Origin: Diacronema lutheri
Taxonomy: Eukaryota > Haptophyta > Pavlovophyceae > Pavlovales > Pavlovaceae
Direction: 5' to 3'
Assembly (NCBI GenBank): GCA_019448385.1
Contig: JAGTXO010000017.1
Span: 496,001 to 560,000, forward strand
Length of the DNA stretch: 64,000 bases
Below the pieces are notes generated by a model. The model worked only from the letters and a program-made list of their open reading frames with translations. It made no database searches and was not told the DNA's origin. How positions within the stretch are numbered: the stretch's first letter is position 1; each line of letters starts with the position of its first letter. Shown here piece after piece: positions 1 to 64,000 of the stretch. Both the position numbers and the translations under genes were made by a program.

Positions 1-947
1 ATAGGGAATGCTTGCGCACATTTAACATGATCGCCACGGTTGGCATGGCCGTCCGTGCCCACACAAGTGGGTGGATTTTTTGTTGACGTGGCTTAGCCAT
101 GCCACGGGCGTTTCATCTCGCTGCGCAGCTGCGTCCGCCGTCGTCAAGATGCATGCAGACCACCCAGCCGCAGAGTCACACTACTCTTGCCAGATCTGCC
201 CCAGGCGTCGCGCTGCGCCGACCGCCGTCGTGGGTTGCGAGCGCACGGCCGACCGCGACGTCTGGTGCTCTGCCTGCGACGCGGCCGCTTGCCTCGTCGG
301 TGCGGGCGGAGCGTCGGCGCCGCGCGCCGCGGCCGCAGCGTAGGCGCCACAAGGCGGAGGGTGGCTCGCGAAGGTTGCGCGGGGATCGGCGTGGGGATTG
401 GGCAGGGTGCAGGGAACGGCAAGGGAAGGGGGAAGGGTGCATGCACCTCGACAGCCGACGGCGACGTGCGCGCGGACGATTGCCAGCGCACCGATGCGGG
501 CAGGTGCGACTGCGCCCGCCCGTGGCGAGCTAACTGTGCGCGCGCGCGCCCCGCCGCGCCGCGCGCAACGCGCGCGGTGCCGTGCGGCGCAGCGTGGTGC
601 ATGCGCTCCGCCGGCGCGCGCTGTGCTCAACTGCGCGAGGTGCGTCCCCGCTCACGCAATCCGCGTGCCGCGATCGCTCAGGACGGCGCTGGGCGAGCTC
701 GGCTGGCTTAACCGCCGCGCGGACGAGCGCTCGCACCGGCTCCCCCCGTGTGCCGTTAAGCCAAGCGTACCAAGGTGCGCGCTCGCGCACACGCGGGCGG
801 CCCTGGCGGGCACTCTCGCGCCACCCGATCTGAGCTCGCCGCCCGTGCGACGCCATGCAGGCGCGAGCGATAGGCCGGCTCGACATTCGACAGAATCTAC
901 GGACACACCAACACCGCCGGGCACACCGTATATGTACTCGCCAGATG
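1..947. other. No recognisable gene
   Basis: I see no domain, motif or splice-consistent exon here. All open frames are short, overlapping and arginine/alanine-rich, as expected from chance in sequence this GC-rich. The stretch lies 3' of the WDR60 gene and may hold its 3' UTR. Confidence 0.5.
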
Positions 948-3900
948 TCACGCGACGAACGTCTCGAGCTCGCGAAGCTTGCGTTTCCACTCGGCGCGCG
1001 CCTCGTCTTTCCCTCTCCCAGGCCGTGCGCAAAACTCGTCGGCGAGCGCATGCACGGCGACGCGCCCATTCTCGAGCGCGATTGCGAGGGCCGCTCTGCC
1101 CGCGGCCGCGCGGCCCGCGCGACCCCGCTGCGGGGCGAGGGCAAATGCGACTGCCGACAAGCCCTCCTCGCCGGCGACGTTGAGATCGGAGAGCTGCTGT
1201 CTGAGCACAGGTTCCTGCAGGACGTGCAACCAGGGGCATTGCGGCGCGCGCGGCGCGCTGTCGCGTGAGGACGCGCCTAGCACGGCGGGCACACGCCAGC
1301 AACTCGCGCAACCGTCCCTGCCACCCAGCTGTCGTTCACGCGCGCGGCGCCTCGCCTGCATGCTCCTGAAGAGATCAAAGGCGAGCAGCTCCCTGCCGCC
1401 GCCGCGCAGCGCCCAAAAGAGGCCGGGCCGCGCCACCACCCACTGCACGGATTCGACGGAGCCATCAGCCAAGCGGCCACCGTCCGTCGCACCCGCGGCA
1501 GGCGCGCGGAGCGGCTCGCCATCGAAGCGCAGCAGCGGCCGCTCGCAGCTCAAGTGATAGAGGCAGATCGATCCTGCGCGCGCGTCAGGGGTGTGCAGTG
1601 CGCGCGGGGCACAGGCGTCGGCCTCGGGCGCGCCCTCTGCGCCGTGCGGCACGCGCGCGCGCGGCACGGCGCGCCCGCGCGCGGCGCGGCGCGGCGTTGC
1701 GCGCACCGTCGGTCCGCCCTGCGAGGAAGAGGTCGGCGCTGTGCGGGCAGAAGGCAAGCGCGCTCACCTGTGCGCCGCCGCCCGTGAGCGCCGCGCGCTC
1801 GGCCGGTGACGCGCCGGCCGCCTCGCCGCGCGGCCGTCGGCGCGCGGCCGCCTCGTCCGCCGCTGGCGCGGTCGGGAAGAAGGCGGCGGGGCTTGGCGGC
1901 CGTCCAAAGCGAGCGCGGTGTAAGACGAGACCCGCGCCCGACAGGTCGGCGATCAGGTAGCCGTTCTGCTCGCCCGGCAGGAAGGCGAGCGCGCCGACGC
2001 GCGCGACGCCCGCCAGCGCCACCGCGCCCGAGGGCGGTGCACGGGCGCGCGTGCGGGTGCTGAGCGGGCGGGCGGGCGCGCCGAGCCCGCCGGCGTTGAG
2101 CGTCGCGGTAAGGATGAGCTTGAGCCGGCCGCCGAAGAGCAGCTGACCATCCGACGCGTCCTGCGAATGCAGCAGGCGCACGCCGCCACCACTGGCGCCA
2201 CCGCCGGCCGCTCCACCGAGCCCGCCGCCAAGCGCAGCGCCGCCCGTCGGCGCGGCCGCGCTGCCGCCCGCCGCCGCGCCACCGCCTGCCATGCCACCCG
2301 CCGCCGAGACCTCGACGATCGTCCACAGCCGCACCGTGCCGCCCTCGTCGAGCGCCGCGAGCGCGACGCCGGCTGCGCCGCCGCCGCCACCGGCCGCACC
2401 ACCGGCGGGCGGCGCGCCGGCCGCGTCCGCGCCGACGGGTTGCAGGCTGACGATGGCAAAGCCGCCGCCGCCGGCGGCGGCGCGCTCGCCACCCTGGCGC
2501 CCCTTCGCTGGCGGCGAGTCGTATGTCGAGTAGGTGGGCACGCGCAAGCAGACGCTCAGCTTGCCGCCGACGCCGGCCGACGCAACGCCAGCCGCTGCCG
2601 CTGCCGCTGCCGCTGCCGCTGCTGCGGTGCCGAGCCTGAGCGTCTCGCGCACGTGCAGGCTCTCGGGCTCGCGCAAGTCGAAGAGCTGCACCGCGCCGTC
2701 CGCCGTCCCCGCCGCGAGCGCAAGCGCGCCGCGCGCGGCGGGCAGCGCGAGCGCGGTCGGCGCGCCGAACGTGACGAGGGCGAACGCCGGCGACGCGTGT
2801 GCGTGTGCGCCGTCCGCCATGCCTGGCGCAGGTGCGGTCCCATCCCACACGCACACGACGCCGACTGGGCCGACGCGCCGGAGGAGCGGCCTCGCGCTGC
2901 CTCGCGCTTTGCCTCCACCTACGCCGCCTCCGCCGTCCTCGTTGCCGTCCGCACCGCCGCCGCCATCCGCCCCGGCCGCGCCAACGCGCGCCGGCTGCTG
3001 CGCGAGCGCGTACGCGACGGCGAGCGTGCCCGCGTCGCCGTGCGCATACGCGAGGGCGACGGCGCGCGCCTCGCCAACGTACGGCGGCGGGACGAAGGCG
3101 CGCGCGCGCGTGCTGAAATGCGAGCCGGCCGCGAGGGATGCGGCGCGCCCGCCGGCGTCCGCGCCGTCCGCGCCGCCGTCGGCGCTCTCGTGCGCCGCCT
3201 CGCTGAGCAGCGCGACGAGCGCCCCGCCCGCTGGCGCGAGGAAGCGGCGGAGGCGGAGGAGGTCGAGCGCGGGCGGCGGCGCGCTCGACGCGCGCGCCGC
3301 GCCCGCCGCCAGCCGCGCGGCGACGGCACCGATGCCGTCCGCAGCCGCGTCCGCGCCGCCGCCGCCGTGCGCGCCGCCGCCCGTCGCGCCAGCGTCGGGG
3401 AGGGCGGTGGGCGCGTCGTCGGGCCATTGCGCCTGCACGTGCGCCACGTCGGGCGGCTCGGTCTGTACGCCCTCGCTCGCCTTCGAATCAGAGGTGCCCA
3501 CGCGCACGGAGCGTGCGCCCACGCCGCCACCGCCCGCGCCACCCGCCCCTCCGCCGAGCCTGCGCGCGCGCGCGACACGCCGCGCGGCGGGGCGCCGGCG
3601 CCGCACGGCGCACGCGCGCGCGCGCGCACGTGAGCACGCGCGCGCGCCTTTAGTGTCGCGCCCACCCTCGCGCCGTGCGCGCGCGCGAGCGCACGCCCCG
3701 CGCGAGTGCCGCGGCGGGCGCAGCGCGGCGGCGCGCGCGCTGCGCACCGTGCGCGCAGCTCGTGTTGTGGGATGGGCGGCAGGTCGACGATGGGCAGGGC
3801 GAAGGGCTCGTCACGCAGGCGCAGCCGAGGCAGCAGCGCGCGTGCACGCGCCAGACGCGCACGCTGCGCGTGCGCGTGCTTGTGCGGCGCGACGATGGAG

Positions 3901-5174
3901 CGATGGCCGTGCGCATAATCAACATCACCGCCACCGCTCCCAACCCCGCCCCCGCCGCCAAACATGCCGTCGCCCACGCCCGCGGGGAGGCCGCGCTCGG
4001 CGAGCTGGACAGCGCTCGTGCCAAACGCCACGCCCGCCAGCGGCATCGGCGCGCCCGCGCCACCGCCGCCCCCGTCGCGCCGTCTGGGGAGCGGGGGCGC
4101 TACGCCCGCAGCAGCCGCGCCGCCTCGGCTGGCCTGCGCCGCCGCCGCCGCCGCCGCCGCCGCCGGTGGCTGTGCCAACGGCGGCGCGACACTCGCCGCG
4201 GGGCCGAAACGCACCTCCGGCTCCGGCGCAAGCTCGCCCGCGCCCGCCTCCTCCGCGACCGGCACGCCGCCGGCAGCCGCGGCCGCACCGCCGGCGCCAC
4301 CGGGGGCGTCGAAACCGGCGGCGATGCGCGCGGCGGCCGGCCGCGGCGCAAGCTCGCGCGCGCCGCCATAGGGCGCCGCTTCGTCGTCGGAGCCGCCCGC
4401 GCCCCTCGCGCCGTCCTCGTACGCCGCGCCGCCGCGCGTTGGTGCATCAATGGCGGACGCGCGCGTGGCCACGGCTGCAGCCGGCGGCGCGGGTGGAGGC
4501 GCGGCCGGCGGCCGCGACGGTGGCGCAGTGGGCGGGGCGGCGGCCGCGTCGTCGTCGTCGTCCTCCTCAAAGTCATCGTCGAAGTCGTCCTCGCCGTACT
4601 CGTCGTCCGGCAATGGCGCGGCGCGCGGCGCGAGCTGAGGCGCGCGCGGCGCGGGCGGCGGAGCCGGCTGTTTTGCGGGGTGGGCGGGCTGCGGCTCGCG
4701 GTAGGGCGGCGGCGCCATCGCGCTCGCGTATGGCGCCGGCGCCATCGCGCTCGCATACGGCTGCGCGGGCATCGCACGACCGCCGCCGCCGCCGCAGCCG
4801 CCGGCGGCGCTGCTGCCGGCCGCGCCGCCGAGGCTGCCGACGCCGGGCCGCGACGGCCGCGTGAGCTCGCCGGCGGATGGGGGCACGACGACGGCGTCAG
4901 GGTGCAAGGCGTACCCCGACACAATCTCCGCTGGCAATGTTGGCGCGAGCTTGAGCCTCGCCGAGCCCGGGCGCGCGGGCTGCGCGGCGCCGGCGCCGGC
5001 CGCCGCGCCCGCCGGCGGGATCGCCGCGCCAAACGTGCCCGGCCGGAGCTTGGCCTGCCCGGCATTGAGGCGCTGGTCGAGCCAGGCATCCTCGGCGCTC
5101 GCACTGGCCGGCGTGCGCCTCGCCGACGTCGGCCGCACAGGCTGGCCCGCGACGCGCACCTTTGGTGGCGGCAT
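948..5174 (-). CDS. WDR60: Dynein-2 intermediate chain WDR60/DYNC2I1-like
   Basis: Predicted subunit of cytoplasmic dynein-2, the retrograde motor of intraflagellar transport. I read three exons, 5174-3748, 3559-1707 and 1573-948, joined by GT-AG introns in matching phase, giving about 1,301 residues. The N-terminal third is low complexity with an acidic DDEYGEDDFDDDFEE stretch, as in human WDR60. Exon 1 ends with the conserved LPPIPQHELRAR block, and exon 2 opens with an EGVQTEPPDV segment that matches the family's VQT motif region. WD-repeat strands follow: LDEGGTVRLWTIVEV, GRLKLILTATLN, LPGEQNGYLIADLSGAG and LAFCPHSADLFLAG. The second junction restores a DGSICLYHL strand. A further small intron near 1340-1220 is possible, because that stretch aligns poorly. 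The chosen start is the first ATG (5174); the frame is open further upstream. The gene implies a flagellated cell. Confidence 0.85.
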
Positions 5175-5215
5175 GTTGGTGCGCGCGGTGGCCAACGGCA
5201 GGAGCGCGGGGGCGT

Positions 5216-5655
5216 TACTGCCCGTTGGGTCTGAGTTCGCGGACGAAGGAATAGGAGAGACCCGCGCGCGAAAAAGCGAAAATGGCCGCGAGAGGTGCGC
5301 GCGCGCGTCGCGTCGGCCCCGCGGGAGGTGGCGCGGTGCGTGTCGCGCTATGCGTGTCGCCGCTGCGCGTGGGGGTTCCTGACATACCCAGGAACCCCGC
5401 TTTCATAACCGCGACACGTGCAGGCGGCGCGGCCGCAGCGCCGCGAGCGGCGTCATCATCGGCGTCGGTCGCGGGCACCGGCTCTCGGTCGAGGTCATGA
5501 AGATCATCCTGCGGCGGCTATTTTCTCGGCAGGAGCGCGGTGAGGATTGCGGATGACCTCCACACATCCACCGACACGCTCACGGAGTCGATCGTCCGCG
5601 CCACCATCGAGCGGTACGAGGCCACCGGCATCGTCGATTCCCAGCCGAACAAGCC
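5216..5655 (+). repeat. Left terminal inverted repeat
   Basis: Matches the reverse complement of 7522-7963 along its whole length, with two substitutions I can see (both near 5390-5405) and one 2-bp length difference in a GC run. Such near identity suggests recent insertion or arm-to-arm conversion. Confidence 0.9.
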
Positions 5656-5659
5656 ACAC

Positions 5660-7240
5660 GCTCGGTGAGCCGGCAGCGGACGGCGGCGTCGCGGACGGTG
5701 TCGCCGTGCCGGCCCCGGGTTCCCAAAATGGCCAGGACCCCGCCGCCGCAGCTGCGACATCCGCTGCGCCCGGCCCGCCGGCCGGCGCAGGCGCGCTCGC
5801 GGCCCTCCGCTTGGACGCGGACGCCGGCGCGCGCGCTGGCCTTGGTCGCGTCAAGGTCGCGCGCGCCGGTCCGTTGGACAAGGCGATAGCCGACAAGATG
5901 ACGCGAGCGAAGCGCAAGGCCGACCAAGACGAGGCCGATCGCGCGCGCGAGACCTCGGCGCCGGCTGGCGCGCGACCCCGCGTGCCGAGGGTTACCATGT
6001 ACTCGCCTACAACAATTGGCGCACTGCCGCAGCGCTCGTCTCGCAAGCCCAGCGCTGGCGCAACGAAGCCGCCCGAGAAAGCGGCTCCAGTGCGCGCCCT
6101 CGCCGGCGGCGGGGCCGGCGCGAAGGCCGGTAGCTCGAGCGCGCTGCCACGAGCACGAGCCGGACGAGCACGAGCCGGCGCGTGGGCTTGCGGCGGTGCC
6201 CGCGCAGGATTCGCTCAAGTCGTGGCGGACGACTCCGAGGAGGAGGGGAAGGCTTTGGAGACGCTGCGCGTGTACCTCGTGTCCTTCGACGCGTACGTTG
6301 ATGCCCTCTACGTTGATGCCCTCAAGCCGGGCGAGCCATTGTGCGTCAAGCTGGGCGCCAACTCGGGGGACAACGATGCGATCACTCGCGTGCAAGCTTT
6401 AAAAAGGGCCAAGCTCCTCTTCAGTATAGCGCGGAGGCCGCGGAGCTCGCCAAGTCGGAGGCCGCGCGCACGCAGAGGAGAACAAGGTGCACTTTGCGCC
6501 TGCGCTCGGGGAGAAGGCGCAAGCGCAGGCCCGGTCGGCTGAGACGCGCGCCAACAAGGACGAGGCGGCCGCAAAGGCGGCGGAGATCAAAGCCGCGCAG
6601 CTTGAGGAGCGCACGGCGGAGACGAGCGATGTGTCGGCGCGCCGGCCCGGCGCGCGAGACGCGTCGCGCCGCTAATCGCGCTCGACCGGCGAAGACGGTG
6701 AGGATGACGAAGCAAGCGCTTCCGCGCCGCTACGCGCTCTCGTTGGTCTACAAGCAGCCGACGGCTTTTACGCGCTGGTCGAGAGCCGCGACGTGCTCAC
6801 CACGCTCCTACGCTCGACGCACGACTCGGCTCACGGCAACCTGCCGCAGCCGCCTCACTCCCTTCGGCTCTACCGGATCGGCATCAGCGAGAGGTCGGCG
6901 CGCCCGCAGTGTTCGTCCGCCTGACGCTGATCACCGACGATGCCGACGTGGCGCGCAGGTTTTACGCGCCGAGCGGCGCGCAGCAGGACTTGGACATCTG
7001 CATTCTTTACCTTGTCGTCGAGGTGACGCCCCCGCCCAAGCACCCTGGCAAGGTCGGTGGCGGCGGCCTCGTGGCGTCGGGCGGCTGGGCCGGCGCGTTC
7101 GGTGCCTGCTCCGCGCCTGTGCCGGCGCCGCAGTCCATTGCTCCCACTATGCCGGCCGCTCAGAGCGTGGCGCTCGCGCAGCAGGTCGCGCAGGCGCTCG
7201 AGTTGTGCAAAGTTGGCTGGAATGCGACCGCGCAGGCGTG
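5660..7240 (+). pseudogene. Frame-disrupted cargo of the Tc1-like element
   Basis: Plus-strand segments of ordinary-looking protein occur in successive different frames: SEEEGKALETLRVYLVSFDA and PLCVKLGANSGDNDAITRVQ near 6230-6400, a lysine/alanine-rich coiled segment near 6490-6650, FYALVESRDVLTTLLRSTH near 6765-6830, and FVRLTLITDDADVARRFYAP near 6910-6970. I recognise no family. The frame changes suggest a decayed gene captured between the inverted repeats, though unresolved introns could also explain them. Confidence 0.35.
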
Positions 7241-7269
7241 AATCAAGGCTGCTGAGCACATCAACAGCA

Positions 7270-7637
7270 GCGTCGAGCGCGCGCAGCTGTTCCTCAGCAT
7301 GCCCGAGGTGTTCTTCTTCGTCGCGGGCCGCTTGGACGCGCTGCATCTTCTTGAGCGAGAGGCCGGCGGCGCAGAAGTTGTAGTGAATGTACTCGCGCGT
7401 GAACGCCTTGAGCGTGACGGCCTGCAGCTCGGCCGCAATCTCGCTTAAGTGAAGTCACGGTTGCTCCGCCATGATCGCGAGCATCAGCTCCTGGTCGAGC
7501 TCGCTCATGAGCTTCGCGCACGGCTTGTTCGGCTGGGAATCGACGATGCCGGTGGCCTCGTACCGCTCGATGGTGGCGCGGACGATCGACTCCGTGAGCG
7601 TGTCGGTGGATGTGTGGAGGTCATCCGCAATCCTCAC
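7270..7637 (-). pseudogene. Broken Tc1/IS630-type transposase N-terminus
   Basis: On the minus strand a helix-turn-helix reading, with segments VRATIERYEATGIVDSQPNK and ELDQELMLAIMAEQP, hits a stop. A shifted frame then resumes with LHLSEIAAELQ, FTREYIHYNF and AGLSLKKMQRVQAARDEE. That order (ERYEATG, a leucine-rich helix, a proline, L-EI-L, then GLSLKKMQ-VAxxRDE) is the N-terminal DNA-binding layout of Tc1/IS630 transposases. Homology stops near 7270 and no DDE/DDD domain follows. A stop or frameshift plus truncation mean it is inactive. The start overlaps the right inverted repeat, so the same N-terminal residues are also present in the left arm. Confidence 0.6.
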
Positions 7638-7963
7638 CGCGCTCCTGCCGAGAAAATAGCCGCCGCAGGATGATCTTCATGACCTCGACCGAGAGCCGGT
7701 GCCCGCGACCGACGCCGATGATGACGCCGCTCGCGGCGCTGCGGCCGCGCCGCCTGCACGTGTCGCGGTTATGAGAGCGGGGTTCCCGGGTATGTCAGGA
7801 ACCCCCACGCGCAGCGGCGACACGCATAGCGCGACACGCACCGCGCCACCTCCCCCGCGGGGCCGACGCGACGCGCGCGCGCACCTCTCGCGGCCATTTT
7901 CGCTTTTTCGCGCGCGGGTCTCTCCTATTCCTTCGTCCGCGAACTCAGACCCAACGGGCAGTA
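7522..7963 (-). repeat. Right terminal inverted repeat
   Basis: Inverted partner of 5216-5655. It ends with CAGTA, mirroring the left TACTG. It overlaps the broken transposase N-terminus. Confidence 0.9.
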
Positions 7964-7991
7964 CGCGGTTACTCGATATAATATAATATAC

Positions 7992-8530
7992 ATACTAACG
8001 ACGCTTTCCGACGGGTCAACAGATGGGGTCAGGAAGTGCGCAGCGAGGCGCCAGGCGGAGCAGGCCCAAAGGCCCACACGCGCCTAAATATACTAACGAC
8101 GCTTACAGGCGGGTCAGCAGGAGGGGCGCGCACGGGGCCGAGGCTGGACAAACGGAGCGAGCAATAATATAATATACTAACGACGCTTTCCGACGGGTCA
8201 CTACTAACGCGGCGGCAGGGGGCTGCGACGCGGCGGGGAGGGCGGCGGCTCGCTGGCGGCGGGCGTCGCGCTCTGCAGCGGCGGCGGGCGGCTTGGCGAC
8301 GTGGCAGGCGGCGGCTCGGGGGTGGCGGTCGTCGCCGACGATCTTCGGGCCTCGGCGTGCGCGTGCGCGTCGGCCGGTGGTGTGATTGACGGCGGCCACC
8401 GGTGCGGCGGCGCGCGGGCGGCGGCGCGCGGTGGCTAGGCGCGTGTGGGCCTTTGGGCCTGCTCCGCCTGGCGCCTCGCTGCGCACTTCCTGACCCCATC
8501 TGTTGACCCGTCGGAAAGCGTCGTTAGTAT
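7992..8530. mobile_element. 539-bp foldback element with 95-bp inverted arms
   Basis: The arms 7992-8086 and 8436-8530 are perfect inverted copies starting ATACTAACGACGC. Two further partial termini of the same type lie inside, at 8090 (ATACTAACGACGCTTAC) and 8174 (ATACTAACGACGCTTTCC). At 7992 and 8174 the terminus directly follows a short AT-rich run of the type ATAATATAATATA. No ORF of note lies within. The terminus is related to the 3' end of the RT element at 13016, so this looks like nested, truncated copies of one family. Confidence 0.6.
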
Positions 8531-8539
8531 ATTACCTCG

Positions 8540-11500
8540 TACACGGGGATCTACGACTACCTCGTTTCGCACCGGCTCGGCCCCGATTTTGTCGACACGG
8601 CGACGGCGAAGCACGTGCTCGCGAACCTGCCCCATTCGGAGCGGCCTGGGTCGGACGCCACGCCTGCAGAGTGGGCACGCATTGGCAAGTCCAACTTCCA
8701 TCGCGCGCTCGCACGCGGCCTGCACCCGGACAAGCTTTGGTGCGCGCAGACGACGGTTGTGCACGAGTTCATGGCGTCCCGCCTGCGCGAATTGGCGCTA
8801 CGCGCATTGGCGATCCTCACCGGGGGCACGCCCGAGCTCGTCGTGGCACCTCTCGCTCCGCCGCGCGTGACGGGCTGGCAGGGCGTCGGACCCGCGCAGG
8901 GCGGCGGGCGGCGGGCCGCGGAGCCGTCGCCCGTCGAGGTCTTCGCCTGCGACATGGCGGCGGATGTGTGCACGGGTCTGCGCGTCGCGCACCACGGACG
9001 TGAGGCGGCGTTCCACGGGCATCGGGGAGTTGCGATGCTCGCCGCCGAGAGGCTGCGGCAGGAAGCGCACCGGCTGTCACCGCAGGTCGGCGACAGACGC
9101 GGCCGTGACGGGGCGGACCGCCCGTCGGCGCGCACCCGTGCGGCCACGGGCGGGCCATCACAAGGGACGGGCTCCTCCCCCCGCGCAAGCGCGCCGCCGT
9201 CACGGCCAGCCCCGCGCACGTTCCGGCGTCCGGCACAGGGCCAGCAGGGGCCACCGCAGGGGCCGCCTCCGCCGCCCTACCCGCCGCCACCGCCGCCCCC
9301 TCCGCCGCCGCCACCACCGCGGGACGGAGACGAGGACGAGCGGGGCGCCGGCGGCGACGACGACGTCGACGTCGTCGACGACGGGCACGCCGGCGGCGAT
9401 GATGCCGGCGCGCGCGGCCGGCGGCAGCGGCACCGTGCCGGGGCTAGCCGCGCAGACCCCGTCATGCCGCCGGCCACGGCGCACCGGTCGATGCAGGGCG
9501 GCACGTACGCGGCGCTGGACCACCTCACCGTCATGCAGGCCGCGGGTCTGGCGCCTGACTCGGCCGTCCCGATGCTGGTCAGCGTGCCGCACGACTTTTC
9601 GGAGCGCTTCGCCGCGGCTTTCGTGCAGGTGATCCACAAGCTTCGCGACGCCGAGGCGGACGAGGGCACCGGCGGCCACGGCGCACGCCAGCCGGCGACA
9701 GAACGCGCGCTGAAGATGCTTCTCCTGCTGCCAGCGCTCCTCCTACGCGCGACCCGCGCCGACAAAGTGAGGGTAGGCAAACAGCTTGCCGCGCGCTTCG
9801 CCGCATGGGAGGCGGGTGACTACGACCAATTGGTTGCGCACTGGGAGCGCGACTGCTCGTGGCACGCGGCACGCGCGTTCCAGTCGTCGCAGGATGCGGA
9901 CGAGCGCCTGCACAAGCGCGTGCTCGCACTCATCGCCAAGGGCAAGGTGTCCGATGCGCGGCGGCTACTGGAGAGCTTGGGTGTCGCCGACATAGCCCGC
10001 CCGGAGGTGCTCGCGCAGATGGCAGCCAAACACCCGGTGCGCACGGCGGACGTCGACGACGGCCTTGCCGATCGGGACGACTTGCCCCGAGTGGTGATCT
10101 CGCCGGAAGACATCGTGACGGCGTTCCGCAGCCTCGACACGGACAAGGCGGCCGGCGCCTCGACCTGGCGCTACGAATACCTCATCGCCCTGGTGCCGAC
10201 CGTGCCCTTCCCGTCGATCATGGCGGCCGATGCGGCACACTCGGGCGCCTACTTTGCGACGCGCTTCGCCAACAACTTGCTGCCTGCGTGGTTCAATTTC
10301 GTCTTCTCCTCCGTGCGGCTTCTGGCGATTCGCAAGTGTACGCCCGGGGTGGACGGGCGCGAGGACGCTCGCCCGGTCGGCATCGGTTGTGCGTTGCGAC
10401 GGGCGGTTTCCAAGGCGGTGGTCTCGCGCGCATCGCACAAGGCGCTGGCGGCGGGCTACTTCGCGCCGCAGCAGCTGGGAGTCGCCGTACCGTCGGGCGG
10501 CACCAAGCTCGTCCTCTCCGTGCGCGAACTCCTCGACGCGGATCCCACGCTCTGCATCGTCGCGGTCGACGTCTCCAACGCCTTCAACTCCGTCAGTCGG
10601 GCGCATCTCCTGCGCTGCCTGACGGACGTTCGCCTCCCTGAGGACCTCCGAGCGCTCGCTCGCCTCGCGCTCGCGACGCTCGCTCAAGAGGCGCTGGTCT
10701 TCGCGGGCGGCGGCAGCGGCGGGGCACCTCTCCGTGAGCTCGGCTTCCGCAGCTCCGAGGGCGTCCAGCAGGGTGCGCCGGAAAGCTCCTTCTTCTTCGC
10801 GGCCGCCATCCAACCCCTTCTCGAGGAGTTCGACGCGCGCCTGGCGCTCCACGGCGGGGCGGTCCGCGCGGCGCACGACGACGTTTACCTCCTCGGGCGG
10901 CCGGTAGATGTCTTCGCCGCGCTTGCGGACTTCACGCGACGGCTGGAGGACCTCGGCCTTTGCGCCAATACGGCCAAGTCGCAGTGCTGGATCGATCCGC
11001 TCCACATGGCCACGCTCGAGGCCTGCCGCGGCTCGATCCCGCTCGGCTCGGTGCCAGACGGCGCGGGTGGCGCGCATTACGGCATCGATGTCTACGGCGT
11101 GCCCATCGGCGCGCGCGAGTATGTGCACTCGACCCTCAGCACGAAGGCCGACGAGCTTGCCGGCAAAGCGAACAACATGATTCAGTCGCTCGGCTCGTCG
11201 GACAAACAGTCGCTGTGGGTCGTGTTGCGCTGCTCGTTCCAGCACCGCTTCGCATGGTTCACCTCCAACTCCTACCCTTCCGACGCGGCCGGCGCGGCGG
11301 CGATCTACGACGCTGCCGTCCTTCGGGTCGCCACCGTCGCCCTCGGCGTCTCGGTGTCCACCGATGCTCACGCCTGCCGCCGGCTGTTCCTACCGGTCGC
11401 GCAGCACGGCGGCGGCCTGCGCAGGCAGGCCGACTCTGCGCTCGCGGAAGTCTGGGGCGCAGCGTGGCGGGTCGTGCCACACTTGCTCGACACGCTCGCG

Positions 11501-12871
11501 CCGGACGGCACGGTGCTCATGCAGGGCATCCTCGACCGCCCGGCCATCGCAGCTCGCGTCGGTCGCGGCGCATTCGAAGACATGCCCACGCAGGGCTGGC
11601 GCCAGTTTTTCGCCTCGGGCTCGCGCCTAGGCGGCGAGCTCGAGGCGACGTGGAGTCGCATGCAGACGGAGCTGGCCGGATGGAGGCAGCAGCCGGACGG
11701 CGTGGAGGTGCGCGTGCTGCACTTGCCCGCTGGGTCGGTTGCACCCGCGGCGCCCGACGCGGGTCGCAGGCCCAACCTGCAGGCCGACATCACCGGCGAC
11801 CGCGAGCGCTGCCGCCTCGCGATGCTCGACGCGGAGCACGCCGCCATGCACCCCTCCGCACGCGCGCGCCAGCTGTGGTTCGCACTCGGTCGGGAGAGCG
11901 GCTTGTTTCTCTCGTTGCTGCCGCGCGGCCTCGGCGCCTTCTCGTGCGCGGAGTGGGTCGAGGCCACGGCGCGCTACTTTGGCCTGCCGAGCCCGGCATG
12001 CGCGCCGCTCGCGGCGGCGGGCGCGCGCCTCCCGCGCAGCGGCGCGCAGCGGCCGGTGCCCGTCGACGCTTACGGCGACTCGATCGCTGCGGCGCCCGGC
12101 GTCGCGCACGACCACTTCGCCAAGCTTCGGCATGACCCGGTTCTCGCCGCGGTCGCGTCGCTCGCCCGCATGGCGGGCGCCTACGTGCGCCTCGAGGACA
12201 GTGACATCTTCGGCTCCGTGCTCGCCGGCGTGCCGGCCGCGGGCCGCCGTGCGCTCGGTCGCCGGCGCGTGCCGACAGTCGACTTCGTCATCGCGCTCCG
12301 CAGCCAGCTGAACCTCTTCGAGCTCAAGACGCTCGCCTTCTGCCCGACGCGCTACAAGCCGTGGGCAGACGCCCGACGCTGCGGGGCAGTGGAGCTGCGC
12401 GCGCGCGAGGTGCCGAGGGAGCGGCTGCGCGAGTGCGTCGCGCTCGACCGGGAGGTCTTCGCGGCGCCAGAGGGCCACGTGGGCCCGATGCAGCGGCGCC
12501 TCCACGAGTTCCCGCCGCTGCAGGCGGTCGTCGTCGGCAGTTTTGGCGAATGGTCGGCCGGGCTGGCTGCCCTCCTCAAGACGCTCTCGCACATGGGCGC
12601 GGACGCGTGGATGGCGCGCATGCGCGCGCCGACTCGCGGCGCCGCCCAGGCGTCGCTCGAGCGCGTCATGCGCCACCAGCTCGCCGCGTGTGTGGTGCGC
12701 GGGCACGCGCAGCTGCTGCTCGCGCGCGCGCGCATGGTGCGCGCGGGGGCCGCGCCGCGTCGTGCGGCCGACCAGGCGGCGGAAGCGGGCGCTGACGCGT
12801 GCGGTGGTTTGGACGGCGTGTATCGCCTGCACGCGGGCGGCGGCACGCGACCGGCAGCGCGCGGCGGTTAG
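8540..12871 (+). CDS. Reverse transcriptase with C-terminal PD-(D/E)XK-like nuclease
   Basis: One open frame of about 1,440 codons, open back to 8540 where it meets the foldback element; no upstream ATG is visible (first in-frame ATG 8771), so the 5' end is probably truncated. The N-terminal part has a proline-rich stretch and an acidic linker. The RT core contains motif A, VAVDVSNAFNSVSR (Asp at 10568); motif B, GVQQGAPESSFFFAA; and motif C, AHDDVYLLG (Asp-Asp at 10877-10882). Near the C-terminus VDFVIALRSQLNLFELKTL fits a D-X(n)-E-X-K nuclease core (Asp 12281, Glu 12320, Lys 12326), resembling the restriction-like endonuclease of R2-type non-LTR elements. Family placement within non-LTR elements is uncertain. 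There are no internal stops, so it may have been active recently. Confidence 0.75.
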   Translation, partial: YTGIYDYLVSHRLGPDFVDTATAKHVLANLPHSERPGSDATPAEWARIGKSNFHRALARGLHPDKLWCAQTTVVHEFMASRLRELALRALAILTGGTPELVVAPLAPPRVTGWQGVGPAQGGGRRAAEPSPVEVFACDMAADVCTGLRVAHHGREAAFHGHRGVAMLAAERLRQEAHRLSPQVGDRRGRDGADRPSARTRAATGGPSQGTGSSPRASAPPSRPAPRTFRRPAQGQQGPPQGPPPPPYPPPPPPPPPPPPPRDGDEDERGAGGDDDVDVVDDGHAGGDDAGARGRRQRHRAGASRADPVMPPATAHRSMQGGTYAALDHLTVMQAAGLAPDSAVPMLVSVPHDFSERFAAAFVQVIHKLRDAEADEGTGGHGARQPATERALKMLLLLPALLLRATRADKVRVGKQLAARFAAWEAGDYDQLVAHWERDCSWHAARAFQSSQDADERLHKRVLALIAKGKVSDARRLLESLGVADIARPEVLAQMAAKHPVRTADVDDGLADRDDLPRVVISPEDIVTAFRSLDTDKAAGASTWRYEYLIALVPTVPFPSIMAADAAHSGAYFATRFANNLLPAWFNFVFSSVRLLAIRKCTPGVDGREDARPVGIGCALRRAVSKAVVSRASHKALAAGYFAPQQLGVAVPSGGTKLVLSVRELLDADPTLCIVAVDVSNAFNSVSRAHLLRCLTDVRLPEDLRALARLALATLAQEALVFAGGGSGGAPLRELGFRSSEGVQQGAPESSFFFAAAIQPLLEEFDARLALHGGAVRAAHDDVYLLGRPVDVFAALADFTRRLEDLGLCANTAKSQCWIDPLHMATLEACRGSIPLGSVPDGAGGAHYGIDVYGVPIGAREYVHSTLSTKADELAGKANNMIQSLGSSDKQSLWVVLRCSFQHRFAWFTSNSYPSDAAGAAAIYDAAVLRVATVALGVSVSTDAHACRRLFLPVAQHGGGLRRQADSALAEVWGAAWRVVPHLLDTLAPDGTVLMQGILDRPAIAARVGRGAFEDMPTQGWRQFFASGSRLGGELEATWSRMQTELAGWRQQPDGVEVRVLHLPAGSVAPAAPDAGRRPNLQADITGDRERCRLAMLDAEHAAMHPSARARQLWFALGRESGLFLSLLPRGLGAFSCAEWVEATARYFGLPSPACAPLAAAGARLPRSGAQRPVPVDAYGDSIAAAPGVAHDHFAKLRHDPVLAAVASLARMAGAYVRLEDSDIFGSVLAGVPAAGRRALGRRRVPTVDFVIALRSQLNLFELKTLAFCPTRYKPWADARRCGAVELRAREVPRERLRECVALDREVFAAPEGHVGPMQRRLHEFPPLQAVVVGSFGEWSAGLAALLKTLSHMGADAWMARMRAPTRGAAQASLERVMRHQLAACVVRGHAQLLLARARMVRAGAAPRRAADQAAEAGADACGGLDGVYRLHAGGGTRPAARGG

Positions 12872-12937
12872 GCACGTGCGGGCCCGTTGGGCCCGTCGGG
12901 CCTCGCTGCCCGCTCGCTGGTGACCGGGATGCGCGGG

Positions 12938-13016
12938 AATCGACGACATTGGTGGCTACTCGATTCCCCCGCAGCTGGTGCTGACCCCGCTGTCCTGACG
13001 TAAGCGCCGTTAGTAT
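12938..13016 (+). repeat. 79-bp terminal repeat, copy 1 (RT element tail)
   Basis: Identical, as far as I can read, to the reverse complement of 40805-40883. It begins AATCGACGACATTGG, contains a small AATCGA/TCGATT hairpin, and ends GCGCCGTTAGTAT. Lying 66 bp after the RT stop codon, it is probably the 3' tail of that element. AT-rich TATACTATATA sequence follows. Confidence 0.75.
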
Positions 13017-13699
13017 ATACTATATAGGGCGCGGTCCGGGCTGGTCCGGCCAGTGTAAGGCTGAGAGTACGACCCGGGTCGTACAATCAAGGGGTAAAAG
13101 CCAGCCAATGAGCGCTCGAGGGGTCGGGGCGAGGCTTATGACGAGCCTAGGACCGAGACACCCTCCTGACCGGCCGATTTGGAGTAGAATTCGGGGTCGA
13201 GCGGGCGCGGCGGACGGAGGGCCCGAGCCGGGCCGACGGCGGGTCCGACCCCGGAATGCGGGCGACCGGAAGGGCTTGGGTGATTTACGCCTAGTAGAAT
13301 AGAATGGCGGATTCCGGGGGGGCTCGCAACTGGCATCGCGCAAGCTGAGGCCCCCTGACTGACCGGACCGCGCCGAGTGCGCGTGCACCCCGTGGAGGGC
13401 GCGGCCAGTCGGACACTCTTCGCGACTGAGCTCGCCGCGGCATACCGTGCGCTGCGCCGGCGCGCTACTTGCCGTTGGCCGAGCTGCGGGTGTTGCGCAC
13501 CGCCGTGTTGCGCAGCCAGCGGCTGGATGCGCCGGTGGCCGGAACCTTGGCGCGCTTTGGCTAAGCGACCTCGGCCTGCACAGACTCGAACGCGTGCGTA
13601 AACTCGAGGCGTTGCAGGTGGCGAGCACGTGAGTTCGCGTAGGAGGTCTTGTACTCGGTGGCCTGACTGTCGACCGACGAGAGCTTGGGCGAGTTCGGC
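13017..13699. other. No recognisable gene
   Basis: Region between the RT element tail and the frameshifted pseudogene. I looked for tRNA-like arms and conserved ORFs and saw none. It contains several short GC-rich palindromic stretches (for example GACCCGGGTC near 13073) of unknown meaning. Confidence 0.4.
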
Positions 13700-13738
13700 G
13701 GCACGTTGGCTCACTTGGGCTCGGTGCGCGGCTCTGCC

Positions 13739-13771
<33 letters not shown>

Positions 13772-14604
13772 CTTCGGACTCGCTGCCCGGCTCTGCCTGT
13801 GCGGGCGCGATGCACTCGGACTCGATGCCCGGCTCTGCCTTCGTGGGCGCGGTCGCGGGCACGGGCGCGCCCTCGACCCCGTCGCGGTTGAAGACATCGA
13901 ACTCGACGCACACGCCGTGGTCCTTGAAGTCGGTGGCCTCGCTGTCGTTCGCGTAAGCCTCGGGCGAACTCGCAACGAGCGACGACATCTCGGCGTGGAG
14001 CCAGCACATCTCATGCTGCACCGCGTGTTCAGGTTCTCGAGCGCTCCGTTGAAAGAGTCACTCTCACCGAGGCGCTCGCTGCACCACACCAGATAGCCAT
14101 CGAGCTTGTGAGCGTGCTCGTGCGCCCGTGCGAGGTCCTTGGAGAGCGCGTCGGCGCGCGCGCACATGCCGTCGCATGACTTGGCCGGTGTCATGCTGTG
14201 CTTCCAAGGCCTGGTGCTCGGCGTTGAGCGTGTCGTGATCCTCGCGAACGAGCTGCAACCAGCTGCAGCAGCCGCGCGACGCCGCTGTCGCCGACGATGC
14301 GCTGGAGCATGTGGCCCATGAGGTGTGCGCGGCACGTGGCGAGCGCCACATTTTTGCGCAGCAGCGCGAGGATCCGGGCGCCGCGGACGAGCCGGCCCAT
14401 GCACTTGAGCGCGTAGATTCGGCCGCACATGCACGCGCCGACGACCGAGTCGGCGGGCCCGCCGTCGAGCCAAAAGTTGGCCTCGGCCGCATCGCGGCGG
14501 CGGGCGACGCGCTGAAGGATGCGCACGCGGTAGTGCCGGTCGACGAGCAGCTCGTCGCCGAAGATCTCGTCGGGCAGCAGCTCGGAGACGTTCTGGGGGT
14601 ACAT
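13700..14604 (-). pseudogene. Frameshifted gene of unknown function
   Basis: Read on the minus strand from an ATG at 14604, a protein beginning MYPQNVSELLPDEIFGDELL runs through ILALLRKNVALATCRAH to about 14255. It then continues in a second frame (REDHDTLNAEHQALEAQHD), a third (CARADALSKDLARAHEHAHK, GYLVWCSERLGES), and again another (MQHEMCWLHAEMSSLVASSP, KDHGVCVEFDVFNRDGVEG). The segments have normal composition, unlike the surrounding shadow frames, so this is one gene broken by at least three frameshifts. The middle part looks coiled-coil. The 3' portion carries a repeated AEPGxESE motif. I do not recognise the family. Confidence 0.45.
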
Positions 14605-15019
14605 GCTGTGCGAGCGTGCACGCGACGAGATCTCGTCGGGCGTGCCGTCCGTTCGTTCAGAGCAGAGCGCGTCGGACCGGCAGACAGACGATGCAGCGCG
14701 CGAAGGCACCTGCGGCGCGCGGCGTGGCCTCGCGTGCCGTCACGAAGCCGCCTGCGCGCACTGCGGAGGCGGCGAGCGCGACGAGGGCGGGCGCGGACGA
14801 GGTGCTGAGCGGCGTCACGTACGCGCCCTCGCTCGCCGAGCTCGACGCCGCGGCGCTGACGATGCGCGCGGCGTACCACACCGACCGCCCCTGAGACGAT
14901 GCGCGGCGCCCGCGGAGGACTGGTCCGTTGGCGCGCAAACCGTGGGCGAAAGGGCGCGAAGCCAACGGCCGTCCGCGCACGTTCAAACGCGCGCATACGG
15001 GTGGCATCCTCCCACCTTC

Positions 15020-15341
15020 GGCGCCGCTTTCTAAAAGGGTGTAGGGTGTAGGGTGTAGGATGCAAAACAAGCCCTCCCCACATTTGGGCCCGACGTCATT
15101 CCTTCTTCGAAGCCGTGACGTTACTCACATACGAGTACCTTTACTTAGTGTAGGATGTATCTATTCTCTAGCTATTTGCATAGTGTAGGGTGTAGGATAA
15201 GTACGGTTATGAAAGTCCCATAGGGGGGAGAAGGAATGACGCTGTGACGAAAGAAGGAATGACGTCGGGCCCAAATGTGGGGAGGGCTTGTTTTGCATCC
15301 TACACCCTACACCCTACACCCTTTTAGAAAGCGGCGGCGCC
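15020..15341. mobile_element. MITE-like element, copy 1
   Basis: A 322-bp non-coding element with inverted ends GGCGCCG followed by CTTTCTAAAAGGG, three GGGTGTA units and GGATGCAAAACAAGCC. The inverted arms are about 90 bp and enclose an AT-richer core with another GGGTGTAGG near 15186. It is much less GC-rich than its surroundings. No target-site duplication could be assigned. Confidence 0.7.
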
Positions 15342-15568
15342 TCGGAGCATGGCGGCTCGACAGCATGGCGCCTCGACAGCATGGCGTCGTCCAGCGTGGC
15401 GTCCAGGATGGCGACTGCGCCCGGGCCGTGACGCCGCGACGTCGTTCGGCTGCGTCACGGAGGAGCGCCATCCGTGCGCCACGGAGGAGCGGCAGGACCA
15501 CGACGCGGCGTGACGCTGGACGACGCCATGCTGTATAGGCGCCATGCTGTCGAGCCGCCATGCTCTGA
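15342..15568. repeat. Foldback spacer between the MITE-like copies
   Basis: The two halves are themselves inverted: GAGCATGGCGGCTCGACAGC and CAGCGTGGCG near 15343-15400 reappear as reverse complements near 15505-15565. With the flanking elements this makes 15020-15892 one long imperfect palindrome. Confidence 0.6.
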
Positions 15569-15892
15569 GGCGCCGTCGCTTTTCAAAAGGGTGTAGGGTG
15601 TAGGGTGTAGGATGCAAAACAAGCCCTCCCCACATCTGGGCCCGACGTCATTCCTTCTTTCGTCACAGCGTCATTCCTTCACTCCCTGTAGGACTTTCGT
15701 AACCGTACTTATCCTACACCCTACACTATGCAAATACTTAGAGAATAGATACATCCTACACTAAGTAAAAGTACTCGTATGTGAGTAACGTCACGGCTTC
15801 GAAGAAGGAATGACGTCGGGCCCAAATGTGGGGAGGGCTTGTTTTGCATCCTACACCCTACACCCTACACCCTTTTAGAAAGCGGCGGCGCC
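15569..15892. mobile_element. MITE-like element, copy 2 (inverted)
   Basis: A 324-bp copy of the 15020-15341 element in opposite orientation. It has the same ends (GGGTGTA x3, GGATGCAAAACAAGCC) and the same core, with small differences (for example TTTCAAAAGGG in place of TTTCTAAAAGGG at the left end). Confidence 0.7.
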
Positions 15893-15986
15893 TCAGAGCA
15901 TGGCGCCCGCCCGCTCGAGCCGGACCTCCGCGCAGCCGGACTCGCCCCGCCCCGGGCTGCTCTGGCTGGGCGACGTCGTGCGCGCC

Positions 15987-16305
15987 TCAGAACGCCGCGC
16001 TCGCCACGCGCACGTAGCCCTCGTCCGGGTCCGGCTCGGGCGCCGCGTCGCGCACCGAGCGCGACGCGGCCTCGACGCCCGGCGTTTCGGCACGCGAGGC
16101 GACGGATGCCTCGTCCGGCCGGCCCCACGGCAGCTGCAGCTCGAGCTGGCGCTGGATGATGCGCGGCGTCGCCACGCGCCCGTGCTGCACCTCGCGACGT
16201 CGCGCGCGCACGTAGAGCACGATCGCCACCGAGCCGCTGAGGCCCATCATCGCGCCGAGCAGCACCGAGATTGTGGTCTCATTGTCTGCTTGGGCGCGAA
16301 CGGAA
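15987..16305 (-). CDS. Possible membrane-protein 3' exon
   Basis: A minus-strand frame ends DEGYVRVASAAF and contains one clear hydrophobic segment, ISVLLGAMMGLSGSVAIVLY, followed by basic residues (VRARRRE), as expected for a single membrane span. Upstream exons cannot be identified, so this may be the last exon of a gene cut off by the neighbouring elements. Low confidence; it could be chance. Confidence 0.25.
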
Positions 16306-16461
16306 AACGCGCGAAGGGTGGCGACGAAGATCGTTGGGTTGGGTTGGGCCACCGGCTCCCGAGGATTGCTTGTGGCGCTCGACTGACCGTTGGCCCAGCT
16401 TTTTTTTTTCTCGAACCTACTGTGGAGCCGCCTGCAGCGTGATCTCCCGCGCAAAACGACC

Positions 16462-18860
16462 ATGGCCGCCATCGACCTGCGCGCCTTCGACGCGGCGCTC
16501 GTCAACTGCGAGATCGTGAGCACGCGGCCGGTCAAGCCGAGCGAGCAGGCGCGCACGGTCGACAAGCTGAGCTACGGGCCGTCGCGCCGCGCGCTCGCCT
16601 TCGTCTCGCCGCCCTGCGTCGTCGACTGGCCCGAGCTCACGGGCGACGGCAACTTTGGCACCATGTACGGGCCGACGGACGTCGACAAGGCGGCGTACAC
16701 GGCCGGCGTGACCGACAAGGAGCTGCCGATTGAAGGCGCGCCGCTCGCGCAGATGGACGCCTACTTTGGCGCCCTGCGCGCCATCGACGATCAGCGCGTC
16801 GAGACGGTGCACGCGCGCCAGAAGGAGCTGCTCAACACGCGCGGCCTCTCGAAGGAGGAGGTGCGCGGCAAGCTCTCGCCCGCCGTCAAGCCCAAGTACG
16901 AGGACGACACGCTCGCGCACACGCGGCTGAACATGTCGACGCGCACGTTCACGTGGGCGGGCTCCGAGCGCGTCGTGCCGCTCGTCGACGCGCGGCGCGA
17001 ACCGGTCGACGAGATCCGGCACGAGGACGTCTGCGCCATCGCCACGCAGCTCGACTGCGTCTACACGGGGCTCACGGGCTCGATGTTTGGCACCAAGTGG
17101 AACGTGTGCGGGGTCATGCTCCTGAAGCGCGCCGAGCAGCGGCCGCAGCCCGGCTCGGACGCCTTCGCCTCGTACGGCGTGCCCGCCTGGGCCGACACGT
17201 TCGACTCCACGGGGCTGTACGTGCCCGACGAGCGCGAGCGCGCGGCGGCGCTCGCGGCGGTGGCCGGTCTGCGCACGGCGCGCGCGCCGGCCGGGCCGGG
17301 CGGGCGCGAGCTCGCGCGCGCGCAGGGCTACCATCGCGCCGAGCGGGCTGCGAGCGCGGCGGCGGCGCGCGCGGCGATGGCCGAGGGCGGCCAGCAGTGC
17401 GCGCTCCACGGCGCGGTCGTCAAATCGGCGCTGCGCGGCGTGGGCAACCGGCTGCATCTTTGCGACGCGCCGGGCGGAACGGGCAAGACGTTCGTCGAGC
17501 GCGCCATTATCGCCGCCGTGCGCGCGGATGGGCACGCGGTCGTCGTGGGCGCGTCCTCGGGCGTCGCCGCCACGCTGCTGCCCGACGGCCGCACCTTCCA
17601 CTTGACCTTCAAGGTGCCCGGCGGTGCCGACTCCGACGGGCAAGCCGTTCAATGGCGTGCCGCGCTCCGAGCGCGGGCGCTCCCTGGCCGCCGCGGCGGC
17701 TGGTCGTGTGGGACGAGGCGCCGATGCAGACGCGGTGCCACCTCGACTCGCCTGATCGGTGTTTGCGCGACGTGACGGGCGTCGACGAGCGCTTCGGCGG
17801 CGAGACGCTGCTGCTCGCCGGCGACTTTCGCCAGTGCTTGCCGGTGGTGCGGCGCGGCTCGCGCGCGCAGATCGTGCGCTCCTGCCTCAAGTACTCGGCG
17901 CCGTGGCAGCACGATCGGCAGCACGCCTTGGTCGAGAACGTTCGCGCCTCGAGCGCGGCGCGCGACACGGGCGACGCGCTCGGCGCGGGCGAGTGGGCGG
18001 AGCTGCTGCGCAGCCCCGGCGACGGCGCCGTTCCCGCGGCGGTGCCGGCGGCCGGGGCCATGCCCGGCGCATTCCCGCTCGATCCCGTGCAGCTGCCCGA
18101 GGCCGTCGGCGGCGTCCCCATCCGCGTGGGCTCGGCCTACCCGACGGAGCTCGTGACGACTTTGTCCACGGCGCGACGTGTTGGACCGACGACGGCTCGC
18201 TGTGCGACCGCGCGGTGCTCTGCGCCAAGCAGACGGACGTGGCGCGGATCAACTGGCTGGTGATCGGCCGCTTCCCGGGCGCGGCGGCGAGGTGCGCGTC
18301 GGCGGACGAGCTGGCGCGACGACGGGGCGGGCAAGCAGATTGCGCGGGCGTCGGTCGAATTCCTCGACTCGCTCGAGCACGCGCAGATGCCGCACCGCGT
18401 CCTCGACCTGAAGCCCGGGATGGTGGTGATGCTGCCGCGCAACCTCTCGCCCGGCGAGGGGCTGTGCGGCGGCACGCGGCTGATCGTGCGCGGCGTGCGC
18501 GCCGGCGGCCGGCTGCTCGAGTGCGCACGCCCCGGCGCGGCCGCCGGGCGCGACAGCACCGTGCTCGTCGCGCGTGTCGACCACCACTCGCCCGACGACG
18601 GCACGTTCGCGCTTGTGCGGATGCGCCGCCAGTTCCCCGGTGCGGCCGGCGTAACGAGGCGCAGGGGCAAGCGCTCGGGTGCGCGGGCGTGTGGCTCGCC
18701 GAGCCGTGCTTCACGCACGGCCAGCTCCACGTGGCCGCTTCGCGCGTCGGGCACACGTCGCGCGTCCGCTTTGCGCTCGGCGCGGACCTCGTGACGCGCA
18801 GCGTCGTCTTCAAAGAGGTGCTCCGCGCGGTCAGCGGTGGCGAGGCGGCGGCGGCGGCGC
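16462..18860 (+). pseudogene. Helitron/PIF1-type helicase with unusual N-terminal domain, frameshifted
   Basis: Starts at an ATG in good context (ACCATGGCC). The first 270 or so residues form an acidic domain with segments GNFGTMYGPTDVDKAAYTAG and MFGTKWNVCGVMLLKRAEQ. I infer it may be an OB-fold ssDNA-binding domain of the kind seen in large DNA viruses, but I am not sure. In the same frame a helicase follows, with Walker A DAPGGTGKTFVERAI and motif Ia VVVGASSGVAATLLPDGRTF. The helicase then jumps frames: RLVVWDEAPMQ and GGETLLLAGDFRQCLPVV (17700-17860), SLCDRAVLCAKQTDVARIN (about 18200), LDLKPGMVVMLPRNLSPGEG (about 18405), and CFTHGQLHVAASRVGHTSRV (about 18710). These are ordered Helitron helicase motifs, and about four frame changes mark a pseudogene. 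No HUH Rep domain is seen. Confidence 0.7.
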
Positions 18861-20615
18861 TCGCCGCGGCCGCCGTCGCCGCCGCGCGCGAATGCGCGGC
18901 GGCGGCGCGCGGTGGCGGCGAGCGCGGCGGGCGCGGCGCGGACGGCGCGCGCGGCGCCGGCGGCGGGCGGCGCGCTGGCGGCGGGCGCGCCGCCGGCGCG
19001 CGGTGCTGGCCAGCACCCGCCGGCGCGACGCCCGCCGCGCCGCTTGCGCCGACGCGCAGCCGGCGGATGCTCGCCAGCACCGCGCGCCGCGCGACCGGCC
19101 CGCGTACCTGCGCGCCCTTCGCGGGCGCGCAGGGCGGCGCCAATGCGGCCGGCGTGCAGGGGCCTCAAGCCGGCGCGCCGCCCGCCGCCGCGTGGGTCGC
19201 CGCCACGCGCGTGCCGTCGGCGCTGCCGCCGCCCGGCGTCGCGCTCGCGCCGCAGCCGCCGCCGCCGCCGTCGCCGCCGCCTGCCGCCTGCCGGCAAGCT
19301 GGGCAAGCGCGCAGCGGCGGCGACGGCGGTGCGCGATCCGGCGAGCAGGCGGCGCGCCGCCGAGCCGGGGGCGGGCTCCGTGGGCGACGAGGCTCGCCCG
19401 CCACTGGCACCACTCGCGCGCCGAGCGCGCACAACGCGCGGGAGTCCGCTGCGTGGCCGGACAAAGCTGCGGTCACGGCTGAGGGGCGGATCCGACACGC
19501 CGTGGCCGTACAGCACATCGAGCAGGGAGGCCGTCACATCGACATGAATTTAAGTGCCACATCGAGCACGTGATACCCTGCGGACTGGCGCCACTCCTGC
19601 CGCCCCTCGCGCCGAGCCCGCGGGGCGCGCCGGGCAGTTGTTGCGCGCGCACGCAGCACGCAGCGCGCAGACAAGACGTGAAAAATGTGTCGCGGCGAGG
19701 ACGAGGGCGAGCCCCGGCGGCTCGGCGAGGCGTCGCATCTCACACACACAGTGGCGCACTCCGAACGGCCCGGTCCACATTGCCCCCCCCCCCCCCCCCC
19801 CCCCCCCCCCGCGCGCGCGGCTAGCCGACGCGCCGGCCTCTTGCTCGCGGCTGTAGACCCGGGCGCTGAGGGCCTCGTACATGCCGGGTGGCCGAGGGAC
19901 AGAAGCCCGTCTCGGTCACGCTCGTGCAGCGCAAGCGCACTGCGCACGCGCGGCACGCGACCGCGCGCGAGACGGGCCACCGTGCAGCGCATCGGCCCCC
20001 GTCGGCGCCGGGTGCGCCGGGCGGCCGCGCCCTATGCGGCGCGCGGCGTGGAGCACCGAGGGCGCACGGTGCTGGAGGCCAACGAGCGGGTCAGCTTCAC
20101 GCGCGCGCACACGCATGTGCGCACGCAGACGCGGCACGTGCACAACCCGCCCGCGCGGCTGAGCGCGCGGGCGGCGCGGCGACCTCAACTGGCGCGCGTG
20201 CACGCTCGCGGCGGCGCGGTTCGAGCGCGTGCATGCGACCGGGCGCGGGTTCCGGCCCGAGCAGCTGCTCGTTGTGTGCGGCAGCTGGCTGCACCGGTCG
20301 CGCGGCGGCGGCCGTGTGCGAGGCAAGCCGCCCGCGCTCGGTGAGGGGCTTGCTTTGGGCGCTGCGCCGGCTCGACATCGCGACGACCCTCGTACCCAAG
20401 CTGCGGAGATCCAACGGATGCTCGCAGCTGCGCGAGGTGAAGCGGAAGTGCGCCCGCTCCGAGCGCGACGCCCGCCGCGGACGCCGACGGCGCGCCGCTG
20501 GCCCGGCCGCGGCTGGCGGGCCGCGGCCGGTGCGGCGCGGCACCGGCACGCTGCAGCCGTACGTACGCGCGCAGAGCGCCGGGCGGTCGCAGCGCGTGGC
20601 GGGTGGCGCGGCGCG
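18861..20615. other. Low-complexity region, no gene recognised
   Basis: GC-rich, alanine/arginine-encoding sequence downstream of the helicase pseudogene. It includes a long poly-C run near 19784-19811. I see no family motif and no splice-supported exon. Confidence 0.4.
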
Positions 20616-21090
20616 ATGCCCGCGGCGGCAAGCGTGACTCAGCGCGGCAACGTCGGGAGTGGTGCAGGCGGCGTTGAAGCGAACGAGAAGGTGGACGCGG
20701 CGGCGATGAGCGGCCACGGCCACACCGGCGCGTCACGGCCGCCGCCTCCGTCGCCTCGCGCGCGGAAGCGCGCGCGGCCGGCGCGACGGACGACGGCAGG
20801 GGCGTCGGCCGTGGCGGGCGTCGTGGGCGCGCCGCGCGCCAGCCACGCCGGCCTAGCCGGGCCGTCGTCGGCGTCGTCGTCGTCGGCGGCCTCGTCGTCG
20901 TCGGCCGGAACGGCGGCGCACTCGGCGCGAAGGAGGCCGACGGCAGCGCCGGCGACGCGCGCGTGTTGCCGCCTGCCGACAAGCTCGTCGCGCCGTGCGA
21001 GCGCGGTGTCGCCGTGTCGCCCTCGGCGGGCGACGTGGCGTGCGGCGCACGCGACGTCGACGCGGCCGCTGCCGCACGGCGGAGCAGGCG
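20616..21090 (+). pseudogene. Diverged copy of the giant Fanzor gene's 5' end
   Basis: The reading MPAAASVTQRGNVGSGAGG, followed by EANEKVDAAAMSGHGHTG and a basic/proline segment, parallels the N-terminus of the giant ORF downstream (MPMAASVTKGPGVGDGAGG, then EAIKVEETAKTSGDGCTG). The nucleotide match is also visible over roughly 130 bp, with many substitutions. It is not continued by a long frame, so it is probably a remnant of a tandem or inserted relative. Confidence 0.5.
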
Positions 21091-21104
21091 TGGCTGGTGC
21101 GGGG

Positions 21105-21132
21105 GCGGGGGGGGGGGGGGGGGGGGGGGGTT
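21105..21132 (+). repeat. Poly-G run
   Basis: A run of G residues broken once, upstream of the giant ORF. With the poly-C run near 19784-19811 it is one of several long homopolymers in the window. Confidence 0.8.
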
Positions 21133-21415
21133 GGTTGGGGGGTCGGTCGATAAGGTCGCTGGGGACAATCTCCCATCAGAAACTCCCGCTTAAACAGCCG
21201 CTAGGGCGGCCGCGTCCGGCACGCCCAGCGCCGCGACGAGCGCGATGCATTCCACGAGCGCAGTGGTACATCGCTCGCCGTGGGGCGCACCACGGGCCTT
21301 CTATAAATTTTTGAGGCCAAGAGCGACGTCCTATCACACTTTCAAAAGCAGCGGATCAAAAGGCGTCTGCCAATCCGCCCGCGAGGACGACCGACGCGGA
21401 CGACCAGCACGCGCG

Positions 21416-24400
21416 ATGGCGCAGGAGACGACCGGCTCGATGCCCATGGCGGCAAGCGTGACCAAGGGCCCCGGCGTCGGAGATGGCGCAGGTGGCGACG
21501 AAGCGATCAAGGTGGAGGAAACGGCGAAGACGAGCGGCGACGGCTGCACCGGCACGCCTCCTCTGCGCCCGGCCGCGCGCGCGGCCGGCGCGGCGGACGA
21601 CGAAGGGGCGGCGGTCGTGGCGGGCGTCGAGGGCGAGCGCGACGCACTCGCCAAGACGGGTGCCGGCGGCTGCGACGACGACGCTCGCGAGCCGCTGTCG
21701 GCCGGCAAGCCCGGCGCACTCGCCGCCGCGGCGACCGTCGGGGGTCTCGGCGAGCTCGTCGGCAGCCTATGCGCGTGGCTGGCGCACGGCGCGGCTGGTG
21801 GCGCCATCGCGGCCATCTCCCCCGGGACGGCCGCGCGCGGAGCAAACGGCACGCCGCAGCGCGCCGAGCCGCCGGCCGCCGGCGATCCCGTCGCTCCGCA
21901 CGCGTGCGTCGCCGCTGCGGCGCCCTTGGCGGGCAGCGCGGCGGCGCCGTCGTCGGCCGCGCGCGACGCGCAGCGCGGCGTCGCGGGATTCGACGCGGCC
22001 GCGCACGCGCACGCGCGCGACGGCAGGCGGGCGGCACGGCGGATGCGCAAGCAAGAGGGGGCGGTGCACAGGGCCTTCCGCAAGTCCCTCTGGCGCGACG
22101 CGACGTTTGTCGAGTTCGTTGAGAAGCTGCGCCCCGACGGCAGCGCGCAGCTGCTCGCGCGCGAGCCCACGCGGCACGCGGCGGCGGTGCTGTGCGAGCT
22201 CGCGCGCGGCCGCGACGGCGCGAGCGGCGCGGCCGGGCTGCTGCACGAGATGAGAGCCGCCGATGCGCGCGCGCGCGAGGCCGCCAAAGCGGCGGAGGCA
22301 GCGCGGCTTGCGCACGGGACGCTGCGCATCGTGGCAACCGTGGCGCTGGGCGGTGCGGTCTTCGCCGGCATGTCAGCGCTGGTCGTTGCTTGCGCGGCGC
22401 GCACGGCGACCGGTGCGCTTTTTGGGGCCCGCCGCCCGCGGGCGGCCGCGCGCGGAGCCGACGACGCGCTCGGCACGCTGCAGCGCGCCGAGCCGCCGCC
22501 CGCCGACAAGGGCAAGCGCAGGCGCGCCAGAGCCAACGACGACCCCGTCGACGCGGCGCGCAAGGCCGTGGGCAAGGCGGAGGGCAACTGCCGCAAGGCA
22601 GCCCGCCGGCTGCACCTCGCTGCACTGGGCGAGGAGGAGGCGCAGCAGCGCGTGCTCGACGCCGAGGCGGCGGAGCAGCTGGCGCGCTCGCGCGAGCCGG
22701 CCGGCGGCTGGGTAGGCAGCGCGCGCGCGCGCGCGCGCGCCCCGCCGCGCGCGCGCCCGTCGATTGGCGTGCGCGCAGCGCAGAACGGCGCGCCAGCTCC
22801 GTCACCTGCGCGCCGCCGCGCCCGTGCCCCTCGCGCGCAGGGGCGCCCTGCGGACTTGCGGCTGCAACAGGCGCACTTTGGCATTCGCGAAGATGCCGAC
22901 GCGGATGTGCGCCGCGCGCACGAGGCGCTGCGCCGGGCGAGACAGGGTGTGGCGTGCGCCAAGGCCAACGTGCGGCAGATGGAGGCGGCGTTGCTCAACG
23001 CGACGCGCTGCGCCACCGCGGTGCTCGCGCCGCGTGGCGTGCCGGAGGGTGACGAGCAGGCCGCGGCGAGAGAGCAGGCGGCGCTGGACCGGGAGGCGCC
23101 GCCGGCCGCGGAACGCGCGGCGCCGACGGCGCGCTCGCCCTCGGAGCTGCCGTCCGAGTGGGGCCCGCCAGCGGTCGGCCGGCGCCCGACGCCGCGTGCA
23201 CTGTCGCACGCCGCGGGGTGCGGGGACGACAACCCGTTTGCGCCGCTCGCAACCGTCAGCGGTGATTGGTCGCCCACGCCGAGCTTGCGCCCGCCGTCCT
23301 CGCCGCCGCGGCAGCCGCCGTCCGACCGCCGCAGCGCGCAGCGTCGCAGCGCGCGCGCGCGGCCGCCGAGGCCGACCGTTTCACCCGAGGAAGCGCTCGC
23401 AGCCGAGCGCCAGGCGCGCGCGCTGTCGGAGCAGGCGGAGCAGAGGCGCGCCAAAAAGGCCGCCGCCAAGGCCGCGCGCCGCGCCGCGCGCGCCGCCGAC
23501 AAGCGGACGGCGCGCGTCGTCCACGCGTGCGTAAGCGCCGCCTTGCAGCGCGTCTGCACGAGCGTCGCCACGGGCACGCCGCTCGCCGTGCTCCGCGAGC
23601 GCGCCGAGAGGCCGCGCGCGCCGAAGGCCGCGCCCGCGCCACCACGCCGCGCAGCGGACGGCGGCCGCGCGCTCCGCCACGCGCGCCGTGCGGCCGATGC
23701 GGCGGCGGAGCGCGAGGCGGCGGTGGCGGCCGACGCCGACGAGCGGTTCGAGCGGCAGCCCTCCGCCGCCCGGTTCGACGGCGGCGATGGCGGCGGAGGC
23801 GGCCACGTCGAGGCGAGCGCGCGACCGCGCGCCGGCGAGGCCGGCGAGGCTGGCGCGCACGGCGCGCCTGGCGCAGCGGGGCCCCCGGCGGCGTCGCTCG
23901 CGTCGCGCAGCCCGTGTGATGCGCGGCGCACGGCACGCCTCCCGCACGCACGCGCCGCAGCCACCTACGCAGGCAACGGCGGCTGGGGTGGCAACGTCGG
24001 CGGCGACGTGTGCGGCGATTGTTTCGGCGGCGGCGGCGTCCGTCGCGACGCCTGCGGCGGCGGCGACGCCACCTGCGGCTGCGGCGATGGCGGCGTCGGT
24101 GCTGGCGCTGGCGAGGCCCCTGCACACGGTGCGCCGGCGCGCGCGACGGCGTCGCGCTTGCTGCGCTTGCTCGGCGCGCCACGCGCCGTGCTCGGTGCGA
24201 TGGCGCACGCCGCGGCCGTGTTGGCGCGCGGCGTGGCCGCAGCCGTCGCTGGCGTGCGCGCCGCCGCGCGCGCCGTGCGGCGCGCGCGCCGCCGAGCGCC
24301 TTGCGCGCGCCGCACGGCTGCGCGGCGCGCTCGCAGCCCGCCGATGCGCGACGTCGACGGCGCCCTGCGGCCCTCACCGTCCTGGCCGCGCACACGCCTC

Positions 24401-27400
24401 GTCTGCGGCCGGCGCCTCGCGCCTCTGCGCCGCGCGGGCGCGCGCCCGCCGCCCGCACACGCCGCGCCGAGTTCCCGCGCGCGCGCTGCGCAACCCGACA
24501 GCGACGCGCCGGCGTGCGCGCCGCGGCGCTCGGCGCCTGTCGGTGCGCCGCCGCGCGCGCGTGGCCTGTGCGCGGCGCGCGCACGGCGCGTCCTCGACGT
24601 CGCCGGCCGCGCGGCGCGGAGCGCGCGCCTCGGCGCGCGCATCACGCGCCAGCGCACGCCGGGCCCGTCATCGGAGCCCTGCACGGCCGAGAGCGGCGAC
24701 GGCGCGGGCGCCGGCGGCATCGGCGCGGCGGCGCCTGGCGCGGCGACGATGCGCGCCACCGGCGCGCGCGCAGCGCGCGCTGCGGCGGCGGCGGTCGGTG
24801 GCGCCTCGCGTCTCGCGCGCCGCGCGATGGCAAGCGCCGCCGCCGCTGCCACCTCCATAGCCGGCGCTGCCGCCTCCACCGTCGCCGCCGCCGCCGTTGC
24901 CATCGGCGCGGCCGTCACGTCACCGGCGTTCGCCGCGGCGCGTGGCATGGCGGCCGCATGCGTCGCTGCCTGCGCCCGCCCCACCGCCGCGCAGGCGGCC
25001 GCGTCGCGCGCGCTCGGCGCGCTCTTCGTGCTCGTCGACGCGGCCGACGCGGCGGGCGACAGCGACGCCGCGCTCGGCGCGCTCGCGGCCGCGGTCGACG
25101 CGACGGAGCTGCGCCCGCCGCCGGCCTTTTGGCGCGCGGGCCGCGCCGCGGCGTACGCACCGCGTCCGCCGCCCCTCAACTCGGCGCGGCCGCGCTACAA
25201 CCGGCGCGCGCGCGCACCTAGCCCTCCCGTCGCGGCCGCGCGGCGCAATCTCGAGCGCGCGGTGCGCGAGCTCACGCGCGCCGCGCGCGCTGAGCGCGAG
25301 CGCGCGCCGGCGCCGCGCGGCGCGCGCGGCGGCGTGCTCCACGCGCTGCGCGCGTCGCTCCCCGTGCACGCGCGCGTTGCGCTCGGCACGGACGCGGAGC
25401 TGCGCGCGGACATTGCCGCGTTCGCGCGCGCGCGCCGCGAGCTGCACAGCCTCACCGACGCCGAGGTGGCGGCGCTCGCGCGCCCGGACGGGCCGCCGCT
25501 GCCCGTGCGGCTCGCGTGCACGGCGGTCGCGCGCGCGCGCGGCGTGACCGTGCTGCTCGACATCGTGCCGCGCGGCGGCGGCGCGCCCGAGCGGCTCGTG
25601 TGCCGCGCCCGTCGCCGCGGCGCCGCCACGCGCACGCCACGGCCGACAGCCGCCGTTATCGCGCGCGCGCCTTGCATAGCGGCGCGCGTTGGCCACACTG
25701 AGCCGGCGCGCGCGTGCGCGGGCGGACCGATCGGGGTCGTGCGCCTCCGTTCAGCGCGCCGCCCTTCTTGGCGTGGGGCGCGGCTCGACGTGCACACCCG
25801 CGAGCGGCTGGCCACACCGGTGCCATGCCACGTCGTGGCCTGCGCCGCCGCCTCGGCCATCGGCGCGTGCGTCGCTCGCGCGCGGCTTGGGCTTGCACGG
25901 CTGGCGCGCGCGTGGCCCTGCGCCTCCGCTCCACTAGCCACTGCTGCTGTCGCCTTCGCGCCTGCCGCCGACGGTGTTTTCCCCGCCGCACTAGCCGCTC
26001 CTGCATCCGCCTTCGCGCCTGCCGCCGATTTTCCCGCCCCACTAGTTGCTCCTGCATTCGCCTCCGCGCCTGCCACCACCGGCGTTTTCCCCGCGCCACT
26101 AGCCGCTCCCGCTGTCGCGTCCGCGCCTGCCGCCGCGGGCGTGTCTTCCGCCCCACTAGTCGCTGCCGCTGCCGCCCTCCAGGCCGCCTCCGACGGCGTT
26201 TTCCCCGCCCCACTAGTCGCTGCCGCTGCCGCCCTCCAGGCCGCCTCCGACGCCTTTTGCCCCGCTCCACTAGCCGCTGCCGCTGCCGCCCTCCAGGCCG
26301 CCTCCGACGGCGTTTTCCCCGCGCCACTAGCCGCTGCCGCTGCCGCCCTCCAGGCCGCCTCCGACAGCGTTTTCCCCGCCCCACTAGTTGCTCCTGCATT
26401 CGCCTCCGCGCCTGCCACCACCGGCGTTTTCCCCGCGCCACTAGCCGCTCCCGCTGTCGCGTCCGCGCCTGCCGCCGCGGGCGTGTCTTCCGCCCCACTA
26501 GTCGCTGCCGCTGCCGCCCTCCAGGCCGCCTCCGACGGCGTTTTCCCCGCCCCACTAGTCGCTGCCGCTGCCGCCCTCCAGGCCGCCTCCGACGCCTTTT
26601 GCCCCGCTCCACTAGCCGCTGCCGCTGCCGCCCTCCAGGCCGCCTCCGACGGCGTTTTCCCCGCGCCACTAGCCGCTGCCGCTGCCGCCCTCCAGGCCGC
26701 CTCCGACGGCGTTTTCCCCGCCCCACTAGTTGCTCCTGCATTCGCCTCCGCGCCTGCCACCACCGGCGTTTTCCCCGCGCCACTAGCCGCTCCCGCTGTC
26801 GCGTCCGCGCCTGCCGCCGCGGGCGTGTCTTCCGCCCCACCAGCCGCTCCTGCATCCGCCTTCGCGCCTGCCGCCGATTTTCCCGCCCCACTAGTTGCTC
26901 CTGCATTCGCCTCCGCGCCTGCCACCACCGGCGTTTTCCCCGCGCCACTAGCCGCTGCCGCTGCCGCCCTCCAGGCCGCCTCCGACGGCGTTTTCCCCGC
27001 CCCACTAGTCGCTGCCGCTGCCGCCCTCCAGGCCGCCTCCGACGGCGTTTTCCCCGCCCCACTAGTCGCTGCCGCTGCCGCCCTCCAGGCCGCCTCCGAC
27101 GCCTTTTGCCCCGCTCCACTATCCGCTGCCGCTGCCGCCCTCCAGGCCGCCTCCGACGGCGTTTTCCCCGCTCCACTAGCCGCTGCCGCTGCCGCGTCCG
27201 CGCCCGCCGCCGCGGGCGCGTCTTCCGCCCCACCAGCCATCGCCGCCGCGCCCGCCGCCAACGCGCGCACCGCCAACGTGCCCGTTGCCAACGAGGCTAC
27301 CGCCACCGAACCAGCCGCCCTTGAGCTTCCCCTCCAACCCGCCAACTCGGCGCTGCTTGCGTGGGCGGGCGACGCGGCTGCGCGCCGGCTGGCCGCCGCC

Positions 27401-28308
27401 GCCGCGAGCGCCGGCCTCCCGCAGGCAGAGGTGGAGCGCATCGCCAGCGGCGACATGCTCGCCTCAACCGTCGACGCGTGCTGCGAGGTCGTGCTGCGCG
27501 TGCACGGGCAGGCCGGCGGCGGGCATGTCTGCCACGTGCCGCTCGCCGCGCAACCCGCGGTGTTCCAGGACGGCGCCGAGCGCGCCGCGCTGCTGCACCG
27601 CCTGCGCAGCGAGGCGACAACGCAGGCTGTCATCGGCGTGTGGAGCCCGTCGGACGAGCGCGGCGGCGCGGGCGGTGACGACGGCGCGCAGCTCGCCTCC
27701 GGCCATTTCACCGCGTTGCGCCTTGTGCGCGTCGCGCGCGCGGGCGAGCATCGCTACGACGCGGTGCTCGTCGACACGCTCGCGTCGCCCTGCAGGCAGG
27801 CGCTCATGCTCGCCAAGGCGATAACTGCCACGCTGCACGCGGCGGGTCTCGACATTTCGCGCGTGCGCCGCGCGCTGCTGCTCAACGAGGCGGCGCAGCG
27901 TGGCGCGACGTGCGGCCTCGCGATAGTGGGCGCGCTCAACGACGCGCTCGCCGCGGCGGGCTGCTCGTCCGCGCCGCGCACGTTCAGCGTGGCGGACATG
28001 TACGCTGTCGGCGAGCGCCTCCGCGTCGCGCTGACCGGCGCGGCCAGCGATCGTGCGCCGGGCGGCGTCTGCGCGGTCACGAGCGCGGTGCGTGGCGGGG
28101 GCAGCCCCGATCGCGCCGAAACGCCGCCGCAGACGCGCGGCGCCAAGGCCGCCGCTGGCGTCACCGCCGCCGCCACCGCCGCCGCCACGCCGCCGCCGCC
28201 CGCGCTGGGCGCCGCCGCCGCCGCCACCGCCGCCGCCGCCGCTGCTGCCGCCGCCGTGGCCGCGCCGCCACCGCCGCCACCGCCGCCGCCGGCCGGCGAC
28301 GAGGGCGA

Positions 28309-28348
<40 letters not shown>

Positions 28349-31300
28349 GCCGCGCGCACGTTCTTGAAGCTCGCGCCCAGGGCGCGCGCGGCCGCCTCGG
28401 CGCGTGAGGCGTTGCGCGCCGCGTGTGCGCGCGCGGACGCGGCGGCGTCGTCACACGCGTCGGCGCCGCACGCGCCCGCCGGTGCGCGCCGCCGGCGGCG
28501 CGCGGGCGCAGGCGAGCTGGCGCTCGCGGCTGCGCGCGCGCTCGCCTCGACGGAGCACGGCGATTTGACGGACGACGCGCTCGAGGCCGCCGTCGAGCAG
28601 GAGCTGGGCGACGAGCGCGGCCAACTGCTGCTGTGCACGCGGGGCGCAGCGGCGCAAAGGCCCGCGCTTTGCCGGCTCCTGAAGCACGCGTGCGCGTCGG
28701 CGCGCGCGGCGAAGCGCGCGCAATTCACGGTGTTCGTCGTGCGCGCGGCCACGCGCGGCGAGCGGGGGGGCGCCGCCGCGAGGCGCGTGGACTCGGTGGT
28801 CGAGCTGTCGTGCGCGCTGCACGAGAAGGCGGGCGCGCTCGGCGGCCTCCAGCGCGTCTGTGTGCGTGGCTTCGCCCTCGAGCGCCGCCGGACACTCGAC
28901 GCTGGCGCCGAGGCCGGCGCGTCCGCCATCGGCCAGGACGAGCAGGTCGAGGCAGAGGCGGGCGAGGCGTGCGTCGCCGGCGTGACGATGGCCAAGCAGC
29001 TGCGTCAGTTTGCCGAGCAAGCTGCCCGCGACGACGTGCTCTTCCACGTCGCCGTGTCCGAGGCCGACGCCCACGCCCGGCTGGCGCGCGTTGCGGGTGA
29101 CGATGTCGGCGCGTACAGCGTCGTGCTCGCAGTCGCCGGGCTCGTCTGGCTGGCCAAGGCCGACGAGGTTGCGCCGGCGGCCGCCCAGCCCGCCGCCGCG
29201 CCGCCCGCCGCCTCGCCTGCTGCCGCCACGTCCGCCGACGCCGAGCGCGACGCCTCGCCTTCCGACCGCCTGCGCGCGCTGACGCTCGCCGTGCGAGTCG
29301 CGCTCGCGCGCGGCGTGCTGCGCCACCTCCTCGCCGACGCGTCGCCGGGCGCGTCCGCGACCGCTGGCGGTAGTTGCGCGACGCCCGTCGAGGCGGCCGC
29401 GTCCGCCGCCGCGCCGCCCGCCACGGGCGTCGTGACGAGTGGCGTTGCGGCGGGCGCTGTGGCGGCCGCACCGGCTGCTGCGGGCGGGGCGACGGCGGGT
29501 GCATCGCCCATCACGCGGCCGGCGAAGCGCGCGCGGCGCACGCTCACCGCCGCTCCAGCCGCCTCGGCCGTTGCGGCCGCTGGAGGCGCACGCGCTGGCG
29601 CACGCGGCGCGGCCGGCGCGCCTCGCGCGCGCGCCGCGCGCGCGCCGGCCGAGTACGTCTGGCTTGCCATCGCGCGCCGGATGCTGGCGGCGCGACACGC
29701 GGCGGCCGCGGGCGGCGACTTTGTCGCGTCGTGCGTCGCCGCGATGCAGGCCGAGTACGGCGACGGCTGTGCCGTCGTCGTCGGCGACGCGCCTGGTGAC
29801 GCCTTGGTCGAGGCTGCGGCGGCGGCGCTGCTCGAGGGCAAGCACGCGGCGGTGAGCCTCGGCTGCGTCGACCGGCCGGCGGTGCTCGTCGTGCAGCGCG
29901 CCGTGGACGCGCCCACGTCGCGCGTGCACGGGTGGTGCGCGCACGCGGCGGGCGCCGCCGAGTTTGACGAGGGCGCCGCGCACGGCGTGTTCAACGCGAT
30001 CGTCGAGCGCGCGTGGGCGCTGCGTCCGGACCCGGCCGACGGCAGCCCGCCGCCCACGCGCACGTGGGAGGTCGAGCGCATCGCTGACGAAGCGCCCGAC
30101 CAGGCGGGCGTGGCCGCGCTGCGCGTGCTCTACGCGCTCGTCGCGGCGCACGGCCGCTACCGCTCGGCCGCCGCGCTCTTTGGCGCGCTCGCGCAGCTGC
30201 ACGCGCCCGACGCCGCCGGCGCGCGCGCGGAGGTCGTCGCGGCGGCGTGCGCGGAGCCGCCCGGCGCGCGGCCGGGCGCCGCGCCGGCGGCCGCGCGGGA
30301 CGACGCGAGGGAGCGCGCATGGGAGGGCGCTCGGATCGCCGCGCTCGCCGTCGGCGCGGACGCTGCGCGCAGGCGTGTCGCGCCCGTGCGCGCGCTCGTC
30401 GACGCGCTCGGCACGCCACCGACCTCGGCGATCACGGGCGGGCCGGCGGTGCGGCTCGCGGGCGCGGGCGACGGCGGCCACGGTGCACGGTGGGTGGGCG
30501 GGCAGGCGGCGACGCCCGCCGAGCAGCTGCCGAGGGAGCTGCTGCGCGCCTACCACGAGGCGGTGCTGTGCGTCACGCCCGGCAGCCTCCAGCTCGACTC
30601 GGCGGCGCTCGACGCGGTCACGCGGCCGCGCGAAAACGACACGCTGGAAGGCCTCCTCGCGCGCGTCAGCTGGCAGTGCGGCGCGAGGGCGAGCACGTGC
30701 GCCATGCTCGCCACGTTTTCCGAGCAGGCGGGCACCGGCTCGCGCGTCGCGCTCAAGGCCCTCCGCACGAGCTCCGACCTGGCCGGGCTGACGGCGGCTG
30801 CGGTCGGGCAGCAGGCGCCGCAGACGCCGCCGCCGCCGCTGCTCGTGATGCTCGGCCGCTGCCCCAGCCCGCTCGTCGGCGGCGGCCTCTTCCCGCCCGA
30901 CCGCGCGACGGGCGAGCCGGCGGTGCACGCGGCGACGTCCGAGCTCGCCGTCGAGCTGCTGCGCGACGCGCGCGCGCTGGCCGGCACGGACGGGCGGCTC
31001 GTCGTGCTGTGCCTCGAGGCGTCCAACCCGCTCTGGTTCTGCCCCAAGGTGCGCGAGCTCGAGCTGCCGCGGACGCGGTCGGACGGCGTGCGCGCGTCCG
31101 GCTGCACCTGCCCTGCGACGTGCAGCGATGCGCGCGGCGCGGCGGGTGGCGCTGCCCGCGGCGCATCGACGCGGCCGGCGGCGCGCGCGATCAACAAGGC
31201 GGTGCTCGACCACTTCGTCGCGCTTTTCGGCCGCGAGGGCTTCGCGACCTTTGAGTTTGCGGGCGGCGGCGAGGCGAGCTGGCTGTGCGACAGCGCGGCC

Positions 31301-34300
31301 GGCAAGACGACCGTCGCGGCGTGCGCGTCGCTCCCGCCGCGCATGGGCGATGGGCAGCTGGCCATCCGGCGGCACACGCTCGGCACGGGCGCCGACGCGC
31401 CGGCGCACGCCGTCGTCTCGCTCCGCGTCGCGCACGTGAGCCACGCCATCCGCCGCGCGGCGGACGACGGCGGCGCGCGCGCCGAGCGGATGGCGCGCGC
31501 CGCGCGCGCGTTTTGCGATGTGGCGGCCGCGCTGCGCGTCGACGCGATCCTGGCGGAGGTGCCCGAGGACCGCCCGACGGGCACGCCCTTCCTTGGCGGG
31601 CTGCTCGAGTTTTGGAACAAACGCCACGGGAGCTCGACGGCGCCAGCCACGCTCGCGCTCGGAGACGTGCGCGAGGTGGCCAAGCGGACGGCCGACGCAG
31701 CGGCCGGCCGAGCGGACGAGGTCCCTGCGGCTGGCCGTCCGCAGGTCGCGGCGCGCGCGTGCGCTGGCGCGATTGGCGGCGGCGCGGGCGCGGCGGGCGC
31801 CTCGGACGCTGCGCCCCGTGCACTGGCGGGCACGTCGGGTGCGCGCACGGACGGCGGCCCTGCCGACGCACCGCGCCAGCTGGAGAGCCGCTACGGCGAG
31901 GCGAGCAAGCTCGACCTACCCCAAGATTCCACTACGGGCTGCGTCCTCGACGCTCGCGAGGCCCAGGACCGCGCGCGCGTGCCTGCTGCGCCCGACGGCA
32001 CAGCGCTGCGCCGCGTGCTCGACGCCGTCGGCGCGGGCGCGCCCGCGCAGCGCAGCCCGCGCTGGCACGACGAGCGATGGGAGGAGGTCACGGGCAGCAA
32101 GGTTGGCGACGTCGTGAACGACAACGCCGGCGTCGCGCACGAGACGCTCACCGACGAGTACGTGCACCGGCGGCGGCGCGAGGTGCGGACCAAGGCGACG
32201 ACCGCGGGCATCCTCGGCGAGGCCGTCGCGCTGCGCAAGCTGGCGGCCGCGTACGGCATCACCGTCGTGTGCAACCTGCCGATGGTGCGTGCGGACCCGC
32301 ACGACAAGAGCGCGCCGTTCGCCTTCTCGCCGGACGGGCTCGCCATCCTCCCCGAAGACAACGAGCAGGTCCTCGTCGAGGTGAAGACGCTCACCAAGGC
32401 GGACGCCAAGGCGCACGAGGACGGGCCGCCGCAGCCGCACCGCGATCAGCTGCAGCTCGGCATGCACGTCCTCGGCGTGCGCAAAGCGCTCTACGTGCAG
32501 TACCTCAGGCACGAGGACCGGATCGTCGTGCACGTCGTGACGCGCGGCGCCGGCTGGCTTGCATTCGCGCAGCCGAGGGTGCAGGCCTTCTGGGCGCGCG
32601 TCGTCGAGCGGCGCGCGCGGCTCGAGCGCGCGCGCGCCGACCACCCGGCTGCGAGCCGGCGGCACCGGCGGCAGCAGACGCCGGCCGGGCCGCCGCTCGT
32701 GCTCGCGCTGGACGGGCGCATCCCCGCCGCGCGCGCCGCCGCGCTGCACGCCGTCGCGCACGGCACCGCGAGCGCGGCGGCGGTGGCGGCGACGGCGGCG
32801 ACGGGCGACGCGACGGCGTTGCAAGACGCGATCGCGGCGCTGCGCGCGCCCGTCGGCAATGCGGCGATCGACAGCGCAGCGCGTGCGGAGCGCGCGGCCG
32901 TCGAGCGGGCGATCGCGTACCTCGGGCAGCCGGCAGGCGACGCCGCCGCCCGCGGCACGGCCGAGGCGGCCGAGGAGGAGAGGACGGTCGACGCCGACAT
33001 CTGCGCGTTGCTGCACCAGCTCGGCGCGAGCGTGGCGCACGTGCACGTCGAGGACGCGGATTGCGTCACGCGTGAGCACTGGGGCGGGGCGGTGCTCGCT
33101 GCAGCGGGCGACCCGTCGAGCGCCCCCGCCATTTCGAGCGTCATCGTCGCGCACATCGTGCGGCTCGCCGGCTTTGGCGTCGAGCTCCCGCAGTCGATTC
33201 GCGTCGCCCCCAGCACGGCTGACTGGCACGAGGGCTGGCTCGACGTGCAGTGCGTGCTGCTGCGCACGCGCCGGCGCGGGCGGCGCGACGACGACTTTGT
33301 GGCCGTCGTCAGGCGCGGTGGGCGCTGGTTTGCGTGCGAGCCCGGCCGCGCGCGGCGGCTGCAGTGGCGGTCGGTCCTGCGCCGCGCGCGCGGCGGCGTC
33401 GACGGGACCGGCGAGGAGGCGTTCGCGGTCGTCTACGTGCGGCGCGGCGACGCGGCCGGCGACGCGGCTGGCGACGCGCAGGCCGAACGGGCGCGCGGCG
33501 GGCGCGCGCGCAGGCGCACGCGCGGCGGCACGCGCAAGCGCAAGCGCGGCGCCTCCGCCGGGCTCGAGGCGGCCGCGCCCGCCGGCGCGCCGGCTGCCGC
33601 GCCCGCCGGCGCGCCGGCGGGCGCTGCTCACCGCCCGCCCGCCATGCGCGCGACGGTCGCCGCGCGCACCACGCGCTCTGTGACCGACGCGCGGCACTCG
33701 GCGCCTGCCGCCACGGTTGCACCTGTCTTCGACTGGCGCGCCGGCCGCCCGCCCCCCGCCGCTCGAGCCCGCCACCCGCGGCCGCGTGGGCGCGCGCCAC
33801 CGGGCAAGGCCTGGGACAGCGTCTCGGGTGCGTGGGCGGACAAGCCGACTGGTGCTGCCGTCGCCGGCGCGCCGCCGCCGCTGCCGCCCGCCGCCGCGCC
33901 GCCGCCCACCGCCGCGCCGCCGCCCGCCGCCGCGCCGCCGCCCGCCGTCGCGCCGCCGCCCGCCGCCGCGCCGCCGCCGCCGCCGCCACCGGCGGCGCTC
34001 GGCCGCCGGCAGCACGTCGGCGCGGGCGGCAGCGCGGCGGGCCGGCGGCTCGCGGCCATCGCACGGCGGCAGCGCGGCGTGCGCGCGCCGCCGCCCGCCG
34101 CGCGCTTCCTCGCCACGCTGCCGCCACCGCCACGCGACGGCCTCGCGCGCACGAGCAAGCAGGCGCGCGCGAGGCGCAACGCGGACGGACGGCCGGCGCA
34201 CGCGCGCGCGGCCAACGCGCGCGCCTTCTACCGCGGCGTGGAGCTCGGCGTGCACGCGACGCGCGCCATCGTCGACGCGCGCCACGCCGACCTGCCGCAG

Positions 34301-37300
34301 GCCGTCTTCGTGGCGGAGGCGCGGGCGATCGTCGCGCGCTCCGCCGGCGGCGGCGCGCTGCTCGCGCCGGACGACGTGCGCGACCTGTGCGACGCGCAGA
34401 CGGACGCCGATCGCGCTGCGATCTGGGCGTCGGTGGGCGCGCACGAGGCGACGCGCATCTTCGCGCTCGTCACGCGCAACGCGAGCTTGGCGGGCGCGGC
34501 GCTGCTCGTGCTGCACACGCCGGCGGGCGCGCCGGCGCGCGCGCTCGGGCTCGTGGCGACGCGCTCGCGCGCGCCGTCGACGGGCGCGCCGCGCGACGCG
34601 CACAGGGCGCTGGTGCAGCGGTTGGACGTGCTGATGGACGCGATCGTCGCGGCGCGAGGCGCGTCGCCGCTCGAGCTCGAGCTCGCGCTCGCGCCCGAGC
34701 CGCAGAGCGCGTGCAACGCGCGTGCGGCCGCGCTGCTCTGCCTGCAGGCCGTCGCGGACGCGAGCGGCCGTCCCGCCGCTGAGGACGCGCTGGCCGCGCT
34801 CGACGACGCGCGCGGCATCGACCGGCACTGCCACGCCGTCCGGCAGCAGATCGAGGCGAAGCTCGCGTGGCGGCGCGCCGACGGCGCCGTCGGCGTTGAC
34901 GGCGCCGACGGCGCGCCCGCGCTCGCGCCTGCCGCCGCACCGCCGGCGTGCGCGCCGGCGCACGCTGCCGGCGAGGCGGCGGTCGACCAGGCGATCGTCA
35001 CGCGGGTGCGCGACGCGCTGCGCGCGTGGGCGACGACTGGCACCGCGCCCAGCGCGGCGGTGCTCGACGACGCCTGCGCCGCGTACACGGCGCGCGCACG
35101 CGCGCGCAAGGACGCGCGCACGGCGCTGGGCCCGACGCGCGCGGCCGAGCTGCTCGCCGCGGCCGCGCGCGGCGGAGCCGACGGGGCGGATGCCGCGCGC
35201 GCGCTGCTCGGCGGCACGCCGCGCCTGCTCGTCGTGCTCCTCTGCGTGCCCGTCGCCGCGCCGTCCGGCGAGCCGCCGCGCCCGGTCGGGCTGCTCGTCG
35301 CCGACCGGCCGACGGACGACTCGCGCCCGGCCGCGCTCGTGCGCTACGACTTTGCGCCGCTCGACGCGGACGTGGCCGTCGCCGTCGGCGCGCATGCCGT
35401 CGCGCTGGCCAGTGCGATCTGGCCGCTGCTCGCGGCCGAGGGGGAGCCGCGGCCATCGCCCGTCGTGCGCTCGCAGCCGCGCGGCGGCGACGATGGCGCG
35501 CGTGCGCTCGCAACGTTCGCGTGCCTCGACGCGCTGATGACCGCCAGCGTCGGCGCGCACGGCCTCGCGGGCGGCGCGGGCATGCTGCCCGCGCTGGTCG
35601 CGCGAGGCGCCGCGGCCGCCCAGCGCGAGCGGCAGCTGCGCGCGGCCGCCGAGAGGCTGGGCGGCACGGTCGCTGGGTGGCCGGACACGGGCGCGAGCGC
35701 GGCGGGCGCGAGCGTCGACGAGGAGGCGCGCACGTACGAGGTCGAGGCGGTCGTCGACGAGCGCCGCAAGGCGGGCAAGAAGGTGACGTTCCAGTTCCGG
35801 ATCAGGTGGCGGGGCTACGACGAGAGCGCCGACACGTGGGAGCCCGAGGCCAACGTGAGCAGCGACCTCGTCGCCCAGTTCCGCAAGACGCGCGACGAGC
35901 AGAAGCGGCGCGCGGGCGTATCGGGCAGCGGCAGCGGCGGCGCGGGCGCGGCGTCGGCATTGGCGTCGGCGCCGCTTCGCGCGCACGGCGAGTCGGGCGC
36001 CGCGGGCAAGCGCGCCGCGGCGGGTGCCGCCGCGAGCGCGCGCGACGCCGCGGGCGCGCGCGCGCCGAGCGTTCCCCGCGCGCGCGGCGTCGAGCGCGCG
36101 CGCGTGGACGAGCCCGCTGCGCCGAGCGCGCGCGCCGCCGGCGGCGCGACGGCGCGCACGCGCGTCAGCGTGCTCCCGGGCTTCGTGGTCAAGCGCTCGA
36201 CGCTCAACGCGGGGCCGCAGGCGGTGACGGCGCAGCCCGGTGCGCGGAAGGAGCTGCGGCGCATCGCGGCGGCCGTGCACAGGCTCACGACACAGGCGTA
36301 CCGCGTCATCAACAAGGTGGTGCGCGACGAGGCTGCGGTGGCGAGCGCGCAGGCCGTCGGCGCGGCGTCGGGCGGCCCGTCGACCAGCGTGCACACGTCG
36401 ACCACGATGGACAAGGGAACCGTCCGTGCGATCTTCTCGGCCATCGGCTGGCACAAGGACGAGAGCACGTACGGTGCAGCGCCCCGAGGCAAGCCCGCCG
36501 AGCAAGCCGCCGCGCAGACCAAGGCGGCGACGGCGCGCGCCGTCGGCGAGATGGCCGAGGGCGTCCAGCCCGTCTGCGCGGTGGGCCTCACGGAGATCCT
36601 CGAGGCGGAGGCGACGCAGGTGTCCACCGCGTGCCTGATGCATCCATCGCGCGTCGTGAACGGGCTGCTCCGCGACGTCGTCCGCGCGGCAGTCGAGCGC
36701 GACGAGGCGCTCGTCGCGCTGCCCGAGATGCAGCGAAACGCGCGCGTGCGCGAGCTGTGCGAGCGGCTGCTGCGCGGCGACGTGGAGGGCGCGCGCGTCG
36801 GCTGCCCCGCCGCGCTCGACCGCCACCTGCCCGACATGGTCCTCCACAAGATCGACTACAAGTGCACGCCCACGAAAAGGTGGAACTACGACCGGCACAC
36901 GACGCGCTACTTCCTCGTGCAGATCCGCACCCTGCAGCACGTGGCCGAGGGGCAGGCGCTGCTCTGCCGGCTCGCGCACATCCACACGCAGCTGACCGGA
37001 CGGCCGCCGCGGTACAATGTGGCGCCGCTGCGCACGCACAATGTGCGCGCGAGGCGTGGCTGCCGCTGCCGCCGCCGAGCGCCCAAGCGCGCGCGCCGCC
37101 GCCGTGCGCGCCGCCCCGCGGCCAGGTTGGTCACGCGCCCGCGCGCTCGCGCGCCGCGCGCTGCGCGCAGGTGCCGCGCAACGTGCGCCTCGCCGCGAGC
37201 GCCATCTGGGTGACGCTTTCGGATGACGAGCGCAAGGAGCTGCGCGCGCGGCTCAAGGCGCTGGACCTGCGCGACCACGATGGCGAGCCGATCAAGTGGA

Positions 37301-38895
37301 CAGGCACAAACGGCAACACCCCGCCGATGTCGGACGTGCGCGTCAGGTACGCGGTCTTTGCGACGCGCTTCGACATCTCCAACCGCGTCTTCGACTACGC
37401 CGGGCGCGAGCGGCCGCCGGCCGATCTGCCGTGGCACGCGCGGCGCTCGTGGGTTGGCCTCGCGCCGCTGCCGCGCGTGCCGCTCCCGGGCCGGCAGCCC
37501 GTCAAGTCGGTGGTGACAGATGGCGTCGCCGTGCACGCCGTCGGGACCGTCCTCGTGCCGAAGGCGCAGGCGCCGGCCGGCGGCTCGGGCGTCCTGCACC
37601 GCTGGCGCCGGCCGGACGGGCGCATCGCCGTCGCGCTCGGCTCCGAGCTGCGGCGGGCGATCGACGTCGAGGCGGCGGTCGTCGTCGCGGCCGACCCGAA
37701 CATGGGCAACATCACCACCTACTCTGCGCACGTCGGGCGGGCGGCCGTCTGGCGGCAGTTCACGCAGCGCGCGCGCGCGCGCGCCGCGGGCTTTGCGCGC
37801 GAGACGGCCAAGACCAACGCGGCGCGGCGGCGCGTGCGCAAGGACGGGCGCGGCGAGGAGTTCAGCGTGGAGGCGGACGAGGCGCGGCTTGGCGAGGCGC
37901 ACAGCGCCAAGGTGCTCGGCGAGGGCGAGTTCCACGCCTTCCACCGCGAGAGCGCGCGGGTGCGCGAGCGCGCCGCCGAGCACGTGTACGACGCGCCGGC
38001 GCGCCGGAAGGAGCGCTGGCGGCGCGACAGCGGCGGGCGGTCCAACGCGGCGCGCGTCGCCGAGGCGCTCATCGCGGCGCACTGTGTCGACGGCGTGACG
38101 CGCGACCGGCTGCTCGTGTGCGTGGGCAAGTGGCTGCGCGACCACAAGGGCGCGCAGCCCAAGGGCGCGCCGCCCGCCTTCCAGGTGGGGCTGCTGCGCG
38201 AGCTGCGGCGGCGCGGCGTCGCGGCCGTCTTCGTGCCCGAGCCGTACACGTCGATGCACTGCTCGATGCCGCGGCTCGCCAAGGGCGGCAGGCTGCAGCG
38301 CTGCGGCGCGGAGCTCGCGCAGAACCCGCGCCTGCCCGTGGCAAAGGGCGGCACGCGCACGGTGCACGCGCTCGTCATCTGCCCGGCGTGCAACGGCGGC
38401 AAGAAGCCCGTGCACCGCGACTACAACGCCGCGCGCAACATCTTCTACGACGTGCACGACATGGCGGCGCACGCGGCCGGGCGCGACACCACGTCGACGC
38501 CTGAGCGCTTTGCCCTCGTGCTCGCCTGGTGGGCGCGCGGCGAGGTGTGGGAGCGTGAGGAGCGCATGGTGCACGGCGAGGGCGACGACTGCGACGACGA
38601 GTGCGACGGCGACGACGAGGGCGACGACGAGGGCGACGACGACGACGACGACGATGGCAGCGGCGACGGCGGCGGCGGCGAGGGCGACGGCGAGGGCGAC
38701 GGCGACGGAGGCGGCGGCGGCGACGACGACGATGACGGCGGGGGAGGCGGCGGCGGCGACGGCGGTGGCGACGACGGCGGCGGGCGCGGCGGCGGTGGCG
38801 GCGGCGGCTCTCGCGCCCGCACCCCCGCCCGCGGAGCTGCCAGCGCCAGTGCCGGCGGCGGCAGCGCGCGCGGGCCGAAGCGCGGCCGGCGTTGA
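21416..38895 (+). CDS. Giant multidomain protein ending in a Fanzor nuclease
   Basis: Exon 1 (21416-37042) and exon 2 (37171-38895) join through a GT-AG intron in phase 0, giving about 5,783 residues. The start is the ATG preceding the duplicated N-terminal motif; 21245 and 21440 are alternatives. Domains in order: low-complexity Ala/Arg region; a 19-residue tandem array (about 1516-1940); a C48/Ulp1-like cysteine peptidase (His2097, Asp2120, Gln2161, Cys2166); several papain-like remnants; a YqaJ-type exonuclease near 3545-3730 (RSPRWHDERW, Glu3602, SPDG with Asp3640, VEVKT with Glu3655/Lys3657); a proline-rich linker; a chromodomain (4774-4829, TYEVEAVV, RIRWRGYDE, DTWEPEANV); and Fanzor. 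Its RuvC parts are ADPNMGNITTYS (Asp5384), VPEPYTSMHCS (Glu5566) and HRDYNAARNIF (Asp5626), with zinc-ribbon cysteines including CPAC. An acidic/glycine tail ends it. In-frame introns or gene fusion by annotation cannot be excluded. Confidence 0.75.
25963..27235 (+). repeat. 57-bp tandem array inside the giant ORF
   Basis: About 22 units of 57 bp encode a 19-residue repeat of the form PLAAAAAALQAASDGVFPA, with variant units such as PLVAPAFASAPATTGVFPA and PLAAPAVASAPAAAGVSSA. The variants occur in the same order in successive blocks, so there is a higher-order repeat. All units keep the reading frame. Confidence 0.9.
37043..37170 (+). other. Intron within the Fanzor domain
   Basis: Donor after AAT at 37042 (AAT|GTGCGC), acceptor GCGCAG at 37165-37170. 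Splicing restores THNVPRNVRLAASAIWVTL in frame, whereas reading through gives an arginine-rich run with no Fanzor homology. Confidence 0.75.
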
Positions 38896-39313
38896 CGCAC
38901 GGCCGAGCCGCGCAGCGGTCGACGCTTTGCGGGCTCTGCCCAGGTCGCGCGCGGCTGGCGACGCGTGCCGCGCGCGGCACGACCGTGCACGCCGCCACCC
39001 GTGGCCGAGCGCGCCGCACCAGCCGGCCCGCTCCAACCGCCGTGCGGATCACGGACGCTCGCTACGGCTCGTCGGCGCGCGTCACCTGCGCCGGCGGCCA
39101 CGGCGCCGTCTGCTCCGGCCTCGTCGCGAGCAGCCCGACCGCTGCTCGCCGCCCGCACGCCGCCGCAGCAACGCTGCGCGTCGTGCTCCCCCGCTCGCCA
39201 AACGCGAAGAGCTCCCTCTCAAGGACGTCCTTCCGAACGGCCCGCGCTGCACTCGGGGCGCGATCGTGCCCCTGATCGGATTTGGCTTGACCATCTATAC
39301 TAATATAATATAA
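38896..39313 (+). other. 3' flank of the Fanzor gene, candidate guide-RNA region
   Basis: No ORF is recognised. In TnpB/Fanzor systems the guide (omega) RNA usually spans the 3' end of the nuclease gene and stops at the element's right end, so this stretch is the natural candidate. An AT-rich CTATACTAATATAATATAAG at 39294-39313 interrupts the GC-rich sequence and could mark the element end or a target site. This is inference from family behaviour. Confidence 0.3.
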
Positions 39314-40804
39314 GGGGGCGCTGCCCTGGGGCTGGAGACCCCGCCGGGGGGCGGGGGGCCGTTTTACCTAAATGCCGGACTAGAATGCACGGAGTCGAGG
39401 CTTGTGAGCGACCGAGGCTTGAAGGCCTGCCGGCCGGGTTTGAGGCTGCGACACGTTTGGCCGTCTCGGCGTGTGGCAGTGACGACGGCCGGCGGCCGGT
39501 GGAGGACCACGTCGAAGTGGCGGACCGGGTGTGAGGCGAGGGCGGGCGGTTGGTGCAGGGGAAGGCGCGTGGAGGCGGATATGCGTAGCGTCGAGGCAGT
39601 GGCGGTGTGAGGGGCGGCGCGCGCATGGCGGCCGCGCCGCGGTCGGTCCGACGGCGCGAGCTGCGGCGTGATCGCGGACGGTGGTGGCGCGCATCGGCTA
39701 GCATCCCTCGGGTAGCGCGAGTTGGCCGGCAAGCGGGCCGGCGGCGGCGGCGGCGTTCGCGACGTTGGCGGCGACGGGCTCGTCGTGGCCGAGGACGCGA
39801 TACACGCGCTTGGAGTCGTTGAAGTAAGCGAGGCGCCGGCGTGCGTGGTGCCAGGCGCGGCGCTGCCGGTCGTGTCTGTCGCGTTGTCTGCCGTGCCCAG
39901 GGTGCGCGCGCCGCCGCCGCGCGCAGCCACGTGCGCACCGGTCGGTGCCAGGCGTTGGCGCACGGCACGGCCACCCGTGCCGGCGGACGCGGCGGGAGCG
40001 TCCGCCGCGGAGCGACTGATGCCGGTGGCGGCAACCGTTGCGCTAAGCGTTGTGCCGTCCGTCGTGCGGCGGGCGCCGCCGAGCGTGAGCGGGCCACCGC
40101 CGGCGTGCGCGTTGAGAACCGGGTGGCTCGCCGGACGAACAGCACGCACGAGTCCGGGAGAAGCAGCGAGGCCGGCGGCGGCCAATGCTCCTTTGAGCGC
40201 AGCGCCGTTGGTCGTGTCGCGTGCGGCGCCGAGCGGGCGGACGCCGCCGCAGGCGTGCGCGTGCGCGGCAGTCGGCGCGAGGCGCGGGCGCACGTCACGG
40301 CGACCGAAGCCTCCGGAGGGCGAGTGCGTGCGTGGCTTGCCACCGCCACCGCGCGGCGGCTCGGTCTTGGCGGCGCGCGCCAGCGCTGGCTGGGCGGCGG
40401 CGCGCGGCGGCGACGGCAGCGACGGCGACGGCGGTGGCGAAACGCACGGGTCGTCCGGGGGAGCGGGCGAGGGTAGCACGCAGCACTCGGTGGCAGGGAA
40501 TGCCGCAAATGCTTCGCGCGCCATCTCGGAAGAGCGCGGCCGCCCAGCGTGCTGAGGAGGAGAGGCTCTCGCTTGGTTGAGGCTGGTCATCTACCAAAAA
40601 GTGCGCCATCTCCGACCGTTTTCACGTTGGCCGGTTCAAAATGACAAACTCGTGGGACAAAACGTTCGATTGGCCAATTCAATTCGATTGGCTGGTCATA
40701 TACCAAAATGACGAACCCGTCTGACAAAAATCGTTCTGGATTATAGCATCCCAGGGCTCGGTGTCCACCTCAGCTCTGTTTTAAAAAGCTGAGGGGTCTC
40801 CAGG
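39314..40804. other. Undetermined region with three imperfect long repeats
   Basis: Open on both strands (plus 39722-40555, minus 40590-39364), with no recognisable family. Three imperfect units of about 160 bp lie between roughly 39860 and 40320; on the plus strand each reads as VxALSxVPxVxRAPP followed by an Arg-rich part. The right portion (40580-40800) is AT-richer and contains the near-repeat CTGGTCATCTACCAAAA / CTGGTCATATACCAAAA. CTGGAGACCCC near 39341 recurs inverted near 40794, suggesting element ends. Confidence 0.35.
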
Positions 40805-40883
40805 ATACTAACGGCGCTTACGTCAGGACAGCGGGGTCAGCACCAGCTGCGGGGGAATCGAGTAGCCACCAATGTCGTCGATT
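40805..40883 (-). repeat. 79-bp terminal repeat, copy 2
   Basis: Inverted copy of 12938-13016, starting ATACTAACGGCGCTTACG on the plus strand. No more of the RT element follows, so this would be a severely 5'-truncated insertion, or one end of a larger structure. Confidence 0.7.
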
Positions 40884-40977
40884 CTAATTGCTCTGAGATC
40901 GTACTAACAACGAGCTCAGTCAGAGAGCAATGGAGAGCGACTGAGCGAGGCATGACTCCGCGACTCCGCGTGCGAGG

Positions 40978-42849
40978 TCAACTCACGGCGAAGAAGCCGA
41001 CGGTCAAGTACGCGCCCTCCTCGTACATTGGGTTGAGCGGGTGGTCGGCCGCCGCGCCACTCACGCGCAGCACGGCGACCGACCGGCCGACGTGCGCGGC
41101 CGCGCCGTGCACGAGGCGCACGAGCAGCCCGGCCTCCTGAGCGACGGCGCCTGAGCACGAGCACGAGACGAGCACGCCGCCCGGCGCGACGAGCTGCAGC
41201 GCCGCCGCATTGAGCGCCTCGTACTTGCGCTTTGCGCGCTCGAGCGAGCGCGCGGACGGCGCGAGCTTGGGCGGGTCGAGCACGACGACGTCGTACGGCA
41301 CCCACGCGCCGCCCGCGCGCTCGGCCTCGCGCTTGGCGCGCAGCTCGGCCGCCATCCAACCCTCAACCTCCGCGCGCACGAGCGTCACGCGCTCGGCGAG
41401 CCCGTTGGCGCGCGCGTTCGCGCCCGCCGTCGCGATCGCGTCGGCCGACGAGTCCACGGCGACGACGTCGACGGCGTCGCCGCCAGCGAGCGCGGCGTTG
41501 AGCGCAAAGCCGGCCGAGTGGCAACACAGGTCGAGCACGCGCACGCGCGCGCCGCGCGCGCCGGCCGCGGCCTTGGCCGCGAGCGCCGACGCGACGAGGG
41601 TGCGGATCGCGAGCCGATTCTCGCGCTGGTCGCAGTAAAAGCCGGTCTTCTGCCCGGAGAGCGGGTTGCACACGTACGACAGGCCCGACTCGCGCACCGT
41701 CGCCGCGCGCAGGTCGATGCCCAGCCCGAGGGCACTCGCGACGAGCGCGTCGTCGCCGTCACCGTCGCCCGCACGCGGCGCGTCGCCGGCGGCGCCCGCG
41801 CCGTCCATGTCAGCCTGCTCCACCTCGCCCTCGTCGGCCGTCTCGGCGGCGCCCGCCACACCCTCGCCATCCGCCACCTCGTCCTCCGCGCCGCGCGCCT
41901 CTCCCTCCCTCCGCCAGCCATCCTGTCGCAGCCGCGCCTCGCTCCGCCTCCACAGCACGAACGCACCGCCGCGCGCGGGCGGCGCGCCGTCGACCGGCGC
42001 GACGGCCTCGTCGGCGAGCGCGCGCACGGCCGCCTCGACCTCCTCGCGGTGCACCTCGCACCACAGCGCCGACGACGAGACGACGACGACGCGGCCGAGA
42101 ACGTCGACGACAAGGCCCGAGAGCCGGTCACCCTCGCCGTTCACCCACCGGTACGCGCTCGTCTCGCCGGACGGCACGCCGACGAGCCGGCGGCGGAGCG
42201 CGAGCGCGGCGGCGAGCCGCTCGCGTAACAGCGGGCCAAGCTCGTACGCGCTGCCCGCACCCGCCTCTGCCTCCACACCCGCATCTGCGCCCGCGCCCGC
42301 GTCCGCGAGCGCGCCAGTCGCGTCCACGCCGGCGCGCGCCTTGCGCGCGCGCGCCTGCGCGTTGCGCGCGCTTTGGAGGGCGGCGCGCGCGATCGGCTCG
42401 TTCGCGTTGCGCAGCAGCCGCACGCGGAACATCGAGGCGCCGTTGTAAGGGCCCCAGCCGACGGTCGCGCCAAGCCCATCCGTCACGCGCACGAGCTGCG
42501 CGGGCTGCAGGCCGGGCGGCGGAGGGTTGAGCGCGCCACCGTACACGAGCGGCGAGCCCTCCTTGAAAAGACGCGCCTTGCCGCGGCGCAGCGTCACCGC
42601 CGGATACCGCTCCGCACCGCCGAGCGCAGCGGACGCCGCCGGCGGCGGCGTGTCGGCCGGCGCGTCGGCCGGCGCGGGCGGCGCGGGCCGCGCGGCTTGC
42701 GGCTGCGCGCGCGGCGACTTGACGGCGCGCGCAGCGGACGCCGCCGAGCCAGATGCGCCCACGCGCGCGCCGCCGCCCGCCGCGCCCGCCGCGCCCGCCG
42801 CGCCGCGGGCGAGGACGCTCGCGAGCAAGAGACGGCCGACGATGGCCAT
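40978..42849 (-). CDS. RlmI-like SAM-dependent rRNA methyltransferase
   Basis: About 623 residues, one exon. The family (RlmI/YccW, COG1092) makes 5-methylcytosine in large-subunit rRNA. The start [19 protein letters not shown] is signal-like and is followed by a basic Ala/Arg stretch, so plastid import is likely. A PUA-type domain begins near residue 82 ([18 protein letters not shown]). The linker has [20 protein letters not shown], followed by an acidic insertion. The Rossmann methyltransferase core contains [15 protein letters not shown], the SAM-binding [26 protein letters not shown], and [20 protein letters not shown] with the family's DPP motif. SCSCSGAV carries the conserved cysteine region. 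The C-terminus is [21 protein letters not shown]. It shares a 97-bp divergent start region with the ABC1 kinase gene. Confidence 0.85.
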
Positions 42850-42946
42850 CGTCCACGAGGGCCGCTCGTGCCCGGAACGGCGGAATTCGAAGACTGCCAT
42901 ATGGGAGTATTCATTTCTAAATTTGAGCGTGGGTCGCATCGAGAGG
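42850..42946. promoter_or_regulatory. Short divergent promoter region
   Basis: The 97 bp between the two start codons is AT-richer than its surroundings (TTCATTTCTAAATTTGAGC near 42910) and must hold the upstream signals of both the methyltransferase and the ABC1 kinase gene. I see no convincing TATA box. Confidence 0.5.
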
Positions 42947-45680
42947 ATGCGCGCCACGATTGCGCTGCTGCTCGTCGGAGGAGCGCTCGGCGCGGTCGCG
43001 CCGGCGCGGACCGTGGCGCGCGCGCGTGCGACGGCCAGCATGGTGGCAACGCGCCCCGCTGCCGCCGCGCCGGCGCCGCCCGCGATCGGCGCTGACGACG
43101 TGCGCGCTGCGTCTGCGCTCGCGATGGAGGTCGTGACCGCGACGCCCTTCTCGGCGCGCGGCGGCGCGCGCGCGCGCAAGCGCGACCGGCTGCGCGCGCT
43201 CCTCGCGGTGTTCAGCGCGCCGCTGCGCGCGCTGCGCGTCGCGCGCGCCGCGTCGAGCGCCGCGGCAGACGCCTCCGCGCTGCTCAGCGAGGCGTGCGCC
43301 GTCGACGCGGCCGAGCCAGGCGGCGGCGGCGAGTGCGCCGACGCGGGGCTGCTGCGCTCGGGCGTGCGCGAGCTGCGCTCGCTGCTCGCGCGCACGGTGC
43401 GCACGGCAGCCGGAGGCGGCGGCGCCGCCGCCGGCGCGTACGGCGCGAGTGGCCTCGCGATGGAGGCCGGGTGGGAGGCGCGTGGGCAGGGCTCGGCGTT
43501 CCGTCGCACGATCGAGGTCTGGCGCTTTGCGCTCGCCGCGGTCGTCAAGGTCGTGCGCGCGAGCAAGGCGGCCAAGGCGGCGGTTGCAACGGCGGCTGAC
43601 GGCGCCGAGCCTTCGCCCGACGCGCTCGCTGAGGCGACGCGCGCGCGCGTCGCTGCGGGCACGTTCATCCGCGACGGCCTCCTCAAGCTTGGGCCGACCT
43701 TCATCAAGCTCGGACAGGTCGTGAGCACGCGCTCGGACATTCTGCCGAGGGACTACATCGACGTGCTCAAGACGCTGCAAGACGACGTGCCCGGTGTGCA
43801 CGAGCCGTCGCGCCCGCATGTCCCGCGCTGGGCGCGCGCGCTGAGCGCGCGCGCGCCGCACCGCACCGCCGGCTGGCCGGCGTGGCCGGCGTGGCCGGCC
43901 GCTCCCGCGCCCGCCCATTCCGCTGCCTCGCGCGCGCGCGTGCAGGCTTCTCGGGTGAGCGCGCGCGCGCGATCGTCGCCTCCGAGCTGGGCGCGCCGGT
44001 CGACACCATCTTCCGCGAGTTTTCGGACAAGCCGATCGCTGCCGCGTCCCTCGGACAGGTGCGACCGCGCCGCGCGGCGCTCGCCTCGCCGCGCGAGCGG
44101 CGGACGCGCGCGCGCCAACCGCCGCGCCTCGCCGCGCCGCGGCCGCAGGTGCACCGCGCGGTGCTGCTCAACGGGACGGAGGTGGCCGTCAAGGTGCAGC
44201 GCGCCGGGCTGCGCCAGCTCTTCGACCTCGACCTGAAGAACCTCAAGGTGCGCGCGCGCGCGCGCGCGCGCGCCCGCGGCACGCGCCGACGGCCGGCCGG
44301 CCACCCCGCGCCGACGCGACCGGTGCCCGCCACCCGCGCGACCGTCGGACGCGCGCGGCGCGGCGCGCGGCCGGCCGTCCGCCGCAGGTGCTCGCCAAGC
44401 TGCTCGACAAGCTCGATCCGAAGGCGGACGGCGCGGACCGCGAGTGGGCGGCGATCTACGACGAGAGCGCGCGGCTGCTCTACCTCGAGATCGACTACCT
44501 CAACGAGGCGCGCAACGCGCTTCGCTTCGCCGCCGACTTTTCGGCGCAGGCCGACGCGGTGCGCGTGCCGCGCGTCTTCCTCGAGCTGTGCACCGAGCGC
44601 GTCCTCACGATGGAGTTCGTGCCGTCGCTCAAGCTGACCGACGTGGCCGCGCTCGATGCGCTCGGCCTCGACCGGCCCGCGCTCGCGCGCACGGTCGCGC
44701 GCACCTTCCTCGAGCAGCTGCTGCGTTCGGGCTTCTTCCACTGCGACCCGCATCCGGGCAACCTGTGCGTCGACAGGTCGGGCAAGCTCGTCTTCTACGA
44801 CTTTGGGATGATGGACGAGCTGACGCCGCAGGTGCGCGACGGCTTCCGCACCTTCTGCATCGCGCTCTTCGGCGGCGGCCCGTACATCTCGGACGCACAG
44901 CTCGCGGCCAACTCGGCACAGCTCGTGCGCGCCGTCGCGCAGATGGGCATCCTCTCGCGCTCCGCCGACCGGCTCGCCGTGCAGAAGCTCGCCGCCTACT
45001 TCATCCGCTCGTTCAAGGACGCGCAGCTCGGCCGCGCGCGCCGCGCGCCCGGCACGATCAAGTCGACGCTCGGCGACGACCTGCGCACGCTGACGGACGA
45101 GTCGGTCTTCCGCTTCCCGCCCACCTTCACCTTCATCTTCCGCGCCTTCGCCTCGGTCGATGGCATCGGCAAGGGCCTCGACCCATCGTACGAGTTGGGC
45201 AAGCTCGCGCAGCCCTTCATCGAGCAGCTGACCGCCGACGAGAGCACGCCGCTGCAGAAGCTCGGCCAGGCGACGGGGCTCAACCTGCGCGACGTCGAGT
45301 CGGCGGTCACGTCGCCGCGCAAGGTCGCCTACATCGAGGGCACGCTGCGCGCGATGGAGCAGGGCGCGCTCAAGATCCGCGTGCGCGCGCTCGAGAACGA
45401 GCGCGCGCTCGAGCGGCTCTCGGCGCAGCAGGCGACGACGCAGGCCGTCGTCCTCGCCGCCGCCGCGCTCAACGTGGCCACGCTCGCGAGCGGCGCCGTC
45501 GCGCCTCGCCTCGCCTACGGCGCGGCCGCCCTTTTCGCCGCGCAGGCCGCGAGCCGCGCGCTCGGCGTGCGCAAGCTCGACAAGAAGCGCGCGCTCTACT
45601 CGGCGCCCGCGTTCGACAACACCGCGCTCGGCGGCAGCGCGCCGGCCGTCGACGGCGACGGCGACGCCGTCGACGTGTAG
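42947..45680 (+). CDS. ABC1/ADCK atypical kinase, probably plastid
   Basis: Four exons (42947-43793, 43946-44058, 44149-44247, 44388-45680), all GT-AG and phase-consistent, giving 783 residues. ABC1K proteins regulate prenylquinone metabolism and related membrane functions in mitochondria and plastids. The N-terminus [19 protein letters not shown] is signal-like, followed by a basic Ala/Arg stretch, which suggests secondary-plastid import. Family signatures are present: [19 protein letters not shown] (KxGQ, near 254); the Ala-rich AAASLGQ loop at 314-320 that replaces the usual Gly-rich loop; VAVKVQ with Lys335; [20 protein letters not shown]; catalytic FHCDPHPGN with Asp473; and YDFGMM with Asp491. 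The C-terminus has two hydrophobic stretches near 665-715 that could be membrane-associated. Confidence 0.9.
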
Positions 45681-45845
45681 CTGTGGGCACGGTGCAGGCA
45701 TGTGCCGTGCCCCCCCCCCCCCCCCTCCCTCCCTCCCCTTGCGCGGGTACTAGCGAAGTGACTGAACGACCAAACGTATGCACACGCGGGTCGATTTCGC
45801 TTCACGACGCGCCGCCAGCCGCACGCGCCGCACGCGCGACGTGCG

Positions 45846-46610
45846 TCACGCGCCGAAGCCCTTCTTCTTCGCGCCAGTGCTCTTCTTCTTCTTGCCCTCC
45901 TCCTTCGCCTTGAGGCGGCGCTCGGCGCGGTTGAGCAGCCCGAGCGATTCCTGCGCGCTCGTCATCGCCGCCTGCACCTCCTCCGGGCTCTTGCCTTGCG
46001 CCATCGCCTGTGATGTGCGGCGCATGACGACAAACTCGCCGAGGAACTGCTGCACGTCGCTGACCGGCACCGACGCCGCCGCGGCGATGCGCTCGATTCG
46101 CGCGAGCGCGTTGGCGCCGCCGGGAAGGAGGAGCGATGGATCCATGCGCTCCGCCGGCTCCATGTGCGAGCAGAACACCTCGTACTGCTTCAGCTTCTCC
46201 GTCGCCATCTCTGCCGCGCGCGCATCAATCTTGTCGGCCGCGCCCGGGATCTTGGCGGCGAACGCGGCGATGGAGCCGGCCTTGGTGATGACGCGCATCT
46301 GGAGGAGGAACTGCTCAAAGTTGAGCGTCCCATCGAGCATCGCCTTCTCCATCGCCCGTTGCTCCTCCTCGGACAGTTCGGGCAAGCCAGTCGCGCGGTT
46401 GAGGCCCTTGCCGATCGCGTCGCTCACGCCGCTCACGGCCTTCTCAAAGATGTTCATGCGCGCGGCGGCACGCGACGGCGCACCAGCCGCCGCGCTTCGC
46501 GCCGCCGCGCCGCGCGCCCGCGCCACCGCCGGCGGCGCGAAGCCGTCCGCGCACGCGAGCAGCGACAGCGCGATCGCGATGATTCGCGAGCGCACTGATG
46601 ACAGAGGCAT
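45846..46610 (-). CDS. Plastid SRP54 M-domain-like protein lacking the GTPase
   Basis: One exon, 254 residues. The start MPLSSVRSRIIAIALSLLAC is a signal peptide, followed by ADGFAPP, the Phe-containing cleavage context typical of secondary-plastid preproteins, then a basic Ala/Arg stretch. The mature part reads as an SRP54 M domain: LDGTLNFEQFLLQMRVITKA, GSIAAFAAKIPGA, EMATEKLKQYEVFCSHM, then RIERIAAAASVPVSDVQQFL and MRRTSQAM. In bacterial SRP54 the RNA-binding helix has RIARGSG; here it is RIAAAAS, consistent with loss of SRP RNA contact as in plant cpSRP54. No NG GTPase domain is encoded. The C-terminus is Lys-rich (EEGKKKKSTGAKKK). It is divergent from the DDM1 gene. Confidence 0.75.
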   Translation of the reverse strand: MPLSSVRSRIIAIALSLLACADGFAPPAVARARGAAARSAAAGAPSRAAARMNIFEKAVSGVSDAIGKGLNRATGLPELSEEEQRAMEKAMLDGTLNFEQFLLQMRVITKAGSIAAFAAKIPGAADKIDARAAEMATEKLKQYEVFCSHMEPAERMDPSLLLPGGANALARIERIAAAASVPVSDVQQFLGEFVVMRRTSQAMAQGKSPEEVQAAMTSAQESLGLLNRAERRLKAKEEGKKKKSTGAKKKGFGA

Positions 46611-46694
46611 CGTGCGCGCTTGCCTCGTTTTGCCCTTTTTGGGCGCGCAGCGAGGGCGCACAGAGGCGGGAGACGCAGCAGGGGGGCGGGCAAC
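46611..46694. promoter_or_regulatory. Short divergent promoter region
   Basis: 84 bp between the start codons of the SRP54-like gene (-) and the DDM1-type gene (+). It contains GTTTTGCCCTTTTTGGG and otherwise GC-rich sequence. No standard TATA box is seen. Confidence 0.5.
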
Positions 46695-47905
46695 ATGGCC
46701 GCGACGAGCGTTGAGGCCGAGTGCGAGCGCGAGCCGCCGGCGAAGCGGAGCAAGGCGGTGGACGCGCAGTCTGCCGCAGCCGCCGCTGAGGACGACGACG
46801 GCGACGCCGAGATCGCGATCGAGCTCGACGACAGCGCAGACGTCGACGCCTCGCCGAACGCCGGCGCGTCGCCGCCCGCGCTCACGGCGCACATGCTCGA
46901 GGAGGAGGCCAGCCTGGCGGAGGCGCGAGCAGCGGAGGACGCGGCGCTGCACCGTGCGCAGGCCGCCGAGCACAAAGCGATCAGCAAGCCCGCCATCGCC
47001 GCCAAGGTCCGCCGCCTCAACGAGCTGCTCGAAAAGTCCATCGTCTACTCGGTGACACGCATATCGCCGCGCGCCGCGCGCCGCGCGCGCGCCGCGCCGC
47101 ACTGCCACGCCGAGCGAGCATCGCCGCCGCACCACGACGCGCGGCTGCGCCATGGCGCGCGTTGTACCGGCCGCGGGCGCGCGCTCGCGCGCATGCCACG
47201 CAGCACCGGCCGCAAATGCTCAGAGAGTGCTTCGCAGCGGCGCGCGGCGGGCGCGGCACATGTGGCGGTCGCGAAAGGCCCCAGCGTATGCCGCGCGTGC
47301 GCGCAGGAAGGCGCACAGCTGCGCGCGGGCGCCCACCTGGCCGCGCACGCCACGGAGCGCCCCGCCGCCGGCCCGCGCCGGCGAGCGGCGTGTGCCGTCG
47401 CGTGAGCGGAGCGGCCCGGGGGGGGGGGGGGGCATTCTGCTCGAGCTGCCCGGCGACGCGTGCACCCCACGCCACGAGGGAGTGGACTGTCGCACCTCGC
47501 GCGCCGCGCGCGCCGGCTGCGACCCTACGCCGACGCCTCCTCCCTCCCCTCCCTCTTTGCCCTCCCCCTTCCCCCCCCCCCCCCCCCCTCCCCTTCCCTC
47601 CCCTTCCCGGTCGCGCTCGCAGGAGTTCCTCGCCAACAAGCTCAAGAACCCGACCGCGCACGTGCAGCTCGTCAAGGGCGATGGCGGCGCCGAGTCCGGC
47701 ACGGGCGCGGGCAAGTCCGTTGGCCTCGTGACGCAAGGCGCGCCGCAGCGCCCCGCGCGCGTCGCGCGGCCGCGTGTTCGTGCCCCGCGCGATGACGAAG
47801 GCGTGCCCCGCGCCTTCGCGCCGCTGCGCTCGCCCCGCCGCCGCCGCCGCGGCGCATCGCCTCCTTCCCGCTCGCGCACGCAACGGCCTGCGCGCACACT
47901 GACCC

Positions 47906-47936
<31 letters not shown>

Positions 47937-50082
47937 ACACACACACACCACCCCCCCCCCCCCCCCTTTCCTTAGGCATGGGCAAGCTGCCGCAGCCCGA
48001 GGCCATCAGCGGCGGGCAGATGCGCGACTACCAGCTCGTCGGTGTGCACTGGCTGACCGGCCTCTACGAGAACGGGCTGAACGGCATCCTGGGCGACGAG
48101 ATGGGCCTCGGTGCGGCAGCGCATCGCCGCGCGCCCCTCCGCGCACGCCACCACGCCCTTGGGGAAGTCGACGCGCGCGGCGGCCGCGCGCTGAGCCGCG
48201 TGGCCGCGCGCGCCACCCGCCGCGCAGGCAAGACGGTGCAGACGATCGGCTTCCTTGCCTTCTTGCGCGAGCGCGGCACGCACGGCCCCTTTTTGATCGC
48301 GGGGCCCCTCTCGACGATTGGCAACTGGCACAACGAGTTTAAAAAGTGGGCGCCCACTATTCCGTCCGTTGTCTACCACGGCTCCAAGGTGCGTGCGCGC
48401 ACACGCCGGCCGCGTCGGGCGCGCTGCCCGCTCACGCACGCGCCTCTGCGCCGCTGCGCGTACCCAACCCTGCCCCCCCCCCCCCCCCCTCCCCGACAAC
48501 ATGCTACCCTCCGCCCCCCCCCCCCCCCGCCTCTTCCCGCCTCCCCGCCTCGGCGTGCGCAGGAGGAGCGCGCGCAGATCCGGAGCGAGGCGATGCGCCA
48601 CCCCGGCAACCCGGCCTTCCCCGTCGTGATCACCTCGTACGAGATCATCTTGCGCGACTTTGCGGACCTGCGCAGGTGGGGCCGCCGTGGCGCGGGGCGG
48701 CGCGCAGAGCGGGCGGCGGGAACGCGCGGCGCGCGGCGCGCGGCGCGCCCACCGGGCTGTCGCGCCGCGCCCGCGCCGCGCCGCTGTGCACATCGCCATG
48801 CGGTCGCCATGCGCGCCGCGTGCCTGCGTGCGGCGCCCCCGCCCGCCGCTCACACCGCGCGCGCCTCCGAACGCGCCACGCGCGCCACGCGGCTGTTGGC
48901 GGGCGCAACCGGCCGCGGCGGCCGTGCACCCGTGCGTGCGTGCAGAATCCCGTGGAAGTTTCTGATTGTGGACGAGGGCCACCGGCTGAAGAACCTCAAC
49001 TGCCAGCTGATCCAGCGGTTGAAGAGCCTCAACTCGGGTAAGGCTCTTCAAATACCTGCGCACCAATTGACACACCTTTCCCGCCACGCCCTTACCCGCC
49101 CTGCGCTCTGCCGCCACGCCCTTTCCCGCCCTGCGCTCTGCCGCCATGCCCTTTTTCGCCCTGCGCTCTGCCGCTCCCGCGTGCGAATTCTCCTCGCGCC
49201 GGCGGCTCACCGCAGGCGCCGCCCATGCCGCGCCTCGCCCCCATGCGCACGCCTGTCCCCCCCCCCCCCCCCCCCTCCCACCTTCTCCTCTTTTCGCACT
49301 GTGCCCAGCCAACCGGCTGCTGCTGTCGGGCACGCCTCTGCAGAACAACCTCAAGGAGCTGTGGTCGCTGCTCAACTTCCTGCTGCCCGACATCTTCGAC
49401 GACCTCGAGTCCTTCCAGAGGTCAGCCGTCCGGATGACAATCGGGGATTGGCATGCGAATGGGATGCGGATGGGATGCGGATGGGATGCAATTGGATGCG
49501 GATGGGATGCGGATGGGATGCGGATGGGATGCGGATGGGATGCGGATGGGATGCGGATGGGATGTGGATCGAGCGCGCCTCGCGCAACATGCGTGTGCAC
49601 GTGCCACTGGCCATGGTGCCCGCACGCGCGCCCGCTTTTGACCCCTCGCTCACGCAGAACCCCCCCCCCCCCTTCCCAATCGCCCCCTCTAATATCCCCC
49701 TCTTCTATCCGCGCAGTTGGTTCGATTTCGACGTGACGGGTGACGAGGGGTCGCAGCAGATCCTTAAGCGGGAGGAGGAGGCGCAGGTGGTGACCAAGCT
49801 GCACCTCATCCTCCGCCCCTTCCTCCTCCGCCGGCTTAAAGCAGATGTCGACCTGTCGATCCCGCCCAAGCACGAGTACATCCTCTATTGCGAGCTCACA
49901 CAGCAGCAGCGCGATGTGTACGTCGCCGTGCTCGAGCGCGAGCTCGTCACGGCCAAGGGCTCGCTCCGGCTGCAGAACGTGCTCATGCAGCTGCGCAAGG
50001 TGAGGATGGCGGATTCGCCCCCCCCCCCCCCCCCCCCCAACTCACCTCCCTCTGGCGGCGCGACGGCTCTCACAAGCCCTAG

Positions 50083-50117
<35 letters not shown>

Positions 50118-50794
50118 AGGTGTGCAATCATCCTTACCTTTTCGACTGGCCAACTGACGAGCAGGGCGAGGAGCAGATTGACGAGCGCATCGTCAGCAGC
50201 TCGGCGAAGATGGTGCTGCTCGACCGGATCATGACGCGGCTGCGCGCGGAGGGCGGCCACCAGACGCTCATCTTCTCGCAGATGACTACTCAGCTCGACA
50301 TCTTGCAGGCACGCGCAACGCACGCACGCACGCGCGAGCGCAGCGGCAGCCGCCGCCGTGCGGGGCGCTGTGCGGGCGGCGTGTGCGCCGCCTGCACGCT
50401 GTGCGCGCACCGACACGCCCTACCCCCCCCCCCCCCCGCCCCGCCCGTATGGCTCAGGACTACTGCACGCTGCGCGGCTTCTCCTTTGAGCGGCTCGACG
50501 GCTCCGTGACGAATGTCGAGCGGCTCGAGGCGATGGAGCGCTTCAACAAGGGCGGCGTCGATGTCTTCCTCCTCTCAACGCGCGCGGGCGGCCTGGGCAT
50601 CAACCTCGTCGCGGCGGACACGTGTATTATTTACGACTCGGATTGGAACCCGCACGCGGACCTGCAGGCGCAGGACAGGTGCCACCGCATCGGGCAGAAG
50701 GAGGTTGTCCTCATCTTCCGCCTCACCACCACGGACACGGTGAGCGCCGCGCTGCACGCTCGCGCCGCGCCGCGCTGCTCGCCTTTCCGTGTGC

Positions 50795-50850
<56 letters not shown>

Positions 50851-51485
50851 GCCGCTGCGGCTCTGTGCGCCCGTCCGCCCACACGCCCCATCGCCCCGCC
50901 GTCCATCACGTGCGCTCGCGCATGCGCGGCGTGTGCGCGCACAGGTGGAGGAGCAGGTGCTCAAGGCGGCCAAGGACAAGCTCAAGCTCGAGCAGCTTGT
51001 CATCTCGAGGGGCAAGTACAAGATGGTTGGCGAGAAGACCGACAGGGACGAGAAGCTCAAGAAGCGCGAGCTCATCAACCTGCTCGCGTACGCCAACGCA
51101 GCGCCGGACACACTGCCCCCGCGGCCCGCCCTTCCTGCGCGCGCGCGCGCGTCCGCCGCGCTCCGCGCGTGCCCGCCCTTGGTTGTGCCTACCTGCCCCG
51201 ACATATGTGAGGGGGCCTTTCTTCCCGCGCCTTGCCTCCACCCGCGCGCGCAGCTACGACCCGTCAAAGTCTGCGCTCGGTCGCGGCGCGGACAAGACGA
51301 TCACCGACGATGAGCTCGCCATCGTGCTCGAGCGGCGCGCGGAGAGGGCGACGGACAAGGGCCATGGCTTTGCGCCCGTGGAGGCGGTCGTCTCCAAATT
51401 CGACCAGACGGCCAAGGAGACGGGCGACGCGTCGGGCGTGGACGGCGCGGCCGACGCGGTCGCGGCCACCGCAGCGCAAGCGTGA
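46695..51485 (+). CDS. DDM1: SNF2 chromatin remodeler of the DDM1/LSH (HELLS) family
   Basis: Twelve exons: 46695-47051, 47623-47710, 47976-48110, 48228-48388, 48563-48675, 48946-49037, 49309-49420, 49717-49999, 50120-50308, 50458-50739, 50945-51087, 51254-51485; 728 residues in consistent phase. Introns 2 and 9 use GC donors (GG|GCAAGT and CAG|GCACGC). DDM1/LSH proteins are ATP-driven nucleosome remodelers needed for DNA methylation and transposon silencing. An N-terminal acidic/coiled region leads to [20 protein letters not shown]. The SNF2 core has [16 protein letters not shown] (189-196 is Walker A), [12 protein letters not shown] (DEGH 294-297), [67 protein letters not shown] and [22 protein letters not shown] and the preceding REEEAQVV resemble plant DDM1 more than ISWI. 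The nuclear role is inferred from the family. Confidence 0.9.
47880..47970 (+). repeat. Poly-C and CA repeats in intron 2
   Basis: About 19 C, then about 13 CA units, then about 18 C, directly before the intron acceptor CTTTCCTTAG. Poly-C runs also precede the acceptors of several other introns of this gene and may serve as polypyrimidine tracts. Confidence 0.85.
49451..49570 (+). repeat. 11-bp minisatellite in intron 7
   Basis: About ten tandem units of GGGATGCGGAT, with one variant (GGGATGCAATT), inside the intron 49421-49716 of the remodeler gene. Confidence 0.85.
50793..50852 (+). repeat. CTG trinucleotide repeat in intron 10
   Basis: Roughly 18-19 uninterrupted CTG units inside intron 50740-50944. 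They are not part of the coding sequence under the exon model. Confidence 0.85.
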
Positions 51486-51858
51486 CGCGCTTGTTCGCCG
51501 CAGCGCGTCATCGTTTCGGCTCGTCACCGCGCTTGCGCCGCGCCGCATGGCAGCTGCGGCGACCGGCAGCGCCTGGCCAGTGTCTGACTGTACACCAATT
51601 AATGGCCATTTAATGGCCATCATTGAAACGTCACTCTAATTGATACTTTCAAGTTTCAACCCTTTCCGAAGTATGAGTACCCTTTTTCCCCCTCTTTCTT
51701 GTCTTTACTCTTTCTCGTCTTACTCATCTGGTCGGGCTCAGCGGCAGGGGCACAGGCGGTGCCATGGAGTTGGCACGCGCACGCGCACGTGTGCCGCTCA
51801 TGCTTAGTCGCTTCGCCTCCTCACCCGCGCTCGCTCGCTCCGCCTGCTTTGCGCGCAG
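51486..51858. other. Intergenic, relatively AT-rich
   Basis: Contains a palindromic AATGGCCATTTAATGGCCAT near 51601 and a long pyrimidine tract (CTTTTTCCCCCTCTTTCTTG and on, about 51685-51735) ending in GGGCTCAG. The tract looks like an intron 3' end but leads to no recognisable exon. Nothing corresponding to the first half of a bromodomain is found here. Confidence 0.5.
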
Positions 51859-52632
51859 CGCCGGCTCGAGGGCGGTGAGTACGAGAGACTCGACGACTTT
51901 GAGGAGGACGTGCGGCAGGTGTGGCTCACCTGCAGGATGTACAACAGGGAAGGCACGGACGCCTTCAAGAATGGCGAGGACCTCTCCGCGCTCTTCGAGC
52001 GCAAGGCGAGCGCGCTGCGCGCAAAGCTGGAGGCGCGTGCGGCGGCCGGGGGCGGCGGCGGAGGTGGCGGCAGCGCACAGCGGCGCGCGAGCAGCAAAGA
52101 CGGCGTGCTCGCGCAGATGCAGCAGATGCAGCAGACGATGGCTGCGGGGGGCATGGGCGGCATGATGGGCGGCATGGGCGCGTGCATGGGGATGCTGCCG
52201 GGCATGGCCGCAGGCGGCGCGCAGCAGCCGGCCGCGGCCGATACGAATGGCAGCGGTGCGGCGCATGGCGGGAAGGGCGCCAGGGCGGGCGCGGGCAGAG
52301 GGCCAAATGAGGAGATGAGCCACGCGATTAAGGCGACGCTCTCGCAGCAGATCGGCAAGCTCAAAGGCGGGCAGATGAGCAAGGTCATCGACATTATGAA
52401 GCGCGACCCGGGATTCGCGGCGCACGCGGCCGGCGGCGCGGACGGCGAGGCGCGCAAGCTCGACCTGGACGCGCTGCAGGGCGGCACGCTGTGGAAGCTC
52501 AACGACTACGTGACGGCCGTCAAGGGCGTCAACGCGCGCAAGAAAGTCGCGCCCATCTCGAAGTGCGAGCAGCTCGGGATGGCGAGGGCGCGCGCACAAG
52601 CATGGACGGGGGCATGGACGGGGGCAGACTGA
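51859..52632 (+). pseudogene. 5'-truncated BET (bromodomain + NET) gene fragment
   Basis: After an acceptor-like GCGCGCAG the frame reads RRLEGGEYERLDDFEEDVRQ, VWLTCRMYNREGTDAFKNGE and DLSALFERK, which is the C-terminal half of a bromodomain (helices B-C), including the conserved acetyl-lysine-binding position as Asn in YNREG. A Gly/Met-rich linker leads to a NET domain: EEMSHAIKATLSQQIGKLKG, MSKVIDIMKRDPGF, LDLDALQGGTLWKLNDYVTA. The first half of the bromodomain (ZA loop) and all upstream sequence are missing, so this is either a truncated duplicate or the 3' exon of a gene whose 5' part I cannot find. It is convergent with YJU2, with 17 bp between stop codons. Confidence 0.6.
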
Positions 52633-52649
52633 GAGGTGCGCGTGACGTT

Positions 52650-53741
52650 TCAGCGAGAGTGTGAGCCGCCGTCGCTGCTTGAGCCACCGTACGCGCTCAG
52701 GCCGAGAAGAGCCAAGCTTCCGCTCGCTGTAAGCCGACTCCCAGCGGCGGCGTCGGCGTGCGCGGAGCCGCTGGAGGCGCGCGTTGCCTCGGGGCGTACG
52801 TCCAGCAACGGCGGCGCCCCAGACTGTGGTGGGCCGCCAGCGGAGGTTGGGGCTGCGGCTGTGGCGGGCGCTTTTGGCTTCACGCGGAACGTCGGCCTGG
52901 TCCCAACTCCGCCAACGGGCCGTGATCGCGCCAGCGGCGGTTGTGGTGGCGGCTGCGAGGCTGGGGCAGGCGGCCCGCTGGCGCACGCGCCTGTGCCCAC
53001 CGCTGCGAGGGCTGCCTTGGCCCCGTCCGCCGGCGGCGCGCTGCTGGCCGGCGCCGCTGGCGCGAGGCTGCTGTCGTCGTCGCTGTCATCCATGCGCCGC
53101 ATGCGCTTTTGCCCAAAGATGCTCTGCACGATGGCCTCGTCGTCATCGTCGAGCTGAGGGAGCGCCGCCGCGTGCGCGTCTCCGCGCGCCTCCGGCTCGC
53201 CCTCGGGCTCGCGCTTCTGCGCGATGAGCTCGTCGATGCTCGCGGCATTGTTGCGCGCGTTCATCGTGCGTAGCTCGTCGAGCGCGTCGAGCGCGTCCAT
53301 CTCGTGCTTCGAGTCCTTGATCCGATTCTCGAGACGCTTCATTGCGTCCGTCCCGTCCTCCTCTGCGCGCTGCGCATGCGCCGCCTCGACGGCCGCCTCG
53401 CGGTCGCGCCACGGCTCATAATTGCGATGCGCGCCGGCCTCGGCAATATAGTCTTCGTTCTTCGGGTCGGTCTTGATGCAAAACTCAGCACGGCAGTTGG
53501 TGCAATTCATGTAGAAGCGGATGATCTTGATCCCGAGGTAGTCCTCGCCCTCGACGTTCTCGCGGCGCGAGTTGAACTTCTTGCCCTTGTACATGTACTC
53601 GCCGCACTCCTTGCAGCGGATGCTCATGGGCAACATCATGCGCACGACGAACTGGTCATTCTTCAACCGCTTCTTCCGCGGGATCTTCTCCGGGTCAAAA
53701 TCGGGCCCAAAGTACTTGTTGAGCACCTTGCGCTCGCCCAT
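52650..53741 (-). CDS. YJU2: YJU2/CWC16 splicing factor
   Basis: Single exon, 363 residues. YJU2 joins the spliceosome around Prp2/Prp16 action and promotes the first transesterification. The N-terminal half is strongly conserved: MGERKVLNKYFGPDFDPEKI, then PRKKRLKNDQFVVRMMLPMS, with a four-cysteine zinc site at Cys43/Cys46 (RCKECGEYMYKGKKFNSRRE) and Cys80/Cys83 (YMNCTNCRAEFCIKTDP), followed by NEDYIAEAGAHRNYEPWRD. The middle is a charged helix (MKRLENRIKDSKHEMDALDA). The C-terminal 150 residues are low complexity, Pro/Ala/Ser-rich, with SIFGQKRMRR. The chosen ATG at 53741 begins exactly at the conserved MGERKVLNKYF. It is divergent from the unknown gene at 53849. Confidence 0.92.
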   Translation of the reverse strand: MGERKVLNKYFGPDFDPEKIPRKKRLKNDQFVVRMMLPMSIRCKECGEYMYKGKKFNSRRENVEGEDYLGIKIIRFYMNCTNCRAEFCIKTDPKNEDYIAEAGAHRNYEPWRDREAAVEAAHAQRAEEDGTDAMKRLENRIKDSKHEMDALDALDELRTMNARNNAASIDELIAQKREPEGEPEARGDAHAAALPQLDDDDEAIVQSIFGQKRMRRMDDSDDDSSLAPAAPASSAPPADGAKAALAAVGTGACASGPPAPASQPPPQPPLARSRPVGGVGTRPTFRVKPKAPATAAAPTSAGGPPQSGAPPLLDVRPEATRASSGSAHADAAAGSRLTASGSLALLGLSAYGGSSSDGGSHSR

Positions 53742-53848
53742 GGTCGACGAGTCCTCCGCACGGGACGATGGCGGCCGTCCCACTCGATTTTGAAAGTTGT
53801 TGAAGCGAGAATCGCGCGGGCAGAATCAAAAATAATGGTGAACGTGCC
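53742..53848. promoter_or_regulatory. Short divergent promoter region
   Basis: 107 bp between the YJU2 start (-) and the next gene's start (+). AT-richer patches occur (TTTTGAAAGTTGTTG, AATCAAAAATAATGG). No clear TATA box. Confidence 0.45.
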
Positions 53849-54952
53849 ATGATGGCGGTGGCCGAGGATGCGCTCAGCGCGGCCTTGGGCGCGGCGCAGC
53901 TCGAGCGGCCGCCGCCGGCGGTCTTGGCCTGTGGCGCGCCGCTGACGCAGGGCAATGCACAAGTCGGCTGGCAGCCGAACGCGGCGGCCGGCTGGCTCGC
54001 CGCCGCGCGCGGTGCGAATGCGCGACACGGCGACGGCGATGTGCCGACCGACGCGCGCGAAGCGGCGGATGCGCTGGGCGAGGTGCTCGGCGCATCACTC
54101 GCGTTGACGCCGGGACCATCGCATGCTGAGGCCGAGCTCCGCGCCGCGCTGCGCGAGGTGCGCTCGTGGGCCGCAGCACCTTGCGCGTCGGACGCGCACG
54201 CCGAGGCAGTGCTGAGGACGCTTGTGCGCGCGCAGCGCGAGCTGCTCGCGTGGGCTTCGCCCGGACGGCGGCGAGAGATCGACGCGTGGGTCGACGGGCC
54301 AATCCGCTCGCGCGCGGCCCAGCTGCGCTGGCAGCTGCGCAAGTACGTTTGGCCGCAGTGTGGCGCGTGCACGGCGGGCGGATGCGCGCAGCACGAGGCC
54401 GCGCTCGAAGCGCGGCTGCCGGCGCCGCCGGCGCCGATGCGCGCGCTACGCGCCGACGCGGTCGGTGGCGCGCTACTCTTTTGGCACGCGCGCTCGCTCG
54501 AGCCTCTTGACCTCGCGGGCTGCATCGAGGCGGCGGCCGTGCTCGGCGCGGCGGACGAGTGGGCGAGGCCACTCCGCGCTCCCGCACGCGCCGCGGCGGC
54601 CGCGCGCCTCGCGACGGCGGCGGGGCCGACGACGGAGGTGCTCGCGTGCGGGTTGCACAACCGCCTGTTTCCCGCGTGCGCGACGCCGTGGGCGCATTGC
54701 GCGGAGCACCGCGCGCTGTGGCAGCTGCCGCCGCCCGAGCCGATTCCGGCAGCGCCGTCAGCCATGGCCGACGACGGCGCCGCGCGCGCGGGCGGCACGG
54801 GCGTGGCCGAGGCGGCCGCGCTTCCGCGAACGTGGTTACGCAGGGGCGAGAGGGAGCCACGAGGCTGGGAGGCCGCGCCGCCGCCGCCGCCGTTGCCGCC
54901 GCTGCACGGCCTCCGAAGCTTGGCCGCTGGGGCGATCGCCACTGAGCGGTGA
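53849..54952 (+). CDS. Unknown protein with two Cys/His clusters
   Basis: One exon of 367 residues starting ATGATGGCG; I do not recognise the family. It has two possible metal sites: QCGACTAGGCAQHE near residue 170, a C-x2-C-x4-C-x2-H arrangement, and LFPACATPWAHCAEH near residue 275. Between them are helical segments rich in Ala, Leu and Trp (AQLRWQLRKYVWP, ALLFWHARSLEPLDLAGCIE). The C-terminus is proline-rich. No signal peptide or membrane segment is evident. The coding case rests on the divergent spacing from YJU2 and on composition unlike shadow frames, not on homology. Confidence 0.55.
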   Translation: MMAVAEDALSAALGAAQLERPPPAVLACGAPLTQGNAQVGWQPNAAAGWLAAARGANARHGDGDVPTDAREAADALGEVLGASLALTPGPSHAEAELRAALREVRSWAAAPCASDAHAEAVLRTLVRAQRELLAWASPGRRREIDAWVDGPIRSRAAQLRWQLRKYVWPQCGACTAGGCAQHEAALEARLPAPPAPMRALRADAVGGALLFWHARSLEPLDLAGCIEAAAVLGAADEWARPLRAPARAAAAARLATAAGPTTEVLACGLHNRLFPACATPWAHCAEHRALWQLPPPEPIPAAPSAMADDGAARAGGTGVAEAAALPRTWLRRGEREPRGWEAAPPPPPLPPLHGLRSLAAGAIATER

Positions 54953-55050
54953 CTGAAGCGTGGAACAAACATTTGAAAAGGCGCGGCTTGAATCCGCGAA
55001 AAGGCGCGCTTCGGCAGTTCCGACCACTTTTCGGTTTTGCGACGACCGCA

Positions 55051-55605
55051 ATGAGCGCGCGTCACGTCCAACGGCTCGCCGCGCGCCGCCGCCACACCAC
55101 TCGCTTCACCAACCTGACGGTCGTGCTCCCGCCCCCCGACGCGCGCAAGGACGCGGTCGTCGAGGTTGGCTTCCTCCGCACGCCCGCCGGCTACCAGCCG
55201 AAGCGACGCGCGGACGCTGCGCTCGCCTCGCCACGCGTGGCGTATGCGCCAGGCTCAACGCGCACGCGCAGCTCGGCCGCACGTAGCTCGGAAAGCCGGT
55301 CGTCATCGTCATCGTCGGTGCACTCGGCGCAGCCTACTCGCCACCGATCCGTCTTCCCGCGCATCGCCTTCCGTAAGCGCGCATCAGCGCCGCTCGCTTC
55401 GCAGCTTGCGATGGGCGGTACGGCGGGCGCCTCGCCGCGGCGGTCATCGGTGCTCGAGCGGCTGCGGCGCGCGCTCGTCGCGACGAGTAAGCCGCCAAAT
55501 GGCGAAGCGATGCCGCGTTTGCCGCGCAGCGCTGCCGCCATGGGGCCACCGCCCGAGTCCGCGCGGCGTGAGACGGCTCGCATCTTTGCCGCGATGCACA
55601 TGTGA
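55051..55605 (+). CDS. Unknown basic protein
   Basis: A 184-residue frame starting MSARHVQRLAARRRHTTRFT, with TNLTVVLPPPDARKDAVVEV near residue 20 and a Ser/Arg-rich middle including SSESRSSSSSSVHS. An ATG at 54949 extends it upstream but overlaps the previous stop codon. No family recognised, no membrane segment. It could be a real short gene or an exon of one. Confidence 0.35.
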   Translation: MSARHVQRLAARRRHTTRFTNLTVVLPPPDARKDAVVEVGFLRTPAGYQPKRRADAALASPRVAYAPGSTRTRSSAARSSESRSSSSSSVHSAQPTRHRSVFPRIAFRKRASAPLASQLAMGGTAGASPRRSSVLERLRRALVATSKPPNGEAMPRLPRSAAAMGPPPESARRETARIFAAMHM

Positions 55606-55869
55606 CCTCACACATGCGAGCCGGGCATGCGCTCTCGGGAAGCGGTGGGCCTCATGCTGGCGCGAGACACCACATGCCCACGGCGAGGCGAGCAAGACGC
55701 TGGCTCTGAGCCTTGGTGACGACCTTGTCGGTGTCGCCGGCTCTCAGAATCGAAACTTGCTCAGCCTCAGGGCCTTGACAGTGACACGAAGCATAGACGC
55801 GTCCCTCTCCATCATGACCAAAAAAAACCGTCCGAAGTAGCGGCGTGGCCCCCAAATGGGTCACCGACT
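55606..55869. other. Intergenic, nothing recognised
   Basis: Lies between the unknown plus-strand gene and the 3' end of the CLC gene. Less GC-rich, with an A-run (CCAAAAAAAACCG near 55818). It may include the 3' UTRs of both genes. Confidence 0.4.
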
Positions 55870-58800
55870 TCATCTATTCCCCTTCGCGTTGCCCACATTG
55901 CCCCGGCCCAGCCACGAGTGCGAGCGGCGCACGGCCATCGGCGCGTTCGCGTCCGCCGCGAGCATCGGCGGCGGTTGACAGCCGACCGGCCCGCGCGACT
56001 GCGCCGAGTCGTGCGCGCCGTCTTGCGCGGCGTACCCGGCGCCGTCTCCAATACCCCTCCCGCCAGCCAAGGCCGAGCCACGCGTGCGCGCGTCGCGGTG
56101 CTCGGCAGTGGCGGCGCTGCACGCGCGAGACGCACGACGGCGCCGGCCAAGTTGGGCTGCAAATGCGGCGAGCCTCGCGCTGAGGCCGAAGACGCGGTAA
56201 TGTGTTCGCTCGGGCGTGAGGTCGTCGTACAGGCGCGCGAGCACCTGCAGCGCGCGCAGAGCGATCGAGCGTGCGCGGCGCGCGGCGTCAGATGATCGGG
56301 TGGGGCGATACTCGCCAGCGCAGTGGCCCGGCGGCGCAAACGATGGTGGCGCGCGCAGCGCTCGCGCACGTCTGGCAGCACGTCGGCGCGTGTGACAATG
56401 CCGACGACGCGCCGCGACGAGTCGACGACTGTGACGTGCCTTGCGCCCAGGCTGATGAAGGTCTGTAGCAGCACGCGCACCGGTGCATCTTTGCCGAGGA
56501 CGTGCGGCACAATGTCCGATTCGGGGCGCAGCGGCACCCACATGCCGCAGCGTGCGGCCACCTTGCGCGGGTCGGCGGCGATGTCGAGGCTCGCAAGCGC
56601 ACGCGCAAGCTCGCGCTCCTCAGCCGGCCGCGCTGCGTCGCGCACCACCGGCGGGTCACCGCCGGCCGACGCGGCGCCATCGCGCGATGCGCCGCCGCCA
56701 GATGCAAAGGCGGCGCTGACCCGGACGTGACGGCGGACGAGGGGCGTGGGTGCGCTCGCTGCAGAGAGGACCGTCTCAGCCGCAGTGTGGCTGCTTCGGG
56801 CGAGCAGCCCACGCGCGCCCGACGCATCCGAGAGCGCAGCGGTGCGCCGCCCGGCGCGCTGTGGTGTGCTCCGAGCCTCTGCGCCCTGCGCGGCGCCAGG
56901 GCGCCCGTCCAGCTTGGTGGCGAGCGCGCCAACGGCGTTCTCTAGCTCCACCCCCGCCAGCGCCCTCGCCTCCGTCTCCACCCCGTCTGCGGCGCTAGGG
57001 GCGGACGCTGCCGCGGCTGCCGCGAGGCACGACGCGCTTGCGCTCATTCGGGCGCCGACCACCCCTGCTGCGCCCAGCCGCTGCTCGCGCGGACTCGACG
57101 GCGGGCGCAATGGCGGAGACGGTGGTGGCAGCGGAGGGAACAGCGGCGGCAGCACAATGCCAGAGCCTCTTCGCCGCCGACGAGCACCGCCGACGCGCCT
57201 TGCGCTGCCTGACAGCGTGCCGCGACCGCCGCCGCTGGTCGTCCGATCGGTCGTTGAGCTGCCGCTCTCGTGCTCGAACGCGAGGCGCAAAATGTCCACG
57301 ATGCGCTCGCGCGTGACGAAGCCGGTGAAGTAGCCTGCCTCGGGCTGGGGTTCGCGCGCCGACGGCGACTGGAAGCACGAGGGTGGCGCTCGGCGCGCGC
57401 CCAGCTCTGTGCCGGCCGCGCCGTGCACGCGCCGAACGCCAGCTTCCGAGCTGGCCGGTACAATCGCCGGCGCAACACTCGCCGAGCTGGCGCTGCGACC
57501 AGGTAATGCGTCGTCACCACTGCGGCCGGGCGCGCGTGGCGGTACGGCGCGCGCATCAAGCGGCTCGGCATTGATTGCAGCCGTGCGGCCGCAGTCACCG
57601 CTGCCGCCTGGACCTGGTGCGTACGTGCGCGAGTCGACGATTGGGAAGCCCGGGTGCGGCGAGGCGGAGACGAGCCTCGCGAGCGTCAAGAGGCGCTCGG
57701 AGACGTGCACGCACACTGGAGTGCGGCACATGACGTCATCGGCGGTGAGCAGGTTGAACTCTGGGCGCTCGTCGTCAGATTGCGTCAGGATGGAGTGGCC
57801 GGCCGTTTCAAGCAGCGCCTGCGTGCGGTGGAGCGCAGGGCGCGCGGCGGAGCGGGCGAGGGCGCAGGTTCCAAGCCAAGCGCGTGAAGCGCTAGCACGC
57901 GTGCGTGCGCTCCCGCGGCGCGAGCAGAGGCGAAGGTTGGGCAGGAGCGCAGCGGCATGCATGCATGCATGCGCGCGCGCGCCTCATAAAAGTTGCTGCC
58001 TCCGAACCGCACCGACACCTGGCGCAGATCGCGCGGCGGGCAGCGAAAGCGCGTGCGCGCGCATCAGGCAGATGGTTGAACTTTGTCGCGCGCGCTTGCG
58101 CGACGAACGGTGGTCCTGGGAGCCACCAACGGCTCGGGAGGGGCAGGGGGGCGTCTCCACGCGCGCGCACGCCAACCGATGTGCGGCCGCGCACGTGCGC
58201 GCAGGGCTTGTGCTCCGAACGCGCCCGGGCCGCGACGTGGTGATGCGCACCGTGCGCGCGACGAGCGCGGCGACGACGCAGGGCACGAGGTAGGTCGAGT
58301 CGTTCACGAGCTCGACAAGGATGAGCGTGAAGGCCATCGTCGTGTGCGAAGTGCCCGCAACAAACGCAGTCGCACCGACGAGCGCAAAGACGCGCTCGTT
58401 GAGCTGCTCGCCGCCCGCGTCGGAGGCGGCCGTACCGAGCGCGCGACCGAGTGCGCCGCCGACGCTGATCGTCGTGACGAGGAGGCCGTGCGGCACGACG
58501 CACCCTGCGCGTGCGTGCGGACGGCGGCGTGGCCGTGCGCACGCGTGCAAGCGGAGAGCGAGGCCGAGGCGAGGGCGGTCACGGTCGTGCGGTGGACGCC
58601 GCGGCGGCGCTTGGGCGTACGCAGCGTCCGAGGCGCGGCGGCCGCACCCAGCAGGGCAAGCGCGCACGCCCCAAATGCCGCGCCGTACGCGGCGCACGCC
58701 GCGCCCGAGAAGAGGCTGTGCCCCGCAGTGAAGAGCATCTCGGCGGTGGCAAGGGGTGGCGCGAAGAGCAGCGTGCCAAGCGGGTTGAAGAATGGCGGTG

Positions 58801-61411
58801 ACCCGGCCTCGTCGCCGCCCGCGCCTGCGAGCGCACGTCGCGCAACGCCGGTGTCGCCGTCGGCGTTGCGCCCTGCGTTTCCGACCGCGGCGACGCTTGC
58901 GGCACAGCCAATGTCGCGCGCGTACTTGCGCACAATCTCCGGCGCATTGTCCGCGTCGAAGCGCTCGCACGGCCACGAGAGCGCGAGCGACCAAAAGCAG
59001 GCGGCGGTCGCGCCTCCGACGAGCGTGGCGTCGCACAGCTTGTGCCAACGCGCAGTTAGCCAGCTGCGCAGCCGAGGGCGAGCGCGCGCGCGGATCGGTC
59101 AGCGGCGTAGTCTGACGCGCCGGGCGCGCGGCGTTCAGGCCAGTGCGTCTACTTGTGTAGCGCACCGCATGCACGCGTGCGGCAGCGCTGGGCCAGCAGA
59201 GCAGTGGCGCAACACGGACAACAGACCCAAGGTTGGGGAGGGGCAAGTGTGGAATGTGCCCTTACCGCCCACGCAGGTGGTGCACCGCGACGGCCAGCGC
59301 ATTCCAGCAGACGCCTGCGGCGCCGCCCAATAATCCGAGCGCGCCAAATGCGATGAACTCGAATGCAAAGACGCCGCGCGGCGTGCGCGCCGCATCGAGC
59401 GAGGGGTCGCGCTCCAACAGCGCCTCGTAGCTGCGGGAGAAATGGCGGTGGCCAACATCAACGCAGTCAACCGCGCGCGGCGCGGGCGGGCGTGCGCAGC
59501 AGCGGGAATTGCATCGCGCTGCGGCGCATGCAAGCCCGCGCGTGCGACATGCTCCTGGGCGTGCACACTTCAAGGCGTGCGGGTGCCGGGCGCTTGTGCG
59601 CGCAGCGCGAGCGCACGTGACTCGCTCAAAGATGAGCAGCGTGCCGTCGTGCTCAAGCGCGAGCGCGACGCGTGCGACCGTCGAGGCGACGAGGCAAGTA
59701 AGGACGAGGCGCACCTACGCAATCGGCGCGCGGACACGAGGGCGCGTGAGGGCCTGCGATCGCAACCCCGCGGACGTACGGCCTTGCGTCGGGCCTTGCG
59801 CCGGTTGAACAGCGCGCGCTCCGCGCTCAGCGCAGGCGAGGGAACGAGAGGCGCGTGCGGCCATAACAGGGCTCGGGATGCCGCGTGCACCCGCGCGCAC
59901 GAGCAGTGTCTTGTTCCAAAGACCGAGCTCCTCCAATACGAAGAGCACTCCGCCAACGGGCGCGAGGAAGGCGCTCGCAATCGCAGCGCCCGCGCCGCAG
60001 CCAGCAAGGTCGATCCACGCGCGCCCGCGACCGTGCAGCTCGGCCGAGCGCCAAAGGATCGCAGCGGTGGCAACTTTGAAAGTAAGCGTGCCGACGATCG
60101 CGCCTGCGCGCGCAACGAATTGCGTTTGGCGCGCGCGCGCACAGCACGTCCGCACAAAGCCGCGCGGACGACGCGGCGCGCGCATCGGAGCGTGCATGCC
60201 AGCACACCAATCAGAGCATGCGCGGCGCGGCGGGCGTGCGCATGCGGAGCGGTCGGGCCCAGGCGGAATCGTGGGTGCGCATAATGGACACCGGCGTGGA
60301 TCAGGCGGGGCCGTACCTAGGTGGATCATCGGCCCCTCCGGCCCGCACGCGAGCCCAGCGCCGGCAACGAGCACGAGCCCGACCGCCTTTGCGAGCAGCA
60401 CCTGCGGTCGCGAGCGGCACCGCGCGAGAGGCTCGTCAGTATATACGACCCTTACGGGGCGTGCGAAGCCGCAAGCGGCTCGTGCTGAGGCTGAAGATCG
60501 CCATGAAGGCGTTGTTCTCAGCAGGGTGTGGCAGGCGCACTTCGTCGCGCCACCGGCTGCGCCGCCGCGCGGCGCCGCCACGCGCGGCGCCGCGTGCGCG
60601 CGCGCGCGCACGGCGGCGGCCGCGTCCTGTGCGCCACTGCGGCTCGCCCGTGCCCGCTTCGGGCCCGGGGGCGTGGCGCGCGTGCTCGGGCTGGCCGAGC
60701 CGCCCCGCCGCAAGGTCGCCGCCGATTCACGCAACAGACGCATAAGCCGCGCGACGCCAGCCCCACCTTTGATGTAAACGCGGTGGTCATGTGCGAGCCG
60801 TTGAAAAGGAGGAGCACCGCCGACATCCCCGAGCCCGCCGCCGCCGGCGCGATGAGCAGCAGCACTGCTGCGGCCGCGCCGGCAAGGAGCGCGCTCGAGA
60901 CGACAAACACGGCGACGCCGCCGACGCCGTCCCGTGCGCCGAGCGCAAGGCTGATGAGGCGAAACTTGGCGTCGAGTAGCTCCAGGCTACACGCATGCAC
61001 GGCCGACGTGCATAGCGCTGCAAGCACACCAACCGCGATGTAGACCAGCGGCAGGAGCGAGCGCTCTCGCGCGGCGAGTCGCAACTCGCGCTGGTCGCGC
61101 AGGATGGCCTTGGCGGCAAAGGTGATCGGGGCCTCGTAATCGATGGACTCAATCGCTACGTGCTGGGCCACCGCACGCGCGCCTCGCGCGCCGCCTTCGG
61201 CGTCAACGCCGTCGGATCGCGCGCGCGCGCCGGCGAAGCCGATCGCAACACCGGCGCACGCGGTGCCGTCCGCGTCGGCGCGAGCGTGGGTGCGAAGCGG
61301 ACAGCAAACGCACGCGGCCCCGCCTGGCGACGCGCGTGCGCGCAGCTCCGCACCGTCGCCGGCCGGCAGATCGTCCGGAGGGCGCGCGTGGGCGTTCAGG
61401 ACGGATACCAT
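55870..61411 (-). CDS. CLC chloride channel/transporter with C-terminal CBS pair
   Basis: Ten exons in consistent phase: 61411-60767, 60401-60317, 60103-59901, 59714-59617, 59430-59266, 59063-58621, 58504-58251, 58018-57983, 57818-56370, 56244-55870; about 1,250 residues. The intron after the 36-bp exon uses a GC donor. Seen: ESIDYEAPIT before the first membrane helix; AAAGSGMSAVLLLFNGS; LAKAVGLVLVAGAGLACGPE then GPMIHLG, with the gating-Glu motif as GPEGP (Glu237); ASAFLAPVGGVLFVLEELGL; FIAFGALGLLGGAAGVCWNA; GCVVPHGLLVTTISVGGALG; ALVGATAFVAGTSHTTMAFT with LILVEL. CBS1 (LLTADDVMCRTPVCVHVSE ... YFTGFVTRERIVDILR) is split by a long insertion; CBS2 is DAPVRVLLQTFISLGARHVT plus VVGIVTRADVLPD. The last exon and exact C-terminus are uncertain, and extra in-frame introns are possible. 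Confidence 0.85.
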
Positions 61412-61572
61412 CCGAGCGGAAGGATGTACGGGAAACGAATAGGTATCGTTCCGTATAATCCATACCCCTCACTATGATCGAAATGTGAACGCGGACGGCG
61501 CTGCAATTTAACATGATTGTTGGCAACGGTCACATTCGCGCAAGAGGCGGCGACGTCCGCTTCCAGATGCGG
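61412..61572. other. Intergenic region between CLC and YIP1
   Basis: 160 bp between the CLC start and the YIP1 stop on the same strand. AT-richer, with GTTCCGTATAATCCATACCC near 61448; probably CLC promoter and YIP1 3' UTR. Confidence 0.45.
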
Positions 61573-63170
61573 TCAGAAGACGGAGATGAGCGCGAACACC
61601 GCGTAGAAGAGCATCACCGGGTACGCGACGAGCCACCGCTGGTCGTCAAGCCCGAGCAGCACGACGAAGAAGAGCGCCGCCGCGTTGGTCGACCAGAGCA
61701 CCGCCGCCGGGATCAGCGCATAACCGAGCGGCCCGCGCACGTCGAGCGCCGTCGAGAGCGCGGCGAGTGCGATGATCGGCAGCAGGCAGTACCCGAGGAT
61801 TGAGACCGTCCGGTAAATGTTTATCCCCGTGTGCGACCTGGAGGTGTGGAGGGGGGGGGGGGGCGCAGATAATGTCTTTTTAGGCGCGCGAGCCGCAGTC
61901 GCGCGCGAGCCGCTTCGCGCAGGCGCGCGCGCGCGCGCCAGAGCGGGAGCTTGCCAAGCGCCGCGCCGAGCGTGCGCGCACAGCAGGTTCAATACGGCGT
62001 ACATCCCTCCGCAGCCGACGGCGCCGCAGCCGTAGATCGAGCCGAACGACACCTGCCCCGCGGGTGGCGCGCGCCCGCGGCATGCGCGTGTGAGAGCCGC
62101 TGCTGCTGCTGAGAGCCGCTGCTGCTGCTGCTGCTGCTGCTGGGCGCGAGCGCGCGCGGGGCCGTCCACGCGCGCGCCGCACGGCGTGGCGGCCGGCTTG
62201 GGGGGCGCTGGCGCGCAGGAGCGTGGTGGCGCGCCGTGCCTTGCCCTTGAGGAGCAAGACCGTGCCGAGCACGAGGCAGAAGCCGAGCGGGCCCGCCAAG
62301 TCCGAGTCCTGCAGGAACTCGGCGGGGACGGACGTGCGCCCGCCGTACGGCTTGAGCACGGCCTTCGTCTTCGCGGCGATGTGCGCAAGGTTGATGCCGA
62401 GCTCCTCAAGGATCGGCGGCTCGTCGTCAAAGCCCTCGCCGAGGAACGCGCCCGTCGACGAGAAGCTGCCGCGCGGCGGGCGGGGCGACGCGGGCGCGGG
62501 CCGTGGGGCGTGCCGGTGGCGGGCGGGCGGGCGGACGGGCGCGGAGCGTTCGCGTGGGCCGTAACGCGCTCCGATGCAAAGTCGAAAATGGGGCTCGAGC
62601 ACGTGCAGTGCGGCGCCTCGCGCCCACGCGCGAGCGCGTGGTGCCGCACCGCGCGGCCCGGCCGCCCGGCGTGCCCGGCGCGCGCGCGCTCGCGCGCGGG
62701 CGCGCGCACGTGGAGCCGCCCAGCGCCTTGATCGGCATGGCGCCGGCCGTGCTCATCTGGCCGGTGGGCCCACCATACGCGCCAGCGGCGCAGCCGTTGC
62801 CGCCGCCTCTGCCCATCATGCCACCAGCCGCGGGCATCGGCAGCCCTTGCGGCCGCCCGGGCTGCGCACCGCCCGCGTACGCGGCCGCCGCCGCCGCGGC
62901 TTGCGGCTCGGCGGCGTAAAAGGCGAGGCCGCCGTCGTGGACGGCGGCGCTCGCACCACCGATACCACCGCCCATACTGCCACCCACCCCGCCGCCCACG
63001 GAGCCCGACCGGTGGTGCAGCCCGCTCTCGATCGAGTGCGTGCGCGTGGGCACGCACGCGCCGGCCGCACCGGCCGCGGGCCCGGCGGCAGCACCGTCGG
63101 CGCCAAAGTCGATGACGGATCGAAGCGGCGCAGCGCCGGGCATCCCGCCCTGGCCGCGCGACGCAGGCAT
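61573..63170 (-). CDS. YIPF5: YIP1/YIPF5-family Golgi membrane protein
   Basis: Four exons (63170-62710, 62465-62240, 62052-61982, 61837-61573) in consistent phase, giving 340 residues; intron 2 has a GC donor (AAG|GCACGG). YIP1/YIPF5 proteins act in ER-to-Golgi vesicle traffic with Rab GTPases. The N-terminal 150 residues are a Gly/Ala/Met-rich cytosolic stretch, longer than in animals. The conserved core reads DDEPPILEELGINLAHIAAK, EFLQDSDLAGPLGFCLVLGT, VLLLKGK, VSFGSIYGCGAVGCGGMYAV, LNLLSHTGINIYRTVSILGY, CLLPIIALAALSTAL, and ends QRWLVAYPVMLFYAVFALIS plus VF, as in human YIPF5. The DEPPLLEELGI and ILGYCLLP blocks identify the family. Hydrophobic segments fit five membrane spans. The start is the first ATG in the open frame; MPGAAPLRS nine residues on is an alternative. 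Intron 2 contains two short CTG runs. Confidence 0.93.
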
Positions 63171-63483
63171 CCCGCTCGTCGGGCCCTCCCCGCGCGTCGC
63201 GCTCGCTGCCGCCTCACCCTCCGAGCAGGACGCGGCGGGTTCGGTTGGGCGCTCTGCTGCCCTCAAAAAGTCCCGAGACGGAATTCCCTGTCGGGCCGAA
63301 CGTTTTGTCGGACGCGAGGGCCGTCAGCGCGACCTTCAAGTGCCCGGCCGCCCCGACCCGTGTCGGTGCACGGGCTCGCTCGCGCGCGGCGGCCATCTGT
63401 TGCGCCGCGCGCGGCTGCCAGCTCGCCCGTGCCCACGCGCGCCGCCCGCACAGCGCGGCGCGCTCCCTTGTGCGCGCGGCGGC
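63171..63483. other. Divergent intergenic region
   Basis: 313 bp between the YIP1 start (-) and the STIMATE-like start (+). Contains CTCAAAAAGTCCCGAGACGG near 63262. No gene seen; it presumably holds both promoters. Confidence 0.45.
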
Positions 63484-64000
63484 ATGGGGTGCGAGCTCGC
63501 CGACACGTTCGCGCTCGTCGTCCAGGGGCTGCTCGGCGTGCTCGCGCTGCTCTCGCTCGTGTGGAAGCGATACATCGAGTCGCCGCCGCGCCCGCTCATC
63601 ACCTGGCTGATGGACACGTCGAAGCAGGTGACCGGCGGCGGGACGGCGCACGTGACCAACGTGCTCCTCGGCATCCTGATGGAGAAGGTGGGCGGCGGCG
63701 GCGCCGAGGGCGCGGCGGTTGGCGAGGCGCACGGCGCGGTCGCCGATGGCGCGATGCCGCTCAGTCTAGCCGCTGCCGCTCCGGGCGACGCGCCTGCCAC
63801 GCCGTACGGCGACTCGGCGCTCGACGGCGCGCGCGGCGCCGCCGACGCCGGCGCGGACGCCAACTCAATCGACGCGGGCGGCTCTGACCAGTGCGTGTGG
63901 TACCTGGTGTTCCTCACGCTCGAGTGCACGTTGGGCGTGCTCATCCTGTGCACGCTCCTTTACGCGCTCAACTACGCCGCCGAGCGCCATTTCTTCTTGA
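63484..64000 (+). CDS. STIMATE: STIMATE/TMEM110-like membrane protein (3' end off window)
   Basis: Open from ATG 63484 to the right edge, 172 codons seen. STIMATE (TMEM110) is an ER protein that promotes STIM-linked calcium entry at ER-plasma membrane junctions in animals; homologues occur in other eukaryotes. Seen: MGCELADTFALVVQGLLGVL with ALLSLVWKRYIESPPRPL (first membrane span plus the conserved CxLxDxFxxxxQGLL start), ITWLMDTSKQVTGGGTAHVT with NVLLGIL (the family's WxxDTSKQ block), then an Ala/Gly insertion of about 70 residues not found in the human protein, and CVWYLVFLTLECTLGVLILC (next span). An intron inside the insertion is possible. The frame is still open at base 64000. Confidence 0.8.
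   Translation, partial: MGCELADTFALVVQGLLGVLALLSLVWKRYIESPPRPLITWLMDTSKQVTGGGTAHVTNVLLGILMEKVGGGGAEGAAVGEAHGAVADGAMPLSLAAAAPGDAPATPYGDSALDGARGAADAGADANSIDAGGSDQCVWYLVFLTLECTLGVLILCTLLYALNYAAERHFFL

What the first reader, a model, noticed from the sequence alone, without database searches (positions are those of the whole stretch)
21416..38895. A Fanzor nuclease at the end of a ~5,780-residue multidomain protein
The C-terminus carries all three RuvC acidic residues (Asp in ADPNMGNITTYS, Glu in VPEPYTSMHCS, Asp in HRDYNAARNIF) and zinc-ribbon cysteines typical of Fanzor/TnpB. The same frame, open for 16 kb upstream, contains a cysteine-protease-like domain, a YqaJ-type exonuclease and a chromodomain. 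Known Fanzors are far shorter. A nuclease, exonuclease, chromatin reader and protease in one polyprotein-like product would be a new kind of RNA-guided element, perhaps processed by its own protease.
Basis: partly seen in the sequence, partly recalled or inferred. Interest (0 to 1): 0.93.

Follow-up and report, generated by a model that had tools for sequence, protein, structure and literature searches.

The report
Giant algal transposon protein with Fanzor
A marine alga appears to carry many near-identical copies of a very large mobile DNA element whose main gene seems to encode one enormous protein ending in a Fanzor, the eukaryotic relative of CRISPR nucleases, together with a DNA-chewing exonuclease and a chromatin-binding domain.

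Summary
A 5,339-codon stop-free frame (21194-37213) holds a RecE/YqaJ-type exonuclease, a chromodomain and the N-terminal half of a Fanzor. The RuvC/zinc-ribbon half lies in another frame (37171-38895), joined by a predicted 128-bp GT-AG intron; two copies with a 2-bp length change have it inside that intron. The protease is a motif only; no profile finds it.

The genome, by assembly statistics Diacronema (Pavlova) lutheri, holds 235 left ends. The giant frame has at least 4,000 codons in 92 of 116 scored copies. The commonest size is 31 kb; the one such copy read in full predicts 6,214 residues with two introns. A PIF1 helicase gene lies upstream. No transposase was recognised.

Published Fanzors have about 500-800 residues; my searches listed no report of one in such a protein. 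Transcription, single-product translation, processing, guide RNA and transposition are untested. Verdict: a new variant of a known kind (transposon-borne Fanzor), unusually interesting.

The parts
13021..39300 (+). The whole mobile element: begins TATATAGGGCGCGG, ends CATCTATAC
   Evidence: Same end bases with different flanks in other copies; no inverted match of 11 nt or more between the first 150 and last 200 nt
13067..13084 (.). Perfect 18-bp palindrome near the 5' end (GTACGACCCGGGTCGTAC)
   Evidence: read by eye in the sequence
15019..15890 (.). About 870-bp foldback (nested inverted and direct repeats)
   Evidence: also in 10 of 11 other copies whose left part was read; L056 starts inside it
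16462..18488 (+). PIF1-type helicase gene in two frames, so at least one intron near 17.6 kb
   Evidence: PF05970 3.7e-14 and 1e-24, Pif1_2B 3e-12, codon-phase switch
21245..22711 (+). Predicted first exon of the giant gene in this copy (alternative ATG at 21416)
   Evidence: open frame, codon signature
22712..22783 (+). Possible 72-nt in-frame intron with a length-variable (GC)n tract
   Evidence: weaker than the 37-kb intron
22784..37042 (+). Predicted main exon of the giant gene
   Evidence: no stop, codon signature, open in other copies
25926..27195 (+). 57-nt tandem repeats, about 22 copies, coding 19-residue repeats
27698..27919 (+). C48-like protease motif (His..Asp..Gln-x4-Cys); unproven
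   Evidence: motif by eye; no profile or useful PDB hit
32039..32614 (+). RecE/YqaJ/lambda-exonuclease-type domain
   Evidence: PHROG 434 9e-17, TIGR03033 2.9e-6
35735..35887 (+). Chromodomain
   Evidence: PF00385 1.7e-12
36164..37042 (+). N-terminal half of the Fanzor
   Evidence: alignment with a second Fanzor family; weak
37043..37170 (+). Predicted phase-0 GT-AG intron, 128 bp
   Evidence: a 2-bp length variant lies inside it
37171..38895 (+). Fanzor RuvC/zinc-ribbon exon; catalytic D 37693, E 38239, D 38419; acidic/Gly-rich tail
   Evidence: PF07282 1.7e-6
38896..39300 (+). 3' non-coding end, where a guide RNA would be expected; not shown
   Evidence: folding z-score -1.30, 11 of 100 shuffles as good; no Rfam match
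39255..39272 (.). Near-perfect 18-bp palindrome close to the 3' end
   Evidence: read by eye in the sequence

Best explanation
The locus is a 26.3-kb copy of an abundant, recently multiplied giant mobile element of a haptophyte alga (by assembly statistics Diacronema lutheri). Its main gene is read as one unit of about 5.8 thousand codons (6.2 thousand in the longer form) with one or two introns, and its product ends in a Fanzor preceded by a chromodomain and a RecE-type exonuclease. Shown: element ends, copy number, open frame, exonuclease, chromodomain, Fanzor catalytic motif, a length variant inside the predicted intron, the helicase gene. Inferred: one transcript and one protein; helicase and exonuclease resect DNA ends; the Fanzor, guided by an RNA transcribed off the 3' end into the flank, cuts the empty site or an uninserted homologue so that repair restores or copies the element; the chromodomain brings the complex to chromatin. 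The enzyme that inserts the element is not identified.
For: Open frame 5,339 codons against at most 1,459 in 100 resamples. Codon-position signature runs to 37.0 kb and then takes up the Fanzor exon frame. Domain hits. Fanzor homology across the predicted splice with a second Fanzor family. A 2-bp (GC)n change inside the predicted intron in both +2 copies read. Open frame at least 4,000 codons in 92 of 116 scored copies. Exonuclease and Fanzor exon 3-8 kb apart on one strand in 60 of 90 scored Fanzor exons, both lists capped, and in 62 of 72 exonuclease copies compared. 235 left ends; sharp ends. Same reading in a 31-kb copy, 6,214 aa.
Against: No transcript or protein evidence. Substitutions between copies show no clear codon-position bias, so selection on the protein is not demonstrated. 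No transposase found, so autonomy is unproven. The 3' end folds no better than shuffles would lead one to call structured (z -1.30). Large parts of the giant protein are low-complexity and match no family. The protease is not supported by profiles. Other Fanzor hits of this genome also sit in frames of up to 1,779 codons, so long frames as such are cheap here.
Confidence: 0.68

Rival explanations
1. Several genes in the same frame: an internal promoter near 36 kb gives an ordinary Fanzor of about 860 residues, and the upstream domains come from other transcripts.
For: The second Fanzor family shows that a Fanzor can follow long low-complexity open frame without these domains. A low-complexity stretch (35998-36164 repeats) separates chromodomain and Fanzor. 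Published Fanzors are stand-alone.
Against: No stop between the domains in this copy; open frame of at least 4,000 codons in 92 of 116 copies; Fanzor N-terminal half in the same frame as the chromodomain.
Confidence: 0.2
2. The long frame is a by-product of 75-80% GC and repeats, with only islands of real coding sequence.
For: Several frames of over 1,000 codons occur in the window on both strands; 57-nt repeats and (GCC)n tracts; no codon-position bias of substitutions.
Against: Resampling maximum 1,459 codons; codon-position GC signature over 16 kb; 9 of 10 internal indels multiples of three, though many lie in repeats.
Confidence: 0.05
3. A non-autonomous element moved by a transposase encoded elsewhere; the giant gene is cargo or a fitness factor.
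For: No transposase by Pfam in the giant frame, the six frames of 13020-21400 or of the extra segment of the C36 copy; size classes of about 31.0, 26 and 21.5 kb among 29 copies measured.
Against: The commonest class is the largest, 15 of 29 at 30,988-31,073 bp, unlike typical deletion derivatives (inference); a diverged recombinase could hide in the unassigned parts.
Confidence: 0.3
4. A Helitron-like rolling-circle element.
For: PIF1 helicase; no TIRs and no shown TSD; subterminal palindromes at both ends; Fanzor1 is known in Helitrons (PMC3627910, passages).
Against: No Rep/HUH domain by Pfam; ends are not TC...CTRR; no terminal inverted match of 11 nt or more of the Helitron2 kind.
Confidence: 0.15
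5. An integrated DNA virus or virophage-like element.
For: The gene content (helicase, RecE-type exonuclease, protease-like motif) is superficially virus-like.
Against: No capsid, polymerase B or packaging ATPase by Pfam in the scanned frames; no relative in IMG/VR with four query segments.
Confidence: 0.06

Closest known systems
[quoted passage not shown] PMC10432273, PMC10711439, PMC11423790, passages)
   Same: RuvC Asp/Glu/Asp and zinc ribbon; carried at the end of a transposon
   Different: Published ones are about 500-800 residues and stand-alone; here the Fanzor is the C-terminus of a predicted 5.8-6.2 thousand-residue protein with exonuclease and chromodomain
Helitron2 elements with captured Fanzor1 in Chlamydomonas (PMC3627910, passages)
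   Same: No TIR of the cut-and-paste kind; helicase of the PIF1 family; Fanzor present
   Different: No Rep domain found; different ends; far larger
ISL2EU (PHIS superfamily) transposons, whose second protein has a YqaJ domain (recalled; PMC4482050 seen only as a search listing)
   Same: A YqaJ-type exonuclease in a eukaryotic DNA transposon
   Different: Those have TIRs and a DDE transposase (recalled); none found here
Starships, giant fungal transposons (recalled; papers seen only as listings)
   Same: Element size of tens of kilobases
   Different: No tyrosine-recombinase captain found here; copy number far higher

Membership tests
Fanzor (TnpB family) | RuvC D..E..D with zinc ribbon of the TnpB type | tested here: met
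   PF07282 1.7e-6 above cut-off; residues align with a second Fanzor family. NCBIfam TnpB 0.023, below its cut-off
Fanzor (TnpB family) | REC/WED N-terminal half | tested here: inconclusive
   Weak alignment with the second family; no PDB Fanzor hit
Fanzor (TnpB family) | Guide (omega) RNA from the element's right end; RNA-guided cleavage | tested here: inconclusive
   Only folding z -1.30 and Rfam, no match; cleavage not testable here
YqaJ/RecE exonuclease | Profile match over the nuclease core | tested here: met
   PHROG 434 9e-17, profile 52-240 of 372; Pfam just under and TIGR below their cut-offs
C48 (Ulp1) protease | Profile match or papain-like fold | tested here: not met
   No Pfam or useful PDB hit; structure prediction unavailable
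Cut-and-paste (DDE) transposon | TIRs, TSD and DDE domain | tested here: not met
   a 4-bp TATA duplication hidden in the constant ends is not excluded
Helitron | Rep/HUH plus helicase, TC...CTRR or Helitron2 ends | tested here: not met
   Helicase present, no Rep by Pfam, ends differ

The most novel reading that the evidence does not exclude
A new class of giant eukaryotic mobile element without a conventional transposase, in which one 6,000-residue polypeptide joins an RNA-guided nuclease, an end-resecting exonuclease and a chromatin reader, so that the element keeps and spreads itself by guided cutting and recombination, like a natural gene drive.
Probability: 0.2. Interest if true: 0.93.

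Novelty: new variant of a known kind. Interest (0 to 1): 0.77.

Why it matters
Fanzors are described as compact stand-alone nucleases, and what they do for their transposons is an open question. Here one appears to be linked in cis to an exonuclease and a chromatin-binding domain, in an element that has multiplied to many nearly identical copies. If the single product is real, the role of a Fanzor in transposition becomes testable in a culturable alga, and it is a natural design of a nuclease coupled to end resection.

Tried and rejected
The 80-bp perfect inverted pair (12937-13016, 40805-40884) was first taken for the element's TIRs. Other genome copies show it as a separate, widely scattered repeat, often the 3' tail of a neighbouring element, so it was dropped. 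Contig ends lying at element ends (for example C13, C26, C32) looked like telomeric targeting; assembly breaks at a 31-kb repeat are enough (inference). Codon-position substitution bias gave no clear signal. Viral relatives: four IMG/VR scans, none. Rfam at gathering thresholds: none. PDB by sequence: nothing useful for the protease-like parts, exonuclease or Fanzor. Transposase by Pfam: none. MAFFT and BLASTP did not align the two protease-like motifs. I did not search for an empty site.
Full report
SETTING. The window is G000:C46:496001-560000 of a 43,492,796-base assembly in 103 contigs. Contig C9 has 3,042,068 bp and C11 852,258 bp; the window is 64-82% GC per 2 kb. The published Diacronema (Pavlova) lutheri NIVA-4/92 assembly has 43,502,671 bp, 103 contigs, longest 3.042 Mb, 852.26 kb in its N50/L50 rows, 73.25% GC (PMC8379373, passages). 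A light-harvesting protein of the genome hits LHCI chains of PDB 9vfj and then fucoxanthin chlorophyll a/c proteins (organisms not shown). Host identity is thus inferred from assembly statistics. In that paper words beginning with 'transpos' occur 0 times in the main text.

THE FRAME. The plus-strand frame 21194-37213 has no stop in 5,339 codons. In 100 Markov-1 resamples of the same 16 kb the longest ORF of six frames averaged 787 and never exceeded 1,459 codons. GC by codon position keeps one phase from about 21.4 to 37.0 kb (weaker at 23-27 kb, in the 57-nt repeats and at 33.4-34.3 kb) and takes the phase of the Fanzor exon at 37.0-37.2 kb. The RuvC half is therefore not in the same frame, as the finding has it, but in 37171-38895.

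THE INTRON. A phase-0 GT-AG intron, 37043-37170, joins the two. The joined Fanzor aligns across the junction with a second Fanzor family of the genome, weakly in the N-terminal half. In 60 copies the spacing from exonuclease to Fanzor exon could be measured: against the window (5,117) it differs by a multiple of 3 in 41, by 2 modulo 3 in 18 (16 of these by +2 or +29 bp) and by 1 modulo 3 in one. In the two +29 copies then read (C71, C100) a 2-bp (GC)n expansion and one substitution lie inside the predicted intron.

A SECOND, LESS CERTAIN INTRON. At 22719 a (GC)n tract is 4 bp longer in 8 of 8 31-kb copies checked (C36 and seven others), equal in the window and one 26-kb copy, 2 bp shorter in another. 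With +4 an upstream TAG falls in frame, so C36 has only 4,495 codons in the giant frame. A GTAGGC...GCGCAG intron (72 nt here, 76 nt in C36) would absorb this. In C36, of three CAG acceptors 60-109 nt from the donor only the 76-nt one leaves the join free of stops. With both introns out, C36 reads 6,220 codons to a single terminal stop, 6,214 aa from the first ATG. Codon-phase GC in C36 supports coding from about 11.8 kb of that stretch and shifts phase at 15.4-15.6 kb. The window copy would be a form whose N-terminal part is replaced; its joined product is 5,816 aa from ATG 21245, or 5,840 with the 22.7-kb intron kept.

DOMAINS. RecE/YqaJ exonuclease, chromodomain, Fanzor TNB. The protease is only a motif; neither Pfam nor PDB sees it. 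By eye a similar HW..DS..Q-x4-C pattern stands near the start of the longer C36 protein; an alignment program and BLASTP did not match the two motifs.

THE ELEMENT. Copies end at the same bases: left TATATA[G/C]GGCGCGG (13021 here), right CATCTATAC (39300), with different flanks. Of 22 left/right pairs examined (20 fetched, the window and C36) one lacks intact ends and one runs off its contig; in the remaining 20, two share a word of 4 nt or more near the junctions against a shuffled mean of 0.43. No TSD is shown, but a TATA duplication hidden in the constant ends is not excluded. 235 left ends match with up to one mismatch. 90 Fanzor exons were scored of 419 candidates, 99-100% identical, 1 of 90 with a stop. 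148 TNB hits were listed, 113 of which I took for this family by their score. 116 exonuclease copies were scored of 243 candidates, none with a stop in the 351-aa query; the open frame has at least 4,000 codons in 92, at least 5,000 in 7, median 4,509, maximum 6,136. Among 29 copies with both a listed left end and a Fanzor exon (from 41 of 90 exons and 100 of 235 left ends; 12 of the 41 had no left end within 36 kb), 15 measure 30,988-31,073 bp, 7 measure 25.5-26.9 kb, 3 about 21.5 kb and 4 other sizes. The C36 copy (31.0 kb) has about 7.7 kb in place of window 19440-21433, with a UCH/USP-like ORF (3.9e-8). A PIF1 helicase lies upstream. No transposase was recognised.

PAIRING. 60 of the 90 scored Fanzor exons have a scored exonuclease 3-8 kb upstream on the same strand; both lists are capped, so the other 30 do not show absence. 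Of 72 of the 116 exonuclease copies compared with the 113 TNB places, 62 have one 5-8.5 kb downstream. Of the 10 without, three have a Fanzor exon (C70 twice, C82), three lie so near a contig start that it would fall off (C19, C27, C99), four are unresolved (C70, C74, C38, C69).

SELECTION. Substitutions between copies are spread nearly evenly over codon positions: 26/32/35, 4/7/7, 51/50/67 and 8/7/4 in four comparisons, none in 1.4 kb of Fanzor exon. This fits young copies and does not demonstrate constraint. 9 of 10 internal indels (three alignment-edge gaps left out) are multiples of 3, many in 3-nt repeats; the exception is the (GC)n at 22719.

MECHANISM (inference). An RNA-guided cut at the empty site followed by exonuclease resection and homologous repair would keep or copy the element; a chromodomain would tether the complex. 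The insertion chemistry is unknown; Helitron-like and site-specific-recombinase models are both open.

PRIOR ART. Fanzor1 mostly 600-700 aa (PMC11423790, passages), up to about 800 and Fanzor2 about 500 (PMC10711439, passages); [quoted passage not shown] Searches for Fanzor with algae, giant transposon, Pavlova, chromodomain or haptophyte and for YqaJ, or Ulp1 and PIF1, with transposons listed nothing that by title or abstract describes such a protein; in passages of PMC6338049 I saw no such case. The library holds open-access PMC papers only.

Noticed in passing
window 8528-13016: Reverse-transcriptase ORF (PF00078 2e-9) of a retrotransposon-like element whose 3' tail (AAGCGCCGTTAGTA) ends next to the 5' end of the Fanzor element; a 30-nt piece of that tail region occurs 44 times in the genome, also in reverse at 40805-40884.
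   Followed up: partly
window 15019-15890: A foldback of about 870 bp inside the element, with GTGTAGG repeats; possibly a nested MITE-like insertion. Parts of it occur next to a tail of the neighbouring repeat in L023.
   Followed up: partly
L106 with L009 and L108 (contig C1, about 150405-154961): A second Fanzor family in the same genome, in a 1,518-codon open frame; other TNB hits have frames up to 1,779 codons. Several Fanzor families coexist here.
   Followed up: partly
contigs C13, C26, C32 and others: Contig ends lie at or near the ends of this element, probably assembly breaks at a near-identical 31-kb repeat.
   Followed up: no
window 40981-57983: Ordinary-looking flanking genes: PUA/SAM methyltransferase (40981-43752, minus), SNF2 ATPase (47906-50506, plus), CBS-domain protein (55815-57983, minus).
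   Followed up: no
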